From Blastococcus saxobsidens (lineage in GTDB: Bacteria > Actinomycetota > Actinomycetes > Mycobacteriales > Geodermatophilaceae), in assembly GCF_010682065.1 (NCBI RefSeq), contig NZ_JAAGWG010000004.1, positions 124,001 to 188,000 of the forward strand: a stretch of 64,000 nt of DNA, written 5' to 3'. Under the pieces are notes generated by a model. It made no database searches, had not been told where the DNA came from, and worked only from the letters and a program-made list of their open reading frames with translations. The position numbers and the translations under genes are program-made. Each line of letters starts with the position of its first letter. Positions within the stretch are counted from its first letter, which is position 1. Positions 1 to 64,000 of the stretch are shown here, piece after piece.

Positions 1-252
1 GATCGTGGCCGCCTCCTCCGTCAGGTCCTGCACCTGCCGCTCCAGCTGGGTCAGCTGCTGCGCCTGGCGGGCGACCGCGGCATCCCGCTCCCGGATGAGC
101 TCGGAGAGCTGGGTGACCTCACCGGCGCGCAGGTCCGTGCCCTGGGCGGTGCTGCCCGAGGTGGCGAACAGCAGGCCGGCGGCCAGGGCGACGACGGGCA
201 CCAGGGCGCTCCAGGCGGAGGGGCGCGCACGCCGGAGCACGGACCTGGCCAC
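1..252 (-). CDS. DUF881 family protein, N-terminal part only
   Basis: Partial gene running off the left edge. The visible 84 codons start with a short basic stretch (Val-Pro-Val-Ala-Arg), then one hydrophobic membrane anchor at about residues 14-32, then a heptad-like coiled coil rich in Leu, Gln and Arg (LSELIRERDAAVARQAQQL). This anchor plus coiled coil is typical of DUF881 proteins, which in Actinobacteria sit next to crgA and the class E sortase/pknB cell-division cluster; their function is unknown. I chose the GTG at 252 because AGGAGG ends 5 bases upstream; an in-frame GTG at 258 overlaps that motif. Divergent from crgA, sharing about 130 bases of promoter region. Confidence 0.75.
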   Translation of the reverse strand, partial: MARSVLRRARPSAWSALVPVVALAAGLLFATSGSTAQGTDLRAGEVTQLSELIRERDAAVARQAQQLTQLERQVQDLTEEAATI

Positions 253-380
253 GGGCACCTCCTCGCCGCGACGCGGTACCGGTCGGGTGAGGAGTCCGGC
301 GTCCGCGTTCCCCCGAAGTTTAGGCTGGGGTGCAATCACGGCCGGGGAGGACGAGCCCGGCCCCCCGGAGGGAGTACGCG

Positions 381-653
381 GTGCCCAAGTCCAAGGTGCG
401 CAAGAAGTCGGTGTACACACCGCCGGAGGACGCGCTCCGCTCGCGGGGTGCCCAGGCCAAGGTGCTGCAGCCCAGCCCTCGCTGGTACGTCGCGCTCATG
501 GTGGGGCTGATGCTGGTCGGCCTGCTGTGGATCGTCGTCTACTACGTGGCCGGTGACCGCATCCCGTTCATGGTGTCGCTGTCGGCCTGGAACTTCGCCA
601 TCGGCTTCGGCGCGATGGTGGCCGGCCTGATCATGTCGATGCGCTGGCGCTGA
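381..653 (+). CDS. crgA: Cell division protein CrgA
   Basis: Small two-helix membrane protein of 90 residues, the usual CrgA size. Residues 1-30 are basic and cytoplasmic (PKSKVRKKSVYTPP is a family hallmark). Two membrane helices follow at about 35-55 and 68-88, ending in Arg-Trp-Arg. In mycobacteria and streptomycetes CrgA binds FtsZ, FtsQ, FtsI and Wag31 and helps place or time septum formation; that role is family knowledge. Start is GTG 381 with GGAGGGAG just upstream; a longer reading from 330 has no matching conserved residues. Followed by a strong terminator at 668. Confidence 0.93.
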   Translation: MPKSKVRKKSVYTPPEDALRSRGAQAKVLQPSPRWYVALMVGLMLVGLLWIVVYYVAGDRIPFMVSLSAWNFAIGFGAMVAGLIMSMRWR

Positions 654-667
654 GCGACCTGCCCCGA

Positions 668-697
668 GGCCCCCGTCCCCGCTGGGACGGGGGCCTT
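668..697 (+). terminator. Rho-independent-type terminator after crgA
   Basis: Perfect 12-bp stem (668-679 with 684-695), 4-base loop CGCT, then TT. It lies 15 bases after the crgA stop. Confidence 0.85.
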
Positions 698-1090
698 CGT
701 CGTTCGTGCCCCACCCGGACCGCTCGCGGGCCGTGGATGCGGGAACGGGCGTTCCCGGCTGTGCACAGCGGTGGACGCCGTCCACAGGTCGACTTGGCGC
801 TCCGCCCCCAGGGTTGTCCACCACGTGTGGAGGGAGCGGGCGCGACGGAACGGGCCTGACCTGCGCTTTCGCCGCTCGTGGGGCTCGTGTGACAGGGCGC
901 CCGGCCGCGTAACTACAGCTGTGTGAGTCTGTCCCCAGCTGTGTACCCAGCTGTGGACGAGTCGACATGTCCGTGCGGACGGGACGGTGACCGCCGTGCT
1001 CCCCTACCCATCTGACCTGCGCATATCCCGTCACGCACCGGATGGGGACGGACCCGTCCGGTCACCGACCGGCCGTTCCCTCCCCGGAAC
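698..1090. other. Non-coding spacer with DnaA-box-like and CAGCTGTG repeats
   Basis: About 400 bases without a convincing gene between the crgA and thiolase terminators; overlapping open frames have no family-like sequence. It holds three CAGCTGTG copies (916, 936, 948), a 7-bp inverted repeat GTGGACG-C-CGTCCAC (771-785), a TTGTCCACC at 814 and a near-palindrome TCCACCACGTGTGGA (817-831). No promoter is obvious. Confidence 0.5.
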
Positions 1091-1091
1091 G

Positions 1092-1129
1092 CCCACAGCC
1101 CCCGGCGGGAGACCGCCGGGGGCTGTGGG
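1092..1129 (-). terminator. Long stem terminator after the thiolase gene
   Basis: Perfect 17-bp stem (1092-1108 with 1113-1129) with loop GAGA, 22 bases past the thiolase stop on the minus strand. No T-tract, a form common in high-GC Actinobacteria. Confidence 0.8.
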
Positions 1130-1150
1130 AAGCGGCGCGGGCCGCGGGGA

Positions 1151-2311
1151 TCAGGCGTCGAGCAGCTCGAGGACGGTGGCGTTGGCCATCCCACCGCCCT
1201 CGCACATCGTCTGCAGGCCGTAGCGGGTGCCGGTGGCCTGCATCTGGTGCACGAGGGTGGTCATGATGCGGGCCCCCGAACCACCGAGCGGGTGACCGAG
1301 CGCGATCGCACCACCGAGCGGGTTGACCCGGGAGGCGTCGGCACCGGTGTCGGCCAGCCACGCCAGCGGCACCGGGGCGAAGGCCTCGTTGACCTCGAAG
1401 AGGCCGATGTCCTGCACCGACAGGCCGGACCGGGCGAGCACCTTCTGGGTGGCCGGGATCGGCGCGGTCAGCATGATGATCGGGTCGTCGCCGGCCATCA
1501 CGGTGGTGTGGATGCGGACGATCGGGCGCAGGCCGAGCTCCCGGGCCTTCTCGCTGGTGGTCACCAGCAGGGCCGCCGAGCCGTCGGAGATCTGGCTGGC
1601 GTTGCCGGCGCTGATGACGCCGTCCTCCTTGAACGGCGTCTTCAGCGAGGCGAGCTTCTCCAGGGTGCCGCCGGGACGGATGCCCTCGTCCTTGCTGACC
1701 ACCGCGCCGTCGTCGAGGGTGACCGGGGCGATCTCCTCGTCGAAGGCCCCGTCGGCCTGGGCCTTGGCCGCCTTCTCGTGCGAGGCGAGCGCGAACTCGT
1801 CGAGCTGGGTGCGGGAGAAGCCCCAGCGCTCGGCGATCATCTCGGCACCGATGCCCTGGTTCGGGTGGACGCCGTCGTAGCGGGCCATGAACCGCGGGCC
1901 GAGCGGCGTGCCCGCCGAGCCGTCACCCCGGGCGGCGCCCATCGGGACGCGGCTCATCGACTCGACACCGCCGGCGACGACGACATCGGCCTGGCCGCTG
2001 ATCACCGTCGCGGCGGCGAAGGCCACTGCCTGCTGGGAGGACCCGCACTGCCGGTCGATCGTGGTGCCGGGCACCGACTCGGGCCAGCCGGCGGCCAGGG
2101 CGGCGTTGCGGCCGATGTTGAAGGTCTGCTCGCCGACCTGGCTGACGCAGCCCCAGAAGACGTCCTCGACGACGGCAGGGTCGATGCCCGAGCGCTCGGC
2201 CAGGGCGCCCAGCACGTGGGCGGAGAGGTCCACGGCGTGCACGCCGGAGAGCCCTCCCCCCCGCTTGCCCACCGGCGTACGGACGGCGGCACAGATGACG
2301 GCATCTCGCAT
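1151..2311 (-). CDS. Acetyl-CoA C-acyltransferase (thiolase)
   Basis: Thiolase of 386 residues, full length for the family. It joins or cleaves acyl-CoA and acetyl-CoA in fatty-acid oxidation or related pathways. Visible active-site parts: nucleophile Cys89 in IDRQCGSSQQA, His340 in GHPLGGSGAR and the second Cys370 in CEGGGMAN. Start ATG 2311 follows GAGGAG with about 7 bases of spacing; longer readings upstream are non-coding. It stands alone with its own terminator, divergent from the PH-like gene. Substrate chain length cannot be read from sequence, so degradative (FadA-like) versus biosynthetic use remains open. Confidence 0.93.
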   Translation of the reverse strand: MRDAVICAAVRTPVGKRGGGLSGVHAVDLSAHVLGALAERSGIDPAVVEDVFWGCVSQVGEQTFNIGRNAALAAGWPESVPGTTIDRQCGSSQQAVAFAAATVISGQADVVVAGGVESMSRVPMGAARGDGSAGTPLGPRFMARYDGVHPNQGIGAEMIAERWGFSRTQLDEFALASHEKAAKAQADGAFDEEIAPVTLDDGAVVSKDEGIRPGGTLEKLASLKTPFKEDGVISAGNASQISDGSAALLVTTSEKARELGLRPIVRIHTTVMAGDDPIIMLTAPIPATQKVLARSGLSVQDIGLFEVNEAFAPVPLAWLADTGADASRVNPLGGAIALGHPLGGSGARIMTTLVHQMQATGTRYGLQTMCEGGGMANATVLELLDA

Positions 2312-2404
2312 GGACCCACTCCTCGTCGTCGACGATCCGGCGCGGCCCGGGACGGCCACCCGTCGCGATCGTATGTTCCACGCTCCCCCTGGCAGTCTGG
2401 AGGC

Positions 2405-2809
2405 GTGCAGTGGTCGCCCCCGGCAGTGGTACCGGCAGCCCTGGCGGCCGGCGGCCTGCTCCTCGCCGCTGCCTCGGTCCTGCTCGACGAGGCCGGCCGG
2501 ATCCTCGTCGGCGCCGCGGCGCTGCTGCTGCTCCTGCTGGCGGCCCGGGACCTGCTGGTCCGCCCGCGGCTCGCGGCGGCCGAGGACGGTCTGGAGGTGC
2601 GGACCCTGACCGGGCGGCGGGTCCTCCCCTGGGGGCTGCTGCGCGTGCGGGTGCGCACCGGCCGCCGCTGGGGCACGACGGTGCGGACCCTGGAGCTCGA
2701 CACGGCCGCCGGCCCCGACGACGACGGCCTGCTCGTGGTGCTGGGTCGCTGGGACCTCGGCACCGACCCGGCCGAGGTGGCCGCCGCGCTGGAGGAACTG
2801 GGTCGCTAG
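2405..2809 (+). CDS. Small membrane protein with PH-like domain
   Basis: Predicted 134-residue protein. Two adjacent hydrophobic segments (about residues 7-26 and 28-46, Ala/Leu rich) are followed by a cytoplasmic region with the pattern of the bacterial PH-like domain (EDGLEVRTLTGRRVLPWGLL, then a strand-rich stretch and a C-terminal helix). Such proteins are common near rhomboid genes in Actinobacteria; function unknown. GTG 2405 is very close to GGAGG (1-base gap); GTG 2426 is an alternative. Its stop codon overlaps the stop of the convergent rhomboid gene. Confidence 0.7.
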   Translation: MQWSPPAVVPAALAAGGLLLAAASVLLDEAGRILVGAAALLLLLLAARDLLVRPRLAAAEDGLEVRTLTGRRVLPWGLLRVRVRTGRRWGTTVRTLELDTAAGPDDDGLLVVLGRWDLGTDPAEVAAALEELGR

Positions 2810-3654
2810 AGCACGACCGCCGTCGGGACCGTGAGGGCCAGCGTCAGCAGGACGATCGCGATGCCGGCCAGCCCGGCCCACTGGAGGGTGCTGCGCCGGC
2901 GCGTCAGGACCAGGACGCCCGCGACGGCGGCGCCGGTCACCAGCCCCCCGAGGTGACCGAGCAGCGAGACGCCGGGCAGGAAGCTGATGAACACGTTGAT
3001 CGCCAGCAGCACCAGGATGCCCCGGATGTCCTGCCGGCGGACGACCATCAGCACGCCCAGGGCGCCGAGCAGCCCGTAGATGGCCGTGGAGGCGCCGGCC
3101 ACCGGGCGCAGCGGCTCACCGAAGAGCTGGATCACCGTGGAGCCACCGAGGGCGGAGACGAGGTAGAGGGCGAGGAACCGCCACCGGCCCAGCTGCCGCT
3201 CCAGCTCGGAGCCGAAGACGAGCAGCGCGAGCATGTTGAGCGCCAGGTGCACCAGACCGATGTGCAGGAACGCGGCGGTCAGCAGACGCCACGGTTCGCC
3301 GAGCTCGACCAGCAGCGGCACCTGCGCCAGCGCGGTGAACACCGGCGACCGGTAGTTGTCCAGCGGAGCGGACCCGGCCAGGCCGGCCGACACCGCCGTT
3401 CCCAGGAACATGGCGACGTTGGCCGCGATCAGCGCCAGCGGGACGGCGCCCCAGCGGGCCACGGCGCCGCGCAGGCCGCTGCTGGTGTGCCGGACCGTGC
3501 GGACGGTCGCCGCGCCCTCGCGGACGCACTCGGGGCACTGGAACCCGACCGAGGCCGGGATCATGCACTCCGGGCAGATCGGGCGGCCGCAGCGGGCGCA
3601 GCCGATCCCCGTGGGCCGGTCGGGGTGCCGGTAGCACGAGGGCGGCGGGGGCAC
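2806..3654 (-). CDS. Rhomboid family intramembrane serine protease with N-terminal zinc ribbon
   Basis: 282-residue membrane protein. Residues 7-43 hold a Cys-rich, B-box/zinc-ribbon-like module (Cys7, 19, 22, 27, 30, 40, 43). Then six or so hydrophobic helices with the rhomboid catalytic dyad: Ser189 in GASTAIYG and His234 in GHLGG, plus the HxxxHLALNM motif (residues 131-141) that lines the active site. The expected role is cleavage of membrane-protein helices; substrates are unknown. The start used is GTG 3654; no strong ribosome-binding site is visible. Convergent with the PH-like gene, sharing 4 bases at the stops. Confidence 0.88.
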   Translation of the reverse strand: MPPPPSCYRHPDRPTGIGCARCGRPICPECMIPASVGFQCPECVREGAATVRTVRHTSSGLRGAVARWGAVPLALIAANVAMFLGTAVSAGLAGSAPLDNYRSPVFTALAQVPLLVELGEPWRLLTAAFLHIGLVHLALNMLALLVFGSELERQLGRWRFLALYLVSALGGSTVIQLFGEPLRPVAGASTAIYGLLGALGVLMVVRRQDIRGILVLLAINVFISFLPGVSLLGHLGGLVTGAAVAGVLVLTRRRSTLQWAGLAGIAIVLLTLALTVPTAVVL

Positions 3655-3692
3655 CGGCTGCTCGCCGGCGCCCCCGCCGTCAGCACCCGTGC

Positions 3693-4226
3693 TCAGCTGC
3701 GCTGCACCTCGACGGACTCGATGACGACGTCCTGGGCGGGGCGGTCGTTGCGGCCGGTCTGCACCGCGGCGATGCGGTCGACGACGTCGCGGCCCTCCTG
3801 GTCGGCGACCTCACCGAAGATGGTGTGCTTGCCGGTCAGCCAGGCGGTGGGGGCGACGGTGATGAAGAACTGGGAGCCGTTGGTGCCCGGGCCGGCGTTG
3901 GCCATGGCGAGCAGGTAGGGCTTGGTGAAGGCCAGGTCGGGGTGGATCTCGTCGCCGAACTGGTAGCCCGGGCCGCCGATGCCCTGACCCAGCGGGTCAC
4001 CGCCCTGGATCATGAAGCCGGAGATGATCCGGTGGAAGACCGTGCCGTCGTAGAGCTTGGCGGTGGTCTTCTCGCGGGTGGCCGGGTGCGTCCACTCGCG
4101 GAGGCCCTCGGCGAGGTCGGCGAAGTTGGCGACGGTCTTCGGCGCGTGGTCGGGGAAAAGGTCCACGGTGATGTCGCCGTGGTTGGTGTGCAGGACCGCG
4201 CGGCGGGCGGGAGTCGATTCAGTCAC
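3693..4226 (-). CDS. Peptidyl-prolyl cis-trans isomerase, cyclophilin type
   Basis: 177-residue cytoplasmic cyclophilin (no signal peptide). It catalyses cis-trans isomerisation of X-Pro bonds in folding proteins. Family motifs visible: FHRIISGFMIQGGD (active-site Arg and Gln), GPGTNGSQFFIT and WLTGKHTIFGEV (Trp and His of the cyclosporin pocket). GTG 4226 is the start. This gene sits next to gyrA-tRNA-Ile-tRNA-Ala in many Actinobacteria, and here the mobile element has pushed it about 15 kb away from that tRNA-Ala gene. Confidence 0.93.
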   Translation of the reverse strand: MTESTPARRAVLHTNHGDITVDLFPDHAPKTVANFADLAEGLREWTHPATREKTTAKLYDGTVFHRIISGFMIQGGDPLGQGIGGPGYQFGDEIHPDLAFTKPYLLAMANAGPGTNGSQFFITVAPTAWLTGKHTIFGEVADQEGRDVVDRIAAVQTGRNDRPAQDVVIESVEVQRS

Positions 4227-4334
4227 GGCTCCACTCTCCCACCGACGGCGGGAGCGGGTCGCGCGGGGCCGGGAGTTGCCGGCGCCGGCGGGTGTTCCAC
4301 GTGGATCCTCAGCGGTCCTGCGACCCTGCCGTAC

Positions 4335-4377
4335 GTGGAGACGAGGGGAATCGAACCCCTAACCCCCGCCTTGCAAA
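4335..4377. repeat. attL: 43-bp direct repeat, orphan 3' end of tRNA-Ala
   Basis: Identical over 43 bases to 19460-19502. It equals the T-arm, variable loop and 3' anticodon-stem portion of the tRNA-Ala gene on the minus strand, but the rest of the tRNA is missing, so this is the displaced chromosomal 3' end. Confidence 0.93.
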
Positions 4378-4788
4378 ATCGACCGGGGGGTGGTTTGGCG
4401 CAGTGGGCTGTGACTGAAAGCCCCACTTGACCAGCGCTTTTCCGGATGGTCGCTCGCGGCTGTCGTTGGCCGATTCTGGCCGTTTTGCGGACTATCTGCG
4501 GACTGTGTGCGGACTGGGACACACCAGAATGGTCGCCGCGGGCGCTCCGCCTGACCCCTCGGCCGCAGACGAGATCAGGCGACACGAGACTGCACCCGCC
4601 CCCATCACCCCCGGAGTGTCTCCGACTGCACCGGCCGCCGGAAGGGCGCTGCGCGTCCCTGCGGGATGGGCCTCCGGCCCACCCTTCCCCCGGCGCTGCA
4701 GTCGGAGGTGGGCGGGTTATGGGGAAGCGGAGGAGTGGGACGGAAGGCCTCCGGCGGCGCGTCCCCTTGGGGGCTGCCGGTCCGACGC
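4378..4788. other. Left end of the element, non-coding
   Basis: No credible gene in these 410 bases. The first 53 bases would encode the alternative integrase tail in the excised circle (in-frame stop at 4428-4430). At 4486-4515 lie three direct repeats TGCGGACT. The remainder (4520-4788) is GC-rich with short inverted repeats and no clear signal. Confidence 0.6.
4486..4515 (+). repeat. Three integrase arm-type-like repeats, left end
   Basis: TGCGGACT at 4486, 4497 and 4508, spaced exactly 11 bp, about 110 bp from the attL core. The same octamer with the same 11-bp spacing occurs twice near attR (19381, 19392). Exact helical spacing at both ends is what arm-binding sites of a tyrosine integrase or its excisionase look like. 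Confidence 0.6.
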
Positions 4789-5037
4789 TCAGACCCCAAA
4801 GCTGATGTGCGGCACGCCGTCGGACTCGGGCACACGACGCTTCATCCAGTACGTGTCGTTCGCCGTGTCGATGGCGACGAGCTGCCAGCCGAGGCCACCG
4901 AGGTCGTTCAGCACCTTCAGCACGTTGTAGTCGCTCGCCTCGGGCAGCTGGACGTCAGGCACCGAGGGCTCGATGACGAACTGGCGCGCCCCACCGGCGC
5001 GTTGCACGACGAACTTAAGGTGTTCCCACTGCTCCAT
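4789..5037 (-). CDS. Small unknown protein, DUF4177-like
   Basis: 82-residue protein beginning MEQWEHLKFVVQ. The middle (VLKVLNDLGGLGWQLVAIDT) and end (YWMKRR) resemble the short DUF4177 pattern of strand, then LNxLGxxGWELV, then a basic strand; that is a motif-level resemblance, not a proven assignment. I chose ATG 5037 over the longer reading from 5061 because the conserved part begins there. Last gene of a short minus-strand group at the left end of the element; no function assigned. Confidence 0.55.
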   Translation of the reverse strand: MEQWEHLKFVVQRAGGARQFVIEPSVPDVQLPEASDYNVLKVLNDLGGLGWQLVAIDTANDTYWMKRRVPESDGVPHISFGV

Positions 5038-5246
5038 GCCGCGGACGGTAGGGCCGACCACCGACAGAATCGCTCTAGCGTGCTCGCCGCCACGTCAGCT
5101 CGGCGCTCGAGCCGGCGGTCGAGCAGCCCGCGCCGGTGCTCATGGCGGCCATCGAGCCATCCGGTCAGCAGGCCGAAGACCGGACTCAGGATCGCGCCCG
5201 CCGCTGCGCCCCGAACAGCGCGGCCAGCACTCGTGCGGTCACGCAA
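4917..5246 (-). CDS. Possible small membrane protein, doubtful
   Basis: A TTG at 5246 overlaps the end of the upstream gene. The first 55 residues look coding: a hydrophobic patch (AVRGAAAGAILSPVFGLLTG) followed by an Arg/Glu-rich helix, with GC-rich third codon positions. The last third overlaps the downstream gene in another frame and has no protein-like composition, so the true end may be earlier or the gene may be frameshifted. Function unknown. Confidence 0.3.
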   Translation of the reverse strand: MRDRTSAGRAVRGAAAGAILSPVFGLLTGWLDGRHEHRRGLLDRRLERRADVAASTLERFCRWSALPSAAWSSGNTLSSSCNAPVGRASSSSSPRCLTSSCPRRATTTC

Positions 5247-5595
5247 TCTGGCCGGTGAGAACGCCGCCGGCGACGTCGACGATGAGGTCCCGCCCGGCGC
5301 TGAGGAAGCCGTCCCGGATCTTCTGCAGGCACGTCTTCTGCGGCCCCTCCGGTGCCCGCCCGATGGCCTGATCGAGCGCCGCCATGAAGCCCGCGTCCCG
5401 GAGCGTCCCGGTCACGGCCGAGGCCGTTCGCTGGTCCAGGCCGAACTTCTCGGCCAGGTGGTCCACGTCGACGCGGGCGTCCGGGCCGGACGAGAGCACG
5501 GTGGCTATCTCGCGGAGCACGAGAAGGTCCCGGCTGTACCACTGGTCAGGGAGGGGTTCGGGTCGAGGCACGGCTGGAACGGTAGGCGCGGGCAC
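5239..5595 (-). CDS. Unknown protein with winged-helix-like core
   Basis: 118-residue protein. Residues 20-75 (YSRDLLVLREIATVLSSG, then VDHLAEKFGLDQRTASAVTG and LRDAGFM) read like a winged helix: helix, helix, recognition helix after the FGLD turn. The C-terminal third is a plain helix region. It may be a small regulator carried by the element, but no specific family is recognised. It may be co-transcribed with the two small downstream genes on the minus strand. Confidence 0.55.
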   Translation of the reverse strand: MPAPTVPAVPRPEPLPDQWYSRDLLVLREIATVLSSGPDARVDVDHLAEKFGLDQRTASAVTGTLRDAGFMAALDQAIGRAPEGPQKTCLQKIRDGFLSAGRDLIVDVAGGVLTGQIA

Positions 5596-5664
5596 TGACG
5601 GTCACGCAGCCTTCGGTCGGGCGTCTGGCCGAGTCCCCTCACCTTTGCGCAACGACTTGCGGCA

Positions 5665-6705
5665 CTAGGCAGAAGCCTGCTCCCGGCGCAGCCGCGCCTC
5701 GCCGTGGAAGTTCACGGGGCTGTTGTCGAGCACCCGGTTGACGATCGTAGGGAAGAAGACCTCTGGCGAGAGGTTCGGCGGTACGGCGTCGCGACGTAGC
5801 CCGACATGCGGGAGGTCCCGGAGCCGTTGATCCAGCTCATCTTCGGGCAGCGGGAGCGGCAGCGGCTCCTCCTCAGCGGCGGCGCTGGGTTGTACACCAG
5901 CTGAGACAAGAGGGTCTTCGTCGTCCTCGTCGCCGCCCGGCGGGGACGGCAATTCGTCCGACCAGTCAGGGATGACGAGGCAGACGGCATCGTAAGCGTC
6001 GTCCTCGCGGCCGAGCTTGCCGAGAAGGTCGATGATCCAGGCGGCAATGTCGGCGAACTGCGGCGTCAGCGCCGTCGAGCGCAGGCTGTAGAGAAAACCA
6101 AGTGCCGCTTGCGGGTGCCGGCTGCGCAGGTTCTTGGCGTCGCCGTAGCTCTCTTCGACACGGTTGGCGGCATTCTTGCCGAACGACGAGTCCATCCGCT
6201 TGGTCGAGATCATGACTTCGGGACCGGTGTTCCAGGCGGACATGACGACGTCGACCTGCTTGACGTAGTTCTTGCCGAGGATGTTGGCGTTCGCTCCGGT
6301 CTCGTTGCTGTACGTCTTACCGGACTGCAGCATGGCATCGAGCACGCGCAGCTGTTCACGAGTTGCTTCCCGCCGTAGCGCCACCAGCGTCGACGGCAGG
6401 ATTCGTGGTGGACTGGCCCGGGGCCACACCAGATCAGGCTCGAAGCCGGCTCGGCGCAGCTCGTAGGCAGTCCAGACGTCAAGGGCCAAGGCCGGCACAC
6501 CGGACTGCGAGGCCGCTTGCAGCAGTAGCGGCACACCCAGCAGTTGCTGGAGGACGTCGTAGTCGGGGTTGTAGCGGACAGGCCCGTCTTCGGACTCGCG
6601 GTTCCATGGGTTGCTGTAGTCCTGCAGCTCCCCGCCGGTCTCCCGCTCAACGATCCGGTCGAACAGGGTCCAGGCCTCGGCCTTGAGACTGCGTTCAACG
6701 GCCAT
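5665..6705 (-). CDS. Type II restriction endonuclease (possibly XamI-like)
   Basis: 346-residue protein whose ATG overlaps the methyltransferase stop (TGATG), a layout typical of restriction-modification pairs. A PD-(D/E)xK-like core can be proposed: Asp152 in VKQVDVVMSAW, Glu163 in GPEVMIS and Lys169 in STKRMDSSFGKN. The region SRHPQAALGFLYSLRST is well ordered; residues 255-295 are an acidic, proline-rich linker. It would cut DNA not methylated by its partner. From memory it resembles XamI-type enzymes, but I cannot verify the family or the target site. Translational coupling keeps the nuclease behind the methylase. Confidence 0.7.
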   Translation of the reverse strand: MAVERSLKAEAWTLFDRIVERETGGELQDYSNPWNRESEDGPVRYNPDYDVLQQLLGVPLLLQAASQSGVPALALDVWTAYELRRAGFEPDLVWPRASPPRILPSTLVALRREATREQLRVLDAMLQSGKTYSNETGANANILGKNYVKQVDVVMSAWNTGPEVMISTKRMDSSFGKNAANRVEESYGDAKNLRSRHPQAALGFLYSLRSTALTPQFADIAAWIIDLLGKLGREDDAYDAVCLVIPDWSDELPSPPGGDEDDEDPLVSAGVQPSAAAEEEPLPLPLPEDELDQRLRDLPHVGLRRDAVPPNLSPEVFFPTIVNRVLDNSPVNFHGEARLRREQASA

Positions 6706-8447
6706 CAGGGACGCCGCAGCTTGTTATTGCCCGCGCTTCCGCCGATTGTGCCGCCTTCTCGACGGCGATGATCACGCGGAGCACCACCTCTCGCGACGCG
6801 TCGGGCCGTCAGCTCCTCGTGTCCTTGGCGCAGCGCCTTCACCTCAGCCTCTGGTAGCCCGAGTTCACCAACGAGAAGCACCTCATCGACCGCGCGGGCC
6901 GCCGACACGACTTGACCGCTCGCCAGGAGGCGGACCAACTGCGGCCGGAGTCTCCGTAGGGCCGTCTCGGCGGCTGCGGTTAGGGCGGGCGACGGCACGG
7001 GCAACAGGTCGGCTTCCTTGGGTTCCAGCTTGAGCATCCCGCCGCCGTAGGCGCGGCCAACCATTTCTGCGCCGAGCAGCGTCATGGAGTTCAAGGACGC
7101 CACCGGCAGCAGATCGCTGCCCAGCGCCCGGTGCTCCGGTTTCAGGTAGACGCCGTGCACCGAGTTGAGATGGTGCGCCCGGGCCTTGTTCGCGGACAGT
7201 CGCGGCGTATCGGCGTTCATGTAGGTCAGCAGCAGATCGGCCGGCTTCACCAGCGGCGTGCGCCACCACGGCTTTCGCACCCGGCACTTGTAGGCCTGAT
7301 CGACCTCTCGCGCCTCGCCCTCGTCGATGTACGCCCCCGCCGCCGCAGACGGCTCGCCAGCCGGTCGGAACAACCAGACTGCTGCGCCAGCGTCTCCGAG
7401 CTCAGTGAGCGCCGCGGTGGTGAGGCTCAGGCCTCGCAGGTGCCGCGAGCCGGGAGGCGACAACCGCAGCAGGTCTGACTTGGACAAGCCGAGCTGGGCG
7501 ACGCGCGCTGGGCTCAAGGCGAAGTACTTGTTGTTCCCCGTGACCATGCCGAGCGTGGTGTCACCCCACGTCTCCAGCAGCGCGAAGGACTCACTCGCCA
7601 GCAGCCCGGAATAGGCGCCGAGGGTCTCGCTGGTCAGCAGGCTGGCAGTCCACTTGCCGGCGGGCGGGATCGGCCGCCATAGCCTTGGCGTCGTCGTGTT
7701 CACCAGGTCATCGGCGTTCTTCGCTTGGTACAGCCGGAAGTGATCGGTGGGGCCGTTGGCGTAGCCGTCGGCCAGGAGCAGAACGACCTCCTCGAGTACC
7801 CCGGGAAAGACGCGCTCGTCGAAGGCAACGAGATCGACGTGCTCGAAGTTCTGCAGCAGGAAGGTGCGCACTCCAGCGGCATAGTTCACCGTCAAGAGCT
7901 CGGCCGGCAGGACCAAGCCGAGGCGGCCGCCCGGCTTCAAGAACTGTGCCGCATGCACGGTGAAAGCGGCCCATGACGACGCCAAGCCGGTCAAAGACAC
8001 ACCGCCGCGGAGCGCCGCCGCGCGAGACCGTGCCCGGCTCTCGCCGGAGAAGTCCTGGTAGCGGACGTAAGGCGGATTTCCGATGACCGCGTCGTACTGC
8101 TGCCCCGGCTCAACCCCGAAGAAGTCGCCGACGGTGACGGTCGCCTCCACGCCAGCCGCGGTCAGCAGCTCCCGTGCTGCTTGGGCGGAGTCCTCGTGCA
8201 GTTCGACGCCGTCGAGGTGGGGTAGCAGCGTCCGTCCGGTGCTGGCGGCCTCAAGGGCGGCCAGGCGATCGACTGCGGCGAGGAGGAATGCAGCCTCGCC
8301 ACACGAGGGCTCGAGGATCCGGTCCTCGACGGAGCGGACCGCCCAGTCAGTGATGTAGCGAGCGAGGGGTTCCGGGGTGAAGAAGGCGCCTCGAGCCTTC
8401 CTGAGGGACGCTGTATCAAGATCTGCAGAAGCCGACCGGAGCACCAC
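6705..8447 (-). CDS. N6-adenine DNA methyltransferase (type II RM)
   Basis: 580-residue methyltransferase of the Eco57I-like class. N-terminal RKARGAFFTPEPLARY is the usual pre-motif, SAM-binding motif I appears as ILEPSCGEAAFL (45-55), and catalytic motif IV is NPPY at 124-127, placing it among N6-adenine (gamma-like order) enzymes. The C-terminal half would hold the target-recognition region. It protects the element's target sites from the downstream nuclease. The last 40 residues are basic and low complexity. Start GTG 8447 is preceded by a weak ribosome-binding site; GTG 8444 is also possible. Confidence 0.88.
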   Translation of the reverse strand: MVLRSASADLDTASLRKARGAFFTPEPLARYITDWAVRSVEDRILEPSCGEAAFLLAAVDRLAALEAASTGRTLLPHLDGVELHEDSAQAARELLTAAGVEATVTVGDFFGVEPGQQYDAVIGNPPYVRYQDFSGESRARSRAAALRGGVSLTGLASSWAAFTVHAAQFLKPGGRLGLVLPAELLTVNYAAGVRTFLLQNFEHVDLVAFDERVFPGVLEEVVLLLADGYANGPTDHFRLYQAKNADDLVNTTTPRLWRPIPPAGKWTASLLTSETLGAYSGLLASESFALLETWGDTTLGMVTGNNKYFALSPARVAQLGLSKSDLLRLSPPGSRHLRGLSLTTAALTELGDAGAAVWLFRPAGEPSAAAGAYIDEGEAREVDQAYKCRVRKPWWRTPLVKPADLLLTYMNADTPRLSANKARAHHLNSVHGVYLKPEHRALGSDLLPVASLNSMTLLGAEMVGRAYGGGMLKLEPKEADLLPVPSPALTAAAETALRRLRPQLVRLLASGQVVSAARAVDEVLLVGELGLPEAEVKALRQGHEELTARRVARGGAPRDHRRREGGTIGGSAGNNKLRRP

Positions 8448-8566
8448 GGGATGCAGTCTTGCCTATGAGGCTCACAGAATCGGCGACCGGGGAAGAACGC
8501 CAAGGTCAGCGGGGTGGCGGGACAACCTCACCGGCAACACGCGCAGCGGGGGGTTGCAAACCGAAA

Positions 8567-8606
8567 CGATGGAGGCCCACGGTGCCTGAACCGTAGGCCT
8601 CCATCG
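8567..8606 (-). terminator. Hairpin terminator of the small three-gene cassette
   Basis: 11-bp arms (8567-8577 with 8596-8606) plus an inner ACGGT/ACCGT pairing. It lies about 95 bases past the stop of the 51-residue gene on the minus strand and upstream of the methyltransferase. Confidence 0.6.
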
Positions 8607-8701
8607 CGTTGCCGAGCGGCCGTTACCGAGGAGGCGGCGTGCGCCGCCGGTCCGCCGAGACCACATCTGTCGGAGTCAGCGCGTGTCGAGTTCGGACCTG
8701 A

Positions 8702-8857
8702 TTACATGTCTCGACAGTGCTTGCACTTCGGGTAGCCGTTCGTACCCGATCGACGGTTCGCCGGCGGGATCTGCTGACCGGACGGGCAGTTGCTCTGGTC
8801 GTGATAGACGTCCGGGTCCGAGGGGTTGATCGAGTAGTAGTTGCCGACCTTGGACAT
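8702..8857 (-). CDS. Conserved-looking 51-residue Cys/His small protein
   Basis: Short gene below the usual length cutoff. It begins MSKVGNYYSINPSDPDVYHD and ends with a C-x2-C pair (PKCKHCRDM) preceded by an earlier Cys in SNCPSGQQIP, so four metal-ligand candidates (Cys31, Cys46, Cys49, His48 or His20) are spread over a 50-residue fold. Ordered codons, ATG with AGGGAGG 5 bases upstream, and placement directly after a companion gene support a real gene. Small proteins of this type are found as hypotheticals in many bacteria as far as I recall. Function unknown; a zinc-binding peptide is the simplest guess. Confidence 0.7.
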   Translation of the reverse strand: MSKVGNYYSINPSDPDVYHDQSNCPSGQQIPPANRRSGTNGYPKCKHCRDM

Positions 8858-8862
8858 GAGTC

Positions 8863-8902
8863 CTCCCTACCGAGGCCCCACGGTGGTGGCCTCGGTAGGG
8901 AG
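8863..8902 (-). promoter_or_regulatory. Hairpin masking the ribosome-binding site of the 51-residue protein
   Basis: Perfect 15-bp arms (8863-8877 with 8888-8902), 10-base loop. On the minus-strand transcript the 3' arm contains both the stop codon of the preceding gene (8867-8869) and the AGGGAG ribosome-binding site of the next. Ribosomes finishing the upstream gene would open the stem, so the two would be translated in sequence. Confidence 0.55.
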
Positions 8903-9376
8903 CTTGACGGGGAACACTGACAGTTCTTGTACGAGTTCCCCGGTGAGGTCTCGGACCATCGACATCAGCCGAAGACGCGACGGGCGTCCGCGGACGGTGT
9001 AGAGATGGAGGTGCGGGAAGGTGGCGTGGCTCCTGGCGGCCGGATGCCAGTGCATCGCCACAGCTTCGCGCCGTCTGGAGTCCGGAATTCATACAGGTAG
9101 GCCGAGTGGTGACCCGCCAGCGCCCCCGGGTGACTTTGTACTTCTCCGGGTCGGTCGGAATGATCCGGTAGTGCATGGATGCAAGGAACCGGCAGCCTGC
9201 CGCGTCGCCACGCAGAACGAGGCCATCTCCGCCGTTAAGCCTCCATAGGTGCGTCTTGTCCGTCATCGCGCGACCGCCAGATGAGACGACGATCTTGCCG
9301 GAGCGAGGCAGGCCACGACTCGTTCGAGGGGGGCCAGGAACGCCTCGACCGCTTGATACGGCGAAGCTCCCGGCAC
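8867..9376 (-). pseudogene. Broken gene of unknown function, three frameshifts
   Basis: Four successive protein-like segments lie in three different frames: ASPYQAVEAFLAPLERVVACLA (start GTG 9376), then SGKIVVSSGGRAMTDKTHLW through RGRWRVTT, then SAYLYEFRTPDGAKLWR, then MHWHPAARSHATFPHLHLY through to the stop at 8867. Adding one base at each of three junctions (near 9308, 9105 and 9062) joins them into one protein of about 170 residues. The HWHP and HLHL motifs are memorable but I cannot name the family. It starts 6 bases after the upstream gene and ends 9 bases before the 51-residue gene. True decay or sequencing errors are both possible. Confidence 0.6.
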
Positions 9377-9382
9377 GAGGCG

Positions 9383-9595
9383 TCAGCGTACGAGGGGCAG
9401 CGCCATGAGCACGTCGAGCAACCCCGGATGGTCATCGGGATCGACGTCGCCGAACGTGCCCTCGTCGAAGGCGGCGAGGAACTCCTCGCCGCTCATGTCC
9501 ATCGCGGCGTGCGCGATTTGGTCAAAGGCCGCGCGGGCTTCCTCCGGGGTGAGCTCACTGACCTCGACCGACGCGCTGCTCTCTGCGATCGACAT
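9383..9595 (-). CDS. Small acidic protein of unknown function
   Basis: 70 residues, strongly acidic, beginning MSIAESSASVEVSELTPEEA and ending in a hydrophobic tail GLLDVLMALPLVR. The pattern ELTPEEARAAFDQIAHAAMDMSGEEFLAAFD reads as two short helices. ATG 9595 has GGAGGGGTG upstream; the longer reading from 9646 adds a Val/Gly/Asp-rich stretch unlike a protein. First gene of a three-gene cassette with the broken gene and the 51-residue protein. Size and charge would suit an antitoxin or adaptor, but nothing in the sequence proves that. Confidence 0.65.
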   Translation of the reverse strand: MSIAESSASVEVSELTPEEARAAFDQIAHAAMDMSGEEFLAAFDEGTFGDVDPDDHPGLLDVLMALPLVR

Positions 9596-9957
9596 CGTCA
9601 CCCCTCCTCCATCCACACCTCCATCCACAATGACGTCCACAACCACGTGCCTACAGGATGCCCCCGACGGAAACCTCGCGACGGTTCGGGGCGCCTACGC
9701 CGTCACACCTTCAGGGCATGCGGTCGTCGGCGAACGCCAGCCCACAAGAAGGGCGAAGTGCACGTCCGTAGGGCCGAAACGGACGCGCCGGTCAACTCTA
9801 GCCAGCTACCTTGGTTGCGGACTGAGCACGGCCGTGGGGCACCGTTTCGGCTGTGCCGCCGCGCCGTCTCTGAGCCCGCACTTGATTCCGGTTTACTCAT
9901 CTCCGGTCGAGACGGGCACCGGCCCACGGTGCGAAGAAGTGACTGGAGGAGTCGAGC
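9596..9957. other. Divergent spacer upstream of lsr2 and the small cassette
   Basis: About 360 bases, less GC-rich than the genes on either side, with no credible gene. It must carry the divergent promoters for the cassette (minus) and lsr2 (plus), but no clear -35/-10 pair stands out. One TGCGGACT octamer occurs at 9815. Confidence 0.45.
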
Positions 9958-10287
9958 GTGGCAACGACGACGCAGATTGTGTTCGTGGACGATTTGACCG
10001 GCGACTTGCTGCCGGACGGAGGAGAGACGGTCCACTTCGCCCTTGACGGCGCGTCGTACGAGATTGACCTCAACCAGGCAAACGCAGACGCCCTGCGCGC
10101 GGCGTTCAAGCCGTACATTCAGGCCGGCCGGAAGGTGGGCCGCCAGCCGGCCATCGGCCGCCGCGGGCGCCCGACCCGTCACCACACGGCGGCCATTCGC
10201 TCGTGGGCGCGGCAGAACGGGCATGACGTCTCCGGGCGTGGCCGTATTCCGATTGCGGTTGTGGAGGCCTACGAAGCGGCCCATTGA
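9958..10287 (+). CDS. lsr2: Lsr2 family nucleoid-associated silencer
   Basis: 109-residue Lsr2 protein. The N-terminal dimerisation domain (residues 1-60) starts [16 protein letters not shown] and includes [15 protein letters not shown]. The C-terminal DNA-binding domain ends [13 protein letters not shown], with the RGR minor-groove hook and [19 protein letters not shown] typical of Lsr2. Lsr2 binds AT-rich foreign DNA and represses it; a copy inside a mobile element may silence the element or compete with the host copy (inference). GTG 9958 has GGAGGA 7 bases upstream. Confidence 0.95.
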
Positions 10288-10540
10288 CGAAAATCGCGTA
10301 AGCGACCGGACTGGCCCTCGCCCAGACCAGCGAGCCGCGACGTCACACGTCCGGCGAGGCAGCTGTCCTCGAGAGTTCGACGGACGTCGGGGGGTCGCAA
10401 GCGGTTCCGCTACGTCCAAACGAGCCCGGCGAGGGGACCATCCTGGCTGCGGCGCTCCCCAGTCGTTCTGCAGCTCTGCTCCCCTGGCCCCGCGCCGTGC
10501 ACTTGTAGATCGCTGTGACCCTGGGGTCTGCCTTGCCGGC

Positions 10541-10562
10541 GGGGCCGGCCTGAGCCGGCCCC
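10541..10562 (-). terminator. Hairpin after the chemoreceptor gene
   Basis: 9-bp stem GGGGCCGGC/GCCGGCCCC with a 4-base loop, 13 bases beyond the chemoreceptor stop on the minus strand. The rest of 10288-10574 shows no gene. Confidence 0.6.
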
Positions 10563-10574
10563 ACCAGCAGGGGA

Positions 10575-12221
10575 TCAGTAGGTGAACCTCCCGACGGTGG
10601 TGCGCAGGTCGGTCGCCATCCGGGACAGCTCGTCGACCGCCGTACGGGTCTGGGTCAGCGCCTGGGTGGTCGACTCCGCCGCCGTCGAGACCCCGGTGAT
10701 GTTCTCCGCGATCTGCGTCGAGCCGCTGGCGGCCTCCTGCACCGAGCGGGACATCTCGTTGGTCGTCGCCGTCTGCTCCTCCACCGCACTGGCGATGGTG
10801 GTCTGCCGGTCGGAGATCTGCGCCACGATCGAGCTGATCTCCTCGATCGCGCTCACGGCAGCGCCGGTGTCGCCCTGGATCGCCAGCACCCGCCGCGCGA
10901 TGTCCTCGGTCGCCTTCGCCGTCTCCTGTGCCAGCTCCTTCACCTCGTTCGCGACGACGGCGAAACCCTTGCCCGCCTCACCGGCACGGGCGGCCTCGAT
11001 GGTGGCGTTCAGGGCCAGCAGGTTGGTCTGCTCGGCGATGCTCGTGATCACCTTCACGACGTTGCCGATCTCCGCCGAGGACTCACCCAGCTTGGCGACC
11101 GTGGCCGTCGTCGTCTCGGCCGCGGTCACGGCCTTGGTGGCCACGTCGCTGGCCTCGGCAGCGTTGCTGGCGATCTCCCGGATGCTGGCGTTCATCTGCT
11201 CGGCACCGGCCGCGACGGTCTGCACGTTCCGGCTGACCTCCTCCGCGGCCGACGAGACGACACCGGACTGGGCGCTGGTCTCCTCGGCACCGGCCGAGAT
11301 CTGCGCCGACGAGGCGCTGAGCTCCTCCGAGCTCGCCGCCACCGCATCGGCGGAGGACACCACCGTGGCCATCAGGTCGCGCAGCTTGGCCACGGCCTCG
11401 TCGAGGGAGGCTCCCATCCGGCCCAGCTCGTCGTGCGTGGTCAGCCCGCTGGTGGCGGTCAGGTCGCCGGCGGCCAGGGCCGTCGTCACGGACTGCACCT
11501 TGCGGACGCCCCGTGCGATGCCGCTGGCGACGAAGAGCCCGAGGCCTGCAGCGAGGGAGATGCCGACGACAAGCAGGACGATCGCGACGACCCGCTGGGC
11601 AGCGGCATCGTCCTGGGCGGCCTGCGCCGCATCCTCGGCGGCCGCCTGCTCCGCGGTGATCAGCTCGTTCAAGGTCTCCTCGACCTGGCTGCTGAGGGGA
11701 CGGGCCTCCTGCGTGTTGGCCGCGATCCATCCCTGGTAGTCGTCGGCCAGGGCGAGCGGGGCGAGGGTGGTGTTCGCCACCTGAAGGAATTGGGTGTACG
11801 TCGTCTCGGCCTCCGCGGCCAGCTCGGCGTTGGCCGGGTTGGGGCCGTCCGCCAGGTAGGCGTCGAGGGCCGACCGGAACTTCGCCTCGATGTCGGCCAG
11901 TCCGTCCTGGTTCTGCCGAGCCTGTACCGGGTCCACGGTCAGCAGGACGTCCCGAATGGCGGCGCGAGTGTCCTTCACGGCACCGCGCATCGCGGCGACG
12001 TTGCTGATCCCATGGACGTTGTGCTCCAGCATGGACTGCGTCCGGGCGGCCGCTGTCCCAAGGCTCTGAATGCCGAGAACCCCGACCGCGACAGCCACCA
12101 GGGCAGCAACGCTGACCGAGACGAGGACCTTGACCTTGACGCCGCGGTCGCCCCACCAGGCACGACGGCGGTTACCTGTGCCCGAGGCGGGGTTTTCAGG
12201 CAGACGTTCTGATTGTGACAT
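10575..12221 (-). CDS. Methyl-accepting chemotaxis protein
   Basis: 548-residue chemoreceptor. Cytoplasmic N-terminus, membrane helix 1 at about 27-50, an extracytoplasmic four-helix-bundle sensor (55-210, rich in Ala, Glu and Gln), membrane helix 2 at about 213-240, HAMP domain (240-290), then the long coiled-coil signalling domain with the hairpin tip [19 protein letters not shown]. It would report to CheA/CheW of the host; no che genes are in this window. ATG 12221 follows GGAGAT. The upstream in-frame extension is not protein-like. A chemoreceptor as element cargo is unusual; the ligand is unknown. Confidence 0.93.
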
Positions 12222-12739
12222 CGGGCTATCTCCAGGCGCGGGCCGCAATGAGCGGGATCGAAGCGGGCACACGAGTCCACGGTTCGCTTTGCGGCCCAGT
12301 GCACTCGCGGTCGAACCCGTTTGAATATCGGGGATTCGACGTGCCGGACCATACGTCCGCCTCATGTCGGCAACGGCGCGGCCAAACACGTTTCCCGACT
12401 GCTTTACTAAGTTGTTGTCAGGAAGGTTGGTCACCATTCCTACCGTGTCGACATGGCGCCAACAACGGTCGCCGACATGAGACCAAGGACGATCGACGAG
12501 AGTACGATGAGACCACAGCGTCGCTGCTGGCCACCGCACCGCACCGCAAGGTCATCGCTCAACGAGACGGCCTCCCATGTCAAATAAGCTTGCTCGATTC
12601 GCCTGTTCCGACGGCGCAAAGCAAGCCTCTGCACTGCCCCCGCACGTGGCATCGTGGGACATTGCGGCTGCAAACGGGGGTGTACGGCGTACCGTGCTCC
12701 CGGCCGCAGTGTCCCTTTACTCGACGCGGGGGCGCTCCC
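12222..12739. other. Spacer upstream of the chemoreceptor, no gene seen
   Basis: About 520 bases with AT-richer patches (for example near 12390-12430 and 12560-12600). Open frames here lack family-like sequence. It probably contains the chemoreceptor promoter and perhaps decayed gene remnants. Confidence 0.45.
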
Positions 12740-13045
12740 ATGACAGGTGACGACAGCTGCGATGCCCGTCGACTTCTTGGGGAGGCAGCCTCGCTACTCG
12801 AGGCGGTCGGCTCGGATCGGGACCGAATACCTGCCCCGGTCGCGGAGGACTGCCGTCGGGCGGCAGACCTGCTCCGGCAAGCAGTAGGCTTGCCCGCCCC
12901 CGCGGTCATGCCCGCTGCGGACCCCGAGTCGGCCGTCCGCGAGGCCATGACCATGCTGTCCAAACTTAGCGACGCGCAGCTGTCTACTGAGCCGACGCTG
13001 ACGGCTGTGACGATCCTCTTGCGCGTCTTTGTACGCATCGGCTAG
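12740..13045 (+). CDS. Unknown helical protein
   Basis: 101 residues from ATG 12740. Mostly helix-forming (LLGEAASLLEAV, CRRAADLLRQAVG, ESAVREAMTMLSKLSDAQL) and ending LLRVFVRIG. No ribosome-binding site is obvious and no family is recognised. It lies between the chemoreceptor and degraded sequence, so it could be a remnant. Confidence 0.4.
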   Translation: MTGDDSCDARRLLGEAASLLEAVGSDRDRIPAPVAEDCRRAADLLRQAVGLPAPAVMPAADPESAVREAMTMLSKLSDAQLSTEPTLTAVTILLRVFVRIG

Positions 13046-13227
13046 CCGCATTTGCCATGGACCTGCTCGCCGGGCAACAGCTGAGCCGCTTCGCGGCGAT
13101 CCCGGGTAGCACGGTGTCGGCGAGCTAGTCTCGGCCAGCTACTGGACGGCGACCGCCGACTCGGGATAGGCCAGCCGGGCCCAGCTCCGCGCGGCGCCCA
13201 TCGCCCTGCCGCCACACAGGAGACCCC

Positions 13228-13617
13228 ATGCCGCCGACCCCCAAGAGTCTGGTCCAGCCTGACCTGACCGACCCGCTGACCGAAATGGTCCTGCGCGCGT
13301 GTACCGCCCGCGCCCGCACCCCCCGCTACCTCTCGCTCACTCTGGGCGTCGCACTGGCTGCCGTGCACCATCAGCTCGATCACCTTGTCGCCGCGGGGTT
13401 GCTGGCCGCCGAGGCCCCCTCCCGTGTCGACGGTCGGCTAGTTACTCCCTTCCGCACTATGCCGCGCGCCGCCACACGGGCCCACGACCGGAGTCGCCAA
13501 CCTGTCGATCCCACTCGAGCGTCAGCTACGAGGCGGAACCCAGATCGGCCGACCGCCTGCTCGACGCTGAGGCCGTCGTCGCGCAGCGCGACGAACGCCT
13601 CCAGCAATCACCGGTAG
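13228..13617 (+). CDS. Possible winged-helix protein, probably truncated
   Basis: ATG 13228 has AGGAG 5-6 bases upstream. The first 70 residues read like a DNA-binding winged helix (LTEMVLRACTARARTPRYLS, HHQLDHLVAAGLL). After about residue 75 the composition turns into random Arg/Ser/Thr and overlaps a transposase-like remnant on the other strand, so the original gene probably ended earlier or was interrupted. Confidence 0.35.
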   Translation: MPPTPKSLVQPDLTDPLTEMVLRACTARARTPRYLSLTLGVALAAVHHQLDHLVAAGLLAAEAPSRVDGRLVTPFRTMPRAATRAHDRSRQPVDPTRASATRRNPDRPTACSTLRPSSRSATNASSNHR

Positions 13618-13673
13618 CCGGTGTCCTTGTCGATGCCGGCGGCGCGGGCGGACGGTTTGAGACCCCGCCCCAT
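13500..13673 (-). pseudogene. Transposase-like helix-turn-helix remnant with a stop codon
   Basis: From ATG 13673 the minus strand reads MGRGLKPSARAAGIDKDTGY-R, then TGA (13608-13610) where a Trp would fit, then in the same frame LLEAFVALRDDGLSVEQAVG. This looks like the N-terminal helix-turn-helix of an IS30-type or similar transposase; the rest of the protein is absent. I am unsure of the family. Confidence 0.35.
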
Positions 13674-14120
13674 TTACCGCAGCCAGCAACCGGATGCCAG
13701 CAGCGGAATTCCGTCGCGCATGCACCGATGACCGGCTTCGAAGAAGGCGTTGCGTCGACCGATAGAACCTGGGGAGGACAATCAGACGCCCCGGGAGTCG
13801 GTCCCAGCCTCGTCCGGCTGGCCGCTCGACATCCGCGCCGACGGGTCGCAGGTGGCCGGTAGCGCGAGTCGGGGCACCCGGAGCTGATTGTCATCCGCAC
13901 CTGCAGCTCGGAAGAGGGTGCTCTGCGCTCAGTCGACAATCGTCGTATACAACCAAAGACGTAACTCTCGTGGTGTCTGTACGCCCATCGCTCCAGTTAT
14001 TCTCGGGCAAGCCCAGGCCTTCGCCAAACGACGGCACGCATGCTACCCTTGCGGGTAGTTCGGGCCCCGCTTCGCGGGGCCCATTGCCGTTTCTAGGGGT
14101 GACCTGTTGGCCATTATTGG
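13674..14120. other. Leader of the relaxase gene, candidate oriT region
   Basis: Non-coding, AT-richer at 13940-14040. Two tight hairpins stand directly before the relaxase: CTACCC-ttgc-GGGTAG (14043-14058) and GGGCCCCGC-ttc-GCGGGGCCC (14062-14082). An inverted repeat just upstream of a relaxase gene is where a transfer origin is usually found; the second could also be an attenuator or terminator. Confidence 0.4.
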
Positions 14121-17100
14121 GTGGCGTTGAAAATGCACGGGGGAATGAAGGTGTACGTCGGCGACCCGGCCGCCGCCCGCGCCTATGTGGAGGCCGACCG
14201 GGGTCGCGCCGATGACTACTACCTCACCGAGGGCACCGGGTTCGCCCGCCGCTTCACCGCCACCGACGGGCGCGTGACCGAACTGGTCTCGCTGACCGGC
14301 GACGGCTACGAGACCTGGGTCGCCGGCCGCGACCCGGACACCGACCAGCCGCGGGGGCAGCTGCGCGACGACGCGCGGGCGGTGCGGTTCGTGGAGGTGG
14401 TGGTCAACGGCCCGAAGACGTGGTCGCTGGCCGCCGCGCTGCACCCGGACATCGCCGCCGCGTACGAGGCGGCGCAGGACCGCGCGGCCGGGCAGATCGT
14501 CGGCTGGCTCTCCCAGCACGCCACCACGCGGGTCGGTCCGCGCGGCGGGCAGGTGCAGGTGCCGCTACAGGCGCTGGAGGCGGCCACGGTGCGGCACTAC
14601 ACCTCCCGGGCGGAGGATCCGCACTGGCATCTGCACCTGCAGCTGCTCTCCCGCGTGTTCGCGGCCGGGAAATGGCGGGGCCTGCACACCGTCGGCATCC
14701 GGGACTCGCTCGGGGCGATCAACGGGATCGGGCATGCGGCGATGGCGTGTGATCCGGAATTGAACGCCGCATTCGCCGCGCACGGCTACACGAAGGACGC
14801 GACTGGAGAAATACTGGAGCTCGCCGACTATGTCGGCCCGTTCAGCGCCCGGCACGCGCAGATCGCCCGGAATGTGGACCGCTACGAAGCCGAATGGACG
14901 GCCGCGCACCCCGGTGAACAACCCGGCCCGGCGTTGCGGCGGGCGTGGGACGCCCGCGCCTGGGCCGACGGCCGCCCGGACAAGGTCACCCCGCAGCCCG
15001 GTGCGAACGTGGAGGAGCGCTGGCGGAGGGGGCTGCACGACCTGGGTTGCCGCGACCCCGAAGGTCCCGTTGACCTGGCCCCCACCCCGATCGGCGCGCT
15101 CGACCGCGACTGCGCGGCAGAAGTGGTCCTCACCAGGCTGGCCGCCGCCCGGTCGGCGTGGAACGCCGCCGACGTCCGCGGCGAGGTGGAGCGGCTGATC
15201 GCCGCCGCCGGTGTGGTGGTCGCGGCTGCGGTGCGCGTCGAGCTGGCAGAGGACGTCACCGCCCGCGCGATGGACCGCTGCGTGTCGCTGCTGGATCGCG
15301 ACGGGATACCGGAGCACATCCGGGCCTGGACGTCGCAGCCGGTGCTCGAGGTCGAGGCCGACCTGACCGCCCGGCTCGCTGCCCGCGCCGCGACCGGCCG
15401 ATCGGACCCGGAGCTGACATCGCCCCTCGACCTCGCGGCCGGCGGCGCGAGGCTGGACCCGGGACAGGCCGCGGTGGTCGCCGTGCTGGCCGGTGACCGG
15501 CCGCTGGCCGTGGTGGAGGGCGCGGCCGGCGCCGGCAAGACCACCACCCTGGCCGCGGTCCGCGACGTGCTCGGCCAGCAGGGACGTCAACTGGTGGTGG
15601 TGACCCCGACGCTGAAGGCCGCCAAGGTCGCCGCCGCGGAGGTGGGTTCGGCGGCCGGGTCGGCGGCATGGCTGGCCTACCAGCACGGCTGGCGGTGGAA
15701 CGACGACGGCGCCTGGACCCGGCTCGCGCCCGGGCAGACCGACCCGGTCACCGGCCGGGTCTACGCCGGCCCGGCCGAGCAAGCGCGGCTACGGCCGGGA
15801 GACCTGCTGGTGATCGACGAGGCCGGCATGCTGGACCAGGACACCGCCCGCGCCCTACTCACCGTCGCCGACGAGTCCCGGGCGCGGGTGGTGCTGCTCG
15901 GCGACCGCCACCAGCTGGCTGCGGTCGGCCGCGGCGGAGTTCTCGACCTCGCCGCCGACGCCGCCGACCCGGCGGGGCACCTGACCCTGGAGGCGGTGCA
16001 CCGCTTCACCCGCACCGGCACCACCGGCGCGCCGGTGCCCGACATCGAGTACGCGGACCTGACCCTGGCCATGCGTACCGGCACCGACCCCGCCGTGGTG
16101 TTCGACGCGCTCCTGGCGCGCGGGCAGATCCTGCTGCACCCCGACGCGGCCGCGCTGCGGGAGGCGATCGCGGCGGCCGCCGCCGAGCACCACCGCCGCG
16201 GCGAACCCGTGGCGGTGGTGGTGGACACTCGCGAGCAGGCCGCCGAGCTCAACGCCGCCATCCGGGAACGACGGGTCGCCGACGGCCGGGTCGACGACCA
16301 GCGCATCGCCGTCACCGGCGCCGGGCAGAGGATCGGCGCTGGGGACCGGATCGCCACCCGCCGCAACGACCACGACCTGGGCGTGGCCAACCGCGACACC
16401 TGGACCGTCACCGCCGTCGACCGAAGCGGCGCGCTATATGTCACCCCGGCCCGGCCTGGCACCGGGGACGTTCCCGACGGTGTCACCCCGGCCCCGCAAG
16501 GGGCGCGGGTGCTGCCCTCCGACTACGTCACCTCGAACGTGGAGCTGGCCTACGCGAGCACCGCGCACGGTGTGCAGGGTGAGACCGTCGCCGCCGCACA
16601 CCTGGTGATCGGGGAGCACACCGGGGCCGGGTCGGCCTACGTTGGAATGACCCGCGGACGCGAGGCGGACACCGCCCACCTCATCGCCGCCGACGCGGAC
16701 GAGGCGAGGGAGCAGTGGGTCGCCGTCTTCGGCCGTGACCGCGCCGACCTCGGGCCCGCGCACGCCGCCGAGGAAGCCGCCGCCGAGGCCGCCCGCTACG
16801 CCCCGTCCCGTCCTCTGGAAGAGGTGCTGACCGAGCTGCGCGCGGGGTGGACGGCCGAGCAGCGCTGCCTGGACCGGCTCGCGTTGTGGGAGCCGGAGCG
16901 CGACACACTGCGCAACGTCATCGCGCTCGAAGCCCCCCACGTCGGCGAACTCGCGAACCTCGAAGCCGCCCGGGATCAGACGGCGCTCGCCGCGGCGCGG
17001 GCGAGCCGCCGGGCCGGGGAGAGCGGGGCGGCTGTCGCCGCCCACGCGGAGCAGGTCCGCGACACCCTCCTCGCGCGCTGGGACGGCGAACGCGACGCCG

Positions 17101-17771
17101 CCCGCCGAGCCGCGCGGGTGGTGCTCAACGGCTCCGGTCGGTTCGGCCTCCGACGGGGCGCAGTGGCCCGGGCCTGCGAGCAGCTCACCGGCTGGGCCGA
17201 CCGCTGGCGGCCCCACCTGCCCTCCCTGCCTACCGACCCGGAGGACCTCTCCCCGGTCGCCGGCTGGTTCGACGACCGCCCCACCCTGTGGAGGTCGCTC
17301 GACGCCTCCGCCCGCCGGACCGCCGAACAGTCCCATCCCGAACACGCACAGCTCTGCGCAGCTGCCGACGCCGCCCGGCACGCGCACGAGCAGGCCCGGC
17401 ACGCCGTCGCCGAGGCCGGCCGCCGCCGCGACGAGCGGCTCGACTCCTTCGGTCCCGTGGCCTGGACCACCGACCCGGCCGGCCGCCTCACTGACCTCCA
17501 GCGTGACATCGCCGCCACCCGCCAGGAGCTCACCGCCACACGCGCGCGCATCGCGACCCTCACCGCCGAACCGGCCATCCTTGCCCAGCCAGTGGAGCAG
17601 CTCACTCGCGACCGCAAGGACTGGCGCACACGGCGCTCGACAGGCACCGACCATCGCGAATCCAGGCGCCCGCGGTCGGCCGCCCCGGTACCGAACGTCC
17701 CCCACCCCAAGCCCGAGCGCCTCGGACCGTCCCTCGCCCGTGGAGGCGCGGCGCCGGGCATCGGTCGATGA
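14121..17771 (+). CDS. MobF-type conjugative relaxase-helicase
   Basis: 1216-residue TrwC/TraA-like protein. Residues 1-270 form the relaxase: catalytic Tyr candidates Tyr33-Tyr34 in DDYYLTEGTGF and the metal-binding triad His168/170/172 in HWHLHLQLL. A SF1 (RecD/Pif1-like) helicase follows: Walker A GAAGAGKTTTL near 467, Walker B VIDEAGMLD near 564, and STAHGVQGETV plus YVGMTRGREA near 814-840. The C-terminal 350 residues are charged and coiled. It would nick oriT, stay covalently on the strand and unwind it for transfer. The GTG at 14121 lacks a strong ribosome-binding site. Full length, no visible damage. Confidence 0.92.
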   Translation: MALKMHGGMKVYVGDPAAARAYVEADRGRADDYYLTEGTGFARRFTATDGRVTELVSLTGDGYETWVAGRDPDTDQPRGQLRDDARAVRFVEVVVNGPKTWSLAAALHPDIAAAYEAAQDRAAGQIVGWLSQHATTRVGPRGGQVQVPLQALEAATVRHYTSRAEDPHWHLHLQLLSRVFAAGKWRGLHTVGIRDSLGAINGIGHAAMACDPELNAAFAAHGYTKDATGEILELADYVGPFSARHAQIARNVDRYEAEWTAAHPGEQPGPALRRAWDARAWADGRPDKVTPQPGANVEERWRRGLHDLGCRDPEGPVDLAPTPIGALDRDCAAEVVLTRLAAARSAWNAADVRGEVERLIAAAGVVVAAAVRVELAEDVTARAMDRCVSLLDRDGIPEHIRAWTSQPVLEVEADLTARLAARAATGRSDPELTSPLDLAAGGARLDPGQAAVVAVLAGDRPLAVVEGAAGAGKTTTLAAVRDVLGQQGRQLVVVTPTLKAAKVAAAEVGSAAGSAAWLAYQHGWRWNDDGAWTRLAPGQTDPVTGRVYAGPAEQARLRPGDLLVIDEAGMLDQDTARALLTVADESRARVVLLGDRHQLAAVGRGGVLDLAADAADPAGHLTLEAVHRFTRTGTTGAPVPDIEYADLTLAMRTGTDPAVVFDALLARGQILLHPDAAALREAIAAAAAEHHRRGEPVAVVVDTREQAAELNAAIRERRVADGRVDDQRIAVTGAGQRIGAGDRIATRRNDHDLGVANRDTWTVTAVDRSGALYVTPARPGTGDVPDGVTPAPQGARVLPSDYVTSNVELAYASTAHGVQGETVAAAHLVIGEHTGAGSAYVGMTRGREADTAHLIAADADEAREQWVAVFGRDRADLGPAHAAEEAAAEAARYAPSRPLEEVLTELRAGWTAEQRCLDRLALWEPERDTLRNVIALEAPHVGELANLEAARDQTALAAARASRRAGESGAAVAAHAEQVRDTLLARWDGERDAARRAARVVLNGSGRFGLRRGAVARACEQLTGWADRWRPHLPSLPTDPEDLSPVAGWFDDRPTLWRSLDASARRTAEQSHPEHAQLCAAADAARHAHEQARHAVAEAGRRRDERLDSFGPVAWTTDPAGRLTDLQRDIAATRQELTATRARIATLTAEPAILAQPVEQLTRDRKDWRTRRSTGTDHRESRRPRSAAPVPNVPHPKPERLGPSLARGGAAPGIGR

Positions 17772-17932
17772 GCAGGGCCGCCCCCATGGGCCGTCCCGGG
17801 CCCGGACACATGCAACAGGAGGAGAACCGGAGAATTTCGGAAGCAATCAGTGGTCGGCTGTCACCAATCGCACCCAAATGGCGCCTTCTCCAGTGAAGGA
17901 GCACAGCCCACCCGAGCCCACCGGAGCCAGCC

Positions 17933-18157
17933 ATGTCCGATCAGACCGCCCGCCGCGAGCCCGAACTGCTCACCATCACCGAAGCCGCCGAACTCCTCCG
18001 CGCTCCCGTCGCCACCCTCCGGTACTGGCGACATCTGGGCACCGGGCCGCGCAGCTTCCGCCTCGGCCGCCGCGTCCTCTACCGCCACGATGACCTCCGC
18101 AGCTGGATTGACGATCAGCACGGCAAGGTCGCGCCTGTCCCGGCCGCGCGTCTGTGA
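17933..18157 (+). CDS. Small helix-turn-helix protein, likely excisionase
   Basis: 74 residues with a MerR/AlpA-type winged HTH: LLTITEAAELLRAPVATLRY, WRHLGTGPRSFRLGRRVLYR, then DDLRSWID. Proteins of this type immediately upstream of a tyrosine integrase usually act as excisionase or as a regulator of integrase. ATG 17933 follows a GGAG. The integrase starts 150 bases downstream. Confidence 0.85.
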   Translation: MSDQTARREPELLTITEAAELLRAPVATLRYWRHLGTGPRSFRLGRRVLYRHDDLRSWIDDQHGKVAPVPAARL

Positions 18158-18307
18158 TCGGCTCGAGGCACGGCGCACCGCCTTCCACAGATCGCGCTGG
18201 CCCCGCCGGAGGAGCAGGGAGCCGACGGCAGGCTGACCACCGGGGTGATCGCGTCGTGCAGCCCCACGCTACGGCGGCCAGCGCTTGCAGAGAGGCAGGT
18301 GATCGAG

Positions 18308-19522
18308 ATGGCGTCGATCGCACGGCGGCCTGATGGCACGTACCGGCCGCGGTACCGCGACGAGAACGGCAAGGAACACGCCCGCCACTTCAAGCGCAAG
18401 GTCGACGCCCAGCGATGGCTCGACGAGGTCACCGCGGCCGTTCAGACGGGCACCTACGTCGACCCCAAGCGGGCCAGGACGACCGTGGGCGAGTTGGCAC
18501 CCGTCTGGCTCGCCGGGAAGATCAACCTCAAGCCCACCAGCCGGGCCCGCTACGCCGACGTCCTCAAGACCCACGTCCTGCCGCGCTGGGGGAACGTCGC
18601 GCTGATCCGGGTGACGCACGGCGACGTGCAGGCCTGGCTGTCCGAGCTCTCCGACCGGGGGCTGGCCGGGGCCTCGGTCCGCAAGGCGCAGGGCGTCCTG
18701 TCCGGCATCCTTGGGCTCGCGGTGCGCGACCGGCGCCTGGCGGTTAACCCCGCACTCGGTGTCGCCCTGCCCCCGATGCGGGAGAAGCGCCGCCGGTACT
18801 TGACAGCCGAGCAGCTGGAGGCGCTCGCCGAGGCCGCCGGGCCCGGCCGGGTGGCGGTGCTGGTGCTCGGCTACTGCGGGCTGCGCTGGTCGGAGCTGGC
18901 CGCGCTGCGTGTGCGGCACTTCGACCTGCTCCGCGGGCGGGTGCTCGTCGAGGAGGCGGTCACCGAGGTCGACGGCTCCCGCCTGGTCTGGGGCACGCCG
19001 AAGACCCACGGCCGCCGCTCGGTGCCACTGCCGCGGTTCCTCGTCGACGAACTGGCCCGCACGGTGGTGACCCGCCCTGCCGACGAGCTGGCCTTCCCCT
19101 CGCCGCAGGGCGCGGTGCTGCGCAACCGGAACGCCCGGTCCGCCTGGTTCGACGCCGCGGCCCGGGCCATCGGGGAGCCCGGGCTCACGCCGCACGAACT
19201 CCGGCACACCGCAGCCTCGCTGGCGATCAAGGCCGGCGCCAACGTCAAGGCGGTGCAGCGGATGCTCGGGCACGCCTCGGCGGCCATGACCCTGGACCGC
19301 TACGCCGACCTGTTCGACGACGACCTGGACGACGTGGCCGACCGGCTGGACGCCCTGCGGGCCTCATCCCTCGGACGAGTTGCGGACTTTTTGCGGACTA
19401 AGCCCCCTTCGGAGGGCTCTCCGGAGCCTCCCGCGGAGGTGAATCCCCAGGTCAGAGGAGTGGAGACGAGGGGAATCGAACCCCTAACCCCCGCCTTGCA
19501 AAGGCGGTGCTCTGCCAATTGA
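18308..19522 (+). CDS. int: Tyrosine recombinase/integrase
   Basis: 404 residues as integrated. N-terminal arm-binding domain (MASIARRPDGTYRPRYRDEN), core-binding SAM-like domain (about 55-150), catalytic domain with Arg193 (GLRWSEL), His296-x-x-Arg299 (HELRH), His322 (LGHAS) and nucleophile Tyr332 (RYADLF). All key residues are present, so it should be active. It recombines attP with the 3' end of tRNA-Ala. The last 20 codons lie inside attR, so the C-terminus is set by the chromosome. ATG 18308 is preferred over the reading from 18245 because the conserved sequence begins there. Confidence 0.95.
   Translation: MASIARRPDGTYRPRYRDENGKEHARHFKRKVDAQRWLDEVTAAVQTGTYVDPKRARTTVGELAPVWLAGKINLKPTSRARYADVLKTHVLPRWGNVALIRVTHGDVQAWLSELSDRGLAGASVRKAQGVLSGILGLAVRDRRLAVNPALGVALPPMREKRRRYLTAEQLEALAEAAGPGRVAVLVLGYCGLRWSELAALRVRHFDLLRGRVLVEEAVTEVDGSRLVWGTPKTHGRRSVPLPRFLVDELARTVVTRPADELAFPSPQGAVLRNRNARSAWFDAAARAIGEPGLTPHELRHTAASLAIKAGANVKAVQRMLGHASAAMTLDRYADLFDDDLDDVADRLDALRASSLGRVADFLRTKPPSEGSPEPPAEVNPQVRGVETRGIEPLTPALQRRCSAN
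19381..19399 (+). repeat. Two arm-type-like repeats, right end, inside int
   Basis: TGCGGACT at 19381 and 19392, 11 bp apart, with a degenerate CTCGGACG one more 11-bp step upstream (19370). They lie within the last codons of int and 60 bp from the attR core. Confidence 0.6.
19460..19502. repeat. attR: 43-bp direct repeat within tRNA-Ala
   Basis: Matches 4335-4377 base for base. The element's copy supplies the 3' part of the working tRNA-Ala gene, so integration does not destroy the tRNA. Confidence 0.93.
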
Positions 19523-19533
19523 GCTACGTCCCC
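19461..19533 (-). tRNA. tRNA-Ala (TGC)
   Basis: 73 nt, reads GGGGACG...CGTCTCCA on the minus strand. Acceptor 7 bp (one G-U), D-arm AGCTC/GAGC, anticodon loop TTTGCAA (anticodon TGC), T-arm AGGGG/CCCCT with GTTCGATTC. CCA is not encoded. It is the element's integration target. Confidence 0.96.
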
Positions 19534-19558
19534 GGGGTGGCCCTCGCGGGCCGGGAGA

Positions 19559-19699
19559 TCACCGGGTGGGCCGGCTGACGGCCTCCGGACCGCTGGTGGC
19601 CTCGTGCCACAGATCCGCCTCGCCCTTGCCGGCGGAACGCTTGCGGACGGCGGCGAGGGCACCGGCCGCGACGGCCGCGAGCGCCAGCTTCTTCAGCAC
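19559..19699 (-). CDS. DLW-39 family small protein
   Basis: 46-residue protein with one membrane helix (LKKLALAAVAAGALAAV) followed by a basic patch and EADLWHEAT, which carries the Asp-Leu-Trp signature that names the family. These are found beside gyrA and the tRNA-Ile/tRNA-Ala pair in many Actinobacteria. Function unknown. GTG 19699 follows GAGGAGG at 8-base spacing; longer readings to 19777 are not conserved. It lies between the two tRNA genes. Confidence 0.88.
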   Translation of the reverse strand: MLKKLALAAVAAGALAAVRKRSAGKGEADLWHEATSGPEAVSRPTR

Positions 19700-19782
19700 G
19701 CGGAGAACCTCCTCGAGCAGCTTCGCCCGCCGCGGAGGCGACGACCGGAGATGCGCGGAACCAGTGGGCTCCGGCACACGGG

Positions 19783-19856
19783 TGGGCCTGGGAGGACTTG
19801 AACCTCCGGCCTCATCCTTATCAGGGATGCGCTCTAACCGCCTGAGCTACAGGCCC
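19783..19856 (-). tRNA. tRNA-Ile (GAT)
   Basis: 74 nt, GGGCCTG...CAGGCCCA on the minus strand. Anticodon loop CTGATAA gives GAT. D-arm AGCTC/GAGC and T-arm with GTTCAAGTC are present. CCA not encoded. Confidence 0.96.
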
Positions 19857-20210
19857 GTGAACCTCGAAAAGCGTACCTGACCCCTGCACCCGCTCCGGCA
19901 GGGGGTCGGGCAGGCGCCGGTGGGCGGCGACGGCGGGCCGGGGCGACGGAACGACGCTGGCGCCGGTGGCGGGCGCCTCGTGCGGGGAACCAGGCGCCCG
20001 GGGAGCGCCGCCGGAGCCCTGCTCCCCCGCACCAGGGGCCCACCGGCCACGCGGTCGAGCGGCACCGGGCGACGCCGGCGCCCGCCGCTTCGGGCGCACG
20101 CGACTACCCGAACGCCCCCGCACGGGCACACGCCCACCAGGACTGGCGCCCGCACGCTGGGCCCCTTCGGTCCGTGGTGGCGCGCTGCGGTCCGGTGGAC
20201 CGCGGCCGGC
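19857..20210. other. Spacer between DUF3566 gene and tRNA-Ile
   Basis: About 350 bases, extremely GC-rich, no gene. On the minus strand TACGCT at 19875-19870 lies 13 bases before the tRNA and is a plausible -10 box; no matching -35 is clear. Confidence 0.45.
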
Positions 20211-20912
20211 CTAGTCCCGCTCGGAGAGGGTGAGCTCGAGCCCGCCGACCAGGTCGGAGCAGAGGTTGTACATGAACGTCGCCACGGTGCACAGCGCCGT
20301 CAGCAGGACCACGTTGATGGCGCCGATGATCGCCGCGCCCCAGAAGAAGATGCCCGGCGTGACGACCTCGCTGCCGCCGCCCGACTCCGACGCGTCGCCG
20401 AACTGGCCGACCAGCCCGTTGATGGTGTCGAAGACCCCGAGGCCGTTGAGCACCAGGTACATCACGCCGACGGCGACCATCCAGACGAAGAACAGCGAGA
20501 TGGACAGCACCAGCGAGATCTTCAGCGCCGACCAGGTGTCGATGTGCCGCAGCTGGAGCCGCGCGCGACGGGGCCCGCGACCGGTCTGCTTCGCGGCGGC
20601 ACGCGGGGGAGCCGTGGCCGCCGCGGTGGCGTCGGGAACGGGGCCGGCGCCCGTGGCCGGTCCGCTCGGCGCGGGGACCGGCGGGGTGGACGAGGAGGCG
20701 GACGACGGCGTGGGGCCGGTCGGGGGGTCCACCAGCGGCTGAGGCACCACCGGGACCGATCCGGTGCCCGGGCCCTGCGCGCGCTGCGAGCCGGTCGGGG
20801 TGATCGACTGCGTCGTCGAGGCGTCCGGCCCGGTGCCGGGCGTGCCCGACGCGGCCGGGCCGTCCCCTGCCCGGGAGTCGGTGCGCACCGAACTGTGCGT
20901 CCGGTCGCTCAT
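20211..20912 (-). CDS. DUF3566 membrane protein
   Basis: 233 residues. A disordered Pro/Thr/Ala-rich N-terminal region (1-115) leads into the DUF3566 domain: ARLQLRHIDTWSALKISLVL, a membrane helix (about 130-155), a short extracellular loop with Asn-Gly-Leu repeats and Gly/Ser, and a second membrane helix (about 190-215) ending NLCSDLVGGLELTL. The family is tied to gyrA in Actinobacteria; function is not established. It is 104 bases downstream of gyrA on the same strand and probably co-transcribed. Confidence 0.92.
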   Translation of the reverse strand: MSDRTHSSVRTDSRAGDGPAASGTPGTGPDASTTQSITPTGSQRAQGPGTGSVPVVPQPLVDPPTGPTPSSASSSTPPVPAPSGPATGAGPVPDATAAATAPPRAAAKQTGRGPRRARLQLRHIDTWSALKISLVLSISLFFVWMVAVGVMYLVLNGLGVFDTINGLVGQFGDASESGGGSEVVTPGIFFWGAAIIGAINVVLLTALCTVATFMYNLCSDLVGGLELTLSERD

Positions 20913-21016
20913 GCCAGTCTCCCGTTCCCCAGCGGCGGAGCCGCTCTCTCGGTGTCGGTCCTGCGGCGACCGGGGCCGCCGCAGGACACGGACGCTTCCG
21001 TGACTAGCTGCTCACC

Positions 21017-23485
21017 CTAGGCCGCCGGCTCGTCGTTGTCCGTCGTACGCGCGATCGCCACGATCGACACGTCCTCAGGCAAGTTCATGAGCTTGACACC
21101 CATGGTCGCGCGATCCTTGTTGTGCCGCACCCCGTTGACCGGCGTCCGGATCACGCCGCCACCGGAGGTGATCGCGTACAGCTCGTCGCCGAGGGTCACC
21201 GCGAGGGCGCCGACGAGCGCACCCTTGCGTGCCTTCGGGTCGGCGGTGAGCACGCCCTTGCCGCCGCGACCCTGGTTCGGGTAGTTCTCGATGCCGGTGC
21301 GCTTGGCGAACCCGCGCTCGGTGGCCACCAGGACGTCGACGCCCTCCTGGACCACCATCATCGACAGCAGCCGGTCGTCGGAGCTCAGGGCGATGCCCCG
21401 CACGCCCTCGGTCGCCCGGCCCATCGGCCGCAGCGCGGCGTCGTCGGCCTTGAACCGGATGGACATCGCCTTGCGGGTGACCAGCAGGAGGTCCTGCTCC
21501 GGGTCGATCAGCGCGGCACCCACGAGCTCGTCGCCGTCCCGCAGGTTGACGGCGATGACGCCACCGGTGCGGGGGGAGTCGAAGTCGGTCAGCCGGGTCT
21601 TCTTCACCTGGCCCTTGGCGGTGGCCAGGACCAGGTACGGCGCGACCGAGTAGTCCTTGATCTGCATGACCTGGGCGATCTTCTCGTCGCCCTGGAAGGC
21701 CAGGATGTTCGCCACGTGCGCGCCGCGGGCGGTGCGGTTGGCCTCGGGGAGCTCGTAGGCCTTGGCGCGGTACACCCGGCCCTTGTTCGTGAAGAACAGG
21801 ATCCAGTCGTGGGTGGAGCCCACGAAGAAGTGGTCGACGATGTCGTCCTGCTTGAGCGCGGCACCCATCACGCCCTTGCCGCCGCGGCGCTGCGAGCGGT
21901 AGAGGTCGCTCTTCGTCCGCTTGGCGTACCCGGTGCGGGTGATGGTGACGACGACCTCCTCCTCCGCGATGAGGTCCTCCATCGACACGTCGCCGTCGTT
22001 CGCGACGAACTGCGTGCGGCGGTCGTCGCCGTACTTCTCGACGATCTCGGCGAGCTCGTCCTTGATGATCTGCCGCTGGCGCTCGGGAGAGTTCAGGATC
22101 GCCTGCAGGTCGGCGATGCGGGCCTCGATCTCGGCCAGCTCGTCCATGATCCGCTGGCGCTCGAGGGCGGCCAGACGGCGCAGCTGCAGATCCAGGATCG
22201 AGATCGCCTGGATCTCGTCGACGTCGAGCAGCTCCATCAGCCCGGTTCGAGCCTCGTCGGCCGAGGGGCTGCTGCGGATGAGCGCGATGACGGCGTCGAG
22301 CTGGTCGAGGGCCTTGGCCCAGCCGCGCAGGATGTGTGCGCGCTCCTCGGCCTTGCGCAGCCGGTAGCGGGTGCGCCGCTGGATGACGTCGATCTGGTGG
22401 TTGACGTACTCGCGCACCAGCTCGTCCAGGCGCAGCGTCCGCGGGACGCCGTCGACGATGGAGAGCATGTTGCAGCCGAACGTGGTCTGCAGCTGGGTGT
22501 GCTTGTAGAGGTTGTTCAGCACGACCTTGGCGACGGCGTCGCGGCGCAGCGTGAAGACCAGCCGGCGGCCGACGCGGTCGCTGGACTCGTCGGCGATCTC
22601 GCTGATGCCCTGGATCCGGCCTTCCTTGATCGACTCGGCGATCGACTCGGCCAGGTTGTCGGGGTTCACCTGGTACGGCAGCTCGGTGCAGACCAGCTGC
22701 ACCCGGCCGCGGGCGTCCTCCTCGACGGTGACGACGGCGCGCATGCGCACCGAGCCGCGCCCGGTCCGGTAGGCGTCCTCGATGCCCTCGCGCCCGACGA
22801 TCAGGCCGTGGGTCGGGAAGTCCGGGCCCTTGACCCGCTCCATGCAGGCGGTCAGGGCTTCCTCGGGCTCCGCATCGGGGTGGTCGAGGGTCCAGAAGAC
22901 GGCCTCGGCGACCTCGCGCAGGTTGTGCGGCGGCATGTTCGTGGCCATGCCGACCGCGATGCCGGCGGAGCCGTTGATCAGCAGGTTCGGGATGCGCCCC
23001 GGCAGGACCAGGGGCTCCTGGTTCTTGCCGTCGTAGTTGGGCTGGAAGTCGACGGTCTCCTCGTCGATGTCCCGGAGCATCTCCATGGCCAGCGGCGTGA
23101 GCCGGGCCTCGGTGTACCGCATGGCCGCGGCCGGGTCGTTGCCCGGTGAGCCGAAGTTGCCCTGCCCGTCGATGAGCGGGTAGCGCATCGCCCACGGCTG
23201 GGCCAGCCGCACGAGGGCGTCGTAGATCGAGGTGTCGCCGTGCGGGTGGTAGTTACCCATCACCTCACCGACGACGCGGGCGCACTTGACGTAGCTGCGG
23301 TCGGGGCGGAAGCCCTGGTCGTACATCGCGTACAGGACGCGGCGGTGGACCGGCTTGAGGCCGTCGCGGACCTCGGGCAGCGCGCGGCCGACGATGACCG
23401 ACATGGCGTAGTCGATGTAGCTGCGCTGCATCTCCTGCTGGAGGTCGACCGGTTCGACGCGGTCGCGGGGTGGGGTCTCCGTCAC
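21017..23485 (-). CDS. gyrA: DNA gyrase subunit A
   Basis: 822-residue breakage-reunion subunit of DNA gyrase. It forms A2B2 with GyrB and introduces negative supercoils. Catalytic Tyr124 in [11 protein letters not shown]; the quinolone-resistance region reads [13 protein letters not shown] (Thr85, Ser86, Asp89), with Thr where mycobacteria have Ala. The C-terminal beta-propeller carries the GyrA-box-like QRRGGKG at about 530. GTG 23485 is the start. Gap to gyrB is 127 bases, so the pair is probably one transcript. Confidence 0.97.
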
Positions 23486-23612
23486 GGTTCAGATCTCCAC
23501 AGGTCGGTGCACAGAGGTGGACAAAGTCGCAGGTCAACCGGGCCGTCGAGCGGCCGCCGGAAGGTGTTCACCGGCCGGCCGCCCGACGGCGCCGGGTCAG
23601 ACGTCGAGGCTC

Positions 23613-25646
23613 CTACACATCCAGGAACCGGACGTCGCGCGCGTTGCGGGTGATGAAGCTGCGGCGTGCCTCGACGTCCTCGCCCATGAGCACGCTGAAC
23701 AGCTCGTCGGCGGTGGCGGCGTCCTCGAGGGTGACCTGCAGCAGGATGCGCGTCTCCGGGTCCATCGTGGTCTCCCAGAGCTCCTTGGCGTTCATCTCGC
23801 CGAGACCCTTGAACCGCTGGATCGCGTCGTCCTTGACCTTCCGGCCGGACTCGGCGGCCGCCTTGAGCACGGCGTCCTTCTCGCGGTCGGTGTAGACGTA
23901 GTCGTCGGCGTGCTTGCCGCCCCACTTGATCTTGTACAGCGGGGGCTGGGCGAGGTAGACGTGCCCGGCCTCGACCAGCGGCCGCATGAAGCGGAACAGC
24001 AGGGTCAGCAGCAGGGTCCGGATGTGCTGGCCGTCGACGTCGGCGTCGGCCATCAGGATGATCTTGTGATAGCGCAGCTTCGACAGGTCGAACTCGTCGT
24101 GGATGCCGGTGCCGAACGCGGTGATCATCGACTGGACCTCGTTGTTCTTGAGGACCCGGTCGATGCGCGCCTTCTCGACGTTGATGATCTTCCCGCGGAT
24201 GGGGAGGATCGCCTGGAACATCGAGTCGCGGCCGGACTTCGCCGAGCCACCGGCCGAGTCGCCCTCGACGATGTAGATCTCCGAGGCGCGCGGGTCGGTG
24301 GAGCGGCAGTCGGCCAGCTTGCCGGGCAGCGAGTTGTTGCTGAGCAGGCTCTTGCGGGCCAGCTTGCGGGCGTCCTGCGCCGCACGCCGGGCCCGGGCCG
24401 CGGACGAGGCCTTGTTGATGATCATCTTGGCCTCGGCCGGGTTGGCCTCGAACCAGTGGCCGATCTGCTCGTTGCAGACCCTCTGGACGAAGCCCTTGAC
24501 CTCGGTGTTGCCGAGCTTGGTCTTCGTCTGCCCCTCGAACTGCGGGTCACCGAGCTTGACCGAGACGATCGCGGCCAGGCCCTCGCGGATGTCCTCGCCG
24601 GTGAGCTTCTCGTCCTTGCCCTTGAAGAGCTTCTTCTCCTCGGCGTACCGGTTCACGATCGAGGTCAGCGCCGCACGGAAGCCCTCCTCGTGCGTGCCGC
24701 CCTCGTGCGTGTTGATGATGTTCGCGAAGGTGTAGACCGACTCCGAGTAGGCCTCGGACCACTGCATGGCGACGTCGATCGACATGGCCATGTCGTTCTT
24801 GCCGGTGCCCTCGGCGGCGAAGCTGACGACCGACTTGTGGATCGGCGACTTCTTCGCGTTGATGTGCGCGACGTAGTCGATCAGGCCGGCGTCGTACTTG
24901 TAGGTGATCTCGGTCGGCTCGAAGGCCTCGTCCTCGGAGCCGGCCTGCGGGGCGGCCTCGGCCAGGGTGACCTCGTCGGACAGACCGGACTCGGCCTTGC
25001 TGTGCCCCGGGCGCTCGTCCCGCAGCGTGATGGTCAGCCCCTTGTTGAGGAAGGCCATCTCCTGCAGGCGCCGGTTGATCGTGTCGAACGAGTAGCGGGT
25101 CGTCTCGAAGATGTCGCCGTCGGCCCAGAAGGTGATCGCGGTGCCGCGCTTCTTGGTGGGGCCGACCTCCTCCAGCGGGCCCGGCTTGGCGTAGGCGTAG
25201 CTCTGCTTCCACTCCGTCCCGTCCCGCCAGACGTTGACGTCCAGGCGCGTGGACAGGGCGTTGACGACGGTGACACCGACGCCGTGCAGACCGCCGGAGA
25301 CCCCGTAGCTCTTGCCGTCGAACTTCCCGCCCGCGTGCAGGACGGTCATGATCACCTCGACCGTGGGGCGCTTCTCCACGGGGTGCTCGTCGACCGGGAT
25401 GCCACGGCCGTTGTCCTCGACCCGGACGCCGCCGTCGGCCAGCAGCGTGACGTGCACGGTGTCGGCATGACCGGCCAGCGCCTCGTCCACGGAGTTGTCG
25501 ACGACCTCCCACACCATGTGGTGCAGGCCGCGCTCGCCCGTCGACCCGATGTACATACCCGGGCGCTTCCGCACCGCCTCGAGACCCTCGAGGACGGTGA
25601 TGGAGCTGCCGGAGTAGGCGTTCTCGGTCAGGGGTGCTGCGACCAC
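23613..25646 (-). CDS. gyrB: DNA gyrase subunit B
   Basis: 677-residue ATPase subunit. GHKL ATP site visible: [23 protein letters not shown] and [35 protein letters not shown] and DADVDGQH. I chose GTG 25646 (AGGAAGG 6-7 bases upstream); the in-frame extension to 25859 is not GyrB-like. This start gives the usual short N-terminus before [20 protein letters not shown]. Divergent from the NAD(P)-binding protein gene. Confidence 0.97.
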
Positions 25647-25927
25647 GTGGGGCCTTCCTCTCGAGCAACCGGCGACCTCGCACCCCTTCGGTCGGACAGG
25701 GGTGGACGGCGCAGAAGGGCGCTCAGCCGGTTGCTGACGGTTTCCACCCACCACGATACCGCGCGGTACGACAGGAATTGCGCCGTCCACGCCCTGAGGG
25801 GGTGTCTGCGCCACTTTCGACACCTTCCGCACCATGGGAGTTGGTACCCGGCCCGCCACGCCGCTGCCGGGCCCGTGGCGGCTCGCAGCGGCGGACGCCG
25901 GTGACCGCTGCCGCGCAGACTCGGGTC

Positions 25928-27448
25928 ATGGCCCTCCCCGAAGCAGGTCCGACCGACCCTTCAGCCGGCAGCGCGCTCACCTGCCTGGTCACCGGCGCGA
26001 CCGGCTACGTCGGCGGGCGGCTGGTGCCGGAACTGCTGGCGGCCGGCCACCGGGTGCGCGTGATGAGCCGGTCCCCGGAGCGGCTGCGGGACCACCCCTG
26101 GGCCGGCGACGTCGAGATCGCCCGCGCCGACGCGGGCGACCCCGACGCGGTCGCCGAGGCCTGCCGGGGTGTCGACGTCGTCTACTACCTGATCCACGCC
26201 CTCGGCACCGGGCCGTCGTTCGAGGAGACCGACCGGCGCACCGCCCGCGTCATGGCGGACGCCGTCCGCGGTGCCGGGGTGCGTCGGCTGGTCCACCTCG
26301 GCGGGCTGGAGCCGGACGACGAGGAGCTCTCCCCGCACCTGCGCTCCCGCGCTGAGGTGGCCGCCGTCCTGCTGGACTCCGGCGTCCCGACCGTGGTGCT
26401 GCGCGCCGCCGTCGTCCTCGGCTCCGGGTCGGCGTCCTTCGAGATGCTGCGCCACCTCACCGAGCGGCTGCCGGTGATGGTCACGCCGCGCTGGGTGCAC
26501 AGCCGGATCCAGCCGATCGCCGTCCGGGACGTGCTCCGCTACCTCGTCGCCTGCGCTCAGCTGCCCGCCGACGTGCACCGGTGCTTCGACATCGGCGGCC
26601 CCGACGTCATGAACTACGCGGAGATGATGCAGCGGTACGCACGCGTCGCCGACCTGCCACGGCGCCGCATCCTCCCCGTGCCGCTGTTCAGCCCGTCGCT
26701 GTCCAGCCACTGGGTCGGCCTGATCACGCCGGTGCCGGCGGGCATCGCCCGGCCGCTGGTGGAGTCGCTGCGGAACACGGTGGTCTGCGCCGAGCACGAC
26801 ATCGCCGAGCACGTGCCCGATCCGCCGGGCGGCCTGCTGGGGTTCGACGACGCCGTCCGGCTGGCGGTGCAGCGCGTCCGCGACTCCGCCGTCACCACCC
26901 GATGGGCGTCGGCGTCGGTACCCGGCGCGCCCTCGGACCCGCTGCCCACCGATCCGGACTGGGCCGGCGGCAGCCTCTACGTCGACGACCGGGAGCGCGC
27001 CTGCGCCGCCCCCGCCGACGCCCTGTGGCGCGTGGTCGAGGGGATCGGCGGCGAGCGCGGGTGGTACTCGTGGCCGCTGGCCTGGCGGGTGCGCGGCTGG
27101 CTGGACCGCGCGGTCGGCGGGGTCGGACTGCGCCGCGGGCGCCGCGACCCCGACCGGTTGTACGTCGGGGACGCGCTGGACTTCTGGCGGGTCGAGGAGC
27201 GGGAGGACGGCCGGCTGCTGCGGCTGCGCGCCGAGATGCGGGTGCCGGGCCTGGCCTGGCTGGAGTTCCACGTGGAACACGGCGCCGAGGCGGACGGTGG
27301 CAGCGTCCTGCGGCAGCGGGCCACCTTCGCGCCGCGCGGACTCGCCGGGCATGCCTACTGGTGGGCGGTGGCCGCGTTCCACGGGTTCGTCTTCGGCGGG
27401 ATGCTGCGGGGACTCGTCCGGGCCGCCGAGGACCGCGCCGCGAACTGA
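25928..27448 (+). CDS. NAD(P)-binding (SDR-like) protein with C-terminal DUF2867
   Basis: 506 residues in two parts. Residues 15-290 are an atypical short-chain dehydrogenase/NmrA-like fold: CLVTGATGYVGGRLVPELL (dinucleotide site), then VYYLIHALG. Residues 330-500 match DUF2867 in layout (WRVVEGIGGERGWYSWPLAW, RDPDRLYVGDALDFWRVEE, WLEFHVEHG). Such fusions are common in Actinobacteria; the reaction is unknown. It is the only plus-strand gene between gyrB and recF. A parS-like palindrome lies inside it at 27265. Confidence 0.88.
   Translation: MALPEAGPTDPSAGSALTCLVTGATGYVGGRLVPELLAAGHRVRVMSRSPERLRDHPWAGDVEIARADAGDPDAVAEACRGVDVVYYLIHALGTGPSFEETDRRTARVMADAVRGAGVRRLVHLGGLEPDDEELSPHLRSRAEVAAVLLDSGVPTVVLRAAVVLGSGSASFEMLRHLTERLPVMVTPRWVHSRIQPIAVRDVLRYLVACAQLPADVHRCFDIGGPDVMNYAEMMQRYARVADLPRRRILPVPLFSPSLSSHWVGLITPVPAGIARPLVESLRNTVVCAEHDIAEHVPDPPGGLLGFDDAVRLAVQRVRDSAVTTRWASASVPGAPSDPLPTDPDWAGGSLYVDDRERACAAPADALWRVVEGIGGERGWYSWPLAWRVRGWLDRAVGGVGLRRGRRDPDRLYVGDALDFWRVEEREDGRLLRLRAEMRVPGLAWLEFHVEHGAEADGGSVLRQRATFAPRGLAGHAYWWAVAAFHGFVFGGMLRGLVRAAEDRAAN
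27265..27278. promoter_or_regulatory. parS-like site inside the DUF2867 coding region
   Basis: Perfect 14-bp palindrome GTTCCACGTGGAAC, the same core as the site in front of parA. It is read as the codons of EFHVEHG, so selection on protein and on ParB binding may overlap here. Confidence 0.75.
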
Positions 27449-27481
27449 CTCCTGCGCCCGCCGCCGAACCGGCGACGTGCT

Positions 27482-27545
27482 GGAACGGCCCCCTTGCAGG
27501 GCCCCGCCGCGAGCCTGCGAGTGGTGGGGGGCAAGGGGGTCCCCT
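27482..27545. repeat. Intergenic hairpin repeat, copy 1 (bidirectional terminator)
   Basis: 9-bp outer arms (27489-27497 with 27531-27539) around a 33-base core AGGGCCCCGCCGCG...GTGGTGGGG. It sits between the convergent stops of the DUF2867 gene and the ABC transporter. Five further copies are listed below. Confidence 0.75.
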
Positions 27546-27546
27546 T

Positions 27547-29328
27547 TCAGACGAGCAGCTGCGCGGCCGCCAGCTCCCGGTACAGGTCGCTGGTCTCCAG
27601 CAGCTCGTCGTGCGTGCCGCGCCCGACCACCCGGCCCCCGTCGAGCACCACGATCTGATCGCTGTCGCGGACCGTGGACAACCGGTGGGCGACGACCAGG
27701 AGCGCCCGGTCGGCCGAGGCCGCGGCCAGGGTGTCCCGCAGCAGCCCCTCGTTGCGGGCGTCCAGGCTGGCGGTCGGTTCGTCCAGGAGCAGCAGCGCCG
27801 GGCGGGCGAGCAGCGACCGCGCGATGGCCAGCCGCTGCCGCTCTCCCCCGGACAGCAGCACGCCCTCGTCACCGACCGAGACGTCCAGCCCCCGGGGCGA
27901 GCGCCGGACGACGCCGGTCAGCCCGACGTCGGCCAGCACCGCCCACAACTCGTCGTCCGTGCTGCCCGGTGCGGCGAGCAGCAGGTTCTCCCGGACCGAC
28001 CCCGCCAGGACCGGCGCCTCCTGCTCGACGTAGCCGAGCCGGGCCCGGAGCGCGGCCCGCGGCAGCTCCCGGACGTCGGTCCCGGCCCACCGGATGCACC
28101 CGCCGGACAGCGGGTAGAAGCCCTCGACCAGGGCGAGGACCGTCGACTTCCCCGCTCCGGAGGGCCCGACCAGCGCCACCCGCGCCCCGGCCGGCACGGT
28201 CATCGACACCTCGCGCAGCACCTGCGTCCCGTCCGGGTAGGCGAAGGAGACGTCCTCGAGGGCGAGCAGCGGGGTCGGGTCGCCGGGCTGCGGTGCCCGC
28301 GGGACGTCGCGGGACCGGGCGAGGGCACCGCCCCGTTCTGGCCGGTCGTCGGCCTCCGGCGCGAGGTCGAGGATCTCCCGCAGCCGGGCGAGCGCGCCCA
28401 GCCCGGTCTGCAGCTGCGTCCACGCACCGATGGCCTGGCCCAGCGGCATGACCAGCAGGAACAGGTACAGGATGAACGCGACGAGGTCGGCGACGGCGAT
28501 CGAGCCGGTCGCCACCCGGTAGCCGCCCAGCCCCAGGACGGCGAGGAACGCGCCCTGCACGGCCACCTGACCGGCCGGGGCGACGAGCGCCTGCAGTCGC
28601 GCCACCCGCACGCCGGCCGCGTAGGCCTCGCCCGCGGCCTCGCCCACGACGCCGACCTCGCGGGCCGTGGCACCGCTGGCCCGGATGGTGCGCACCGCCG
28701 ACAGCGCCCGTTCGACGGTCGCGGTCATCGCGCCCACCGCCGCCTGCGCCTCCTGGGAGGCACGGCGCACCCCGCGCGAGACCGTCACCACCACCGCCAG
28801 CCCGACGCCCACGGCACCGACGGTGACCAGCAGCAGCCAGCCGTCGACGAGCGCCATCGCCACGAGCGCGCCGACGGCGACCACCGTGGAGCCGGCGATC
28901 TCGACGACGCCCGAGGTGACCGTGGCCCGCAGCAGGGTGGTGTCGGCCCCGACCCGGGAGATCAGGTCGCCGCTGCGGCGCCGGTCGTACTCCGCGATCT
29001 CCAGCCGGAGCAGCCGGTCGGCCACCGTGCGGCGGGTCGTGAGCACGACCCCCTCGGCGGTCCGCTGCAGCAGGAACTGCTGCACCGCGCCCAGTCCGGC
29101 CGACGCCAGGAGCACCGCCACCAGGGCGAGCACCACCGGGAGCAGCGGATCCCCGGCGCCGACCGCGCGGATCGTCGCCGACACCAGCGCCGGCTGGGCG
29201 AGAGCGGCGGCCGCGGCCACCAGCGACAGGGCACCGGCCGCCAGCAGGGGCCGGCGGTGCGGACGCAGCAGGGGCAGCAGGTCCTTCACGCCGGCAGCGG
29301 GAGCTGCGGCGGGTCCCTCGTCGGTCAC
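27547..29328 (-). CDS. ABC exporter, fused membrane and ATPase domains
   Basis: 593-residue half-transporter of the MsbA/MDR type. Six membrane helices between about residues 20 and 320, then the nucleotide-binding domain: Walker A GPSGAGKST, Q-loop YVEQEAPVLAG, signature LSGGERQRLAIARSLL, Walker B ALLLLDEPTASLD, H-loop VVAHRLST. It should work as a dimer, exporting a lipid, peptide or drug; the substrate is not evident. Start GTG 29328 lies 10 bases after the upstream stop, suggesting co-transcription with the proline-rich gene. Confidence 0.92.
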   Translation of the reverse strand: MTDEGPAAAPAAGVKDLLPLLRPHRRPLLAAGALSLVAAAAALAQPALVSATIRAVGAGDPLLPVVLALVAVLLASAGLGAVQQFLLQRTAEGVVLTTRRTVADRLLRLEIAEYDRRRSGDLISRVGADTTLLRATVTSGVVEIAGSTVVAVGALVAMALVDGWLLLVTVGAVGVGLAVVVTVSRGVRRASQEAQAAVGAMTATVERALSAVRTIRASGATAREVGVVGEAAGEAYAAGVRVARLQALVAPAGQVAVQGAFLAVLGLGGYRVATGSIAVADLVAFILYLFLLVMPLGQAIGAWTQLQTGLGALARLREILDLAPEADDRPERGGALARSRDVPRAPQPGDPTPLLALEDVSFAYPDGTQVLREVSMTVPAGARVALVGPSGAGKSTVLALVEGFYPLSGGCIRWAGTDVRELPRAALRARLGYVEQEAPVLAGSVRENLLLAAPGSTDDELWAVLADVGLTGVVRRSPRGLDVSVGDEGVLLSGGERQRLAIARSLLARPALLLLDEPTASLDARNEGLLRDTLAAASADRALLVVAHRLSTVRDSDQIVVLDGGRVVGRGTHDELLETSDLYRELAAAQLLV

Positions 29329-29338
29329 CGTCGGCCGG

Positions 29339-30343
29339 TCAGTTCCCGCCGGCACCCAGCGCGGCCACGATCGCCGACAGCAGCCGGGCGTGGTGCTCGA
29401 GCAGCTGCGGGCGGTGCCCGTCGGGCCGGACGGCGGACACGTGACCGGCGCCGGACCAGAACTCGTCGCCGTCGTCGGTGCCGAGCAGCAGGCCGTGCAC
29501 CGCCGGGTCCTGCGCGAGCCGGTGCAACCGCGGGTCGTCCTCGGCCGCCAGCAGCAGCCAGCGCGCGTCGAAGGCGGGGTCGCCGGTGCCCAGCGGCACC
29601 ATCCCACCGGTGCGGTGCCGCCAGAACCGGGAGGGGCTCAGTCGGAAGCCCGGCACGCTGCCCAGCAGGGGGGCCGCGGTGATCGCGTACTCCGGGACGA
29701 CGTACCGCCCCGAGGCGTAGACGACGTCGAAGGCGACCAGCTCCAGCGGGCCGGCCCGCCCGCGCAGCACGTTGCCCGCGCGGTGATCCTTGGTGGCCCG
29801 GACCGGGGAGCTCGCGATCACGCCGGCCAGCGGCGCGTCCTCGGGAGCCGTGCCGTCGGACACCGTCCAGCCCTGCTGCAGCGCCCAGCCCTGCGACCCG
29901 ACGAGGTCACCCTGGTAGGCGAACACGTGGTCGGCCGCGCCGGGCGTCCGCCGGCGACCCCGGCCTCCGCCGAGCCAACCCGGTGCGCCGGCGGCCGGCT
30001 GCTGGGGGCCGCCGGCGTCCTCCGGCGGGGGGCCTGCCTGCGGGGGGCCCTGCGGCGGGGGCGCGTCCAGCGGCGGGCGCGCCTCGTCGGGTGCCGGCCC
30101 CGCGGCCGGCGGTGGCACCGGCCGCTGCGGCTCGGCGGCCGGCAGGTCCCAGCCCGGCGGCTGCCAGGAGCGCGCGGACAGGGGCTCCTGGTCGTCGCGG
30201 GGCTTCTTCCGCCGGTCGACGAAGTTCGGCTGGTCGGCCTCGTCCTCACCTGCACCGCCGGAGCCGAGGTGCGGCGGCTCGCGCCAGCCGCTGCCGTCAC
30301 CGTCGTCGAAACCGTCCCGGTCACCGTCGCGGGGGCTGCTCAT
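29339..30343 (-). CDS. Proline-rich protein of unknown function
   Basis: 334 residues. Residues 1-135 are low complexity (Pro, Gly, Asp) and probably disordered. Residues 136-334 form a folded domain (DHVFAYQGDLVGSQGWAL, LELVAFDVVYASGRYVVPEY, LSPSRFWRHRTGGMVPLG) of no family I recognise with certainty. ATG 30343 has GGAGGA upstream. It lies 42 bases after dciA and just before the ABC exporter. Confidence 0.75.
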   Translation of the reverse strand: MSSPRDGDRDGFDDGDGSGWREPPHLGSGGAGEDEADQPNFVDRRKKPRDDQEPLSARSWQPPGWDLPAAEPQRPVPPPAAGPAPDEARPPLDAPPPQGPPQAGPPPEDAGGPQQPAAGAPGWLGGGRGRRRTPGAADHVFAYQGDLVGSQGWALQQGWTVSDGTAPEDAPLAGVIASSPVRATKDHRAGNVLRGRAGPLELVAFDVVYASGRYVVPEYAITAAPLLGSVPGFRLSPSRFWRHRTGGMVPLGTGDPAFDARWLLLAAEDDPRLHRLAQDPAVHGLLLGTDDGDEFWSGAGHVSAVRPDGHRPQLLEHHARLLSAIVAALGAGGN

Positions 30344-30385
30344 CGCTGCATCCTCCTCCCGGCGCCGATCAGTGCGTCGGGCGCC

Positions 30386-30886
30386 TCATCCGTACGTGTC
30401 GCGGGGCCCCCGGCCGCGCACCGAGCGTGGACCCTTCTTCCAGCTGGGGGCCGTCGGACCGACAACGCGCAACGACGTCACGACGTCCCCGCCCACCTGC
30501 GCGCGGAGCTTGCCGAGGATCGACGGGGCCAGCAGCCGCAGCTGGGTGGCCCACGCCGTGGACTCGGCCACGACGAGCAGCACCCCCTCGCTGAGGGTCT
30601 CCGGCCGGCAGTGCGAGGCGATGTCCGGGCCGACGATCGTGTCCCACCGGCCGAACACCGACCCGACCAGGGTCTGGGACGACCAGTCCTCGCTGGTGAC
30701 CAGGGAGTCGACCAGGCGACCCAGCGGCTGGGGGTCGTCGGCGCCGGGTCCGGGGCCGCTCCAGCTGCGGCGCGGCCCGGCCACCCGTCGCCGGGTCGGC
30801 CGGGGGCGCGAGGCCGATGCCGCCCGAGCCGCCTCCAGGGCGGCCCGGGCGATGTCGCTGGGGCGGGCCGGGCGGTCCTCGCTCAT
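30386..30886 (-). CDS. dciA: DciA/DUF721 family protein
   Basis: 166 residues. The N-terminal part is basic and Pro/Arg-rich; the conserved DUF721 domain (about 55-150) contains [40 protein letters not shown] and [16 protein letters not shown]. DciA loads or operates the replicative helicase DnaB in bacteria that lack DnaC/DnaI; that function is family knowledge. ATG 30886 overlaps the recF stop by 4 bases (ATGA), so translation is coupled. Confidence 0.9.
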
Positions 30887-32058
30887 GTCGTGCCCTCCCC
30901 GGTCGGGATCGCGTCCTTGACCACGACGGCGAAGCCGTCGCCCACCTCGACCCGCGCACCGCGCAGCTCCGGAGGGACGTCGTCCACCACCGCCGCGGTG
31001 ATGAGGGTCTGCTCGGCCGACCGGGCGACGGCGGCCAGCGCCGCCCGACGCTCGGCGTCGAGGGTGGCGAAGACGTCGTCGAGGATCAGGATGGGGTCCT
31101 CGCCCTCGGCCCTCAAGAGGGCGAACGTCGCCAGTTTCAGCGCCAGCGCGAGCGACCAGGACTCGCCGTGGCTGGCGAACCCCTTCGCCGGCGCGGGTCC
31201 CAGGTGGATGACCAGGTCGTCGCGGTGCGGCCCGACCAGCGTCATGCCGCGGTCCAGCTCATCCCCTCGGCGCTCGGCGATGCGGGCGCCCAGGGCCTCG
31301 GTCAGCTCCGCGACCGAGGGCAGCGCGACCCCCGGCACGAGCGCGGCGCCCTCCCCGGCCAGCGGCACCGTGGAGCTGTACCCGAGCCCCGCCACGGCGG
31401 CGCCGGCGCCGGCCACCCCGGCGTAGGACTCCGCGACGTGCGGGACCAGGTCGGCGATCAACCGGAGCCGCGCGTCCAGGAGCTGCCCCCCGAGGTCGGT
31501 CAGGTGGCCGTCCCAGACGTCGAGGGTCTCCATGGCCTTGCCCCGCGCCAGCCGCGCCGTCTTCAGCAGGGCGTTGCGCTGCTTGAGCACCCGGTCGTAG
31601 TCGCTGCGGACGCCGGCCAGCCGCGGGGTGCGGGTGACCAGCAGCTCATCCAGGAAGCGGCGCCGTTCGGTCGGGTCGCCGCGCACCAGGGACAGGTCCT
31701 CGGGGGCGAACAGCACCGTGCGGACCAGGCCCAGCAGCTCGCGGGGACGCGGCAGCGGGCCCCGGTTGACCCGGACCCGGTTGGCCCGCCCGGGGTTGAT
31801 CTCGATCTCGACCAGCAGCTCGCGGTCACCGCGGCGCAGCGCGGCACGGACCACCGCCTGCGCCGCGCCGTGACGCACCAGGGGTGCGTCTCCGGAGACC
31901 CGGTGGCTGCTCATGGTCGCCAGGTAGCCCACGGCCTCGACCAGGTTGGTCTTGCCCTCGCCGTTGCGGCCGACGAACACCGTGGGCCCCGGGCCCAGGG
32001 CCAGGTCGACCCGCTCCCAGCTGCGGTAGTCCCCGACCTGCAGGTGCCTCAGGTACAC
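30883..32058 (-). CDS. recF: DNA repair and recombination protein RecF
   Basis: 391-residue SMC-like ATPase that helps RecA load on gapped DNA. Walker [14 protein letters not shown] (about 30-42), signature-like region [16 protein letters not shown], Walker [14 protein letters not shown] (about 325-337). Starts GTG 32058 ([14 protein letters not shown]). Between gnd and dciA, transcribed away from oriC. Confidence 0.96.
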
Positions 32059-32101
32059 CGCAGCGCCCGAGGTGACGTGCTGGAACGGCCCCTGGCGCGG
32101 G

Positions 32102-32170
32102 GCTGGAACGGCCCCCCTTCAGGGACCCGCGCCGAGCGGAGCGAGGCGTGGGGGGAAGGGGGGTCCTCTC
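32102..32170. repeat. Intergenic hairpin repeat, copy 2
   Basis: Outer arms CCCCCCTTC (32112-32120) and GAAGGGGGG (32155-32163) around a 34-base core. It begins right after the gnd stop. A partial TGGAACGGCCCC duplicate lies just beside it (32080-32092). Confidence 0.75.
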
Positions 32171-33103
<933 letters not shown>

Positions 33104-33161
33104 GACGGCGTCCCCTCTGTCGTAGATCACGGTTGTCCTGCCCATCGTGCCCGGCGGGCGG

Positions 33162-33212
33162 CCTCGCTGCAGGGCCCCGTCGCGAGCGTGCGAGTGGTGG
33201 GGGGCAGCGAGG
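33162..33212. repeat. Intergenic hairpin repeat, copy 3
   Basis: Arms CCTCGCTGC (33162-33170) and GCAGCGAGG (33204-33212), 33-base core nearly identical to copy 1. Immediately after the dnaN stop. Confidence 0.78.
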
Positions 33213-33219
33213 TCCTCTC

Positions 33220-34377
33220 TCAGCCGGGCAGGCGCACCGGCATGATCAGGTAGCGGTAGCTGCCCGGGCGCTCCGCGGGGGCGGCCGGCGCGTCGTCCGC
33301 GGGCGGCTCCTCGACGCCGGAGAGGACCGCCGGCTTGAGCGGGCTGGTGAAGTCCAGTCGCGCCTGCGCCGTGTGCACGGCGGCCAGGCCGTCGAGCAGG
33401 AACGTCGGGTTGAAGCCGATGGTCAGCGGGTCGCCGTCGAAGTCGACGTCGCAGCGCTCCTCGGCCTGCCCCTCGTCGTCGGTGCCGCCGGCCCGCAGGG
33501 TGACCTGGCCGGGGGTGAACTCGCAGCGCAGCGGGGTGCCGCGCTCGGCGACCAGCGCGACGCGCTTGGCGGCGTCGGTGAAGAGGCCGACCGGCAGCGT
33601 GGCGTTGGACAGCGACTCGTTCGGCATGATCGCGCGGTACTTCACGAACTCGGCGTCCAGCAGCCGGGTGGTGGTCTGCCGGTCCTTGCCCGACAGGCCC
33701 AGGATGCCCTCGCCGGAGCTGCCCGAGGAGAGCGACAGGGTGATCTCCGGGCCGCTGGTCAGCGTCTTCGCGGCGTCGGCGAGCGTGCGGGCCGGCACCA
33801 GGACGGCGGCCGAGATGCCCGAGGTCTCCGGGCGCCAGGCGAACTCGCGCACGGCCAGCCGGTAGCGGTCGGTGGCGGCGAGGGTGATCTGGTCGTCCTC
33901 GATCTCCAGCCGTACGCCGGTGAGCATGGGGAGCGTGTCGTCCCGGCCGGCTGCGATGGCCACCTGGCCCACGGCCTCGGCGAAGACGTCGCTGGCCAGG
34001 ATCCCGGCGGCCGAGGGCATCGACGGCAGCGACGGGTAGTCCTCGACCGGCAGGGTCGGCAGGCTGAAGCGGGCGTTGCCGCAGGTGATCGCCAGGCGCG
34101 GACCCTCGGCGGTGATGTCGACCGGGTGCGGGGGGAGGGCCCGGGTGATCTCGGCGAGGAGCCGGCCCGGGACGAGCGCGCGACCGCTCTCGCTGGTCTG
34201 GACGTCGATCTCCGCGCGGGCCGAGACCTCGTAGTCGAAGCCGGAGACCGACAGCTGGCTCCCGTCGACCTCCAGCAGGATGCCCGCCAGGACCGGCACC
34301 GACGGCCGCGGCGGCAGGCTGCGCGCCGTCCACGCGACGGCGTCGGCGAGCACCTCACGTGCCACCCGGAACTTCAT
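33220..34377 (-). CDS. dnaN: DNA polymerase III sliding clamp (beta)
   Basis: 385 residues, three clamp domains. MKFRVAREVLADAVAWTARS is the standard start and the chain ends YRYLIMPVRLPG, whose PVRLPG forms the partner-binding groove edge. The ring-shaped dimer holds the polymerase on DNA. ATG 34377 is used; GTG 34389, four codons earlier, is an alternative. Confidence 0.96.
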   Translation of the reverse strand: MKFRVAREVLADAVAWTARSLPPRPSVPVLAGILLEVDGSQLSVSGFDYEVSARAEIDVQTSESGRALVPGRLLAEITRALPPHPVDITAEGPRLAITCGNARFSLPTLPVEDYPSLPSMPSAAGILASDVFAEAVGQVAIAAGRDDTLPMLTGVRLEIEDDQITLAATDRYRLAVREFAWRPETSGISAAVLVPARTLADAAKTLTSGPEITLSLSSGSSGEGILGLSGKDRQTTTRLLDAEFVKYRAIMPNESLSNATLPVGLFTDAAKRVALVAERGTPLRCEFTPGQVTLRAGGTDDEGQAEERCDVDFDGDPLTIGFNPTFLLDGLAAVHTAQARLDFTSPLKPAVLSGVEEPPADDAPAAPAERPGSYRYLIMPVRLPG

Positions 34378-35300
34378 CTCTCGACCCACCCATGTTCGGT
34401 CCGCCCACCGGTCACCGGATCACGGCGCCCGGTACGGGGAGGAGCTCGTCGTTTCCCGCAGCGAGGCCTCGACGGCTCCGCTGCGGTGCTCATCGTGCCT
34501 GTTGCAGTGCCCCGTGGGGAAACCCCGTCCCCCGATGAGCTGCTGGAGCCTGCGCGGAGTGCCTGGAAGACCTCCCAGCGCAGCGTCCCCACCCAGAGTG
34601 TGGTTCAAGAATTTCTCGAGATAGCTCCCTCATCCTCGTCATCACACGTGTGGATGCTGGGGATCGGGGCCCTTTCCGCAGGTCAGCGGCCGAGTGGGGG
34701 TGTTGGCCCGCTGTGGGTGGTCAGCGTCTTCCTGTTGTCGACACGTGGACAGATCGACGGTTGTGCACCGTCGCCGTCGTTCCTCCACCTGCTGTCCCCC
34801 GTCCACCCCCGGCTCGTCCCCAGTCCGTACCCACCCCGGCGGGCTCCGGCGTCGCGGTCGGAGGCTTCCGGCCGTGCTGTAGCGCATATCTGCAGGTCAG
34901 CGGCTCGCCCGCGCGGGCGAGCGCTCGGTGGGCCGGTCGGACCGTTACCTCGAAATCGTGGCGAACGGAAGATCTCCCCAACCTGTGCACATTCCTGGGG
35001 ACAACTTCTCGATGTGTCGACCACGACCGATCGTCGTTGCGCCGTCAGCGGCCCGGAATCCTGGGCTTCCTTCCTCCCCAGGCTTCCGCACAGGTGTGGA
35101 CAACCACTTGTCGACCGCTCCGAGACGACGACCGGCACCCCCGGGAACACTCACCGTTCACCGGACGCGGCGAGCTCCGGGGCCGCCCGTGCAGCCGCCC
35201 TGGACGACCCCCGGCGGAATGTGCACGAACCGCCAGGGACGACGACACCGAGCGCTGCGGAACGACGCCGACAGGGCAGAGCTCGTCGGGCCCGTAAAGG

Positions 35301-35407
35301 CCGGGAACGGGACCCGCGAGGTCCGTCCCGAGTGGACCCGAAGGGTCGGGAACGGGACCCGCACCGTCCGTGCCGAGTGGGCCCGAAGGGTCCGCGCAGG
35401 CACGACG
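35301..35407. repeat. 45-bp tandem repeat with inverted-repeat unit
   Basis: Two adjacent units (35301-35346 and 35347-35391) share CGGGAACGGGACCCGC and GAGTGG(A/G)CCCGAAGGGT. The second folds with arms GTGCC/GGCAC (35370-35374 with 35399-35403). A related copy with GTCCC/GGGAC arms is at 46101. Confidence 0.6.
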
Positions 35408-35460
35408 AAGCGGCTCAGCGTTGCCGGGACGGCACGAGGCCGCGGTGCGGTCCGGAGCGG

Positions 35461-35512
35461 CCCCGTCCAGGGGACCGCCCCGAGCGTGCGAGGGGTGGGG
35501 AGGACGGGGTCC
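35461..35512. repeat. Intergenic hairpin repeat, copy 4
   Basis: Arms CCCCGTCC (35461-35468) and GGACGGGG (35502-35509), 33-base core. Directly after the dnaA stop. Confidence 0.75.
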
Positions 35513-35514
35513 TT

Positions 35515-37251
35515 CTACTGCCGGGCGCGGCTCTTGATGCGGGCGGTCAGCTCCGTGACCTGCGTGTACGTGGCCCGCCGCTCGCTCATCAGGTTGGTGA
35601 TCTTCTTGACCGCGTGCATGACCGTGGTGTGGTCCTTGCCGCCGAAGGAGGCGCCGATCCGGGGCAGGGAGAGCTCGGTCAGCTCGCGGCACAGGTACAT
35701 CGCGATCTGCCGGGCGTTCACCAGCGTGCGGCTTCGGTTGGTGCCCTGCAGCTCCTCCATCGTCACGGAGAAGTACTCGGCGGTCGCCGCCATGATGATC
35801 GCCGCGGTGATCTGGGGGCCCTGCTCGTCGCTGATCAGGTCCTTGAGGACGAGCTCGGCCAGCGGCAGGTCGACCTGCTGCTTGTTCAGCGAGGCGAACG
35901 CGGTGACGCGGATGAGCGCGCCCTCGAGCTCGCGGATGTTGGTCTGCACCTTGCTGGCGATGAACTCCAGCACCTGGTCGGGCACCTGCAGCCGCTCGCC
36001 CCACGCCTTCTTGCGGAGGATCGCGATGCGGGTCTCGAGGTCCGGCGCCTGGACATCGGTGATCAGGCCCCACTCGAACCGCGTGCGCAGGCGGTCCTCC
36101 AGCGTCGTCAGCTTCTTGGGCGGACGGTCGGAGGTGATCACGATCTGCTTGCTGGCGTTGTGCAGGGTGTTGAAGGTGTGGAAGAACTCCTCCTGCGTGC
36201 GCTCGGCCCGCTCGAGGAACTGGATGTCGTCGATCAGCAGGAAGTCGATGTCCCGGTAGCGACGGCGGAAGTCCTCGGCCCGGCCGGAGTGCACCAGGTT
36301 GATGAACTCGTTGGTGAACTCCTCGGTGCTGACGTAGCGCACCTTCACGTTGGGGAACATGCGCGCGGCGTAGTGGCCGATCGCGTGCAGCAGGTGGGTC
36401 TTGCCCAGCCCGGACTCGCCGTAGATGAACAGCGGGTTGTAGGCCCGCGCCGGGGCCTCGGCCACCGCGACGGCCGCGGCGTGGGCGAACCTGTTGCTGT
36501 TGCCGATGACGAAACTGTCGAAGACGTACTTGGCGTTGAGGCCGGGGTCCAGGCCGGCCGGACGCCCGCCGTCCGGACGACGGCTGCGGCCGCCGGGGGC
36601 GCCACCGCCGCGGCGCTGGTCCCCCGGGCCTGAGTCGTCGGCGAAGGGCAGCACGTCGGCGGTGCGGTCGCCGTCGGCGGACTCGCCGGCGGCCGGTCCC
36701 CACGGCGTGGTGCTCCAGTCCTCCGGCGCGCCCCGGTCGACCGGCGGACGCTGTGGGCCGTCGGCCGGGTGCAGTTCCCGGACCTGGGGGAAGTCGGCGG
36801 GCGCGGGCCGCTCCGCCGAGGCGTCGCGGTCCCAGGGGGCCGCCGTCCCCACGACGTCGCTGCGCACACCGAAGGCGCTGCGTCCGTCGTCGGCGCGGTC
36901 CCGCGTGGCGCGGTCCTCCTCGGCGCGCTGGGCCTCGGCCGCCGACCACGGCCGGCGGACCGGCTCCTCGTCGCGGGGCTCCTCCGCCTGCGGCGGCGCG
37001 TCCTCCAGCTGGACGGCGACGCGGATGTCGCGGCCGAACTGCTCGGACAGCGCCTCGGCGAGCACCCGGCGCATGCGCGACTCGAGCACCGTCTGGGTGA
37101 ACTCGTTGGGCGCGGCCAGCACCGCGGTGCCCTCGACCAGGCCCAGTGGGCGGGTCAGGTTCAGCATCGCGTTCTGCTGCGGAGACAGGCTGGTGGCCAG
37201 CCGCTCCCGGATCTGGTCCCAGACCGTTGGCAGATCCGGCGTCTCGGCCAT
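35515..37251 (-). CDS. dnaA: Chromosomal replication initiator DnaA
   Basis: 578 residues. Domain I (1-90) [20 protein letters not shown]; domain II is a long disordered linker (about 90-240, rich in Pro, Asp, Arg) as in other high-GC Actinobacteria; domain III AAA+ with Walker [16 protein letters not shown] and Walker [18 protein letters not shown]; domain IV DNA-binding helix [22 protein letters not shown] 37251 has GGGAGGA upstream. It opens oriC and regulates its own gene; DnaA-box-like sites lie in its promoter region. Confidence 0.97.
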
Positions 37252-37946
37252 GCCGTCTCGTCCTCCCATGCATTCGACCCGCGGCCGCTCCCGGTGCACC
37301 TGGCACCTCCGCACCGGCCCCGCCGCGAGCTGCGCGTCACCTCAGGATGTCCGCTGTGGACACGCGCACGCACGTGTTCCACATCGGTGTCCACAGGCTG
37401 TGCACGGTCGGCGGTGGAATGCGCCGGCCGCCCACGAAGACGGCGGCCGGATCAGCATCTCTGCTGGTCAGCGGCCTGAACAGGCGGGAGGAGGAGCGGC
37501 TCGACGGTCGGTCGACCGCCGGGGTCGGCCCGCGCGCCGTGACCCTGACGCCCGACGCGGAGCGACGGCGACGCTAACAGCTCCGTCCACAGGCGGGCAA
37601 CGACGCCGGGTGCCGTCCGACCGCCCCGGGACGGCCGGCGGCGGCGCACCGCGCGAGCCGGCTCCCGGCGCGTCGTCGGCAGCCGGCGGGCCGGGTCGGG
37701 TGACCATGGGCGGTCGGTCGCGACCGGTCACCGGCACCCACCGGTCCTCGGTTATGCTTGCCGGAGTCTGTGGACGGGTCTGCCCGTCCCCGGCCGCTGC
37801 AGCGTGCCTGCGGTGCCGGGAGCCGGTCGACCGTCCGCAGCGTTGCCTCTGGGTACCAGGAGCGGCCGTCGTGCCGGTCCGAGGCCCTGCGCGCCCCCGT
37901 CCACCGACGGGAGCGCACCGCCGATGTCGTGTAGTGGGAGTACCTC
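37252..37946. promoter_or_regulatory. dnaA/rpmH divergent promoter region
   Basis: 695 bases, no gene. DnaA-box-like sites TGTGGACAC (37355-37363) and GTGTCCACA (37387-37395) lie about 100-140 bp from the dnaA start, the layout expected for autoregulation. On the plus side TTATGCT at 37751 could be the -10 box of rpmH. Confidence 0.65.
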
Positions 37947-38084
37947 GTGAGCAAGCGCACGTTCCAGCCGAACAACCGCCGCCGGTCCAAGACCCACGGC
38001 TTCCGGCTGCGGATGCGTACCCGCGCGGGCCGGGCCATCCTGGCCGGCCGTCGGCGCAAGGGCCGCGAGAAGCTCTCCGCCTGA
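37947..38084 (+). CDS. rpmH: 50S ribosomal protein L34
   Basis: 45 residues, basic; [20 protein letters not shown] and [17 protein letters not shown] are invariant family parts. GTG 37947. First gene of the rpmH-rnpA-yidD-yidC-jag-rsmG run. Confidence 0.98.
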
Positions 38085-38085
38085 C

Positions 38086-38466
38086 GTGCTGCCAGCGCAG
38101 GCACGCCTGCGCCGGCGCCCGGAGTTCAGCGCCGTCGTCCGATCCGGCCGGCGTGCCGGGCGACCGACCATGGTGCTGCACTACCTCTCCGAACGGCCCG
38201 GGCAGCCGGCCGGTGACCTCGCGTCCCCGGCGGCTGCGCGGGCCGGTTTCGTGGTCGGCAAGAGCGTGGGCAACTCGGTGGTGCGCCACCGGGTGACCCG
38301 GCGTCTGCGCGCCGTCGTCCGGGACGAGCTCGTCCGGCTGCCCGTCGGTGCCGACCTGGTGGTGCGTGCGCGGCCGGAGGCCGCCGACGCCGACTCCGCC
38401 GCCCTCCGCCGCGACCTCGCCTCGGGCCTGGACCGGCTCCTGGGCGACCGGGTGCGCACCCGATGA
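38086..38466 (+). CDS. rnpA: Ribonuclease P protein component
   Basis: 126 residues. Basic protein partner of RNase P RNA in 5' tRNA maturation. Family pattern: LRRRPEFSAVVRSGRRAGR, then GFVVGKSVGNSVVRHRVTRR with the RNR-like motif (RHRVTRRLR), and VVRARPEAA. GTG 38086 is one base past the rpmH stop. Confidence 0.95.
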   Translation: MLPAQARLRRRPEFSAVVRSGRRAGRPTMVLHYLSERPGQPAGDLASPAAARAGFVVGKSVGNSVVRHRVTRRLRAVVRDELVRLPVGADLVVRARPEAADADSAALRRDLASGLDRLLGDRVRTR

Positions 38467-38855
38467 GCGAGCAGGCGGCCGCGGGCCGCCGGTCCCCCGT
38501 CGCCCGCGTGCTGCTGCGCGCGGTGGGCTTCTACTCGCGGGCGATCAGCCCGGCGCTCCCGCCGCGCTGCCGGTTCCACCCCACGTGCAGCGCCTACGCC
38601 GCGGAGGCCGTGGCGGTGCACGGTGCCGGTCGCGGTTCCTGGCTGGCCCTGGTGCGGCTGGTCAAGTGCGCACCGTGGCACCCGGGCGGGGTCGACCTGG
38701 TGCCGCCCGCCCGGCGGCCCGGTGGAACCGCGCCGGTCGCCCACTCGTCCAGAACTGCGGTGTCCCGTTCCGGAACGCCGACCGATGGCCCGGGCCCCGT
38801 CCCGGCCTCCCCACCGGCTCCCGGCCGGGCGAACGAGGAGACCTTCGTTGCTTGA
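38463..38855 (+). CDS. yidD: Membrane protein insertion factor YidD
   Basis: 130 residues. Core RAISPALPPRCRFHPTCSAY and a second Cys-containing part VKCAPWHPGGVDLVPP are diagnostic. A Pro/Ser-rich tail (85-130) is extra. It assists YidC. ATG overlaps the rnpA stop (ATGA) and its 3' end overlaps the yidC start by 8 bases. Confidence 0.95.
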   Translation: MSEQAAAGRRSPVARVLLRAVGFYSRAISPALPPRCRFHPTCSAYAAEAVAVHGAGRGSWLALVRLVKCAPWHPGGVDLVPPARRPGGTAPVAHSSRTAVSRSGTPTDGPGPVPASPPAPGRANEETFVA

Positions 38856-39915
38856 CTGGCTGTACACCGCCATCTCCTGGGTGATGGCCCGGTGGCACTC
38901 GCTGTGGGACGCCGCCTTCGGCAACCCGGCCCCGGAGAGCGGCCTGTCCGGGCTGTCCTGGGTCCTGGCGATCGTGTTCCTGGTCGTCACGATCCGGTTG
39001 ATCCTGTTCCCGCTGTTCGTCAAGCAGGTCAAGTCCCAGCGGGCGATGCAGGAGCTCCAGCCGGAGCTGCAGAAGCTGCGCAAGCAGTACGGCAGCGACC
39101 GTCAGGGCCTGGCCGTGGCGATGCAGCAGCTGCAGAAGGAGCGCGGCGTCAACCCGCTGGCCGGCTGCCTGCCGATCCTCCCGCAGATTCCGATCTTCCT
39201 GTCGCTCTTCCACGTCCTGCGGCGGCTGGCCCCGGACAAGCAGGGGCTGTACTCCTGGTCGAACGAGCTGACCGACCAGGCCGCGCGGGCCAAGCTGTTC
39301 GGCGCCCCGATCTCCGCGTCGTTCAACATGAGCGGCGACAAGGAGCGGGCGATCCTGGAGATCGCCAGCTACGGCACGATCCGCACCGTCGCCTTCGTGC
39401 TGATCCTGGTCATGGTCGCGACCACGTACTTCACGCAGAAGCAGATCATGGCGCGCTCCGGCCCGGTCGAGGGTCAGGCCGCGATGGTCCAGAAGCTGAT
39501 GCTCTACGGCGTCCCGATCAGCCTCTTCGTCTCGGGCTTCATCTTCCCGATCGGCGTGCTCATCTACTGGATGGTGAACAACCTCTGGACGCTGGGCCAG
39601 CAGTTCTTCATCCTGCGCAAGATGCCGCCGCCCGGATCGGCTGCTGCCAAAGGGAAGGCCGACGCCGACAAGCCGGTGATCGACCCGCGCACGCTCGCCC
39701 CGAAGCCCGGCGCCAAGCCGGTCCGGCCGAAGCCCGGCCGCCCCGCCGCGCCGACGGTGGCCCCGGCCAGCACGGTCGACGGCACCCCCGGCGACCCGGC
39801 CCCGGACGCCGCGCCGCCCACCGGCGCGACGGCGTCCCGGAACGGCTCGGGCGGCGGTTCCCGCCCGGGGGCGGGCCAGGGCCCGGCGAACCGCGGCAAG
39901 CGCAAGCGTCGCTGA
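38848..39915 (+). CDS. yidC: Membrane protein insertase YidC
   Basis: 355 residues, Oxa1/YidC family, inserting proteins into the cytoplasmic membrane. TTG 38848 has GAGGAG at 7-base spacing and starts LLDWLYTAISWVMARWH. Five hydrophobic helices; ILFPLFVKQVKSQRAMQELQ and GCLPILPQIPIFLSLFHVLR carry the conserved cytosolic and groove parts. The 80-residue tail is Pro/Ala/Lys-rich and ends KRKRR, typical of Gram-positive actinobacterial YidC. Confidence 0.96.
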   Translation: MLDWLYTAISWVMARWHSLWDAAFGNPAPESGLSGLSWVLAIVFLVVTIRLILFPLFVKQVKSQRAMQELQPELQKLRKQYGSDRQGLAVAMQQLQKERGVNPLAGCLPILPQIPIFLSLFHVLRRLAPDKQGLYSWSNELTDQAARAKLFGAPISASFNMSGDKERAILEIASYGTIRTVAFVLILVMVATTYFTQKQIMARSGPVEGQAAMVQKLMLYGVPISLFVSGFIFPIGVLIYWMVNNLWTLGQQFFILRKMPPPGSAAAKGKADADKPVIDPRTLAPKPGAKPVRPKPGRPAAPTVAPASTVDGTPGDPAPDAAPPTGATASRNGSGGGSRPGAGQGPANRGKRKRR

Positions 39916-39997
39916 CCCCGCCGCTCCCCCGCCGGCACGTCCGGCACATCGACCACCGGGTACGCCCGGCCGCCGCACAGACCTGGGAGGAACACCC

Positions 39998-40600
39998 GTG
40001 AGTGCTCCGCAGCAGTCCACGACCGACAGCCAGCCCGCCCTTCCCGACGCCGACGCCGGCAGCGACGACGCCGTCGTCGACGCCGTCGACCTCGAGACGG
40101 ACGGGGCCGATGCGACGGACGGGGTGCGAGGGACCGGCGACGACCACCTGGTGCGCGAGGGGGACGTCGCCGGTGACTACCTCGAGCGCCTACTGGACAT
40201 CCTCGACGTCGACGGCGACATCGACCTCGACGTGGAGGGCGACCGCGCCTCCGTGGCGATCGTCGGGGGCCGGCTGAACGACCTCATCGGCCCCGACGGC
40301 GCCACCCTGGAGGCCCTGCAGGAGCTGACCCGGCTCGCCGTCGCCCAGTCGACCGGTGTCCGCAGCCGCCTGATGCTCGACGTCGGTGGCTACCGGGCCA
40401 CGCGCCGGGCCGACCTGACCGCACTGGCCGGCGAGACCGCGCGGCGGGTCTCCTCGAGCCGCCAGCCGGAGCGGCTCAGCCCGATGAACCCGTTCGAGCG
40501 CAAGGTCGTCCACGACGTCATCGCCTCGGTCGCCGGGGTGCACAGCGAGTCGGAGGGCGAGGAGCCCAACCGCCGCGTCGTGGTCCTGCCCGACAGGTGA
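39998..40600 (+). CDS. jag: Jag/KhpB-type RNA-binding protein (KH and R3H)
   Basis: 200 residues. Acidic N-terminus (1-55), KH-like domain (about 60-125: LDIDLDVEGDRASVAIVGGR), R3H domain (about 130-195: RRADLTALAGETARRV, RLSPMNPFERKVVHDVIA, GEEPNRRVVV). It binds RNA and affects cell shape and division in other Gram-positives. GTG 39998 follows GGGAGG. Confidence 0.93.
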   Translation: MSAPQQSTTDSQPALPDADAGSDDAVVDAVDLETDGADATDGVRGTGDDHLVREGDVAGDYLERLLDILDVDGDIDLDVEGDRASVAIVGGRLNDLIGPDGATLEALQELTRLAVAQSTGVRSRLMLDVGGYRATRRADLTALAGETARRVSSSRQPERLSPMNPFERKVVHDVIASVAGVHSESEGEEPNRRVVVLPDR

Positions 40601-41268
40601 CCGACGGTTCCCCGGACGGGGTCGCCGTCCCCCCGGAGCCACCCGCCACGGCGGCGGGCGTCTTCGGGGACGCACTCCCGGCCGCGCAGCGCTACGTCGC
40701 GCGCCTGGCCACCGACGGGGTGACGCGCGGGCTGATCGGCCCCCGCGAGGTGTCCCGGCTGTGGGAGCGGCACGTCCTCAACAGCGCGGCCGTCGCCGAG
40801 GCCGTCCCCGCCGGTGCCCGCGTCGTGGACGTGGGCAGCGGTGCGGGCCTGCCCGGTATCCCGCTGGGCCTGGCGCGGCCGGATGTCACGCTCACCCTCG
40901 TGGAGCCGATGGCCCGGCGGGTGGAGTTCCTCGAGGAGGCCGTCGCGGACCTCGCCGGCTCGTCGTCCTGGCGGGTGGTCCGCGGCCGCGCCGAGGACCG
41001 CGGTGTCGTCTCGTCGGTGGGCCCGGTGGACGTCGTCACCGCACGGGCGGTCGCGCCGCTCCCCCGGCTCGTCGGCTGGTGCCGCGGACTGCTGCGCCCG
41101 GGCGCCCAGCTGGTGGCCCTGGTGGGTGCGCGCGCACTGGAGGAGCTGCCCCAGCTGGTCCCCGAGCTGCGCGCGGCGGGCATGCGCGACATCGAGCCGC
41201 GGGCAGTCGGTGCATCGCTGGGGGACGCTGCCACTACCGTGGTGGTCATGACGCGTGGAGAGCGGTGA
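40597..41268 (+). CDS. rsmG: 16S rRNA (guanine527-N7)-methyltransferase
   Basis: 223 residues, SAM-dependent. Motifs: RLWERHVLNSAAVAEAVPAG, VVDVGSGAGLPGIPLGLARP (SAM site) and VTARAVAPLPRLVGWC. It overlaps the jag stop by 4 bases (GTGA). Loss of this enzyme is a known cause of low-level streptomycin resistance in other bacteria. Confidence 0.95.
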   Translation: MTDGSPDGVAVPPEPPATAAGVFGDALPAAQRYVARLATDGVTRGLIGPREVSRLWERHVLNSAAVAEAVPAGARVVDVGSGAGLPGIPLGLARPDVTLTLVEPMARRVEFLEEAVADLAGSSSWRVVRGRAEDRGVVSSVGPVDVVTARAVAPLPRLVGWCRGLLRPGAQLVALVGARALEELPQLVPELRAAGMRDIEPRAVGASLGDAATTVVVMTRGER

Positions 41269-41282
41269 CATCGGGTTCGTCC

Positions 41283-41336
41283 GGCCCTCTGCAGGGGCCC
41301 GCAGCGAGCATGCGAGCCGCGGGGGGCGGAGGGTCC
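41283..41336. repeat. Intergenic hairpin repeat, copy 5
   Basis: Arms GCCCTCTGC (41284-41292) and GCGGAGGGT (41326-41334) pair with two G-U wobbles; 33-base core. Just after rsmG and before parS. Confidence 0.7.
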
Positions 41337-41342
41337 TTAGTC

Positions 41343-41390
41343 TGTTCCACGTGGAACAGGACAGTGTTCCCAACCCGTTCCACGTGAAAC
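41343..41390. promoter_or_regulatory. parS: Two parS sites in front of parA
   Basis: TGTTCCACGTGGAACA (41343-41358, perfect palindrome) and GTTCCACGTGAAAC (41377-41390, one arm changed). They match the ParB target family and lie 22 bases upstream of parA, so they may also control the parAB promoter. Confidence 0.9.
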
Positions 41391-41412
41391 GCCGGCACAG
41401 GAAGGACCCGCG

Positions 41413-42468
41413 ATGACCGACCCGGGCGAGCGGCTGCGCAGCAGCCTCGCCGCTGACCAGTCGTCGACCGAGTCCACCGCCGGCGGGATGGCCGACTTCG
41501 ACAGCCCGATCGCGATGGAGGCGCTGCGCGCCACCCGCGTGCTGCACGCCGCCCACCAGGAGCCTTTCCCCGCACCGGGGCGCATCCGGGTCATCACCAT
41601 CGCCAACCAGAAGGGCGGGGTCGGCAAGACCACGTCCACGGTCAACCTCGGCGTGGCCCTCGCTCTCTACGGCCTCCGGACGCTGGTCATCGACCTGGAC
41701 CCCCAGGGCAACGCCAGCACCGCCCTCGGGGTCGACCACACAGTCGGCACGCCGTCCATCTACGACGCCCTCGTCGGGGACAGCACCCTGTCGGAGGTCG
41801 TGCACCCGACGACGGCCAGCCCGAACCTGCTGTGCGTGCCGGCCACCATCGACCTGGCCGGCGCCGAGATCGAGCTGGTGTCGGTCGTCGCCCGCGAGCA
41901 CCGCCTGCGCCGCGCGATCGAGGCCTACGTGGCGGCTCTCCCCCGCGAGCGGCGCCCGCACTACGTCCTCATCGACTGCCCGCCGTCCCTGGGTCTCCTG
42001 ACGCTCAACGCGCTGGTGGCCGGGGACGAGGTGCTCATCCCCATCCAGTGCGAGTACTACGCGCTGGAGGGCCTGGGCCAGCTGCTCAACAACATCGACC
42101 TGGTCCGCCAGCACCTGAACCCGGGGATCGCGGTGCGGACCATCCTGCTGACCATGTACGACGGGCGAACGAGGCTGGCCGACCAGGTGGCCGACGAGGT
42201 GCGCAACCACTTCGGCGAGCTCGTCCTGGAGGCGGTCATCCCGCGGAACGTCCGGGTGTCCGAGGCGCCCGGCTACGGGCAGTCGGTGCTGACCTACGAC
42301 CCCGGCTCCCGTGGATCGACCAGCTACGTCGAGGCCGCCCGCCAGCTGGCCGAGCGCGGGGTGGACCTGCCGCCGCTCGCCGCCACCCACGGCGCGGGCG
42401 GAACCCCGGTCGGCGCACTCGCCTTCGGTGAGACGGCGGAGCCGTTCCGCACCCAGGAATCCCAGTGA
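41413..42468 (+). CDS. parA: Chromosome partitioning ATPase ParA (Soj)
   Basis: 351 residues. Residues 1-55 are a disordered leader; deviant Walker [17 protein letters not shown], Walker A' [15 protein letters not shown], Walker [18 protein letters not shown]. It forms ATP-dependent DNA-bound dimers that pull ParB-parS complexes apart. Confidence 0.96.
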
Positions 42469-42493
42469 GCAGCACTCCCGACGAGGAGCAGTC

Positions 42494-43534
42494 ATGACCA
42501 AGCGAGGCGGCCTGGGACGTGGGCTGGCGGCGCTCATCCCGACCGGTCCCCCGCCGACGCCCGCACCGGCGCCGGCACCCTCGGCGCCCGCGAGCGAGCC
42601 GGCGCCGGAGGCGCGATCGGGTGACGGGTCGTCCCCGTCCGCCGAGCCGGCGACGCAGTCCTCCCCGGTGAGCCTGGTGCCGGCACCGGCCGCCGTGCCG
42701 GAGCCCGCCGTGGGCGTACCGGGGGCGCAGCTCCGCGAGGTCGCCGTCGACGACGTCGTCCCCAACCCCAAGCAGCCGCGCCAGGTCTTCGACGACGAGG
42801 CCCTGGAGGAGCTGACGCACAGCGTCCGGGAGTTCGGCCTGCTGCAGCCGATCGTCGTCCGCGAGGCGGGCGAGGGGCGCTACGAGCTGATCATGGGAGA
42901 GCGCCGGCTCCGGGCCGCCCGCGCCGCCGGCCTGGGGACCGTGCCGGCCATCGTCCGGGACACCACCGACGACGCGATGCTCCGGGACGCCCTCCTGGAG
43001 AACATCCACCGGGTGCAGCTCAACCCGCTGGAGGAGGCCGCGGCCTACCAGCAGCTGCTGGAGGAGTTCGGTGCCACCCACGAGGAGCTGGCCAGCCGCA
43101 TCGGCCGCAGCCGCTCGCAGGTCACCAACACCATCCGGCTGATGAAGCTCCCGGTGAAGGTGCAGACACGGGTCGCCGCGGGCGTCATCTCGGCCGGCCA
43201 CGCCCGGGCGCTGCTGGGGCTCTCGGACCCGGCCGCGCAGGACGCCCTGGCGACCCGCATCGTCGCCGAGGGGCTGTCGGTGCGCGCCACGGAGGAGGCG
43301 GTCGCGATGGCCGCCGCCGAGGAGCCGGCCGCCAAGCGGCGCACCCGGCGCATCTCGGCCCCCGGCGTCGAGGAGCTCGGCTCCCGGCTCTCCGACATGT
43401 TCGAGACCAAGGTGAAGATCCAGATCGGCAGGTCCAAGGGCAAGATCGTCGTCGAGTTCGGTTCGGTCGACGACCTCCAGCGGATCATCGGCGTCATGGC
43501 ACCGGACATCACCGGACGGCGCCCCGACGCCTGA
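42494..43534 (+). CDS. parB: Chromosome partitioning protein ParB (Spo0J)
   Basis: 346 residues. A short ParA-stimulating peptide ([15 protein letters not shown]), a Pro/Ala linker, the CTP-binding ParB/Srx fold with [16 protein letters not shown] with [20 protein letters not shown], and a C-terminal dimer domain. ATG 42494 is 25 bases after parA. Confidence 0.96.
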
Positions 43535-43556
43535 TCAGCCTCGTCCAGGCAGCAAA

Positions 43557-43589
43557 CAGGGCCCTTACGTCACTGACGTAAGGGCCCTG
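43557..43589. terminator. Bidirectional terminator between parB and ddl
   Basis: 16-bp palindromic stem CAGGGCCCTTACGTCA and its complement around one central C. It lies between convergent genes. Confidence 0.85.
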
Positions 43590-43611
43590 TGTCGACTGGG
43601 GCGGGTGGGGC

Positions 43612-44607
43612 TCAGCCCTGGGCCGCCGCCCGGCGAGCGAGCAGCCGCGCCAGGACGTCGCCGAGGTCGTGCCCGGCCGCCTCGACCGCCATCGGGAACA
43701 TCGACGTCTCGGTGAGGCCCGGCGAGACGTTCACCTCCAGGAAGTGCACCTCGCCGTCCGGGGTGACGATGGCGTCGGTGCGGGACAGGTCGGCCAGGCC
43801 GAGCGCCTCGTGCACGCGGACCGCCATCGCGGCCGCCCGCTCTGCGACGTCGTCCGGGAGCTGCGCCGGGGTGTGGTACTCGGTGAGGCCGGGGCTGTAC
43901 CGGGAGGCGTAGTCGAAGACGCCGGACTCCGGTTCGATCTCCACCGCCGGCAGGGCCTGCGGCCCGTCCCCGAGGTCGACGACGGCCAGGGCGACCTCGA
44001 CGCCGTCGACGTAGCGCTCCACCATGACGGTGTCGCCGTAGGCGAAGCAGCTGACCATGGCCGCCGGCAGGTCCTCCACCCGGCTGACCTTCTGCACGCC
44101 CAGGGCGGACCCACCGGAGGCCGGCTTGACCATCAGCGGCAGCCCGAGCCGGGCCACCATGAGGTCCAGGACCGCACCGGCACCGAGCTCGCGGAAGGTG
44201 CTGTGCGGCAGGGCCACCCAGTCGGGGGTGGCCACGCCGGCGGAGGCGACCACGGACTTCGCCGCCGGCTTGTCCCACGCCAGCCGGCAGGCCGAGGCGC
44301 GCGAGCCGACGTAGGGGACCCCGGCGAGGTCGAGCACCGCGCGCAGGGCGCCGTCCTCCCCCGTTGCGCCGTGCAGCGCGATGAACACCGCGTCGGCCGG
44401 GGCGGCGGCCAGCCCGGGCAGCAGCTCGGCGTCGGCGTCGCGCAGCTCGGCGTCCAGCCCGCGGCGGGTCAGCTCCTCGACCACCTGGGTGCCCGAGGAG
44501 AGGCTGACCTCGCGTTCGAAGGTGAGCCCCCCGGCCAGGACGACGGCGCGCAGCGGGTGCGCCGAGGTTGCGTCGGCGCGCTCGGGGGCCGGTGCCTGCT
44601 CGCTCAT
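43612..44607 (-). CDS. D-alanine--D-alanine ligase family protein (ATP-grasp)
   Basis: 331 residues. N-terminal AVVLAGGLTFEREVSLSSG, FIALHGATGEDGALRAVLDL, then ATP-grasp core VKPASGGSALGVQKV, and the metal/ATP end HFLEVNVSPGLTETSMFPM. It probably joins two D-Ala for peptidoglycan, but a family member making another dipeptide bond is possible because a dedicated ddl often lies elsewhere. ATG overlaps the aminotransferase stop by 4 bases. Confidence 0.88.
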   Translation of the reverse strand: MSEQAPAPERADATSAHPLRAVVLAGGLTFEREVSLSSGTQVVEELTRRGLDAELRDADAELLPGLAAAPADAVFIALHGATGEDGALRAVLDLAGVPYVGSRASACRLAWDKPAAKSVVASAGVATPDWVALPHSTFRELGAGAVLDLMVARLGLPLMVKPASGGSALGVQKVSRVEDLPAAMVSCFAYGDTVMVERYVDGVEVALAVVDLGDGPQALPAVEIEPESGVFDYASRYSPGLTEYHTPAQLPDDVAERAAAMAVRVHEALGLADLSRTDAIVTPDGEVHFLEVNVSPGLTETSMFPMAVEAAGHDLGDVLARLLARRAAAQG

Positions 44608-46028
44608 CGCCCGTCCTCGTAGGTGTCGCTGTTGGCCGGGCCCACCATCGTCTCCGCCTCGTGCCCGGGGACCGGCGGGATGGCGCGGAAGGTGCCGGTG
44701 TCGACCTTGTCGAAGGTGGAGTGCAGGTCCAGCTCGGCCTCGATGACGCGGGCCAGGCGGCGCACCCCCTCGCGGATCTGGTCGGGCTCGGGGTAGCAGT
44801 AGGACAGCCGCATGTACTCCTGGCCGTTGCCGTCGGCGAAGAAGCCGATGCCCGGCACGTAGGCCACGTGCGCGGCGACCGCGCGGGGCTGCATGAGCTT
44901 GGAGTCCAGCCCGTGCGGCAGCTTCAGCCACACGTAGAAGCCGCCCTCGGGCTTCGTCCAGGCGGTGCCGGCCGGCATGAGCGCGGCCAGCGACTCCAGC
45001 GTGGCGTCGCGCCGTTCCCGGTAGAGCTCGGTGAACGTCTTGATCTGCTCGCGCCACGGCTGGGTGTCCAGGTAGCGGGCCACGGCGTACTGGGTGAGCG
45101 ACGGCGGGCAGAGCACCTGTGCCTCCGTGGCCAGCACCAGCTTCTCCCGGACGGCGAGCGGGGCCAGGACCCAGCCCACGCGCAGCCCCGGGGAGAACGT
45201 CTTGGAGAACGAGCCGAGGTAGATGACCCGCTGGTTGTTGCGGGCCCGCAGGGCACGCATCGGCTCGTGCTCGAAGCCCAGCAGGCCGTAGGGGTTGTCC
45301 TCGATGACGAGCAGGTCGTACCGCTCGGCGAGGGCCATGATCGCCTCGCGCCGCGGCTCGGACAGCGTGACGCCGGCCGGGTTGTGGAAGTTGGGCACCG
45401 TGTAGAGGAACTTCACCCGGTCCCCGGCGGCGCGGCAGTCGATCAGCGCCTCCTCGAGCGCCTCGGGGATCAGCCCGTGGTCGTCCATCGCGACGTGCCG
45501 CACCCGCGCCTGGGCCGCCTGGAAGACACCGAGCGCGCCCACGTAGGACGGGCCCTCGGCGAGGATGACGTCACCGGGGTCGACGAAGACCCGGGTGACC
45601 AGGTCCAGCCCCTGCTGGGAGCCGACGGTGACGACGACCTCGCTCGGGGAGGCGTCGGTGATGCCCTCCAGGGCCATGACGTCGCAGATCCGCTCGCGCA
45701 GCCGCGGGTCACCCTGACCCGAGCCGTACTGCAGCGTCTGCGCGCCCATCCCCGACACCAGCTCGCCGATCATGGAGCCGACGGCGTCCAGCGGCAGCGC
45801 GGTGACCGCGGGCATGCCTCCCGCCAGCGAGACGACCTCCGGCCGGCTGACCACGGAGAAGAGCGCACGGATCTCGGAGGTCTTCATCCCGTGGGTGCGT
45901 GCTGCGTACCGGTCGGCCAGGGGGTCCAGCCGCGGATGGCGCGGGACGACGTGGGGATGCGCACCGGTGGTCAGGTGCGTCCCCGGCTGACCGGGACCGG
46001 CGGGCGAGCCGGGCGGGAGGGTGGCCAC
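44604..46028 (-). CDS. PLP-dependent aminotransferase (class I/II)
   Basis: 474 residues if GTG 46028 is used; the conserved part starts near MKTSEIRALFSVVSRPEVVS. PLP Lys in GSFSKTFSPGLRVGW; NFHNPAGVTLSEPRREAIM, EDNPYG and EGGFYVWLKLP are typical of the MocR/LysN-like 2-aminoadipate aminotransferase group. Substrate unknown. The start is weakly supported; a shorter form is possible. Coupled with the ATP-grasp gene downstream. Confidence 0.87.
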   Translation of the reverse strand: MATLPPGSPAGPGQPGTHLTTGAHPHVVPRHPRLDPLADRYAARTHGMKTSEIRALFSVVSRPEVVSLAGGMPAVTALPLDAVGSMIGELVSGMGAQTLQYGSGQGDPRLRERICDVMALEGITDASPSEVVVTVGSQQGLDLVTRVFVDPGDVILAEGPSYVGALGVFQAAQARVRHVAMDDHGLIPEALEEALIDCRAAGDRVKFLYTVPNFHNPAGVTLSEPRREAIMALAERYDLLVIEDNPYGLLGFEHEPMRALRARNNQRVIYLGSFSKTFSPGLRVGWVLAPLAVREKLVLATEAQVLCPPSLTQYAVARYLDTQPWREQIKTFTELYRERRDATLESLAALMPAGTAWTKPEGGFYVWLKLPHGLDSKLMQPRAVAAHVAYVPGIGFFADGNGQEYMRLSYCYPEPDQIREGVRRLARVIEAELDLHSTFDKVDTGTFRAIPPVPGHEAETMVGPANSDTYEDGR

Positions 46029-46100
46029 CTTGAGGAGTCTATGCCCGGCCACGGGGAGCCATGAGGGGACGTGAGCGGCCCCGCGAGAGGTGGGCAGCAC

Positions 46101-46144
46101 CGTCGTCCCGAGTGGGGCCCGGAGGGTCCCGCGCAGGGACGACG
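46101..46144. repeat. Intergenic inverted repeat related to 35364-35407
   Basis: Arms GTCGTCCC (46102-46109) and GGGACGAC (46136-46143) with core GAGTGGGGCCCGGAGGGTCC. It resembles the oriC-side tandem repeat, with compensating arm changes. The rest of 46029-46248 shows no gene. Confidence 0.55.
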
Positions 46145-46248
46145 CAACGGCTCACCGGCGCAGGGGAACGGCCGTTGGCCGCGGTGTCGTCCGGAGGACG
46201 ACGGTGTCATCGCGGTGCGGTCCGGAGGACCGCGATGTCACAGCCCGC

Positions 46249-47406
46249 TCAGGCGTGCGTGGGGAGCTGGAACGTGCCCGTCGGGGGATCGGCCTCGGCG
46301 GGTAGGTAGAGACGCTGCACGGCGGCCAGGACGGCGTGCGCGATGGCGCTGCGCACGCGGGCGTCCAGCAGCAGCAGCCGGTCGACCGGGTGCGAGAGGT
46401 AGCCGCAGTCCAGCCGCACGGCGGGCATGCGCGTCATGCGCAGCGCGTCCCACGTCTTGGGGTGCGAGCCGAGGTCGAGGAGGCCGGTGCGCGCCACCAC
46501 CTCGCGACGGACGAGCTGGGCGAACTCCTCCCCCACCGTCGAGGACGCGCCGGAGCCGGTGCCGTAGTAGTAGCTCGCGACCCCGCGCGCGTGCTCGGAG
46601 TCGTGCGCGTCCATGTGCAGCGAGATGAAGAGGTCGGCCCGGGCGTCGTTGGCGAACGCGGTCCGCTCGGCCGGCTCGGGGTTCTGCGACCGGCCCCGGG
46701 TGAGGTAGACGGTGGCCCCGGCCGCGGCCAGCCGGCCCTCGATCCGGGAGGCGAGGTCGAAGACGAGGTCGGACTCGGTCGTCTCCCCCTCGGTGAACCC
46801 GGTGTCGCTGCCGCCGTGCCCCGGGTCGACGACGATCCGGCGGCCGATCAGGTGCGGGCCGCTCTCCACGAAGGAGGCGCTCTGCCGCAGCAGCTGCGGT
46901 CGGCCGCCGGTGACCTTCCGGCCGAGCTGGCGCAGCGCGCGCAGCGTGGCGGGGCCGCAGGTGCCGTCGGAGGTCAGGCCGTAGTCGCGCTGGAACGCCC
47001 GCAGACCCGTCTCGGTCTCCGGGCCGAGGATCCCGTCCGCCCGGCCGGCGTCGTAGCCGAGCTCCAGCAGCCGCTCCTGCAGGTTGGTGACGTCGTCACC
47101 GCGCATGGGGCGCTCGGGGTCGTACCGCAGCAGCCGGTCACCGAGGGACCAGCGTGCCTCGCTCAGCGCCCGGTAGGTCTCCTCGCCGACCCGGCCGTCG
47201 ACGGACAGCCCACGCACCTGCTGGAAGTGGCGTACCGCGAGCTCGGTGGCGTCGTCGTACTCGGCGGAGTCCAGCGGCTGGTCGGCCCCGTCCAGGGACG
47301 TGTCCTGGGGCAGGAGCCCCAGGCTGCGCAGAGCGGCGTGGACGTCGGCCACCGCCGGTCCACGGTCTCCTCGCCTCAGGATCTGCATGCGGCTGTCGGT
47401 TCCCAT
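46249..47406 (-). CDS. cwlM: CwlM-like peptidoglycan protein
   Basis: 385 residues: two peptidoglycan-binding-type repeats (about 8-75: VADVHAALRSLGLL; 95-160: VTNLQERLLELGYDAGRADG) and an Amidase_3 domain (from about 185: RIVVDPGHGGSDTGF, FISLHMDAHDS). In M. tuberculosis CwlM (beside trxC) stimulates MurA rather than cleaving walls. Here two zinc His sites and Glu in TTESDL remain, but the last catalytic position reads LDCGYLSH, not the usual E-x-G. ATG 47406 is tentative. Confidence 0.85.
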   Translation of the reverse strand: MGTDSRMQILRRGDRGPAVADVHAALRSLGLLPQDTSLDGADQPLDSAEYDDATELAVRHFQQVRGLSVDGRVGEETYRALSEARWSLGDRLLRYDPERPMRGDDVTNLQERLLELGYDAGRADGILGPETETGLRAFQRDYGLTSDGTCGPATLRALRQLGRKVTGGRPQLLRQSASFVESGPHLIGRRIVVDPGHGGSDTGFTEGETTESDLVFDLASRIEGRLAAAGATVYLTRGRSQNPEPAERTAFANDARADLFISLHMDAHDSEHARGVASYYYGTGSGASSTVGEEFAQLVRREVVARTGLLDLGSHPKTWDALRMTRMPAVRLDCGYLSHPVDRLLLLDARVRSAIAHAVLAAVQRLYLPAEADPPTGTFQLPTHA

Positions 47407-47480
47407 CGTGTCACCGATTGTGGTCCCTCGGACCCGGAGCGGCCCACCCGGGGCCGGAACACTCCCCCGGTCACGACGAA

Positions 47481-47511
47481 GGCCCCACTCGTCCGGTGGA
47501 CGGGTGGGGCC
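47481..47511 (-). terminator. Terminator after trxA
   Basis: Stem GGCCCCAC/GTGGGGCC plus inner CGTCC/GGACG with loop GGT. Downstream of trxA on the minus strand. Confidence 0.8.
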
Positions 47512-47563
47512 TCGGTCGTACGGAGCGTCACCGTCATCCCCTACCGGGGACGATTCCCCTGGC

Positions 47564-47890
47564 TCAGAGGTAGTCGGCGAGGTCGTTGAGGATGGCGCCC
47601 TTCGGCTTCGCGCCGATGATGCTCTTCACCGGCTTTCCACCCTGGAACACCGTCATCGTGGGGATCGACATGACCTGGTAGTCACGCGCGATCTGCGGGT
47701 TCTCGTCGATGTTGAGCTTGGCGATGGTGAGCCTGTCGCCGTGCTCGGACGCGATCTCCTCCAGCACGGGGGCGACCATCTTGCACGGGCCGCACCACTC
47801 CGCCCAGAAGTCGACGAGCACGGGCTTGTCGCTGCCCAGCACGTCGTTGGCGAAGCTGGCGTCGGTGACCGTCACGGTGTTGCCTGCCAT
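47564..47890 (-). CDS. trxA: Thioredoxin
   Basis: 108 residues, full-length classic thioredoxin with the active site WCGPC (FWAEWCGPCKMVAPVL) and cis-Pro in MSIPTMTVF. Reduced by the neighbouring thioredoxin reductase; transfers electrons to target disulfides. ATG 47890 follows GAGAGGGAG. Confidence 0.97.
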   Translation of the reverse strand: MAGNTVTVTDASFANDVLGSDKPVLVDFWAEWCGPCKMVAPVLEEIASEHGDRLTIAKLNIDENPQIARDYQVMSIPTMTVFQGGKPVKSIIGAKPKGAILNDLADYL

Positions 47891-47983
47891 GGTCGTTCTC
47901 CCTCTCGGTCGACTGGCTCGTCAGGGGTCCGGACGAGATTGCCTGCCCGGGACAACCGGCGCGCGGCGCCGGTTATGCCCGGA

Positions 47984-48946
47984 TCAGCGCTCGTCGAAGG
48001 TGTCGGCGAGCCACCGCTCGGCGTCGATGGCGGCAGCGGCACCGGTGCCGGCCGACGTGATCGCCTGGCGGTAGATGTGGTCGACGACGTCACCGCAGGC
48101 GAAGACGCCGTCGATGCTGGTGCGGGTGGTCGGGTGCTCCACCTGGATGTAGCCCTCCTCGTCCAGCTTCAGCTGGCCGGCGAAGAGCTCGCTGCGCGGG
48201 TCGTGCCCGATGGCGATGAAGAGGCCGCTGACCGGCACGGTCTCGGTCGTGCCGCTGCCGACGTCGGTCAGCTGGACGCCGGAGACGGTGCTGTCGCCGA
48301 GCACGTCGGTGACCTGCTTGCCCAGGGCCCAGCGGATCTTCTCGTTGTCCTGCGCCCGCTTGACCATGATCTTGGAGGCGCGCAGCTCCTCCCGCCGGTG
48401 GACGACGGTGACGCTCTTCGCGAAGCGGGTGAGGAAGGTGGCCTCCTCCATCGCGGAGTCACCACCACCGACCACGACGATGTCCTGGTCGCGGAAGAAG
48501 AACCCGTCGCAGGTGGCGCAGGCGGAGACGCCGCGTCCGAGCAGGCGCTGCTCGTTGTCCAGGCCGAGGTACCGGTACTTGGAGCCGGTGGCGACGATGA
48601 CGGCGTGCGCGCGGTGCACGGTGTCGCCGACCTTGACGATCTTCGGGTTCGCGGTGAGGTCGACCTCGGTCACGTCCGAGGGCACCAGCTCGGCGCCGAA
48701 CTTCTCGGCCTGGGTGCGCATGTCGTCCATGAGCTGCGGGCCCTGGATGCCCTCCGGGAAACCGGGGAAGTTCTCCACCCCGGTGGTGGTCATCAGCGCC
48801 CCGCCGAACTGCGAGCCCTCGAGCACCAGCGGGTGCAGGTTGGCCCGGGCCGCGTAGGTGGCGGCCGTGTAGCCGGCCGGCCCCGAGCCGATGATGATCA
48901 GGTCGCGGATGCCGTCGTGCTCGGCCGGGGGGATGACGGGGTTCAC
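47984..48946 (-). CDS. trxB: Thioredoxin reductase
   Basis: 320-residue FAD/NADPH enzyme. FAD site [18 protein letters not shown], redox pair in [14 protein letters not shown] site [16 protein letters not shown]-terminal [22 protein letters not shown] 48946 has GGAGGAG at 5-base spacing and matches the usual length; a longer reading to 49066 has no ribosome-binding site. Together with trxA it forms a complete system. Confidence 0.96.
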
Positions 48947-49075
48947 GATCTCCTCCGTTGTCACGGCGGGACCAGGCGTCGGGAAATCACTCACGGGCGG
49001 CACAACCAGGATGGTAGGGGCGGCATTCCGGACGTCGCCCGGCCGGGCCGCTCGGGGAACGGACATCCGGCGTCC

Positions 49076-50830
49076 TCAGCCGGCGGCGCGGACCTCGACC
49101 TCGGCGAGCTCCGCGGCAAAGCCGTCCCCGGCGTCCACCAGCCCGGTGATCCACACCAGCACGTAGCGCGCGGTCACCGGCTCGGCGAACTCGAGCTCCG
49201 TGCTGTCCCCGAGGGTGCCGTCGGCGGCGACGGTGAAGTCCTCCAGCGCCGTACCGGCGGCCTCGCCGGTGCGGATCTCCACCGTCGCGCCGTCCGAGGG
49301 AGAGGTGAGGGAGAGGCCGGAGAGCTGCTGGGCGTCCCCCAGGTCGTACAGGACCCCGACGCCCGGCTTCAAGTTGCCGAAGGCCGGGGAGCCCCGGTAG
49401 TTCAGCGTCGACCAGGCGGTCGCGGGGTCACCGTCGTAGGAGAGCGGGACCCGGCCGGTGTTCTCGGGCTCGCCGTCGCCGAAGGGGTCGAAGACGTCGG
49501 CCGCGGCGATGGCGGCGGCGGGACCGGCCTCGCCGGCCGGCTCCTCCTCGGTCCCGCCGGCGGGGGCGCTCGTCGACGGCGACGATGCCTGGTCGTCGTC
49601 GACGGAGCCGGCGACGGACAGCACGCTGGCGCCGAACCACCAGGCCAACGCGATCACCACGGCCAGCGCGAGCAGCGGGAGGCCGATGACCACCAGCCGG
49701 TGCCGCCGGGCGCCGTCCTCGTCGTCGTCGGAGTCGTAGCTGTCGTCGAACCCGTCGTCGGCGCGGTCGTCGTGCAGCACGCCGAAGGGCTCGTCGTCGT
49801 TCGTACCGACGGGTCGGCCCGCCGGGGGCGGCGGGGTGAGCCCGGAGCGGTCGAGGGAGCCGGCGGCCACGGTGTTCGCGCCGAGGGCGGCGGCGGACAC
49901 CGGCGGGCCCTGCGTCACCGGGCGCACCGGGGGCACGGGGGGCAGCGTGCCGGGTTCCAGCCGGACGGCGGCGTCGCCCTCGGGGCGCCGGTCGCGGGAC
50001 CAGCGCCGCCGGCCGCCGTCCTCGTCGCCGTCCCGGCCCCGGCCGGCCGACTGCGGTCCGGTGCGCGGGCGCTCGGCCAGCAGCGCGGCCATGGCGGCCA
50101 CGCTGGACAGCCGCTGGCCCGGCTCGGTGGAGCGGGCACGGCGGGCCAGGGCGATGAGGTCCGACGGGCCGGAGGCGTCGCGGGCGCCCGGGCCGACACC
50201 GGTCAGGCAGGCCTCGAGCAGCTCGCCCAGGGCCAGGATGTCGCCGTCGACGGTGCCCGCGGCCGCCGGCACGGCCCGCAGGCCCACCAGCCCGTTGGGC
50301 CGCAGCACCACGTTGTCCAGCGTCAGCCCGCCCACGGCGAGCCCCACCCGGTGGGCCTCGGCGACGCCCTCGGCCAGTCGGCGCACCATCAGCCGCACCT
50401 CCCGCTCGGGCATGGGGCCGGAGCGCAACCGGTAGGCCAGCGTCTCGCCGTCGATCCACTCGTTGACGACGTAGGCCGCGCCGCCGGGCGCCTGCGGGTC
50501 GCCGCTGCCCTCCGACGCGTCGTAGACCATCGCCAGCGCCGGGGTGGCCAGGCCGCCGGCGGTCAGCGCGCGGGTGATCCAGGCGTGCGCGGCCGGACCG
50601 GCGGGCGTGTGCACCCGGATCGCGACGTCGCGGTTGAGCACCCGGTCCTTCGCCCGCCAGCACTGGATGACGCCGGTCGGGGTGGTCTCGTCGGGGCCGA
50701 TCTGGTCCAGCGGGCGGTAACGGTCCGGGAGGCCGGTGGTCGTTGACGCCATCGACACTGTCGACTCCCTGTGCTGCTCCGGCCGCCGAGGCTGCTGCCC
50801 CGGCACGTCCGGCTCCGCGGGACGACTCAT
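49076..50830 (-). CDS. Membrane pseudokinase with C-terminal discoidin-like domain
   Basis: 584 residues. Residues 30-260 resemble a Ser/Thr kinase (IQCWRAKDRVLNRDVAIRVH for the Lys strand) but the HRDxK and DFG motifs are missing (VGGLTLDNVVLRPNGLVGL), so it should not phosphorylate. One membrane helix near 400-425, then an extracellular F5/8 type C-like domain. In mycobacteria the equivalent is fused to MurJ and recruits the FHA protein FhaA; here it is separate. ATG overlaps the murJ stop by 4 bases. Confidence 0.85.
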   Translation of the reverse strand: MSRPAEPDVPGQQPRRPEQHRESTVSMASTTTGLPDRYRPLDQIGPDETTPTGVIQCWRAKDRVLNRDVAIRVHTPAGPAAHAWITRALTAGGLATPALAMVYDASEGSGDPQAPGGAAYVVNEWIDGETLAYRLRSGPMPEREVRLMVRRLAEGVAEAHRVGLAVGGLTLDNVVLRPNGLVGLRAVPAAAGTVDGDILALGELLEACLTGVGPGARDASGPSDLIALARRARSTEPGQRLSSVAAMAALLAERPRTGPQSAGRGRDGDEDGGRRRWSRDRRPEGDAAVRLEPGTLPPVPPVRPVTQGPPVSAAALGANTVAAGSLDRSGLTPPPPAGRPVGTNDDEPFGVLHDDRADDGFDDSYDSDDDEDGARRHRLVVIGLPLLALAVVIALAWWFGASVLSVAGSVDDDQASSPSTSAPAGGTEEEPAGEAGPAAAIAAADVFDPFGDGEPENTGRVPLSYDGDPATAWSTLNYRGSPAFGNLKPGVGVLYDLGDAQQLSGLSLTSPSDGATVEIRTGEAAGTALEDFTVAADGTLGDSTELEFAEPVTARYVLVWITGLVDAGDGFAAELAEVEVRAAG

Positions 50831-52956
50831 GACCGACCCCGTCCCAGCCGGGCCCTGACCGCAGCCAGGGGCTCCCGGAGCTCCGGAACACGGGCCATCA
50901 CGAGTCCCACCACCGCGACGCCGCCGATGACCACGGTACCGACCAGCACCTGCAGGAGCGACCCTGCGGTGGACTGTCCGCCCAGGTCGGAGGTCACGAT
51001 CCGGACAAGCCAGCCGGCGAGGCCCGCCGCGAGGGCCACGAGGGCGACCCGGAGCACCGGGCCGAACGTCTCGCGGGTGCGCAGGCCGCCGAGCCGACGA
51101 CGCAGCGCGAGGTCGCCGATCACCCACCCCGCGACGTAGGTGATGCTCGTGGCCAGCATCAGGCCGGCCACCACGTGCTCGGGCTCGACGACCGCGGGGA
51201 CCAGCAGCAGCAGCGGCACCCGGACGGCCACCATGCCGACCTGGATGAGCGTGGGGGTGCGGGCGTCCTTCATGGCGTAGAAGACCCGCAGCTGCAGGAG
51301 GGTGATCGCCATCGGCAGCAGCCCGAAGGCCCCGACGGCGAGAGCGGCGCCGATCGCCTGCGCCTCGTCCACCGAGGTGTTGCCGCGGCCGAAGACCAGC
51401 ACGGCCAGCGGCGGGCCCAGCACGGTCAGGGCGGCCGTGACCGGCAGCAGGCCCAGGGCCGAGAGCCGGGTACCGAGCGAGAGGTCCTGGACCACGCCGT
51501 GGACGTCGGACCGGGAGGCCGCCCGGCTCATGCGGGGGACCAGCGCGGTCAGCAGCGCGACACCGATGATCCCGTACGGCATCTGGAACAGCAGGCTGGT
51601 GTAGGAGAACGCCGCCGGTCCCAGGCCTCCGGCGAGCGCGGCGTCGTTGGCGATGCGGGTGGCGACCAGCACGCCGATCTGACTCACCGCCACGTAGGCG
51701 ATCACCCACAGCCCCAGGGCGCCCGCCTCCCGCAGCCCGGTGTCCCGGAGACCCCACCGGGGCCGGAGGGGAACCCCGACCCGGCGCAGCGAGGGCACCA
51801 GCACGAGCGCCTGCACGGCGATGCCCAGCACCGTGCCGATCCCGAGCAGCCACACCAGGCCGGGAGCGATGGTCTCCGGCTCCAGCGAGCCGGGTCCGGC
51901 CGCGGCGAGGAAGACCAGGCCGGTGGCGATCACCACGACGTTGTTGAGCACCGGCGCCCAGGCCGGCGGCCCGAAGACGCCGCGGCTGTTGAGCACCGCC
52001 TGGGCGAAGGCGCCGAACCCGTAGAAGACGATCTCCACCAGCAGCATGCGGGCCAGCCAGTTGGCCAGCCGGTACTGCTCGGGATCCTCGTCGAGCCCGT
52101 ACAGCGCGGTCAGCAGGGGCGCGGCGAGCACGGCGACGACGGTCATGACGGTCAGGCCGGCCATGGCGACGGTCGCCAGCCGCTGGGCGTAGCCCACGCC
52201 GCCGTCCCGGTCGCGTTCCTGGGCATGGACGAGCAGCGGCACGATCACCGAGGTCAGGACGCCGCCGAGCAGCAGCTCGTAGATGATGTTCGGCAGCGTG
52301 TTGACGACGACGTAGGCGTTGGCCACCAGCCCGACGCCGAGGGCCGCGGCCAGGACCATCGTGCGGAGCAGGCCGGTGATCCGGGAGACGAGCGTGGCGA
52401 CCGCCATGGTCCCGGCGGCGCGCAGGATGCCCCCGCTGGCACCCGGGCTGCCCTCGCGCTGCTCGACGTCCTCGTCGGTGTCGGAGGCCGACCGCGGTAC
52501 CGGCGGCAGCACCGGCATGGGGAAGACCTGGGTCTCGTCCGCCGCCGGGACCCAGCGGTGCCGCAGCGGGGGCAGGGGCGGCAGCGGCGCGGCCGGACGG
52601 GGGGCGCGGCGCGGCGCGGCGGCGACCGGTGGCTCGCGCCGGGCCGGCGGCGGGGGCGGCGGCGTGGGCGGCGACGGCCGGCGGCGCGCCGCGCTCCCGG
52701 CCGGACGGCCGTCCGGGCCGACGGCGTGCTCGTCGACGTGCGGGTGCGCGGCGACGGCGGCATCCCGGGGCGGCGTCGCCAGGTACGGCGCCGGGGGCAG
52801 GCCGGGCGTGCCGTTGCGTCGCGGGGGCGCCGGCCGGGCCGGCGGCGGGGGAGGCATGCGGAGCACCCGGGGGCGGCGGTCCTCGTCGTGGGCGGGCGCG
52901 GCCGGGTCGGAACCCTCGGTCCCGGCCTGCTCGGAGGCGTCGGGTCGATCGCTCAC
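50827..52956 (-). CDS. murJ: Lipid II flippase MurJ with long N-terminal tail
   Basis: 709 residues. A Pro/Arg-rich cytoplasmic tail (1-175) precedes about 14 helices: GTMAVATLVSRITGLLRTMV starts the conserved core and RTPTLIQVGMVAVRVPLLLL is near the end. Moves lipid II across the membrane in peptidoglycan synthesis. GTG 52956 overlaps the stop of the upstream gene (GTGA). Confidence 0.93.
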   Translation of the reverse strand: MSDRPDASEQAGTEGSDPAAPAHDEDRRPRVLRMPPPPPARPAPPRRNGTPGLPPAPYLATPPRDAAVAAHPHVDEHAVGPDGRPAGSAARRRPSPPTPPPPPPARREPPVAAAPRRAPRPAAPLPPLPPLRHRWVPAADETQVFPMPVLPPVPRSASDTDEDVEQREGSPGASGGILRAAGTMAVATLVSRITGLLRTMVLAAALGVGLVANAYVVVNTLPNIIYELLLGGVLTSVIVPLLVHAQERDRDGGVGYAQRLATVAMAGLTVMTVVAVLAAPLLTALYGLDEDPEQYRLANWLARMLLVEIVFYGFGAFAQAVLNSRGVFGPPAWAPVLNNVVVIATGLVFLAAAGPGSLEPETIAPGLVWLLGIGTVLGIAVQALVLVPSLRRVGVPLRPRWGLRDTGLREAGALGLWVIAYVAVSQIGVLVATRIANDAALAGGLGPAAFSYTSLLFQMPYGIIGVALLTALVPRMSRAASRSDVHGVVQDLSLGTRLSALGLLPVTAALTVLGPPLAVLVFGRGNTSVDEAQAIGAALAVGAFGLLPMAITLLQLRVFYAMKDARTPTLIQVGMVAVRVPLLLLVPAVVEPEHVVAGLMLATSITYVAGWVIGDLALRRRLGGLRTRETFGPVLRVALVALAAGLAGWLVRIVTSDLGGQSTAGSLLQVLVGTVVIGGVAVVGLVMARVPELREPLAAVRARLGRGRS

Positions 52957-55319
52957 ACCGGGCTCCTGGTCGGGGGCACCGGCAGGCCGGTCACCGGACC
53001 CTCGGCCGGGGCGGCGGCCGCAGCACGGCGCCGCCGGACGAGGTTCACGAACCGGCGCAGGAAGAGCAGCCCGAGCAGCGAGGCGGCGCCGATGGTGATC
53101 GACAGCGAGATCGACCCGTAGGCGGTGCTCTTCACCTGCATGTCCACCAGCTGGCCCAACGGGCTGCCCGAGGGCGTCGTGACCCCGGCGGTGACGGCGA
53201 AGCCACCGGCCCGGCGGACCTCGGTGGGCACCTGCAGGGTGGTGCGCTGGCCCGGCGCGAGGGTCTGGGGACCGATGTCCCCGATGGACAGGCCACGGCT
53301 CCCGCGGGTGCGGACCTGCAGCAGCACCTGGACGGGGAAGGGGAGGGCGTTGTCGATGGTCAGCACCAGGGGGGCGTCGCTGGAGGCCAGCGTGTAGGTG
53401 CCGTCCGCCGGGGCGACGACGGTGATCCGCTGGCGCAGCCGGTCCATCCACGTCCGCACGGCCTCGGCGGAGTCGAGGTAGGCCGCCGGGTCACCTGTCC
53501 ACAGCACCGATGCGCTCCGGGCGATGGCGGCGTCGTGCTCCTGGAGCGCCACCCCCGCGTCGCCGACGACGGCACCGGCGAGATCGTTCCGGATGGCCAC
53601 CGCCTCGGCCAGGGCGGCGGTACCGGCCACGTCCAGGCGCTGCTCGTCGGGCGGGACGACCAGCTCCCCGGCGGGGGCGGGCGGCAGGTTCCCGAGCCCC
53701 TCCACGGTCTCGGCCCGCAGCCAGGGGAGTCCCACCGTGTCGGCCATCATCGCGCCGGCGCCCTCGACGCCGGCGACGACGTCCCGCGGCGGGGCGACCA
53801 GGACGGTGGGTTCCGCGGTCGGCGGGGTCTGCTGCGAGAGGGCCGCCAGCTCGGCGAGGTAGCGCTGCTCGGCCATCCGTGGGCCACCGGGGACGTCCTC
53901 GGCGGCCCCGACGACGGCGCTGAGGACCGGGTCGGCGACGAGGACGTCGAGCGGGCGGTCACCGAGGGGCACGGTGGTGTGCGCGACGGCGTCGGAGCCG
54001 TCGGCGCCCACCGCCGACCAGCCGTCGGAGAGCGCGTCGCCGCCCAGCACGACCCGGTCGATGCCGCCGTCGCGCAGGGTGTCGAGCGTGGCCGCCTCGA
54101 AGGAGCCGTCCGACGCCCAGGCGAGGTCGGTCGCGGGCGTGACGTCCAGCTCCTCGATCAGGATCTCGGCCCCGGCCCCGGTGGTGCGCGGCGGCTCCGC
54201 GGCGGGTGCCTCGCCGTCCCCCGTCGGCAGCGCGGGCTCCGGCGGTGCGCCCGGCGGGTCCTGGGCGGTGCCCTCGGGGGAGCCCGGGAGGCTGCGCGTG
54301 ACCACGGCCTGCATGCCCGTCGTCTGGAGGGTGTCGGCGTCCACGTCGCCGTAGGGCAGCGCCACCACGGGATGGCTGTCGGCCAGCGCGCGCAGCCGGT
54401 CCAGGTAGGCCACCGCCGCCTCGGTGCCGGTGCCGGCGTCCTCCTCGCCCGCGACGGCGTAGGGGCCCTCGGCCATGAGCGCCAGCGCCTCGACCAGCGC
54501 CGGGTCGATGGCGAGGGTGACCGGGAGCGAGGGGGTCGAGGCGGCGTCGCCCGGCCCGGAGTTCCGCGGCAGCCGCTCGATCACGGCCAGGGCGCGGTCG
54601 AGGCGCCCGCCCGCGGAGATCGACTCGGCCAGCTCGTCGTCGGCGAAGGCGCCGGAGGGCGCCCGGTGGGTGCGCTCGGAGAGCGGCCACAGCCAGGCCA
54701 CGGCCGTGCGGGCCGCGGGCTGCTCCGCCTGCCGCACCAGGAAGGTGGACAGCTCGCCCACGCGCTGCTCGTCGCCGGCGACGATGCCGTTGACGTTCAG
54801 CAGCGTCGGGTACACGCCGTCGCGGTCCAGCTGCAGGTCGTCCGACGGCACGGAGTAGGTGAACGGGATGGTGGCCCCGGGGGCGAGCTCCTCGGGGACC
54901 GTCGCGAACGGCCCGAGCAGGGCGGTGGCCGGATCGGGGTCCACCACGGCCTCGGCCAGTTGCGCCCTGTTGGTGCGCACGACGCCCCGCTGGAGGCGGA
55001 CCGACAGGTCGGTGATGGTCTCCGGGCCGGTGTTCGTGAGCGTCCCGGTCACGGTGATCAGTGATCCCGGGGTCACGATCCGCGGCTCGAACCGCGCGAC
55101 GTCGATGCGGACCGGCCGGTCGGCGCGGACCGCGTCGTCCGGGGAGCTGGGCGCCGCGAGGACCGGCGCGGCGTGCGCCGGGAGCACGGGGGGTGCGGTC
55201 AGCGCCAGCGTGCCGGCCAGCAGCGGGACGAGCGCGGCGGCCCGCCGGGCGGCACGCGTCCGGGCGGAGGCGTCGGCGGCGGGGCGGCCGCCGGCGCGGG
55301 CGGCAGCCGGCCGCGTCAC
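52953..55319 (-). CDS. DUF6049 secreted/membrane protein
   Basis: 788 residues: signal peptide (residues 1-50, [21 protein letters not shown]), a long extracellular region (Ig-like part about 70-150, then [18 protein letters not shown] and further folds), and one C-terminal membrane helix (about 730-755) with a basic tail (FVNLVRRRR). The gene always neighbours murJ in Actinobacteria as far as I know; function unknown, probably cell-envelope related. Stop and start overlap on both sides. Confidence 0.9.
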
Positions 55320-55792
55320 GCGCTGTCGGCCAGGAGTCCGGGCGCGCGCTCCACCAGCGCCCGCTCGTCGGCGTAGGCCAGCCGGGTGCTGAGCTCCTCC
55401 AGCGGCACCCAGGCCACCTCGGTGACCTCGACGTCGGCGTCGGACAGCGCCCCACCGATCGCGCGGAGCAGGAAGTGGTGCACGGTCTTGTGCACCCGCC
55501 GCCCCTCGGCGACGAACCAGAAGTCGATGATGCCCAGCGGGGCGACGACCTCGCCGATGATCCCGGTCTCCTCGGCGACCTCGCGGACGGCGGTGTCCTC
55601 CGGGGTCTCACCGGCCTCGATGTGCCCCTTGGGCAGCGACCAGAGCAGGCGCCCGCGACGGTCGGTGCGCCCGATGAGGGCGGCGCGGGGCCCGGTCACG
55701 CCGTCGTCGGCCACCACCAGGCCCCCGGCGGAGGTCTCGTCGACCCGGCGCAGCCGGCGGCCCGGGCGCCCTCGCCCGCCCGTCCCAGCCAT
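55316..55792 (-). CDS. NUDIX hydrolase (MutT/RppH-like)
   Basis: 158 residues. The Nudix box is [22 protein letters not shown]. Equivalent mycobacterial genes act on (oxidised) nucleotides or polyphosphates; the substrate here is open. ATG 55792; its stop overlaps the GTG of the DUF6049 gene, beginning a four-gene run linked by 4-base overlaps. Confidence 0.92.
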
Positions 55793-55903
55793 GTCAGGAG
55801 GGTAGCGCGACTCCCTGCGGAGCTCCGGGAGCAATCGCGTCCCGGGCACCTGCGGGCAGGGAGTGGGCATCGCCGGACGGCGGCCGCACTAGTCTGGCTC
55901 GTC

Positions 55904-57391
55904 GTGTCCGCCACCCCCTCGAGCCCCGCCGAGCCCCAGCCGGTGCCCCCGGCTGTCCAGGAGACCGTCCGCAACCTGGTGGAGCTCTCCCCCGTGCTCA
56001 CCGAGCTCGGGCAGCGGTTCGCGGCCGCGGGCTTCGAGGCGCACCTGGTCGGTGGATCGGTCCGCGACGCCCTGCTCGCCGCGGGCGCCGGCGGGTCCCG
56101 CGTCCCGGGCGACCTCGACGTCACCACCGACGCCCGCCCCGAGCAGGTCCTGGGGCTGCTGCGCGGGTGGGCGCGTTCCACGTGGAACACCGGCATCGCC
56201 TTCGGCACGGTCGGCGCCGACGTCGGCGGCACGCGGGTCGAGATCACCACGTACCGGGCGGACCGGTACGACCGCGAGTCGCGCAACCCCGAGGTGGCGT
56301 GGGGCGACTCGCTCGTCGACGACCTCGTCCGCCGGGACTTCACGGTGAACGCGATGGCGGTCAGCCTGGGGCCCGATCGCACCGTCACCGACCCGTTCGG
56401 CGGTCTCGGCGACCTGCTCGCCCGCCGACTGCGCACCCCCGGCGCCGCGGTGGAGTCCTTCGCCGACGACCCGCTGCGGATGCTGCGCGCCGTCCGGTTC
56501 GTCGCCCAGCTGGGGCTCACCCCCGACGACGACGTGGTCGCGGCGATGACGTCGCTGAGCGGGGAGCTGGCCCGGATCACGCCGGAGCGGGTGCAGACCG
56601 AGCTGTCCAAGACGCTGCTGCAGGACTCCCCGCGGGCCGCCCTCGAGCTGTTCGTGTCCACCGGCCTGGCCGACGTCGTCCTACCCGAGCTGCCGGCGCT
56701 GCGCATGGAGATCGACGAGCACCACCAGCACAAGGACGTCTACACCCACTCGCTGACCGTGCTGGACCAGGCGATCGAGCTGGAGAGGGCCGATCCCGGG
56801 TCCGGGTCCCCCGACCTGGTCCTCCGGCTCGCCGCCCTCCTCCACGACATCGGCAAGCCGGCCACCCGCCGGCACGAGCCGCGCGGGCGGGTCTCCTTCC
56901 ACCACCACGAGGTGGTCGGCGCCAAGCTGGTCCGCAAGCGCCTCCTCGCGCTGCGCTACCCGAAGGACGTCGTCGAGGCGGTGTCCCGGCTCACCTTCCT
57001 GCACCTGCGCTTCCACGGCTACGGCCGCGGCGAGTGGACCGACTCCGCCGTCCGCCGCTACGTGACCGACGCCGGTGACCTGCTCCCCCGCCTGCACAAG
57101 CTCGTGCGCTCGGACTCCACCACGCGCAACCGGAAGCGGGCCGCGGCGCTGGCGGCGACCTACGACTCCCTGGAGAAGCGGATCTCCGAGCTGGCCGCCC
57201 AGGAGGACCTGGCACGGGTCCGGCCGGACCTCGACGGCAACGCGATCATGGAGATCCTGGGTCTGGGCCCGGGCCCGGAGGTGGGAGCCGCGTGGCGCTT
57301 CCTCAAGGAGCTCCGGCTGGAGCGCGGGCCGCTGGAGCCCGAGGAGGCCGAGGCAGCGCTGCGCAGCTGGTGGGCCGAGCGCTCCGGCTGA
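55904..57391 (+). CDS. cca: CCA tRNA nucleotidyltransferase
   Basis: 495 residues. Class II nucleotidyltransferase start HLVGGSVRDALL, DLDVTTDARP (catalytic Asp pair), RRDFTVNAMAVSL, then an HD-type domain LAALLHDIGKPATRR. Adds CCA to tRNA 3' ends; both tRNAs here lack encoded CCA. GTG 55904 is probably leaderless (TAGTCT box about 7 bases upstream). A parS-like site lies inside. Confidence 0.93.
   Translation: MSATPSSPAEPQPVPPAVQETVRNLVELSPVLTELGQRFAAAGFEAHLVGGSVRDALLAAGAGGSRVPGDLDVTTDARPEQVLGLLRGWARSTWNTGIAFGTVGADVGGTRVEITTYRADRYDRESRNPEVAWGDSLVDDLVRRDFTVNAMAVSLGPDRTVTDPFGGLGDLLARRLRTPGAAVESFADDPLRMLRAVRFVAQLGLTPDDDVVAAMTSLSGELARITPERVQTELSKTLLQDSPRAALELFVSTGLADVVLPELPALRMEIDEHHQHKDVYTHSLTVLDQAIELERADPGSGSPDLVLRLAALLHDIGKPATRRHEPRGRVSFHHHEVVGAKLVRKRLLALRYPKDVVEAVSRLTFLHLRFHGYGRGEWTDSAVRRYVTDAGDLLPRLHKLVRSDSTTRNRKRAAALAATYDSLEKRISELAAQEDLARVRPDLDGNAIMEILGLGPGPEVGAAWRFLKELRLERGPLEPEEAEAALRSWWAERSG
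56175..56188. promoter_or_regulatory. parS-like site inside cca
   Basis: Perfect GTTCCACGTGGAAC, 15 kb from the parA-proximal sites, read through the codons of ARSTWNTG. Confidence 0.75.
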
Positions 57392-57403
57392 CGACCCGAG
57401 GGC

Positions 57404-58675
57404 TCAGCGGCGCGACATGCGGACGTACAGCGCCGCGGTGAGCAGGTACCCGACGCCCACCACGGCCAGCGTGGGCCGCGACACCCCGGAGGCGGGCAGC
57501 AGCACCGCGGCCACCATGAGCGCGGCGACGTACCCGACGTTGAACAGGGTGTCGTAGACGGAGAAGACCCGGCCGCGGTGGTCGTCGTCGATGCACTCCT
57601 GCAGCGTGCTGTCGACGCAGATCTTCACGCCCTGGCCCATGAGCCCGAGCAGGAAGCCGGCCGCGACCGCGGCCGGTGGCTGCACGAGCAGGCCGAGACC
57701 GAGCTGGGCCAGGCCGCCCCCGACCAGGAGGCCGGCGATCCAGCGCTCCTTGCCGATCCGGGACACCGCCGCGGGCGTGAGCGCCGCCGCGACCAGGGTG
57801 CCCACGGCCCCGGCCGCCACCACCTCGCCCAGACCCACCAGACCGCCCGGGAACCACGCCGTGCCCTCGGTGAACGTGTTCCGGTAGAGCAGCAGGGCCA
57901 TCAGGGTCAGCAGGCCGTACCAGAAGCGGTGCAGGCTGATCGCCGTCAGCGCGGCGGCGGCTGCCCGGTCCCGCCAGGCGTGGCGGGCGCCGGAGACCAT
58001 GCCGGCCAGGACCTGCCGGGCGCTGAGGACGGCGCTGCGCGACATGTGGTCGGGGCCGAGGTGGGTGCGGGTGAAGCCGGCGACGACGCCGGCCGCCGCG
58101 AGGTAGGGCAGGGCGGCCGAGAGCGCCACGGCGGAGTAGCCGGCGTCGCCGGACCCCGTCAGCGGGAGCAGCGCCAGGGCGACGCTCCCGCCGATCACGG
58201 TGGCGACGGCGCCCGACGTCGTCGACACAGCGTTCGCCGACACCAGGGAGGGTTCGTCCGTCGTGTGCGGCAGGCCGGCCGACAGCGCGGCGAGGACGAA
58301 GCGGTTGACCGAGAAGACGGCGAGCCCGGCGGCGTAGAAGCCCGGTCCCTGCACGCCGGCCAGGATCAGCCCCGCCACCACGGCCACCAGGCCGGCGCGG
58401 ACCACGTTGGCCCGCAGCAGCACCTGCCGGCGGCTCCAGCGGTCCAGCCACACGCCGGCGAACGGGCCGACCAGCGAGTACGGGAGGAGCAGGACCGCGA
58501 AGCCCGCGGCCACGTCGACCGGGTCGGCCGCCCGCTGCGGGTTGAACAGCACCGTGCCGGCCAGCGCGGCCTGGAAGACGCCGTCGCCGAACTGCGACAG
58601 CAGCCGGGTGCCGAGCAACCGGCGGAAGTCGCGGCGCGCGAGCAGGCCGCGCACCGTCGTCCCCGCCTCGGCCAC
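57404..58675 (-). CDS. Major facilitator superfamily transporter
   Basis: 423 residues, about 12 hydrophobic helices. N-terminal RDFRRLLGTRLLSQFGDGVF and the MFS loop-2 motif GVWLDRWSRRQVLL place it among drug-efflux-like carriers (MFS_3 type). Substrate unknown. GTG 58675; convergent with cca (12-base gap). Confidence 0.9.
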   Translation of the reverse strand: MAEAGTTVRGLLARRDFRRLLGTRLLSQFGDGVFQAALAGTVLFNPQRAADPVDVAAGFAVLLLPYSLVGPFAGVWLDRWSRRQVLLRANVVRAGLVAVVAGLILAGVQGPGFYAAGLAVFSVNRFVLAALSAGLPHTTDEPSLVSANAVSTTSGAVATVIGGSVALALLPLTGSGDAGYSAVALSAALPYLAAAGVVAGFTRTHLGPDHMSRSAVLSARQVLAGMVSGARHAWRDRAAAAALTAISLHRFWYGLLTLMALLLYRNTFTEGTAWFPGGLVGLGEVVAAGAVGTLVAAALTPAAVSRIGKERWIAGLLVGGGLAQLGLGLLVQPPAAVAAGFLLGLMGQGVKICVDSTLQECIDDDHRGRVFSVYDTLFNVGYVAALMVAAVLLPASGVSRPTLAVVGVGYLLTAALYVRMSRR

Positions 58676-58694
58676 GCGGCCACCCTAGGAGAAG

Positions 58695-58790
58695 GACCCC
58701 GTCCTCCCCACCATTCGCAGGCTCGCGTCGGGACCCTGCGGGGGGCCGCCCGTCCTCCCCGCCATCGGCGGCTTCGTGGCGGGAGGCGCG
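58695..58790. repeat. Intergenic hairpin repeat, copy 6 (reverse) plus a partial copy
   Basis: The reverse complement carries the core GCGAGCCTGCGAATGGTGGG. CCCGTCCTCCCC occurs twice (58699 and 58750). Unlike the others it lies in a divergent spacer between the MFS and yqgE starts. Confidence 0.6.
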
Positions 58791-58829
58791 GCACGGCCCA
58801 CGGCCCCGGAGTGGGGCACACTGGGGAGG

Positions 58830-59492
58830 ATGTCCTCGGTGCCCGCGTCGCCCGATCCCGAGTCCGGTCCGCCCGTGCGGCCAGTGACCGGACGCCGACG
58901 CGCGTCCGCGGTCCCGGCGCTGTCGATCGGCTGCCTGGACGACGTGAGCGCCGGCACGCTCCTGGTGGCCATGCCCTCGCTCACCGATCCCACGTTCGCC
59001 GGGACCGTCGTCTACGTGCTGGACCACTCCGACACCGGCACGCTCGGCGTGGTGCTGGGCCGGCCCAGCCAGGTGGAGATCCGCGACGTGCTCCCCGGCT
59101 GGTGCGATCTCGCCGTGTCCCCCGGGGTGTTCCACGTCGGCGGCCCCTGCGAGACCGACACCGCGCTCTGCCTGGCCACGGCGAGTGGCGCCGAGCCCGT
59201 GCCGGGGCTGCGGCCGGTGGCCGACGAGGTGTACCTGGTGGACCTCGACGGGGACCCGGTGGAGCTCGTGGGGCGCCTCACCGGGCTGCGCGTGTTCGCC
59301 GGTTATGCGGGCTGGTCGCCGGGCCAGCTGGCCGGCGAGATCGCCGAGGGCGCCTGGGCCTGCGTGCCCAGCCGGCCGGGGGACGTGCTCAGCGAGCTGT
59401 CCGGCCCGCAGCTGTGGCGGCAGGTCATGGGCCGGCAGAGCGGCCGCCTGGCGGTGCTGTCCACCGCTCCGGCCGACCCTGCCGCGAACTGA
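58830..59492 (+). CDS. YqgE/AlgH family protein
   Basis: 220 residues. TLLVAMPSLTDPTFAGTVVY, GTLGVVLGRPSQVEIRDVL, GGPCETD and RVFAGYAGWSPGQL are the conserved blocks. Function is not firmly known. ATG 58830 lies directly after GGGGAGG, which is unusually close. Confidence 0.92.
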   Translation: MSSVPASPDPESGPPVRPVTGRRRASAVPALSIGCLDDVSAGTLLVAMPSLTDPTFAGTVVYVLDHSDTGTLGVVLGRPSQVEIRDVLPGWCDLAVSPGVFHVGGPCETDTALCLATASGAEPVPGLRPVADEVYLVDLDGDPVELVGRLTGLRVFAGYAGWSPGQLAGEIAEGAWACVPSRPGDVLSELSGPQLWRQVMGRQSGRLAVLSTAPADPAAN

Positions 59493-59551
59493 TCCCGCGA
59501 CGCGTCCCTCAGGGGCAGCGCGAACGGCGGGGATCTGGTAGGAATGACGTC

Positions 59552-59628
59552 GGCAGGGGGCGGTCTGGGGAAGAGGCCGCCCCCTGCCACTGTCTTCGGG
59601 CCCGCTCCGCACTCGGAGCGGGCCTTCT
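59552..59628. terminator. Two consecutive terminator hairpins
   Basis: Hairpin 1: 12-bp stem (59552-59563 with 59577-59588). Hairpin 2: 11-bp stem (59599-59609 with 59614-59624), loop CACT. They lie between convergent yqgE and the lipoprotein gene. Confidence 0.85.
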
Positions 59629-59633
59629 GCGTG

Positions 59634-60395
59634 TCAGACGCCGAAGGACGCCGCGACCCGGGGGTGGTCGGCCACGTCGGCGGTCTCCTCCGCGCCAGGC
59701 AGCGCCACCCGGCGCGGGCCGTGCTCGCCGAGCGTGACGGTCAGCTCCAGGTCCCCCTGCGGGAGCGTGGCGCGGTACTGGACCAGCGTCTGGTCGCCGT
59801 CGTCCACCGCCACGGTGCGGTCCTCCCGCAGCCGGTAGACCACGGTCGGCCGGCCGTCGACGCTCTGCCGGGCGTGCCAGCGGTAGGGGCCGTCGAGGAA
59901 GAGCTCCGGGTCGTCGGCCGTGCGCGCCGAGAGGTTGAGCAGCACCCGGACCAGCACGTCGAGCAGCTGGGGGTCCGCCGGGTCGGCCTCCAGCGGCCGG
60001 CGCAGGTAGGCGGCCGCGGCGGCGCCGTCGCCGTCGAGCGCCTCGGTCAGCCCCGGTACGTCGCCGAACCAGAGCTCGTCCCGGTCGAAGAACAGCGTCC
60101 GGGTGTCGCGCTCCTCGCCGTCCACGACCGTGACCGCCTCGGCCCTGCCCTCCGACCGCCGGAAGTCGATCTCGCCGGTGAGGGTGAGCACGGCGTCCTC
60201 GGCGAAGGGCACGGTAACGACGAAGTCGGCCCCGCCCTCCTCGTGGTTGCGGTGCAGCAGCTCGGCCAGCACCGCGGCCTCGTCCTCGGTGACCGGCTCA
60301 CCGGGCCGGCGCTCCCCGTTCGAGCAGCCGGCGAGCAGGAGGGCGGCCAGCGCGGCCGCGCAGAGCCGCGCGGCGGGCGGGCGGCGGACGGGCAT
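59634..60395 (-). CDS. Predicted lipoprotein (LppX/LprG-like size)
   Basis: 253 residues. Lipobox LLAGC at 20-24 after a short hydrophobic signal. The soluble part is about 230 residues, strand-rich, with FVVTVPFAEDAVLTLTGEID and GPYRWHARQSVDG. It may belong to the LppX_LprAFG lipid-carrier group, but no diagnostic motif confirms this. Confidence 0.75.
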   Translation of the reverse strand: MPVRRPPAARLCAAALAALLLAGCSNGERRPGEPVTEDEAAVLAELLHRNHEEGGADFVVTVPFAEDAVLTLTGEIDFRRSEGRAEAVTVVDGEERDTRTLFFDRDELWFGDVPGLTEALDGDGAAAAAYLRRPLEADPADPQLLDVLVRVLLNLSARTADDPELFLDGPYRWHARQSVDGRPTVVYRLREDRTVAVDDGDQTLVQYRATLPQGDLELTVTLGEHGPRRVALPGAEETADVADHPRVAASFGV

Positions 60396-60442
60396 GGTGC
60401 GAAGCGTAGGGAGCCCGGGACGCTCAGCCCGGGAGGAACGCG

Positions 60443-60477
60443 CAGGGCCCGCATCTCCGGCGGAGATGCGGGCCCTG
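60443..60477 (-). terminator. Terminator after ino1
   Basis: 17-bp palindromic arms CAGGGCCCGCATCTCCG and complement around one G, just after the ino1 stop. Confidence 0.85.
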
Positions 60478-60503
60478 GTGACGCCCGGGGCGTCGGTCGT
60501 CGA

Positions 60504-61583
60504 TCAGCGCTCGACGTCACCCTTGATGAAGGCCTCGACCATGTCGCGGGCCTCGCTGTCCCGGTACTGCACCGGCGGGCTCTTCATGAAGTACGCCGAC
60601 GCGGACAGGATCGGGCCACCGATCCCCCGGTCCTTGGCGATCTTCGCTGCGCGGACGGCGTCGATGATGATGCCGGCCGAGTTCGGGGAGTCCCAGACCT
60701 CGAGCTTGTACTCCAGGCTCAGCGGGACGTCGCCGAACGCACGGCCCTCGAGGCGGACGTAGGCCCACTTGCGGTCCGACAGCCACGGCACGTGGTCCGA
60801 CGGGCCGATGTGCACGTTGCCGGCGCCCATGTCCCGCTCGATCTGGCTGGTGACGGCCTGGGTCTTGGAGATCTTCTTGGACTCCAGGCGCTCCCGCTCG
60901 AGCATGTTCTTGAAGTCCATGTTGCCGCCGACGTTGAGCTGCATCGTGCGGTCCAGCTGCACGCCGCGGTCCTCGAACAGCTTGGCCAGCACCCGGTGGG
61001 TGATGGTGGCCCCGACCTGGCTCTTGATGTCGTCGCCGACGATCGGCACGCCGGCGGCGGTGAACTTGTCGGCCCACTCCTTGGTGCCGGCGATGAAGAC
61101 CGGGAGGGCGTTGACGAAGGCAACGCCGGCGTCCAGGGCGGCCTGGGCGTAGAACTCGGCGGCCTGCTGCGACCCGACGGGCAGGTAGCAGACCAGGACG
61201 TCCGCGCCGGAGGCCCGCAGGGCGGCGACCACGTCGACCGGCTGCTCGTCGGACTCCTCGACCATCTCGCGGTAGTACTTGCCGAGACCGTCCAGGGTGG
61301 TGCCGCGCTGGACGGTCACGCCAAGCGGCGGGACGTCGCAGATCGCGATGGTGTTGTTCTCGCTGGCGACGATGGCCTCGGAGAGGTCGCGGCCGACCTT
61401 CTTGGCGTCGACGTCGAACGCGGCGACGAACTCGATGTCGGAGACGTGGTACTCGCCGAACCGGACGTGCATCAGCCCCGGCACGGATGCCGACTCGTCG
61501 GCGTCGCGGTAGTAGTGGACGCCCTGCACGAGCGAGGCGGCGCAGTTACCGACGCCGACGATGGCGACCTTGACTGACCCCAT
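60504..61583 (-). CDS. ino1: Inositol-3-phosphate synthase
   Basis: 359 residues. Converts glucose-6-phosphate to inositol-1-phosphate for phosphatidylinositol, mycothiol and related products. NAD site [16 protein letters not shown]; conserved [20 protein letters not shown] (active-site loop) and [20 protein letters not shown] 61583. It follows the padR gene by 93 bases. Confidence 0.96.
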
Positions 61584-61676
61584 GACTCTCCTTCTCCTGG
61601 ACCTGGTGGTCCCGTGGACGCCGGACCAGGTGCGGTCCGGTGCTGGCTGCCGGCGGGGCGGTGCCCCGCCGTCGTG

Positions 61677-62297
61677 CTAGTCGGTGTCCGGCCGCTTCCC
61701 TGGACCGGGGGCGGCCGGGCGGTCGCCCGGGGGCTCCGCCCGTTCGCCGTCGACGAGTTCCTTGTCGATCAGCTCGGCGAGCCAGCGGACCTCCCGGTCC
61801 ACCGACTCCAGGCCGTGCCGCTGCAGTTCGAGCGTGTAGCGGTCGAGCCGCTCGCGGGTCCGGCTCAACGACGTGCGCAGACCCTCCCGCTGGCGCTCGA
61901 CCGTGCGACGGCGGCCCTCGAGGATCCGCAGCCGCACGTCCCGCGCGGTGTGCCGGAAGAAGGCCAGCCGGACGCCGAACGAACCGCCGTCGTCGTAGGC
62001 CTCGGGGCCGGTCTGGCCGACGAGCTCGTGGAACCGTTCCTTGCCGTCGGCGGTGATCGTGTAGACCACCTTCCCGCGGCGCCCGGTCAGCGGAGGTGCG
62101 TCGGCGGGCAGCAGGGACCGCGGCGCGGGCTCGTCGGTGCTGATCAGCCCGGCCGCCTGCATCCGCCGAAGCGCGGGGTACAGCGAGCCGTAGGAGATGC
62201 TGCGCAGCCCGCCGAGCACCTGCGCCAGCTGCTTGCGCAGCTCGTAGCCGTGCATCGGGGACTGGTGCAGCAGACCGAGGATGGCGAACTCGAGCAC
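61677..62297 (-). CDS. PadR family transcriptional regulator
   Basis: 206 residues: LEFAILGLLHQSPMHGYELR, SYGSLYPALRRMQAAGLI and RRGKVVYTITADGKERFHEL form the winged helix; the rest is a long coiled helix domain for dimerisation. It probably controls itself and ino1 through the operator at 62321. GTG 62297 follows GAGGAGAC. Confidence 0.92.
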   Translation of the reverse strand: MLEFAILGLLHQSPMHGYELRKQLAQVLGGLRSISYGSLYPALRRMQAAGLISTDEPAPRSLLPADAPPLTGRRGKVVYTITADGKERFHELVGQTGPEAYDDGGSFGVRLAFFRHTARDVRLRILEGRRRTVERQREGLRTSLSRTRERLDRYTLELQRHGLESVDREVRWLAELIDKELVDGERAEPPGDRPAAPGPGKRPDTD

Positions 62298-62320
62298 GCG
62301 CCGCCCCCTGTCTCCTCGAT

Positions 62321-62343
62321 CGATGTATCGCCACGATACATCG
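62321..62343. promoter_or_regulatory. Candidate PadR operator
   Basis: Perfect 10-bp inverted repeat CGATGTATCG-CCA-CGATACATCG, 24 bases upstream of padR; ATGT..ACAT is a hallmark of PadR-bound sites. Confidence 0.75.
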
Positions 62344-62452
62344 GCCCGCGAGTTCGATCAACCCCGGTCCCAGGGGTCACCTGCGCCCCGACCTCGGGTG
62401 TCGCCGCTCACGGAGCCCCCCTCGCAGGGCCCCGGTGCGTACATTGGCGGCC

Positions 62453-62869
62453 GTGCCCGGACGCCGATCCGTCGTGGACTACTCGCTGCAGCGGCGAGCC
62501 GTCCTCGCCGACGTGCACGCCGGGCGCACAGGTCTGTTCGAGGTCTGCGACGCCAGCCCGTACCTCTCCCGGGCCGCGAAGTACCACGGGCAGCCGACCG
62601 ACGTGCCCTGCCCGGTGTGCCGCAGGGACCGGCTCACGCTGGTGAACTACGTGTACGGCGACCACCTCGGGCCGGTGGCCGGCCAGGCCAAGACCGAGGT
62701 CGAGCTCGCCCGCATGGACAACGCGCAGGACGAGTTCTCCGTGTACCAGGTCGAGGTGTGCCGCAGCTGCGGGTGGAACCACCTCGACTGCTCGTACGTC
62801 CTCGGGATCGAACCGGTTCCCGGGCGGCAGCCCCGCCGGGGGCGTCGCCGTGCGGCGACGGAGCAGTGA
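62453..62869 (+). CDS. DUF5318 family protein
   Basis: 138 residues. VDYSLQRRAVLADVHAGRTG, CDASPYLSRAAKYHG, CPVCRRDRLT and VCRSCGWNHLDCSYVLG: two CxxC pairs suggest zinc binding. A TACATT box lies 7 bases before GTG 62453, so translation may be leaderless; GTG 62435 is an alternative. Basic tail. Confidence 0.88.
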   Translation: MPGRRSVVDYSLQRRAVLADVHAGRTGLFEVCDASPYLSRAAKYHGQPTDVPCPVCRRDRLTLVNYVYGDHLGPVAGQAKTEVELARMDNAQDEFSVYQVEVCRSCGWNHLDCSYVLGIEPVPGRQPRRGRRRAATEQ

Positions 62870-63006
62870 CGGCCGTCCGTCGCCCCACGCATGGACCCGG
62901 GGCCCCCGATGTCGCGGGCCCGGTCCGCCCCCACAGCTGAAGACGCTCCGCCGCGACCGGGCAGGTGCCCGGCGCCGACCATGACAGTTCAGGAAGGGGT
63001 GTGCTC

Positions 63007-64000
63007 GTGCCCAGCCACGACGAGACCTCGCCCGTCGCGCCGCGGGCCGGCTCCGTGCGCCGACCGTCGCCCACCCGCACACGCAGCACGGGAGGCGGCG
63101 GTGGCCGCCCACCGGTCCCGCCCCGGCGCCCCGGCGGCGGCACCGGTGCCGCCCGTGGCGGCACCAGCGCCTCCCGCGGTGGCACGAGCGCCTCGCGTGG
63201 CGGCACCAGTGCCTCCCGTGGTGGCACGACGGCGGCCCGCTCCGGCGGCCCCGGCCGGCCCCCCGCCAAGAAGGCGACGAAGGGCAAGGCGGCCGGCAAC
63301 AAGAAGCAGCGCCGCAGACGCCGGCTGAAGATCGCCGGCGGCGTCATGGGCGGTCTGCTCGCGCTGCTGTGCGTCTTCGTGGGCGTCGTGTACGCCAGCA
63401 CGGAGGTGCCGAGCCCCGACTCGGTGTCGACCAAGCAGACGACGGTCCTCTACTACGGCGACGGCGTCACCGAGATGGCGCGGCTGGGCGACGAGAACCG
63501 CACCAACGTGCCGCTGGGGGAGATCAGCGAGCCCGCGCAGCGGGCGGTGCTGGCTGCGGAGAACCGCAGCTTCTACTCCGACCCCGGCATCTCGTTCACC
63601 GGCATCGTCCGGGCCGCGTGGAACAACCTCACCGGCGGCTCCACCCAGGGTGGGTCGACCATCACCCAGCAGTACGTGAAGAACGCGTTCCTGACCTCGG
63701 AGCAGACGTTCAGCCGCAAGTTCCAGGAGCTGTTCCTGGCGATCAAGCTGGACAACAACTTCTCGAAGGAGCAGATCCTCGAGAACTACCTCAACACCAT
63801 CTACTACGGGCGCGGCGCCTACGGCATCGAGGCCGCGGCGAACACCTACTTCGGCATCCCGGCCGCCCAGCTCACCGCCGAGCAGGGCGCCGTGATGGCC
63901 GTCCTGGTCCGCAGCCCGTCCAGCTACGACCCGGAGACCAACCCCGAGGGCGCGCAGGACCGCTGGGGCCTGGTGCTCGACGCCATGGTCGAGGAGGGCT
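63007..64000 (+). CDS. Class A penicillin-binding protein, N-terminal part
   Basis: Partial; runs off the right edge. A basic, Gly/Ser/Thr-rich cytoplasmic region (about 1-105), one membrane helix (IAGGVMGGLLALLCVFVGVV), then a GT51 transglycosylase with the catalytic AENRSFYSDPGISFTGI and GGSTITQQYVKN motifs. It polymerises glycan strands; the transpeptidase part is outside the window. GTG 63001 is an alternative start. Confidence 0.92.
   Translation, partial: MPSHDETSPVAPRAGSVRRPSPTRTRSTGGGGGRPPVPPRRPGGGTGAARGGTSASRGGTSASRGGTSASRGGTTAARSGGPGRPPAKKATKGKAAGNKKQRRRRRLKIAGGVMGGLLALLCVFVGVVYASTEVPSPDSVSTKQTTVLYYGDGVTEMARLGDENRTNVPLGEISEPAQRAVLAAENRSFYSDPGISFTGIVRAAWNNLTGGSTQGGSTITQQYVKNAFLTSEQTFSRKFQELFLAIKLDNNFSKEQILENYLNTIYYGRGAYGIEAAANTYFGIPAAQLTAEQGAVMAVLVRSPSSYDPETNPEGAQDRWGLVLDAMVEEG
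63151..63234 (+). repeat. 21-bp tandem repeat inside the penicillin-binding protein gene
   Basis: About four units encoding Gly-Thr-Ser-Ala-Ser-Arg-Gly. Units differ mainly at silent positions. Confidence 0.7.

Follow-up and report, generated by a model that had tools for sequence, protein, structure and literature searches.

Phased octamer repeats at both ends of a Blastococcus mobile element are predicted arm-type sites whose sequence covaries with the N-terminal domain of its integrase

The octamer TGCGGACT, repeated in exact 11-bp steps at both ends of a mobile element of Blastococcus saxobsidens, very probably represents the arm-type sites of the element's own tyrosine integrase, Int. 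We base this prediction on arrays that flank the core on both sides, on their fixed distances from the cores, on their recurrence beside related integrases, and on octamer sequences that change in step with the N-terminal domain of Int. The same lines of evidence support the original prediction, made from the DNA letters, that the arrays look like arm-type sites. The coupling of octamer bases to Int residues 23, 24, 25, and 27 suggests that the N-terminal domain of Int reads the octamers, and the actinobacterial integrases of this group probably read their arm sites through a compact, partly decodable code. Arm sites decide direction and assembly in this recombinase class, and in the portions of the literature covered here they have been called phage by phage. 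A family-wide rule linking residue to base makes arm-site specificity testable with single mutants.

Results

An integrated element with its integrase at the right core

The window (the whole stretch of 64,000 nucleotides that was analysed) contains a 15.2-kb mobile element that spans positions 4335 to 19502 and is bounded by a 43-bp duplication of a tRNA-Ala core. Its relevant features are as follows.

4335..4377, no strand: left att core, a copy of the 3' half of tRNA-Ala(TGC); 43-bp identity with 19460-19502
4486..4493, +: predicted left arm unit 1, TGCGGACT, exact match
4497..4504, +: predicted left arm unit 2, TGCGGACT, exact match, +11
4508..4515, +: predicted left arm unit 3, TGCGGACT, exact match, +11
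17933..18157, +: 74-aa HTH_17 excisionase-like protein, putative RDF (PF12728, E 1.3e-11)
18308..19522, +: tyrosine integrase, 404 aa (PF00589, E 1.4e-22; PF14659, E 4.5e-07)
18308..18478, +: predicted N-terminal (arm-binding) domain of Int, residues 1-57, from covariation, predicted fold, and PF14657 in relatives
19370..19377, +: degenerate right arm unit (predicted), CTCGGACG, 5/8 matches, at -11
19381..19388, +: predicted right arm unit 1, TGCGGACT, exact match, inside int codons
19392..19399, +: predicted right arm unit 2, TGCGGACT, exact match, +11, inside int codons
19460..19502, no strand: right att core, inside tRNA-Ala; 43-bp identity with the left core
19460..19533, -: tRNA-Ala(TGC), integration target (ARAGORN)

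Of 23 genomes in the genus, the one under study included, 6 contain a contiguous match (query 1-453) to a query made of the joined outer flanks, and the empty site therefore exists in nature. Int adjoins the right core, and just upstream of int sits the gene of the HTH_17 excisionase-like protein, which scores 22.6 bits against the TIGR01764 excise model, under the cut-off of 28.8. Six Int residues (R193, K232, H296, R299, H322, and Y332) are invariant in 60 aligned sequences; we take them to be the catalytic residues R-K-H-R-H-Y, and with these, together with core-binding and catalytic domains, Int has the domain make-up of the IntTn916/pSAM2 type. The int frame extends across the right core, runs antisense to the host tRNA gene, and ends ...ALQRRCSAN (19460-19522). 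In the circular form the frame would go on as ...ALQNRPGGGLAQWAVTESPT (window 4335-4430), so that integration would alter the last Int residues.

Phased octamers just inside both cores

Exact TGCGGACT occurs six times in the window, always on the + strand (4486, 4497, 4508, 9816, 19381, and 19392). Both arrays lie on one strand, just inside the cores, in steps of exactly 11 bp. This is the arrangement originally predicted, with three copies near attL (4486/4497/4508), two near attR (19381/19392) preceded by a weak third unit (19370, 5/8), and the right-hand repeats inside the codons of int (18308-19522); the single copy that had been placed at 9815 is present, its true position being 9816. In number alone the octamer is close to chance, with six copies observed, a shuffle mean of 2.84, and at least six copies in 4 of 100 shuffles, which bears out the earlier caution that the octamer by itself proves nothing. 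The copy at 9816 was considered as a site and put down to chance, because 2.84 such octamers are expected per window.

That solitary copy and the near-chance count are what would favor an explanation of the repeats as chance products of G+C-rich DNA. The phased arrays, however, stand far above every control, whether in simulations or in the surveys of 112 genomes and 268 integrases described below. Across the window only the octamer of the left array has three exact copies at 11-bp steps, and only TGCGGACT is paired at 11 bp in two places far apart. Forty simulated 64-kb sequences gave no triple at 11-bp steps and no octamer paired in two distant places, and an 11-bp-phased octamer was shared in none of 20,000 simulated pairs of ends (300 bp each). 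A chance origin of the phased arrays is refuted by these controls, and we assign it practically no probability.

Phased pairs in the host genome and its family

The phased TGCGGACT pair is found six times in the host genome: three times in this element, once at each end of a second element, and once on contig 32, so that five of the six pairs sit at the ends of two elements. The second element lies on contig 5 and encodes an Int of the same family. The positions concerned are these.

Contig 5, 4246/4257: putative arms adjoining int, exact pair
Contig 5, 31048/31059: putative far arms, exact pair, with a one-mismatch unit at 31037
Contig 5, starts 4190 and 31179, minus strand: candidate core, a 14-bp repeat outside both arrays
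Contig 32, 31860-31878: sixth phased pair, about 450 bp from the contig end

On contig 5 the distance from core to far arm is about 106 bp (108 in the window) and that on the near side 48 bp (60 in the window); the 14-bp core is only a candidate, because the same comparison also gave an unrelated 15-bp match. Around the contig 32 pair no related integrase was found in the 9.9 kb read, and none of the genome's 13 PF00589 matches lies on that contig; the pair may mark the distal side of a further element interrupted by a break in the assembly.

Frequent phased pairs elsewhere had been named as an observation that would speak against arm-type sites, and a chance count of 11-bp pairs had been proposed. 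Pairs do occur elsewhere, 76 of 112 genomes of the family having them, but the reversed control pattern occurs in 0 of 112, and the host's own pairs are nearly all accounted for by element ends. A related int ORF lies at most 1.5 kb away in 13 of 29 family-survey loci checked, one per genome. In six genomes of relatives the phased pair was present in 6 of 6, with a reversed control of 0.

Distances between arrays and cores

Distances between the putative arms and the cores, obtained by subtraction of the listed coordinates, are largely preserved in other insertions at the same tRNA. From the start of the right arm to the start of the core there are 79 bp in the window and in five other genomes (G001, G009, G014, G015, and G017). 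From the start of the core to the start of the left arm there are 151 bp in the window, G001, and G017, 162 bp in G009 (its core placed via a gapped match), G014, and G015, and 141 bp in G021. Since 162 is 151 + 11, the left arm of the second group stands one 11-bp step further out, and 151 or 162 holds in 6 of 7 cases. The two ends in G001 and in G014 are on different contigs and therefore need not belong to one element. On its right side G021 lacks an exact pair. In G008 the left flank with most of the core is located some 6 kb away from the right flank, and the listing shows no exact pair there.

Arrays beside related integrases

Relatives of Int were taken from named genomes (80 integrases), with more from viral contigs and from two further genome draws, the first of which comprised 80 stretches with a subset of the matches listed; the L048 integrase had no relative in a viral scan. 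Beside the first 80 relatives, the commonest 7-mer was repeated near the int stop in 26 loci at a period of 11, compared with 1-12 loci for every other period between 8 and 24. For the 268 distinct integrases that make up our training set, an exact octamer repeat at 11 bp lies near the int stop in 175, and repeats at periods of 9, 10, 12, 13, 14, and 15 in 19, 11, 25, 4, 2, and 20, respectively; five shuffles of the set gave 1-9 at period 11. The other 93 of the 268 have no exact 8-mer array at 11 bp.

The octamer itself varies among integrases (TGCGGAC, TGTGGGC, TGCGTAC, TGTTGCC, TGTGCCC, and others). Registration of the arrays demanded TG followed by C or T, and 22 of the 175 training arrays that did not fit were dropped from the covariation set; several of these are plainly the same motif with an altered first base (e.g. 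CGTGGGCA), and others are chance-like. The commonest heptamers of the 153 registered arrays are TGTGGGC (60), TGCGGAC (47), TGCGTAC (7), TGCCCAC (6), TGTGCCC (5), and TGTCCAA (5). TGCCCAC is the reverse complement of the TGTGGGCA type. The six integrases with this opposite array orientation come from viral contigs such as L141, five of them having TDKR or TDRR as residues 24-27, and array orientation therefore varies within the family.

A second array of the same octamer, visible only given enough flanking DNA, was found in at least 12 of the 153 loci (reversed control 0/153), one of the 12 (L024) being in the opposite orientation. The second arrays lie 6.5-10.7 kb off in six loci and 209-286 bp off in five viral contigs, where they consist of two units. 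With the far side assigned by position (cores were checked for the window and contig 5 only), 11 far-side arrays have three units in 7 cases, one-mismatch units counted, and two in 4, while near sides have two full units in 8 of 8 among those listed. The 3+2 layout thus recurs without being universal.

The location of the arrays invites a different explanation, namely that the right repeats merely code for the tail peptide of Int (ADFLRT) and that the left copy was left behind by a different int gene. Of the 153 registered arrays, 127 fall within the int ORF; 40 TGCGGAC arrays located there are in a common reading frame (among the 12 commonest combinations listed), and the left array of the window would read ADYLRT in one frame. 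A coding constraint of this kind does not account for the 26 registered arrays beyond the stop codon or for second arrays of the same octamer at the distances given above. Moreover, when 500-bp stretches of the two ends of the window element are compared, the single identity of at least 12 bp besides the core is 12 bp around one repeat unit. We judge the coding explanation to be very improbable and retain arm-type sites as the preferred reading.

Covariation of Int residues with octamer bases

The Int model comprises 363 columns, of which those with more than 30% gaps were skipped when columns were ranked as predictors of the octamer; the best are residues 25, 24, 27, and 23 in window numbering. 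Among 110 cluster representatives, all 33 with Glu23 have C3 and 63 of 66 with Gln23 have T3, base 3 being two-state by construction because the register demands TG and then C or T, for which the permutation allows. Asp25 or Glu25 accompanies G6 in 49 of 51 representatives, Ala25 accompanies A6 in 21 of 21, Lys25 C6 in 5 of 5, and Thr25 A6 in 8 of 11, and Ser25 is mixed (A 5, C 5, G 2). Arg25 occurs with A6 in 4 of 4 as registered; on a later reading, a two-base shift of the register would pair it with C6. A nearest-neighbor prediction from residues 23, 24, 25, and 27, limited to neighbors less than 50% identical in the core-binding and catalytic part, was right for bases 3-7 in 74% of cases, compared with 35% for overall identity, 43% for four random N-terminal columns, and 45% for guessing the commonest class.

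The associations were also followed on a parsimony tree built from the rest of the Int protein. Eight branches carry a change of both residue 23 and base 3 where 0.8 is expected (p 1.6e-8), comprising four changes of E to Q with C to T, three of Q to E with T to C, and one of Q to S with C to T. The residue 25 group and base 6 share 14 branches (2.4 expected), and residue 15 and base 4 share two (0.3 expected, p 0.035). Between L054 or L062 and L082, which share 74% identity over the core-binding and catalytic part, Asp25 is replaced by Thr and G6 by T. Among the closest 25 listed pairs with different octamers, 8 have no difference at residues 15, 23, 24, 25, or 27; each of these pairs includes L353 or L207, and we suspect the octamers of these two to be in the wrong register or due to chance. 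Two rules are weaker in the training loci, K/R25 giving C6 in 6 of 11 and not-R15 giving not-G4 in 5 of 12, and the first may suffer in part from a wrong register in the R25 class. Between CrimD and Anaya the site of residue 23 changes (Q/E) without the expected T3/C3 change, the register there being uncertain.

Written on an octamer TGxxxxxx, the code that these associations probably reflect would pair C at base 3 with Glu23 and T with Gln23. Base 6 would be G with Asp25 or Glu25, A with Ala25 and often with Ser25 or Thr25, and C with Lys25 and perhaps likewise with Arg25, and base 4 may answer, weakly, to residue 15. The chemistry of such a code would be sensible, with an acid facing cytosine, glutamine facing adenine, and lysine facing guanine. 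Residues 23, 24, 25, and 27 are accordingly named here as candidate contact residues of Int, and residues 13 and 15 less surely.

Rules applied to fresh genomes and to missing arrays

The rules were noted down before class-level genomes were searched. From 60 of 73 same-class matches, which gave 61 hit rows, 55 test integrases were kept; four lacked an N-terminus, one was partial, and one was more than 90% identical to a training sequence. An array at 11 bp is present in 22 of the 55, and 2-3 arrays at each of periods 9, 10, 12, and 13. Registration succeeded for 21 of the 22, and three minus-strand arrays were left out, leaving 18 plus-strand loci to be scored. On these, 21 of the 24 calls made by six rules were correct (permutation mean 10.2, p 0.00025): E23-C3 in 5/6, Q23-T3 in 6/6, D/E25-G6 in 1/1, K/R25-C6 in 2/3, A/S/T25 with E23-A6 in 5/6, and not-R15-not-G4 in 2/2. 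A seventh noted rule, that R15 'mostly' goes with G4, stands outside the 24 scored calls, and its inclusion makes the tally 34/40; it was right in 13 of 16 plus-strand loci, and is without predictive value in the test set because its record over all registered loci, 13 of 19, stands against a base rate of 13/21.

Three residue combinations permit a motif to be predicted from residues 23 and 25, and one or other of them is present in 60 integrases that lack an exact array (48 of the 93 in the training set and 12 of the 33 in the test set). With at most one mismatch allowed in each unit, the predicted motif turned up in 30 of the 60 (training 11/19, 10/21, and 4/8; test 4/10 and 1/2), and the other 30 stay without it. 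Two other class motifs and two scrambled motifs were found in 0 of the 60.

The octamer follows the integrase rather than the excisionase

The arrays could instead be operators of the 74-aa HTH excisionase (RDF), which would bind direct repeats one helical turn apart and bend the DNA. Direct repeats about one helical turn apart near att, here in 11-bp steps, are what such operators would present, and Apl, the RDF of phage 186, is described as binding at att a set of five direct repeats spaced 10-11 bp apart (PMC7498355). Of the 268 integrases, 185 have an HTH_17-like ORF no more than 2.5 kb upstream, mean RDF identity is somewhat higher within octamer classes (0.48 and 0.41) than between the two main classes (0.34), and on the tree the best RDF column, with an enrichment of 2.66, equals Int residue 24 (2.6). 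The octamer sequence, however, does not follow the RDF protein, to which its link is far weaker than to Int. In 77 loci the top RDF column carries an excess information of 0.48 on the octamer, less than the best background Int column (0.62), whereas Int residues 23, 24, 25, and 27 carry 0.98, 0.74, 1.25, and 0.75; residues 13 and 15, at 0.48 and 0.36, are not above the top RDF column. Tree enrichment in the same number of loci has a median of 1.56 over 44 RDF columns, and for Int residues 13, 15, 23, 24, 25, and 27 it is 3.9, 5.85, 2.92, 2.6, 3.03, and 3.38, so that residue 24 alone of these does not exceed the best RDF column. The same octamer accompanies RDFs of identity down to 20-21%, and at 19 of 56 TGTGGGC loci with at least 1.2 kb of upstream sequence no RDF of this type is detectable. 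An operator function of the arrays is, in our estimate, very improbable, and of the two proteins named in the original prediction the evidence points to Int over the HTH protein as the one reading the arm-type sites.

The N-terminal domain of Int

PF14657 was detected in 24 of 30 family members at E <= 1 (best 1e-9), and the window Int scores 19.1 bits against it (E 0.001), under the cut-off of 22.3. The predicted N-terminal fold (mean pLDDT 90.7) has strands at residues 3-6, 12-17, and 23-25 and a helix at 31-47, which places residues 23, 24, 25, and 27 in and just after the third predicted strand. A fold search with the N-terminal domain alone returned nothing at E <= 0.001. In a second look the matches were weak (Z 3.7-5.7) and included plant AP2 domains and Tn916 Int-N; we use them as supporting evidence only, because unrelated folds rank between the two. 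The modeled domain resembles that of Tn916 Int (1bb8; Z 4.3, rmsd 1.6 over 45 residues). The window element thus has the same motif on both sides of its core and a cognate Int whose N-terminal domain is predicted, from its family (PF14657) and fold, to bind arm sites, and recognition of the motif by that domain is argued by the covariation and the fresh data.

Discussion

In the excised circle the order of sites would be the pair (19381, 19392), the 43-bp core, and the triple (4486, 4497, 4508), all in one orientation. Each octamer would be read by the three-stranded-sheet N-terminal domain of one Int monomer while the C-terminal domains hold the core, so that Int would bridge arm and core and assemble the recombination complex, and the 11-bp step would set neighboring Int domains on the same face of the DNA. 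That Int physically contacts the sites, bridges arm and core, and requires the sites for integration or excision is our inference. By analogy with lambda and Tn916, the pair and the triple would serve the two sides of the intasome that Int bridges, and the HTH protein, a likely RDF in excision, would tip the balance to that reaction.

The arm-type sites of phage lambda Int, P1, P2, and P'1-P'3, are arranged 2 + 3 around the core. The repeats described here are lambda-like in that short sites flank the core on both sides in a 2 + 3 arrangement, and unlike those of lambda in their sequence, in being all direct, and in being strictly 11 bp apart; the predicted Int structure aligns with lambda Int (1z1b) over 362 columns with a TM-score of 0.55 by query and an rmsd of 10.9. 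In the structural models Tn1549 Int (6en2, 6emy) appears as the best relative of the window Int. The integrases of Tn916/Tn1549 and of the pSAM2 group are assigned to the IntTn916 subgroup (PMC8138268), which the window Int resembles in protein and structure.

Putative arm sites of this kind are already known from mycobacteriophages, as far as the sources covered extend, and the proposed recognition code is the new part. A report on the Cluster K phages describes for Pixie a direct pair of putative arms to the left of the core and three to the right, a sixth being inverted, a 2+3 direct layout that resembles the arrays of the window, and its authors propose Int residues 17 and 19 as specificity candidates (PMC3203893). 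These correspond to residues 13 and 15 of the window Int (profile, Anaya) or to 14 and 16 (MAFFT, CrimD). For Cluster J, the putative arms in the text covered are pairs of the repeat TGCATACg/t located 3' of int (PMC3706429). Unlike the family-wide set analyzed here, these Cluster K and J proposals are, in the parts covered, comparisons of a few phages. The same kind of scan found TGCATACG at 11 bp in Bombitas, an Omegavirus; near int of Pixie it found 10- and 12-bp-spaced repeats and none at 11, and in phages Finkle and mu1/6 it found 10-bp repeats and, up to 900 bp from int, no 7-mer recurring at 11 bp. For the Mesorhizobium element ICEMlSymR7A, the source in the part covered reports five attP arm sites of IntS, all five needed for efficient integration, which differ from ours in their consensus TGKTGGTATC (PMC11963761). 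Literature matches listed for the octamer TGCGGACT include no title on integration, those for TGTGGGCA with integrase none on arm sites by title, and none of the matches listed is a study of an arm-site code or coevolution or a family-wide tested rule, subscription literature being thinly covered.

If the code is true, the Int sequence would allow arm sites, and hence element ends, to be predicted, and one or two substitutions could redirect arm specificity, a switch of which the Asp25-to-Thr difference noted above is a natural case; the substitution E23Q, for instance, would shift the preference of Int from TGCGGACT towards TGTGGACT. The rule may help to find the ends of elements without a tRNA duplication, as with the contig 5 arms that frame the 14-bp candidate core, and orthogonal integration vectors could build on it.

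Other genes of the element

A MobF/TrwC relaxase-helicase is encoded inside the element (14121-17771; NF041492 above cut-off), and with it the element would be mobilizable if it is without mating-pair genes. A Type II-like DNA methyltransferase (PADLOC, E 2e-212) and, beside it, a 346-aa ORF lie in 5665-8447; the ORF has no match in Pfam, NCBIfam, or PADLOC at the thresholds used and is a candidate novel-type restriction partner of the adjoining methyltransferase. The cargo also includes an Lsr2 homologue and a methyl-accepting chemotaxis protein, within 9958-10287 and 10575-12539.
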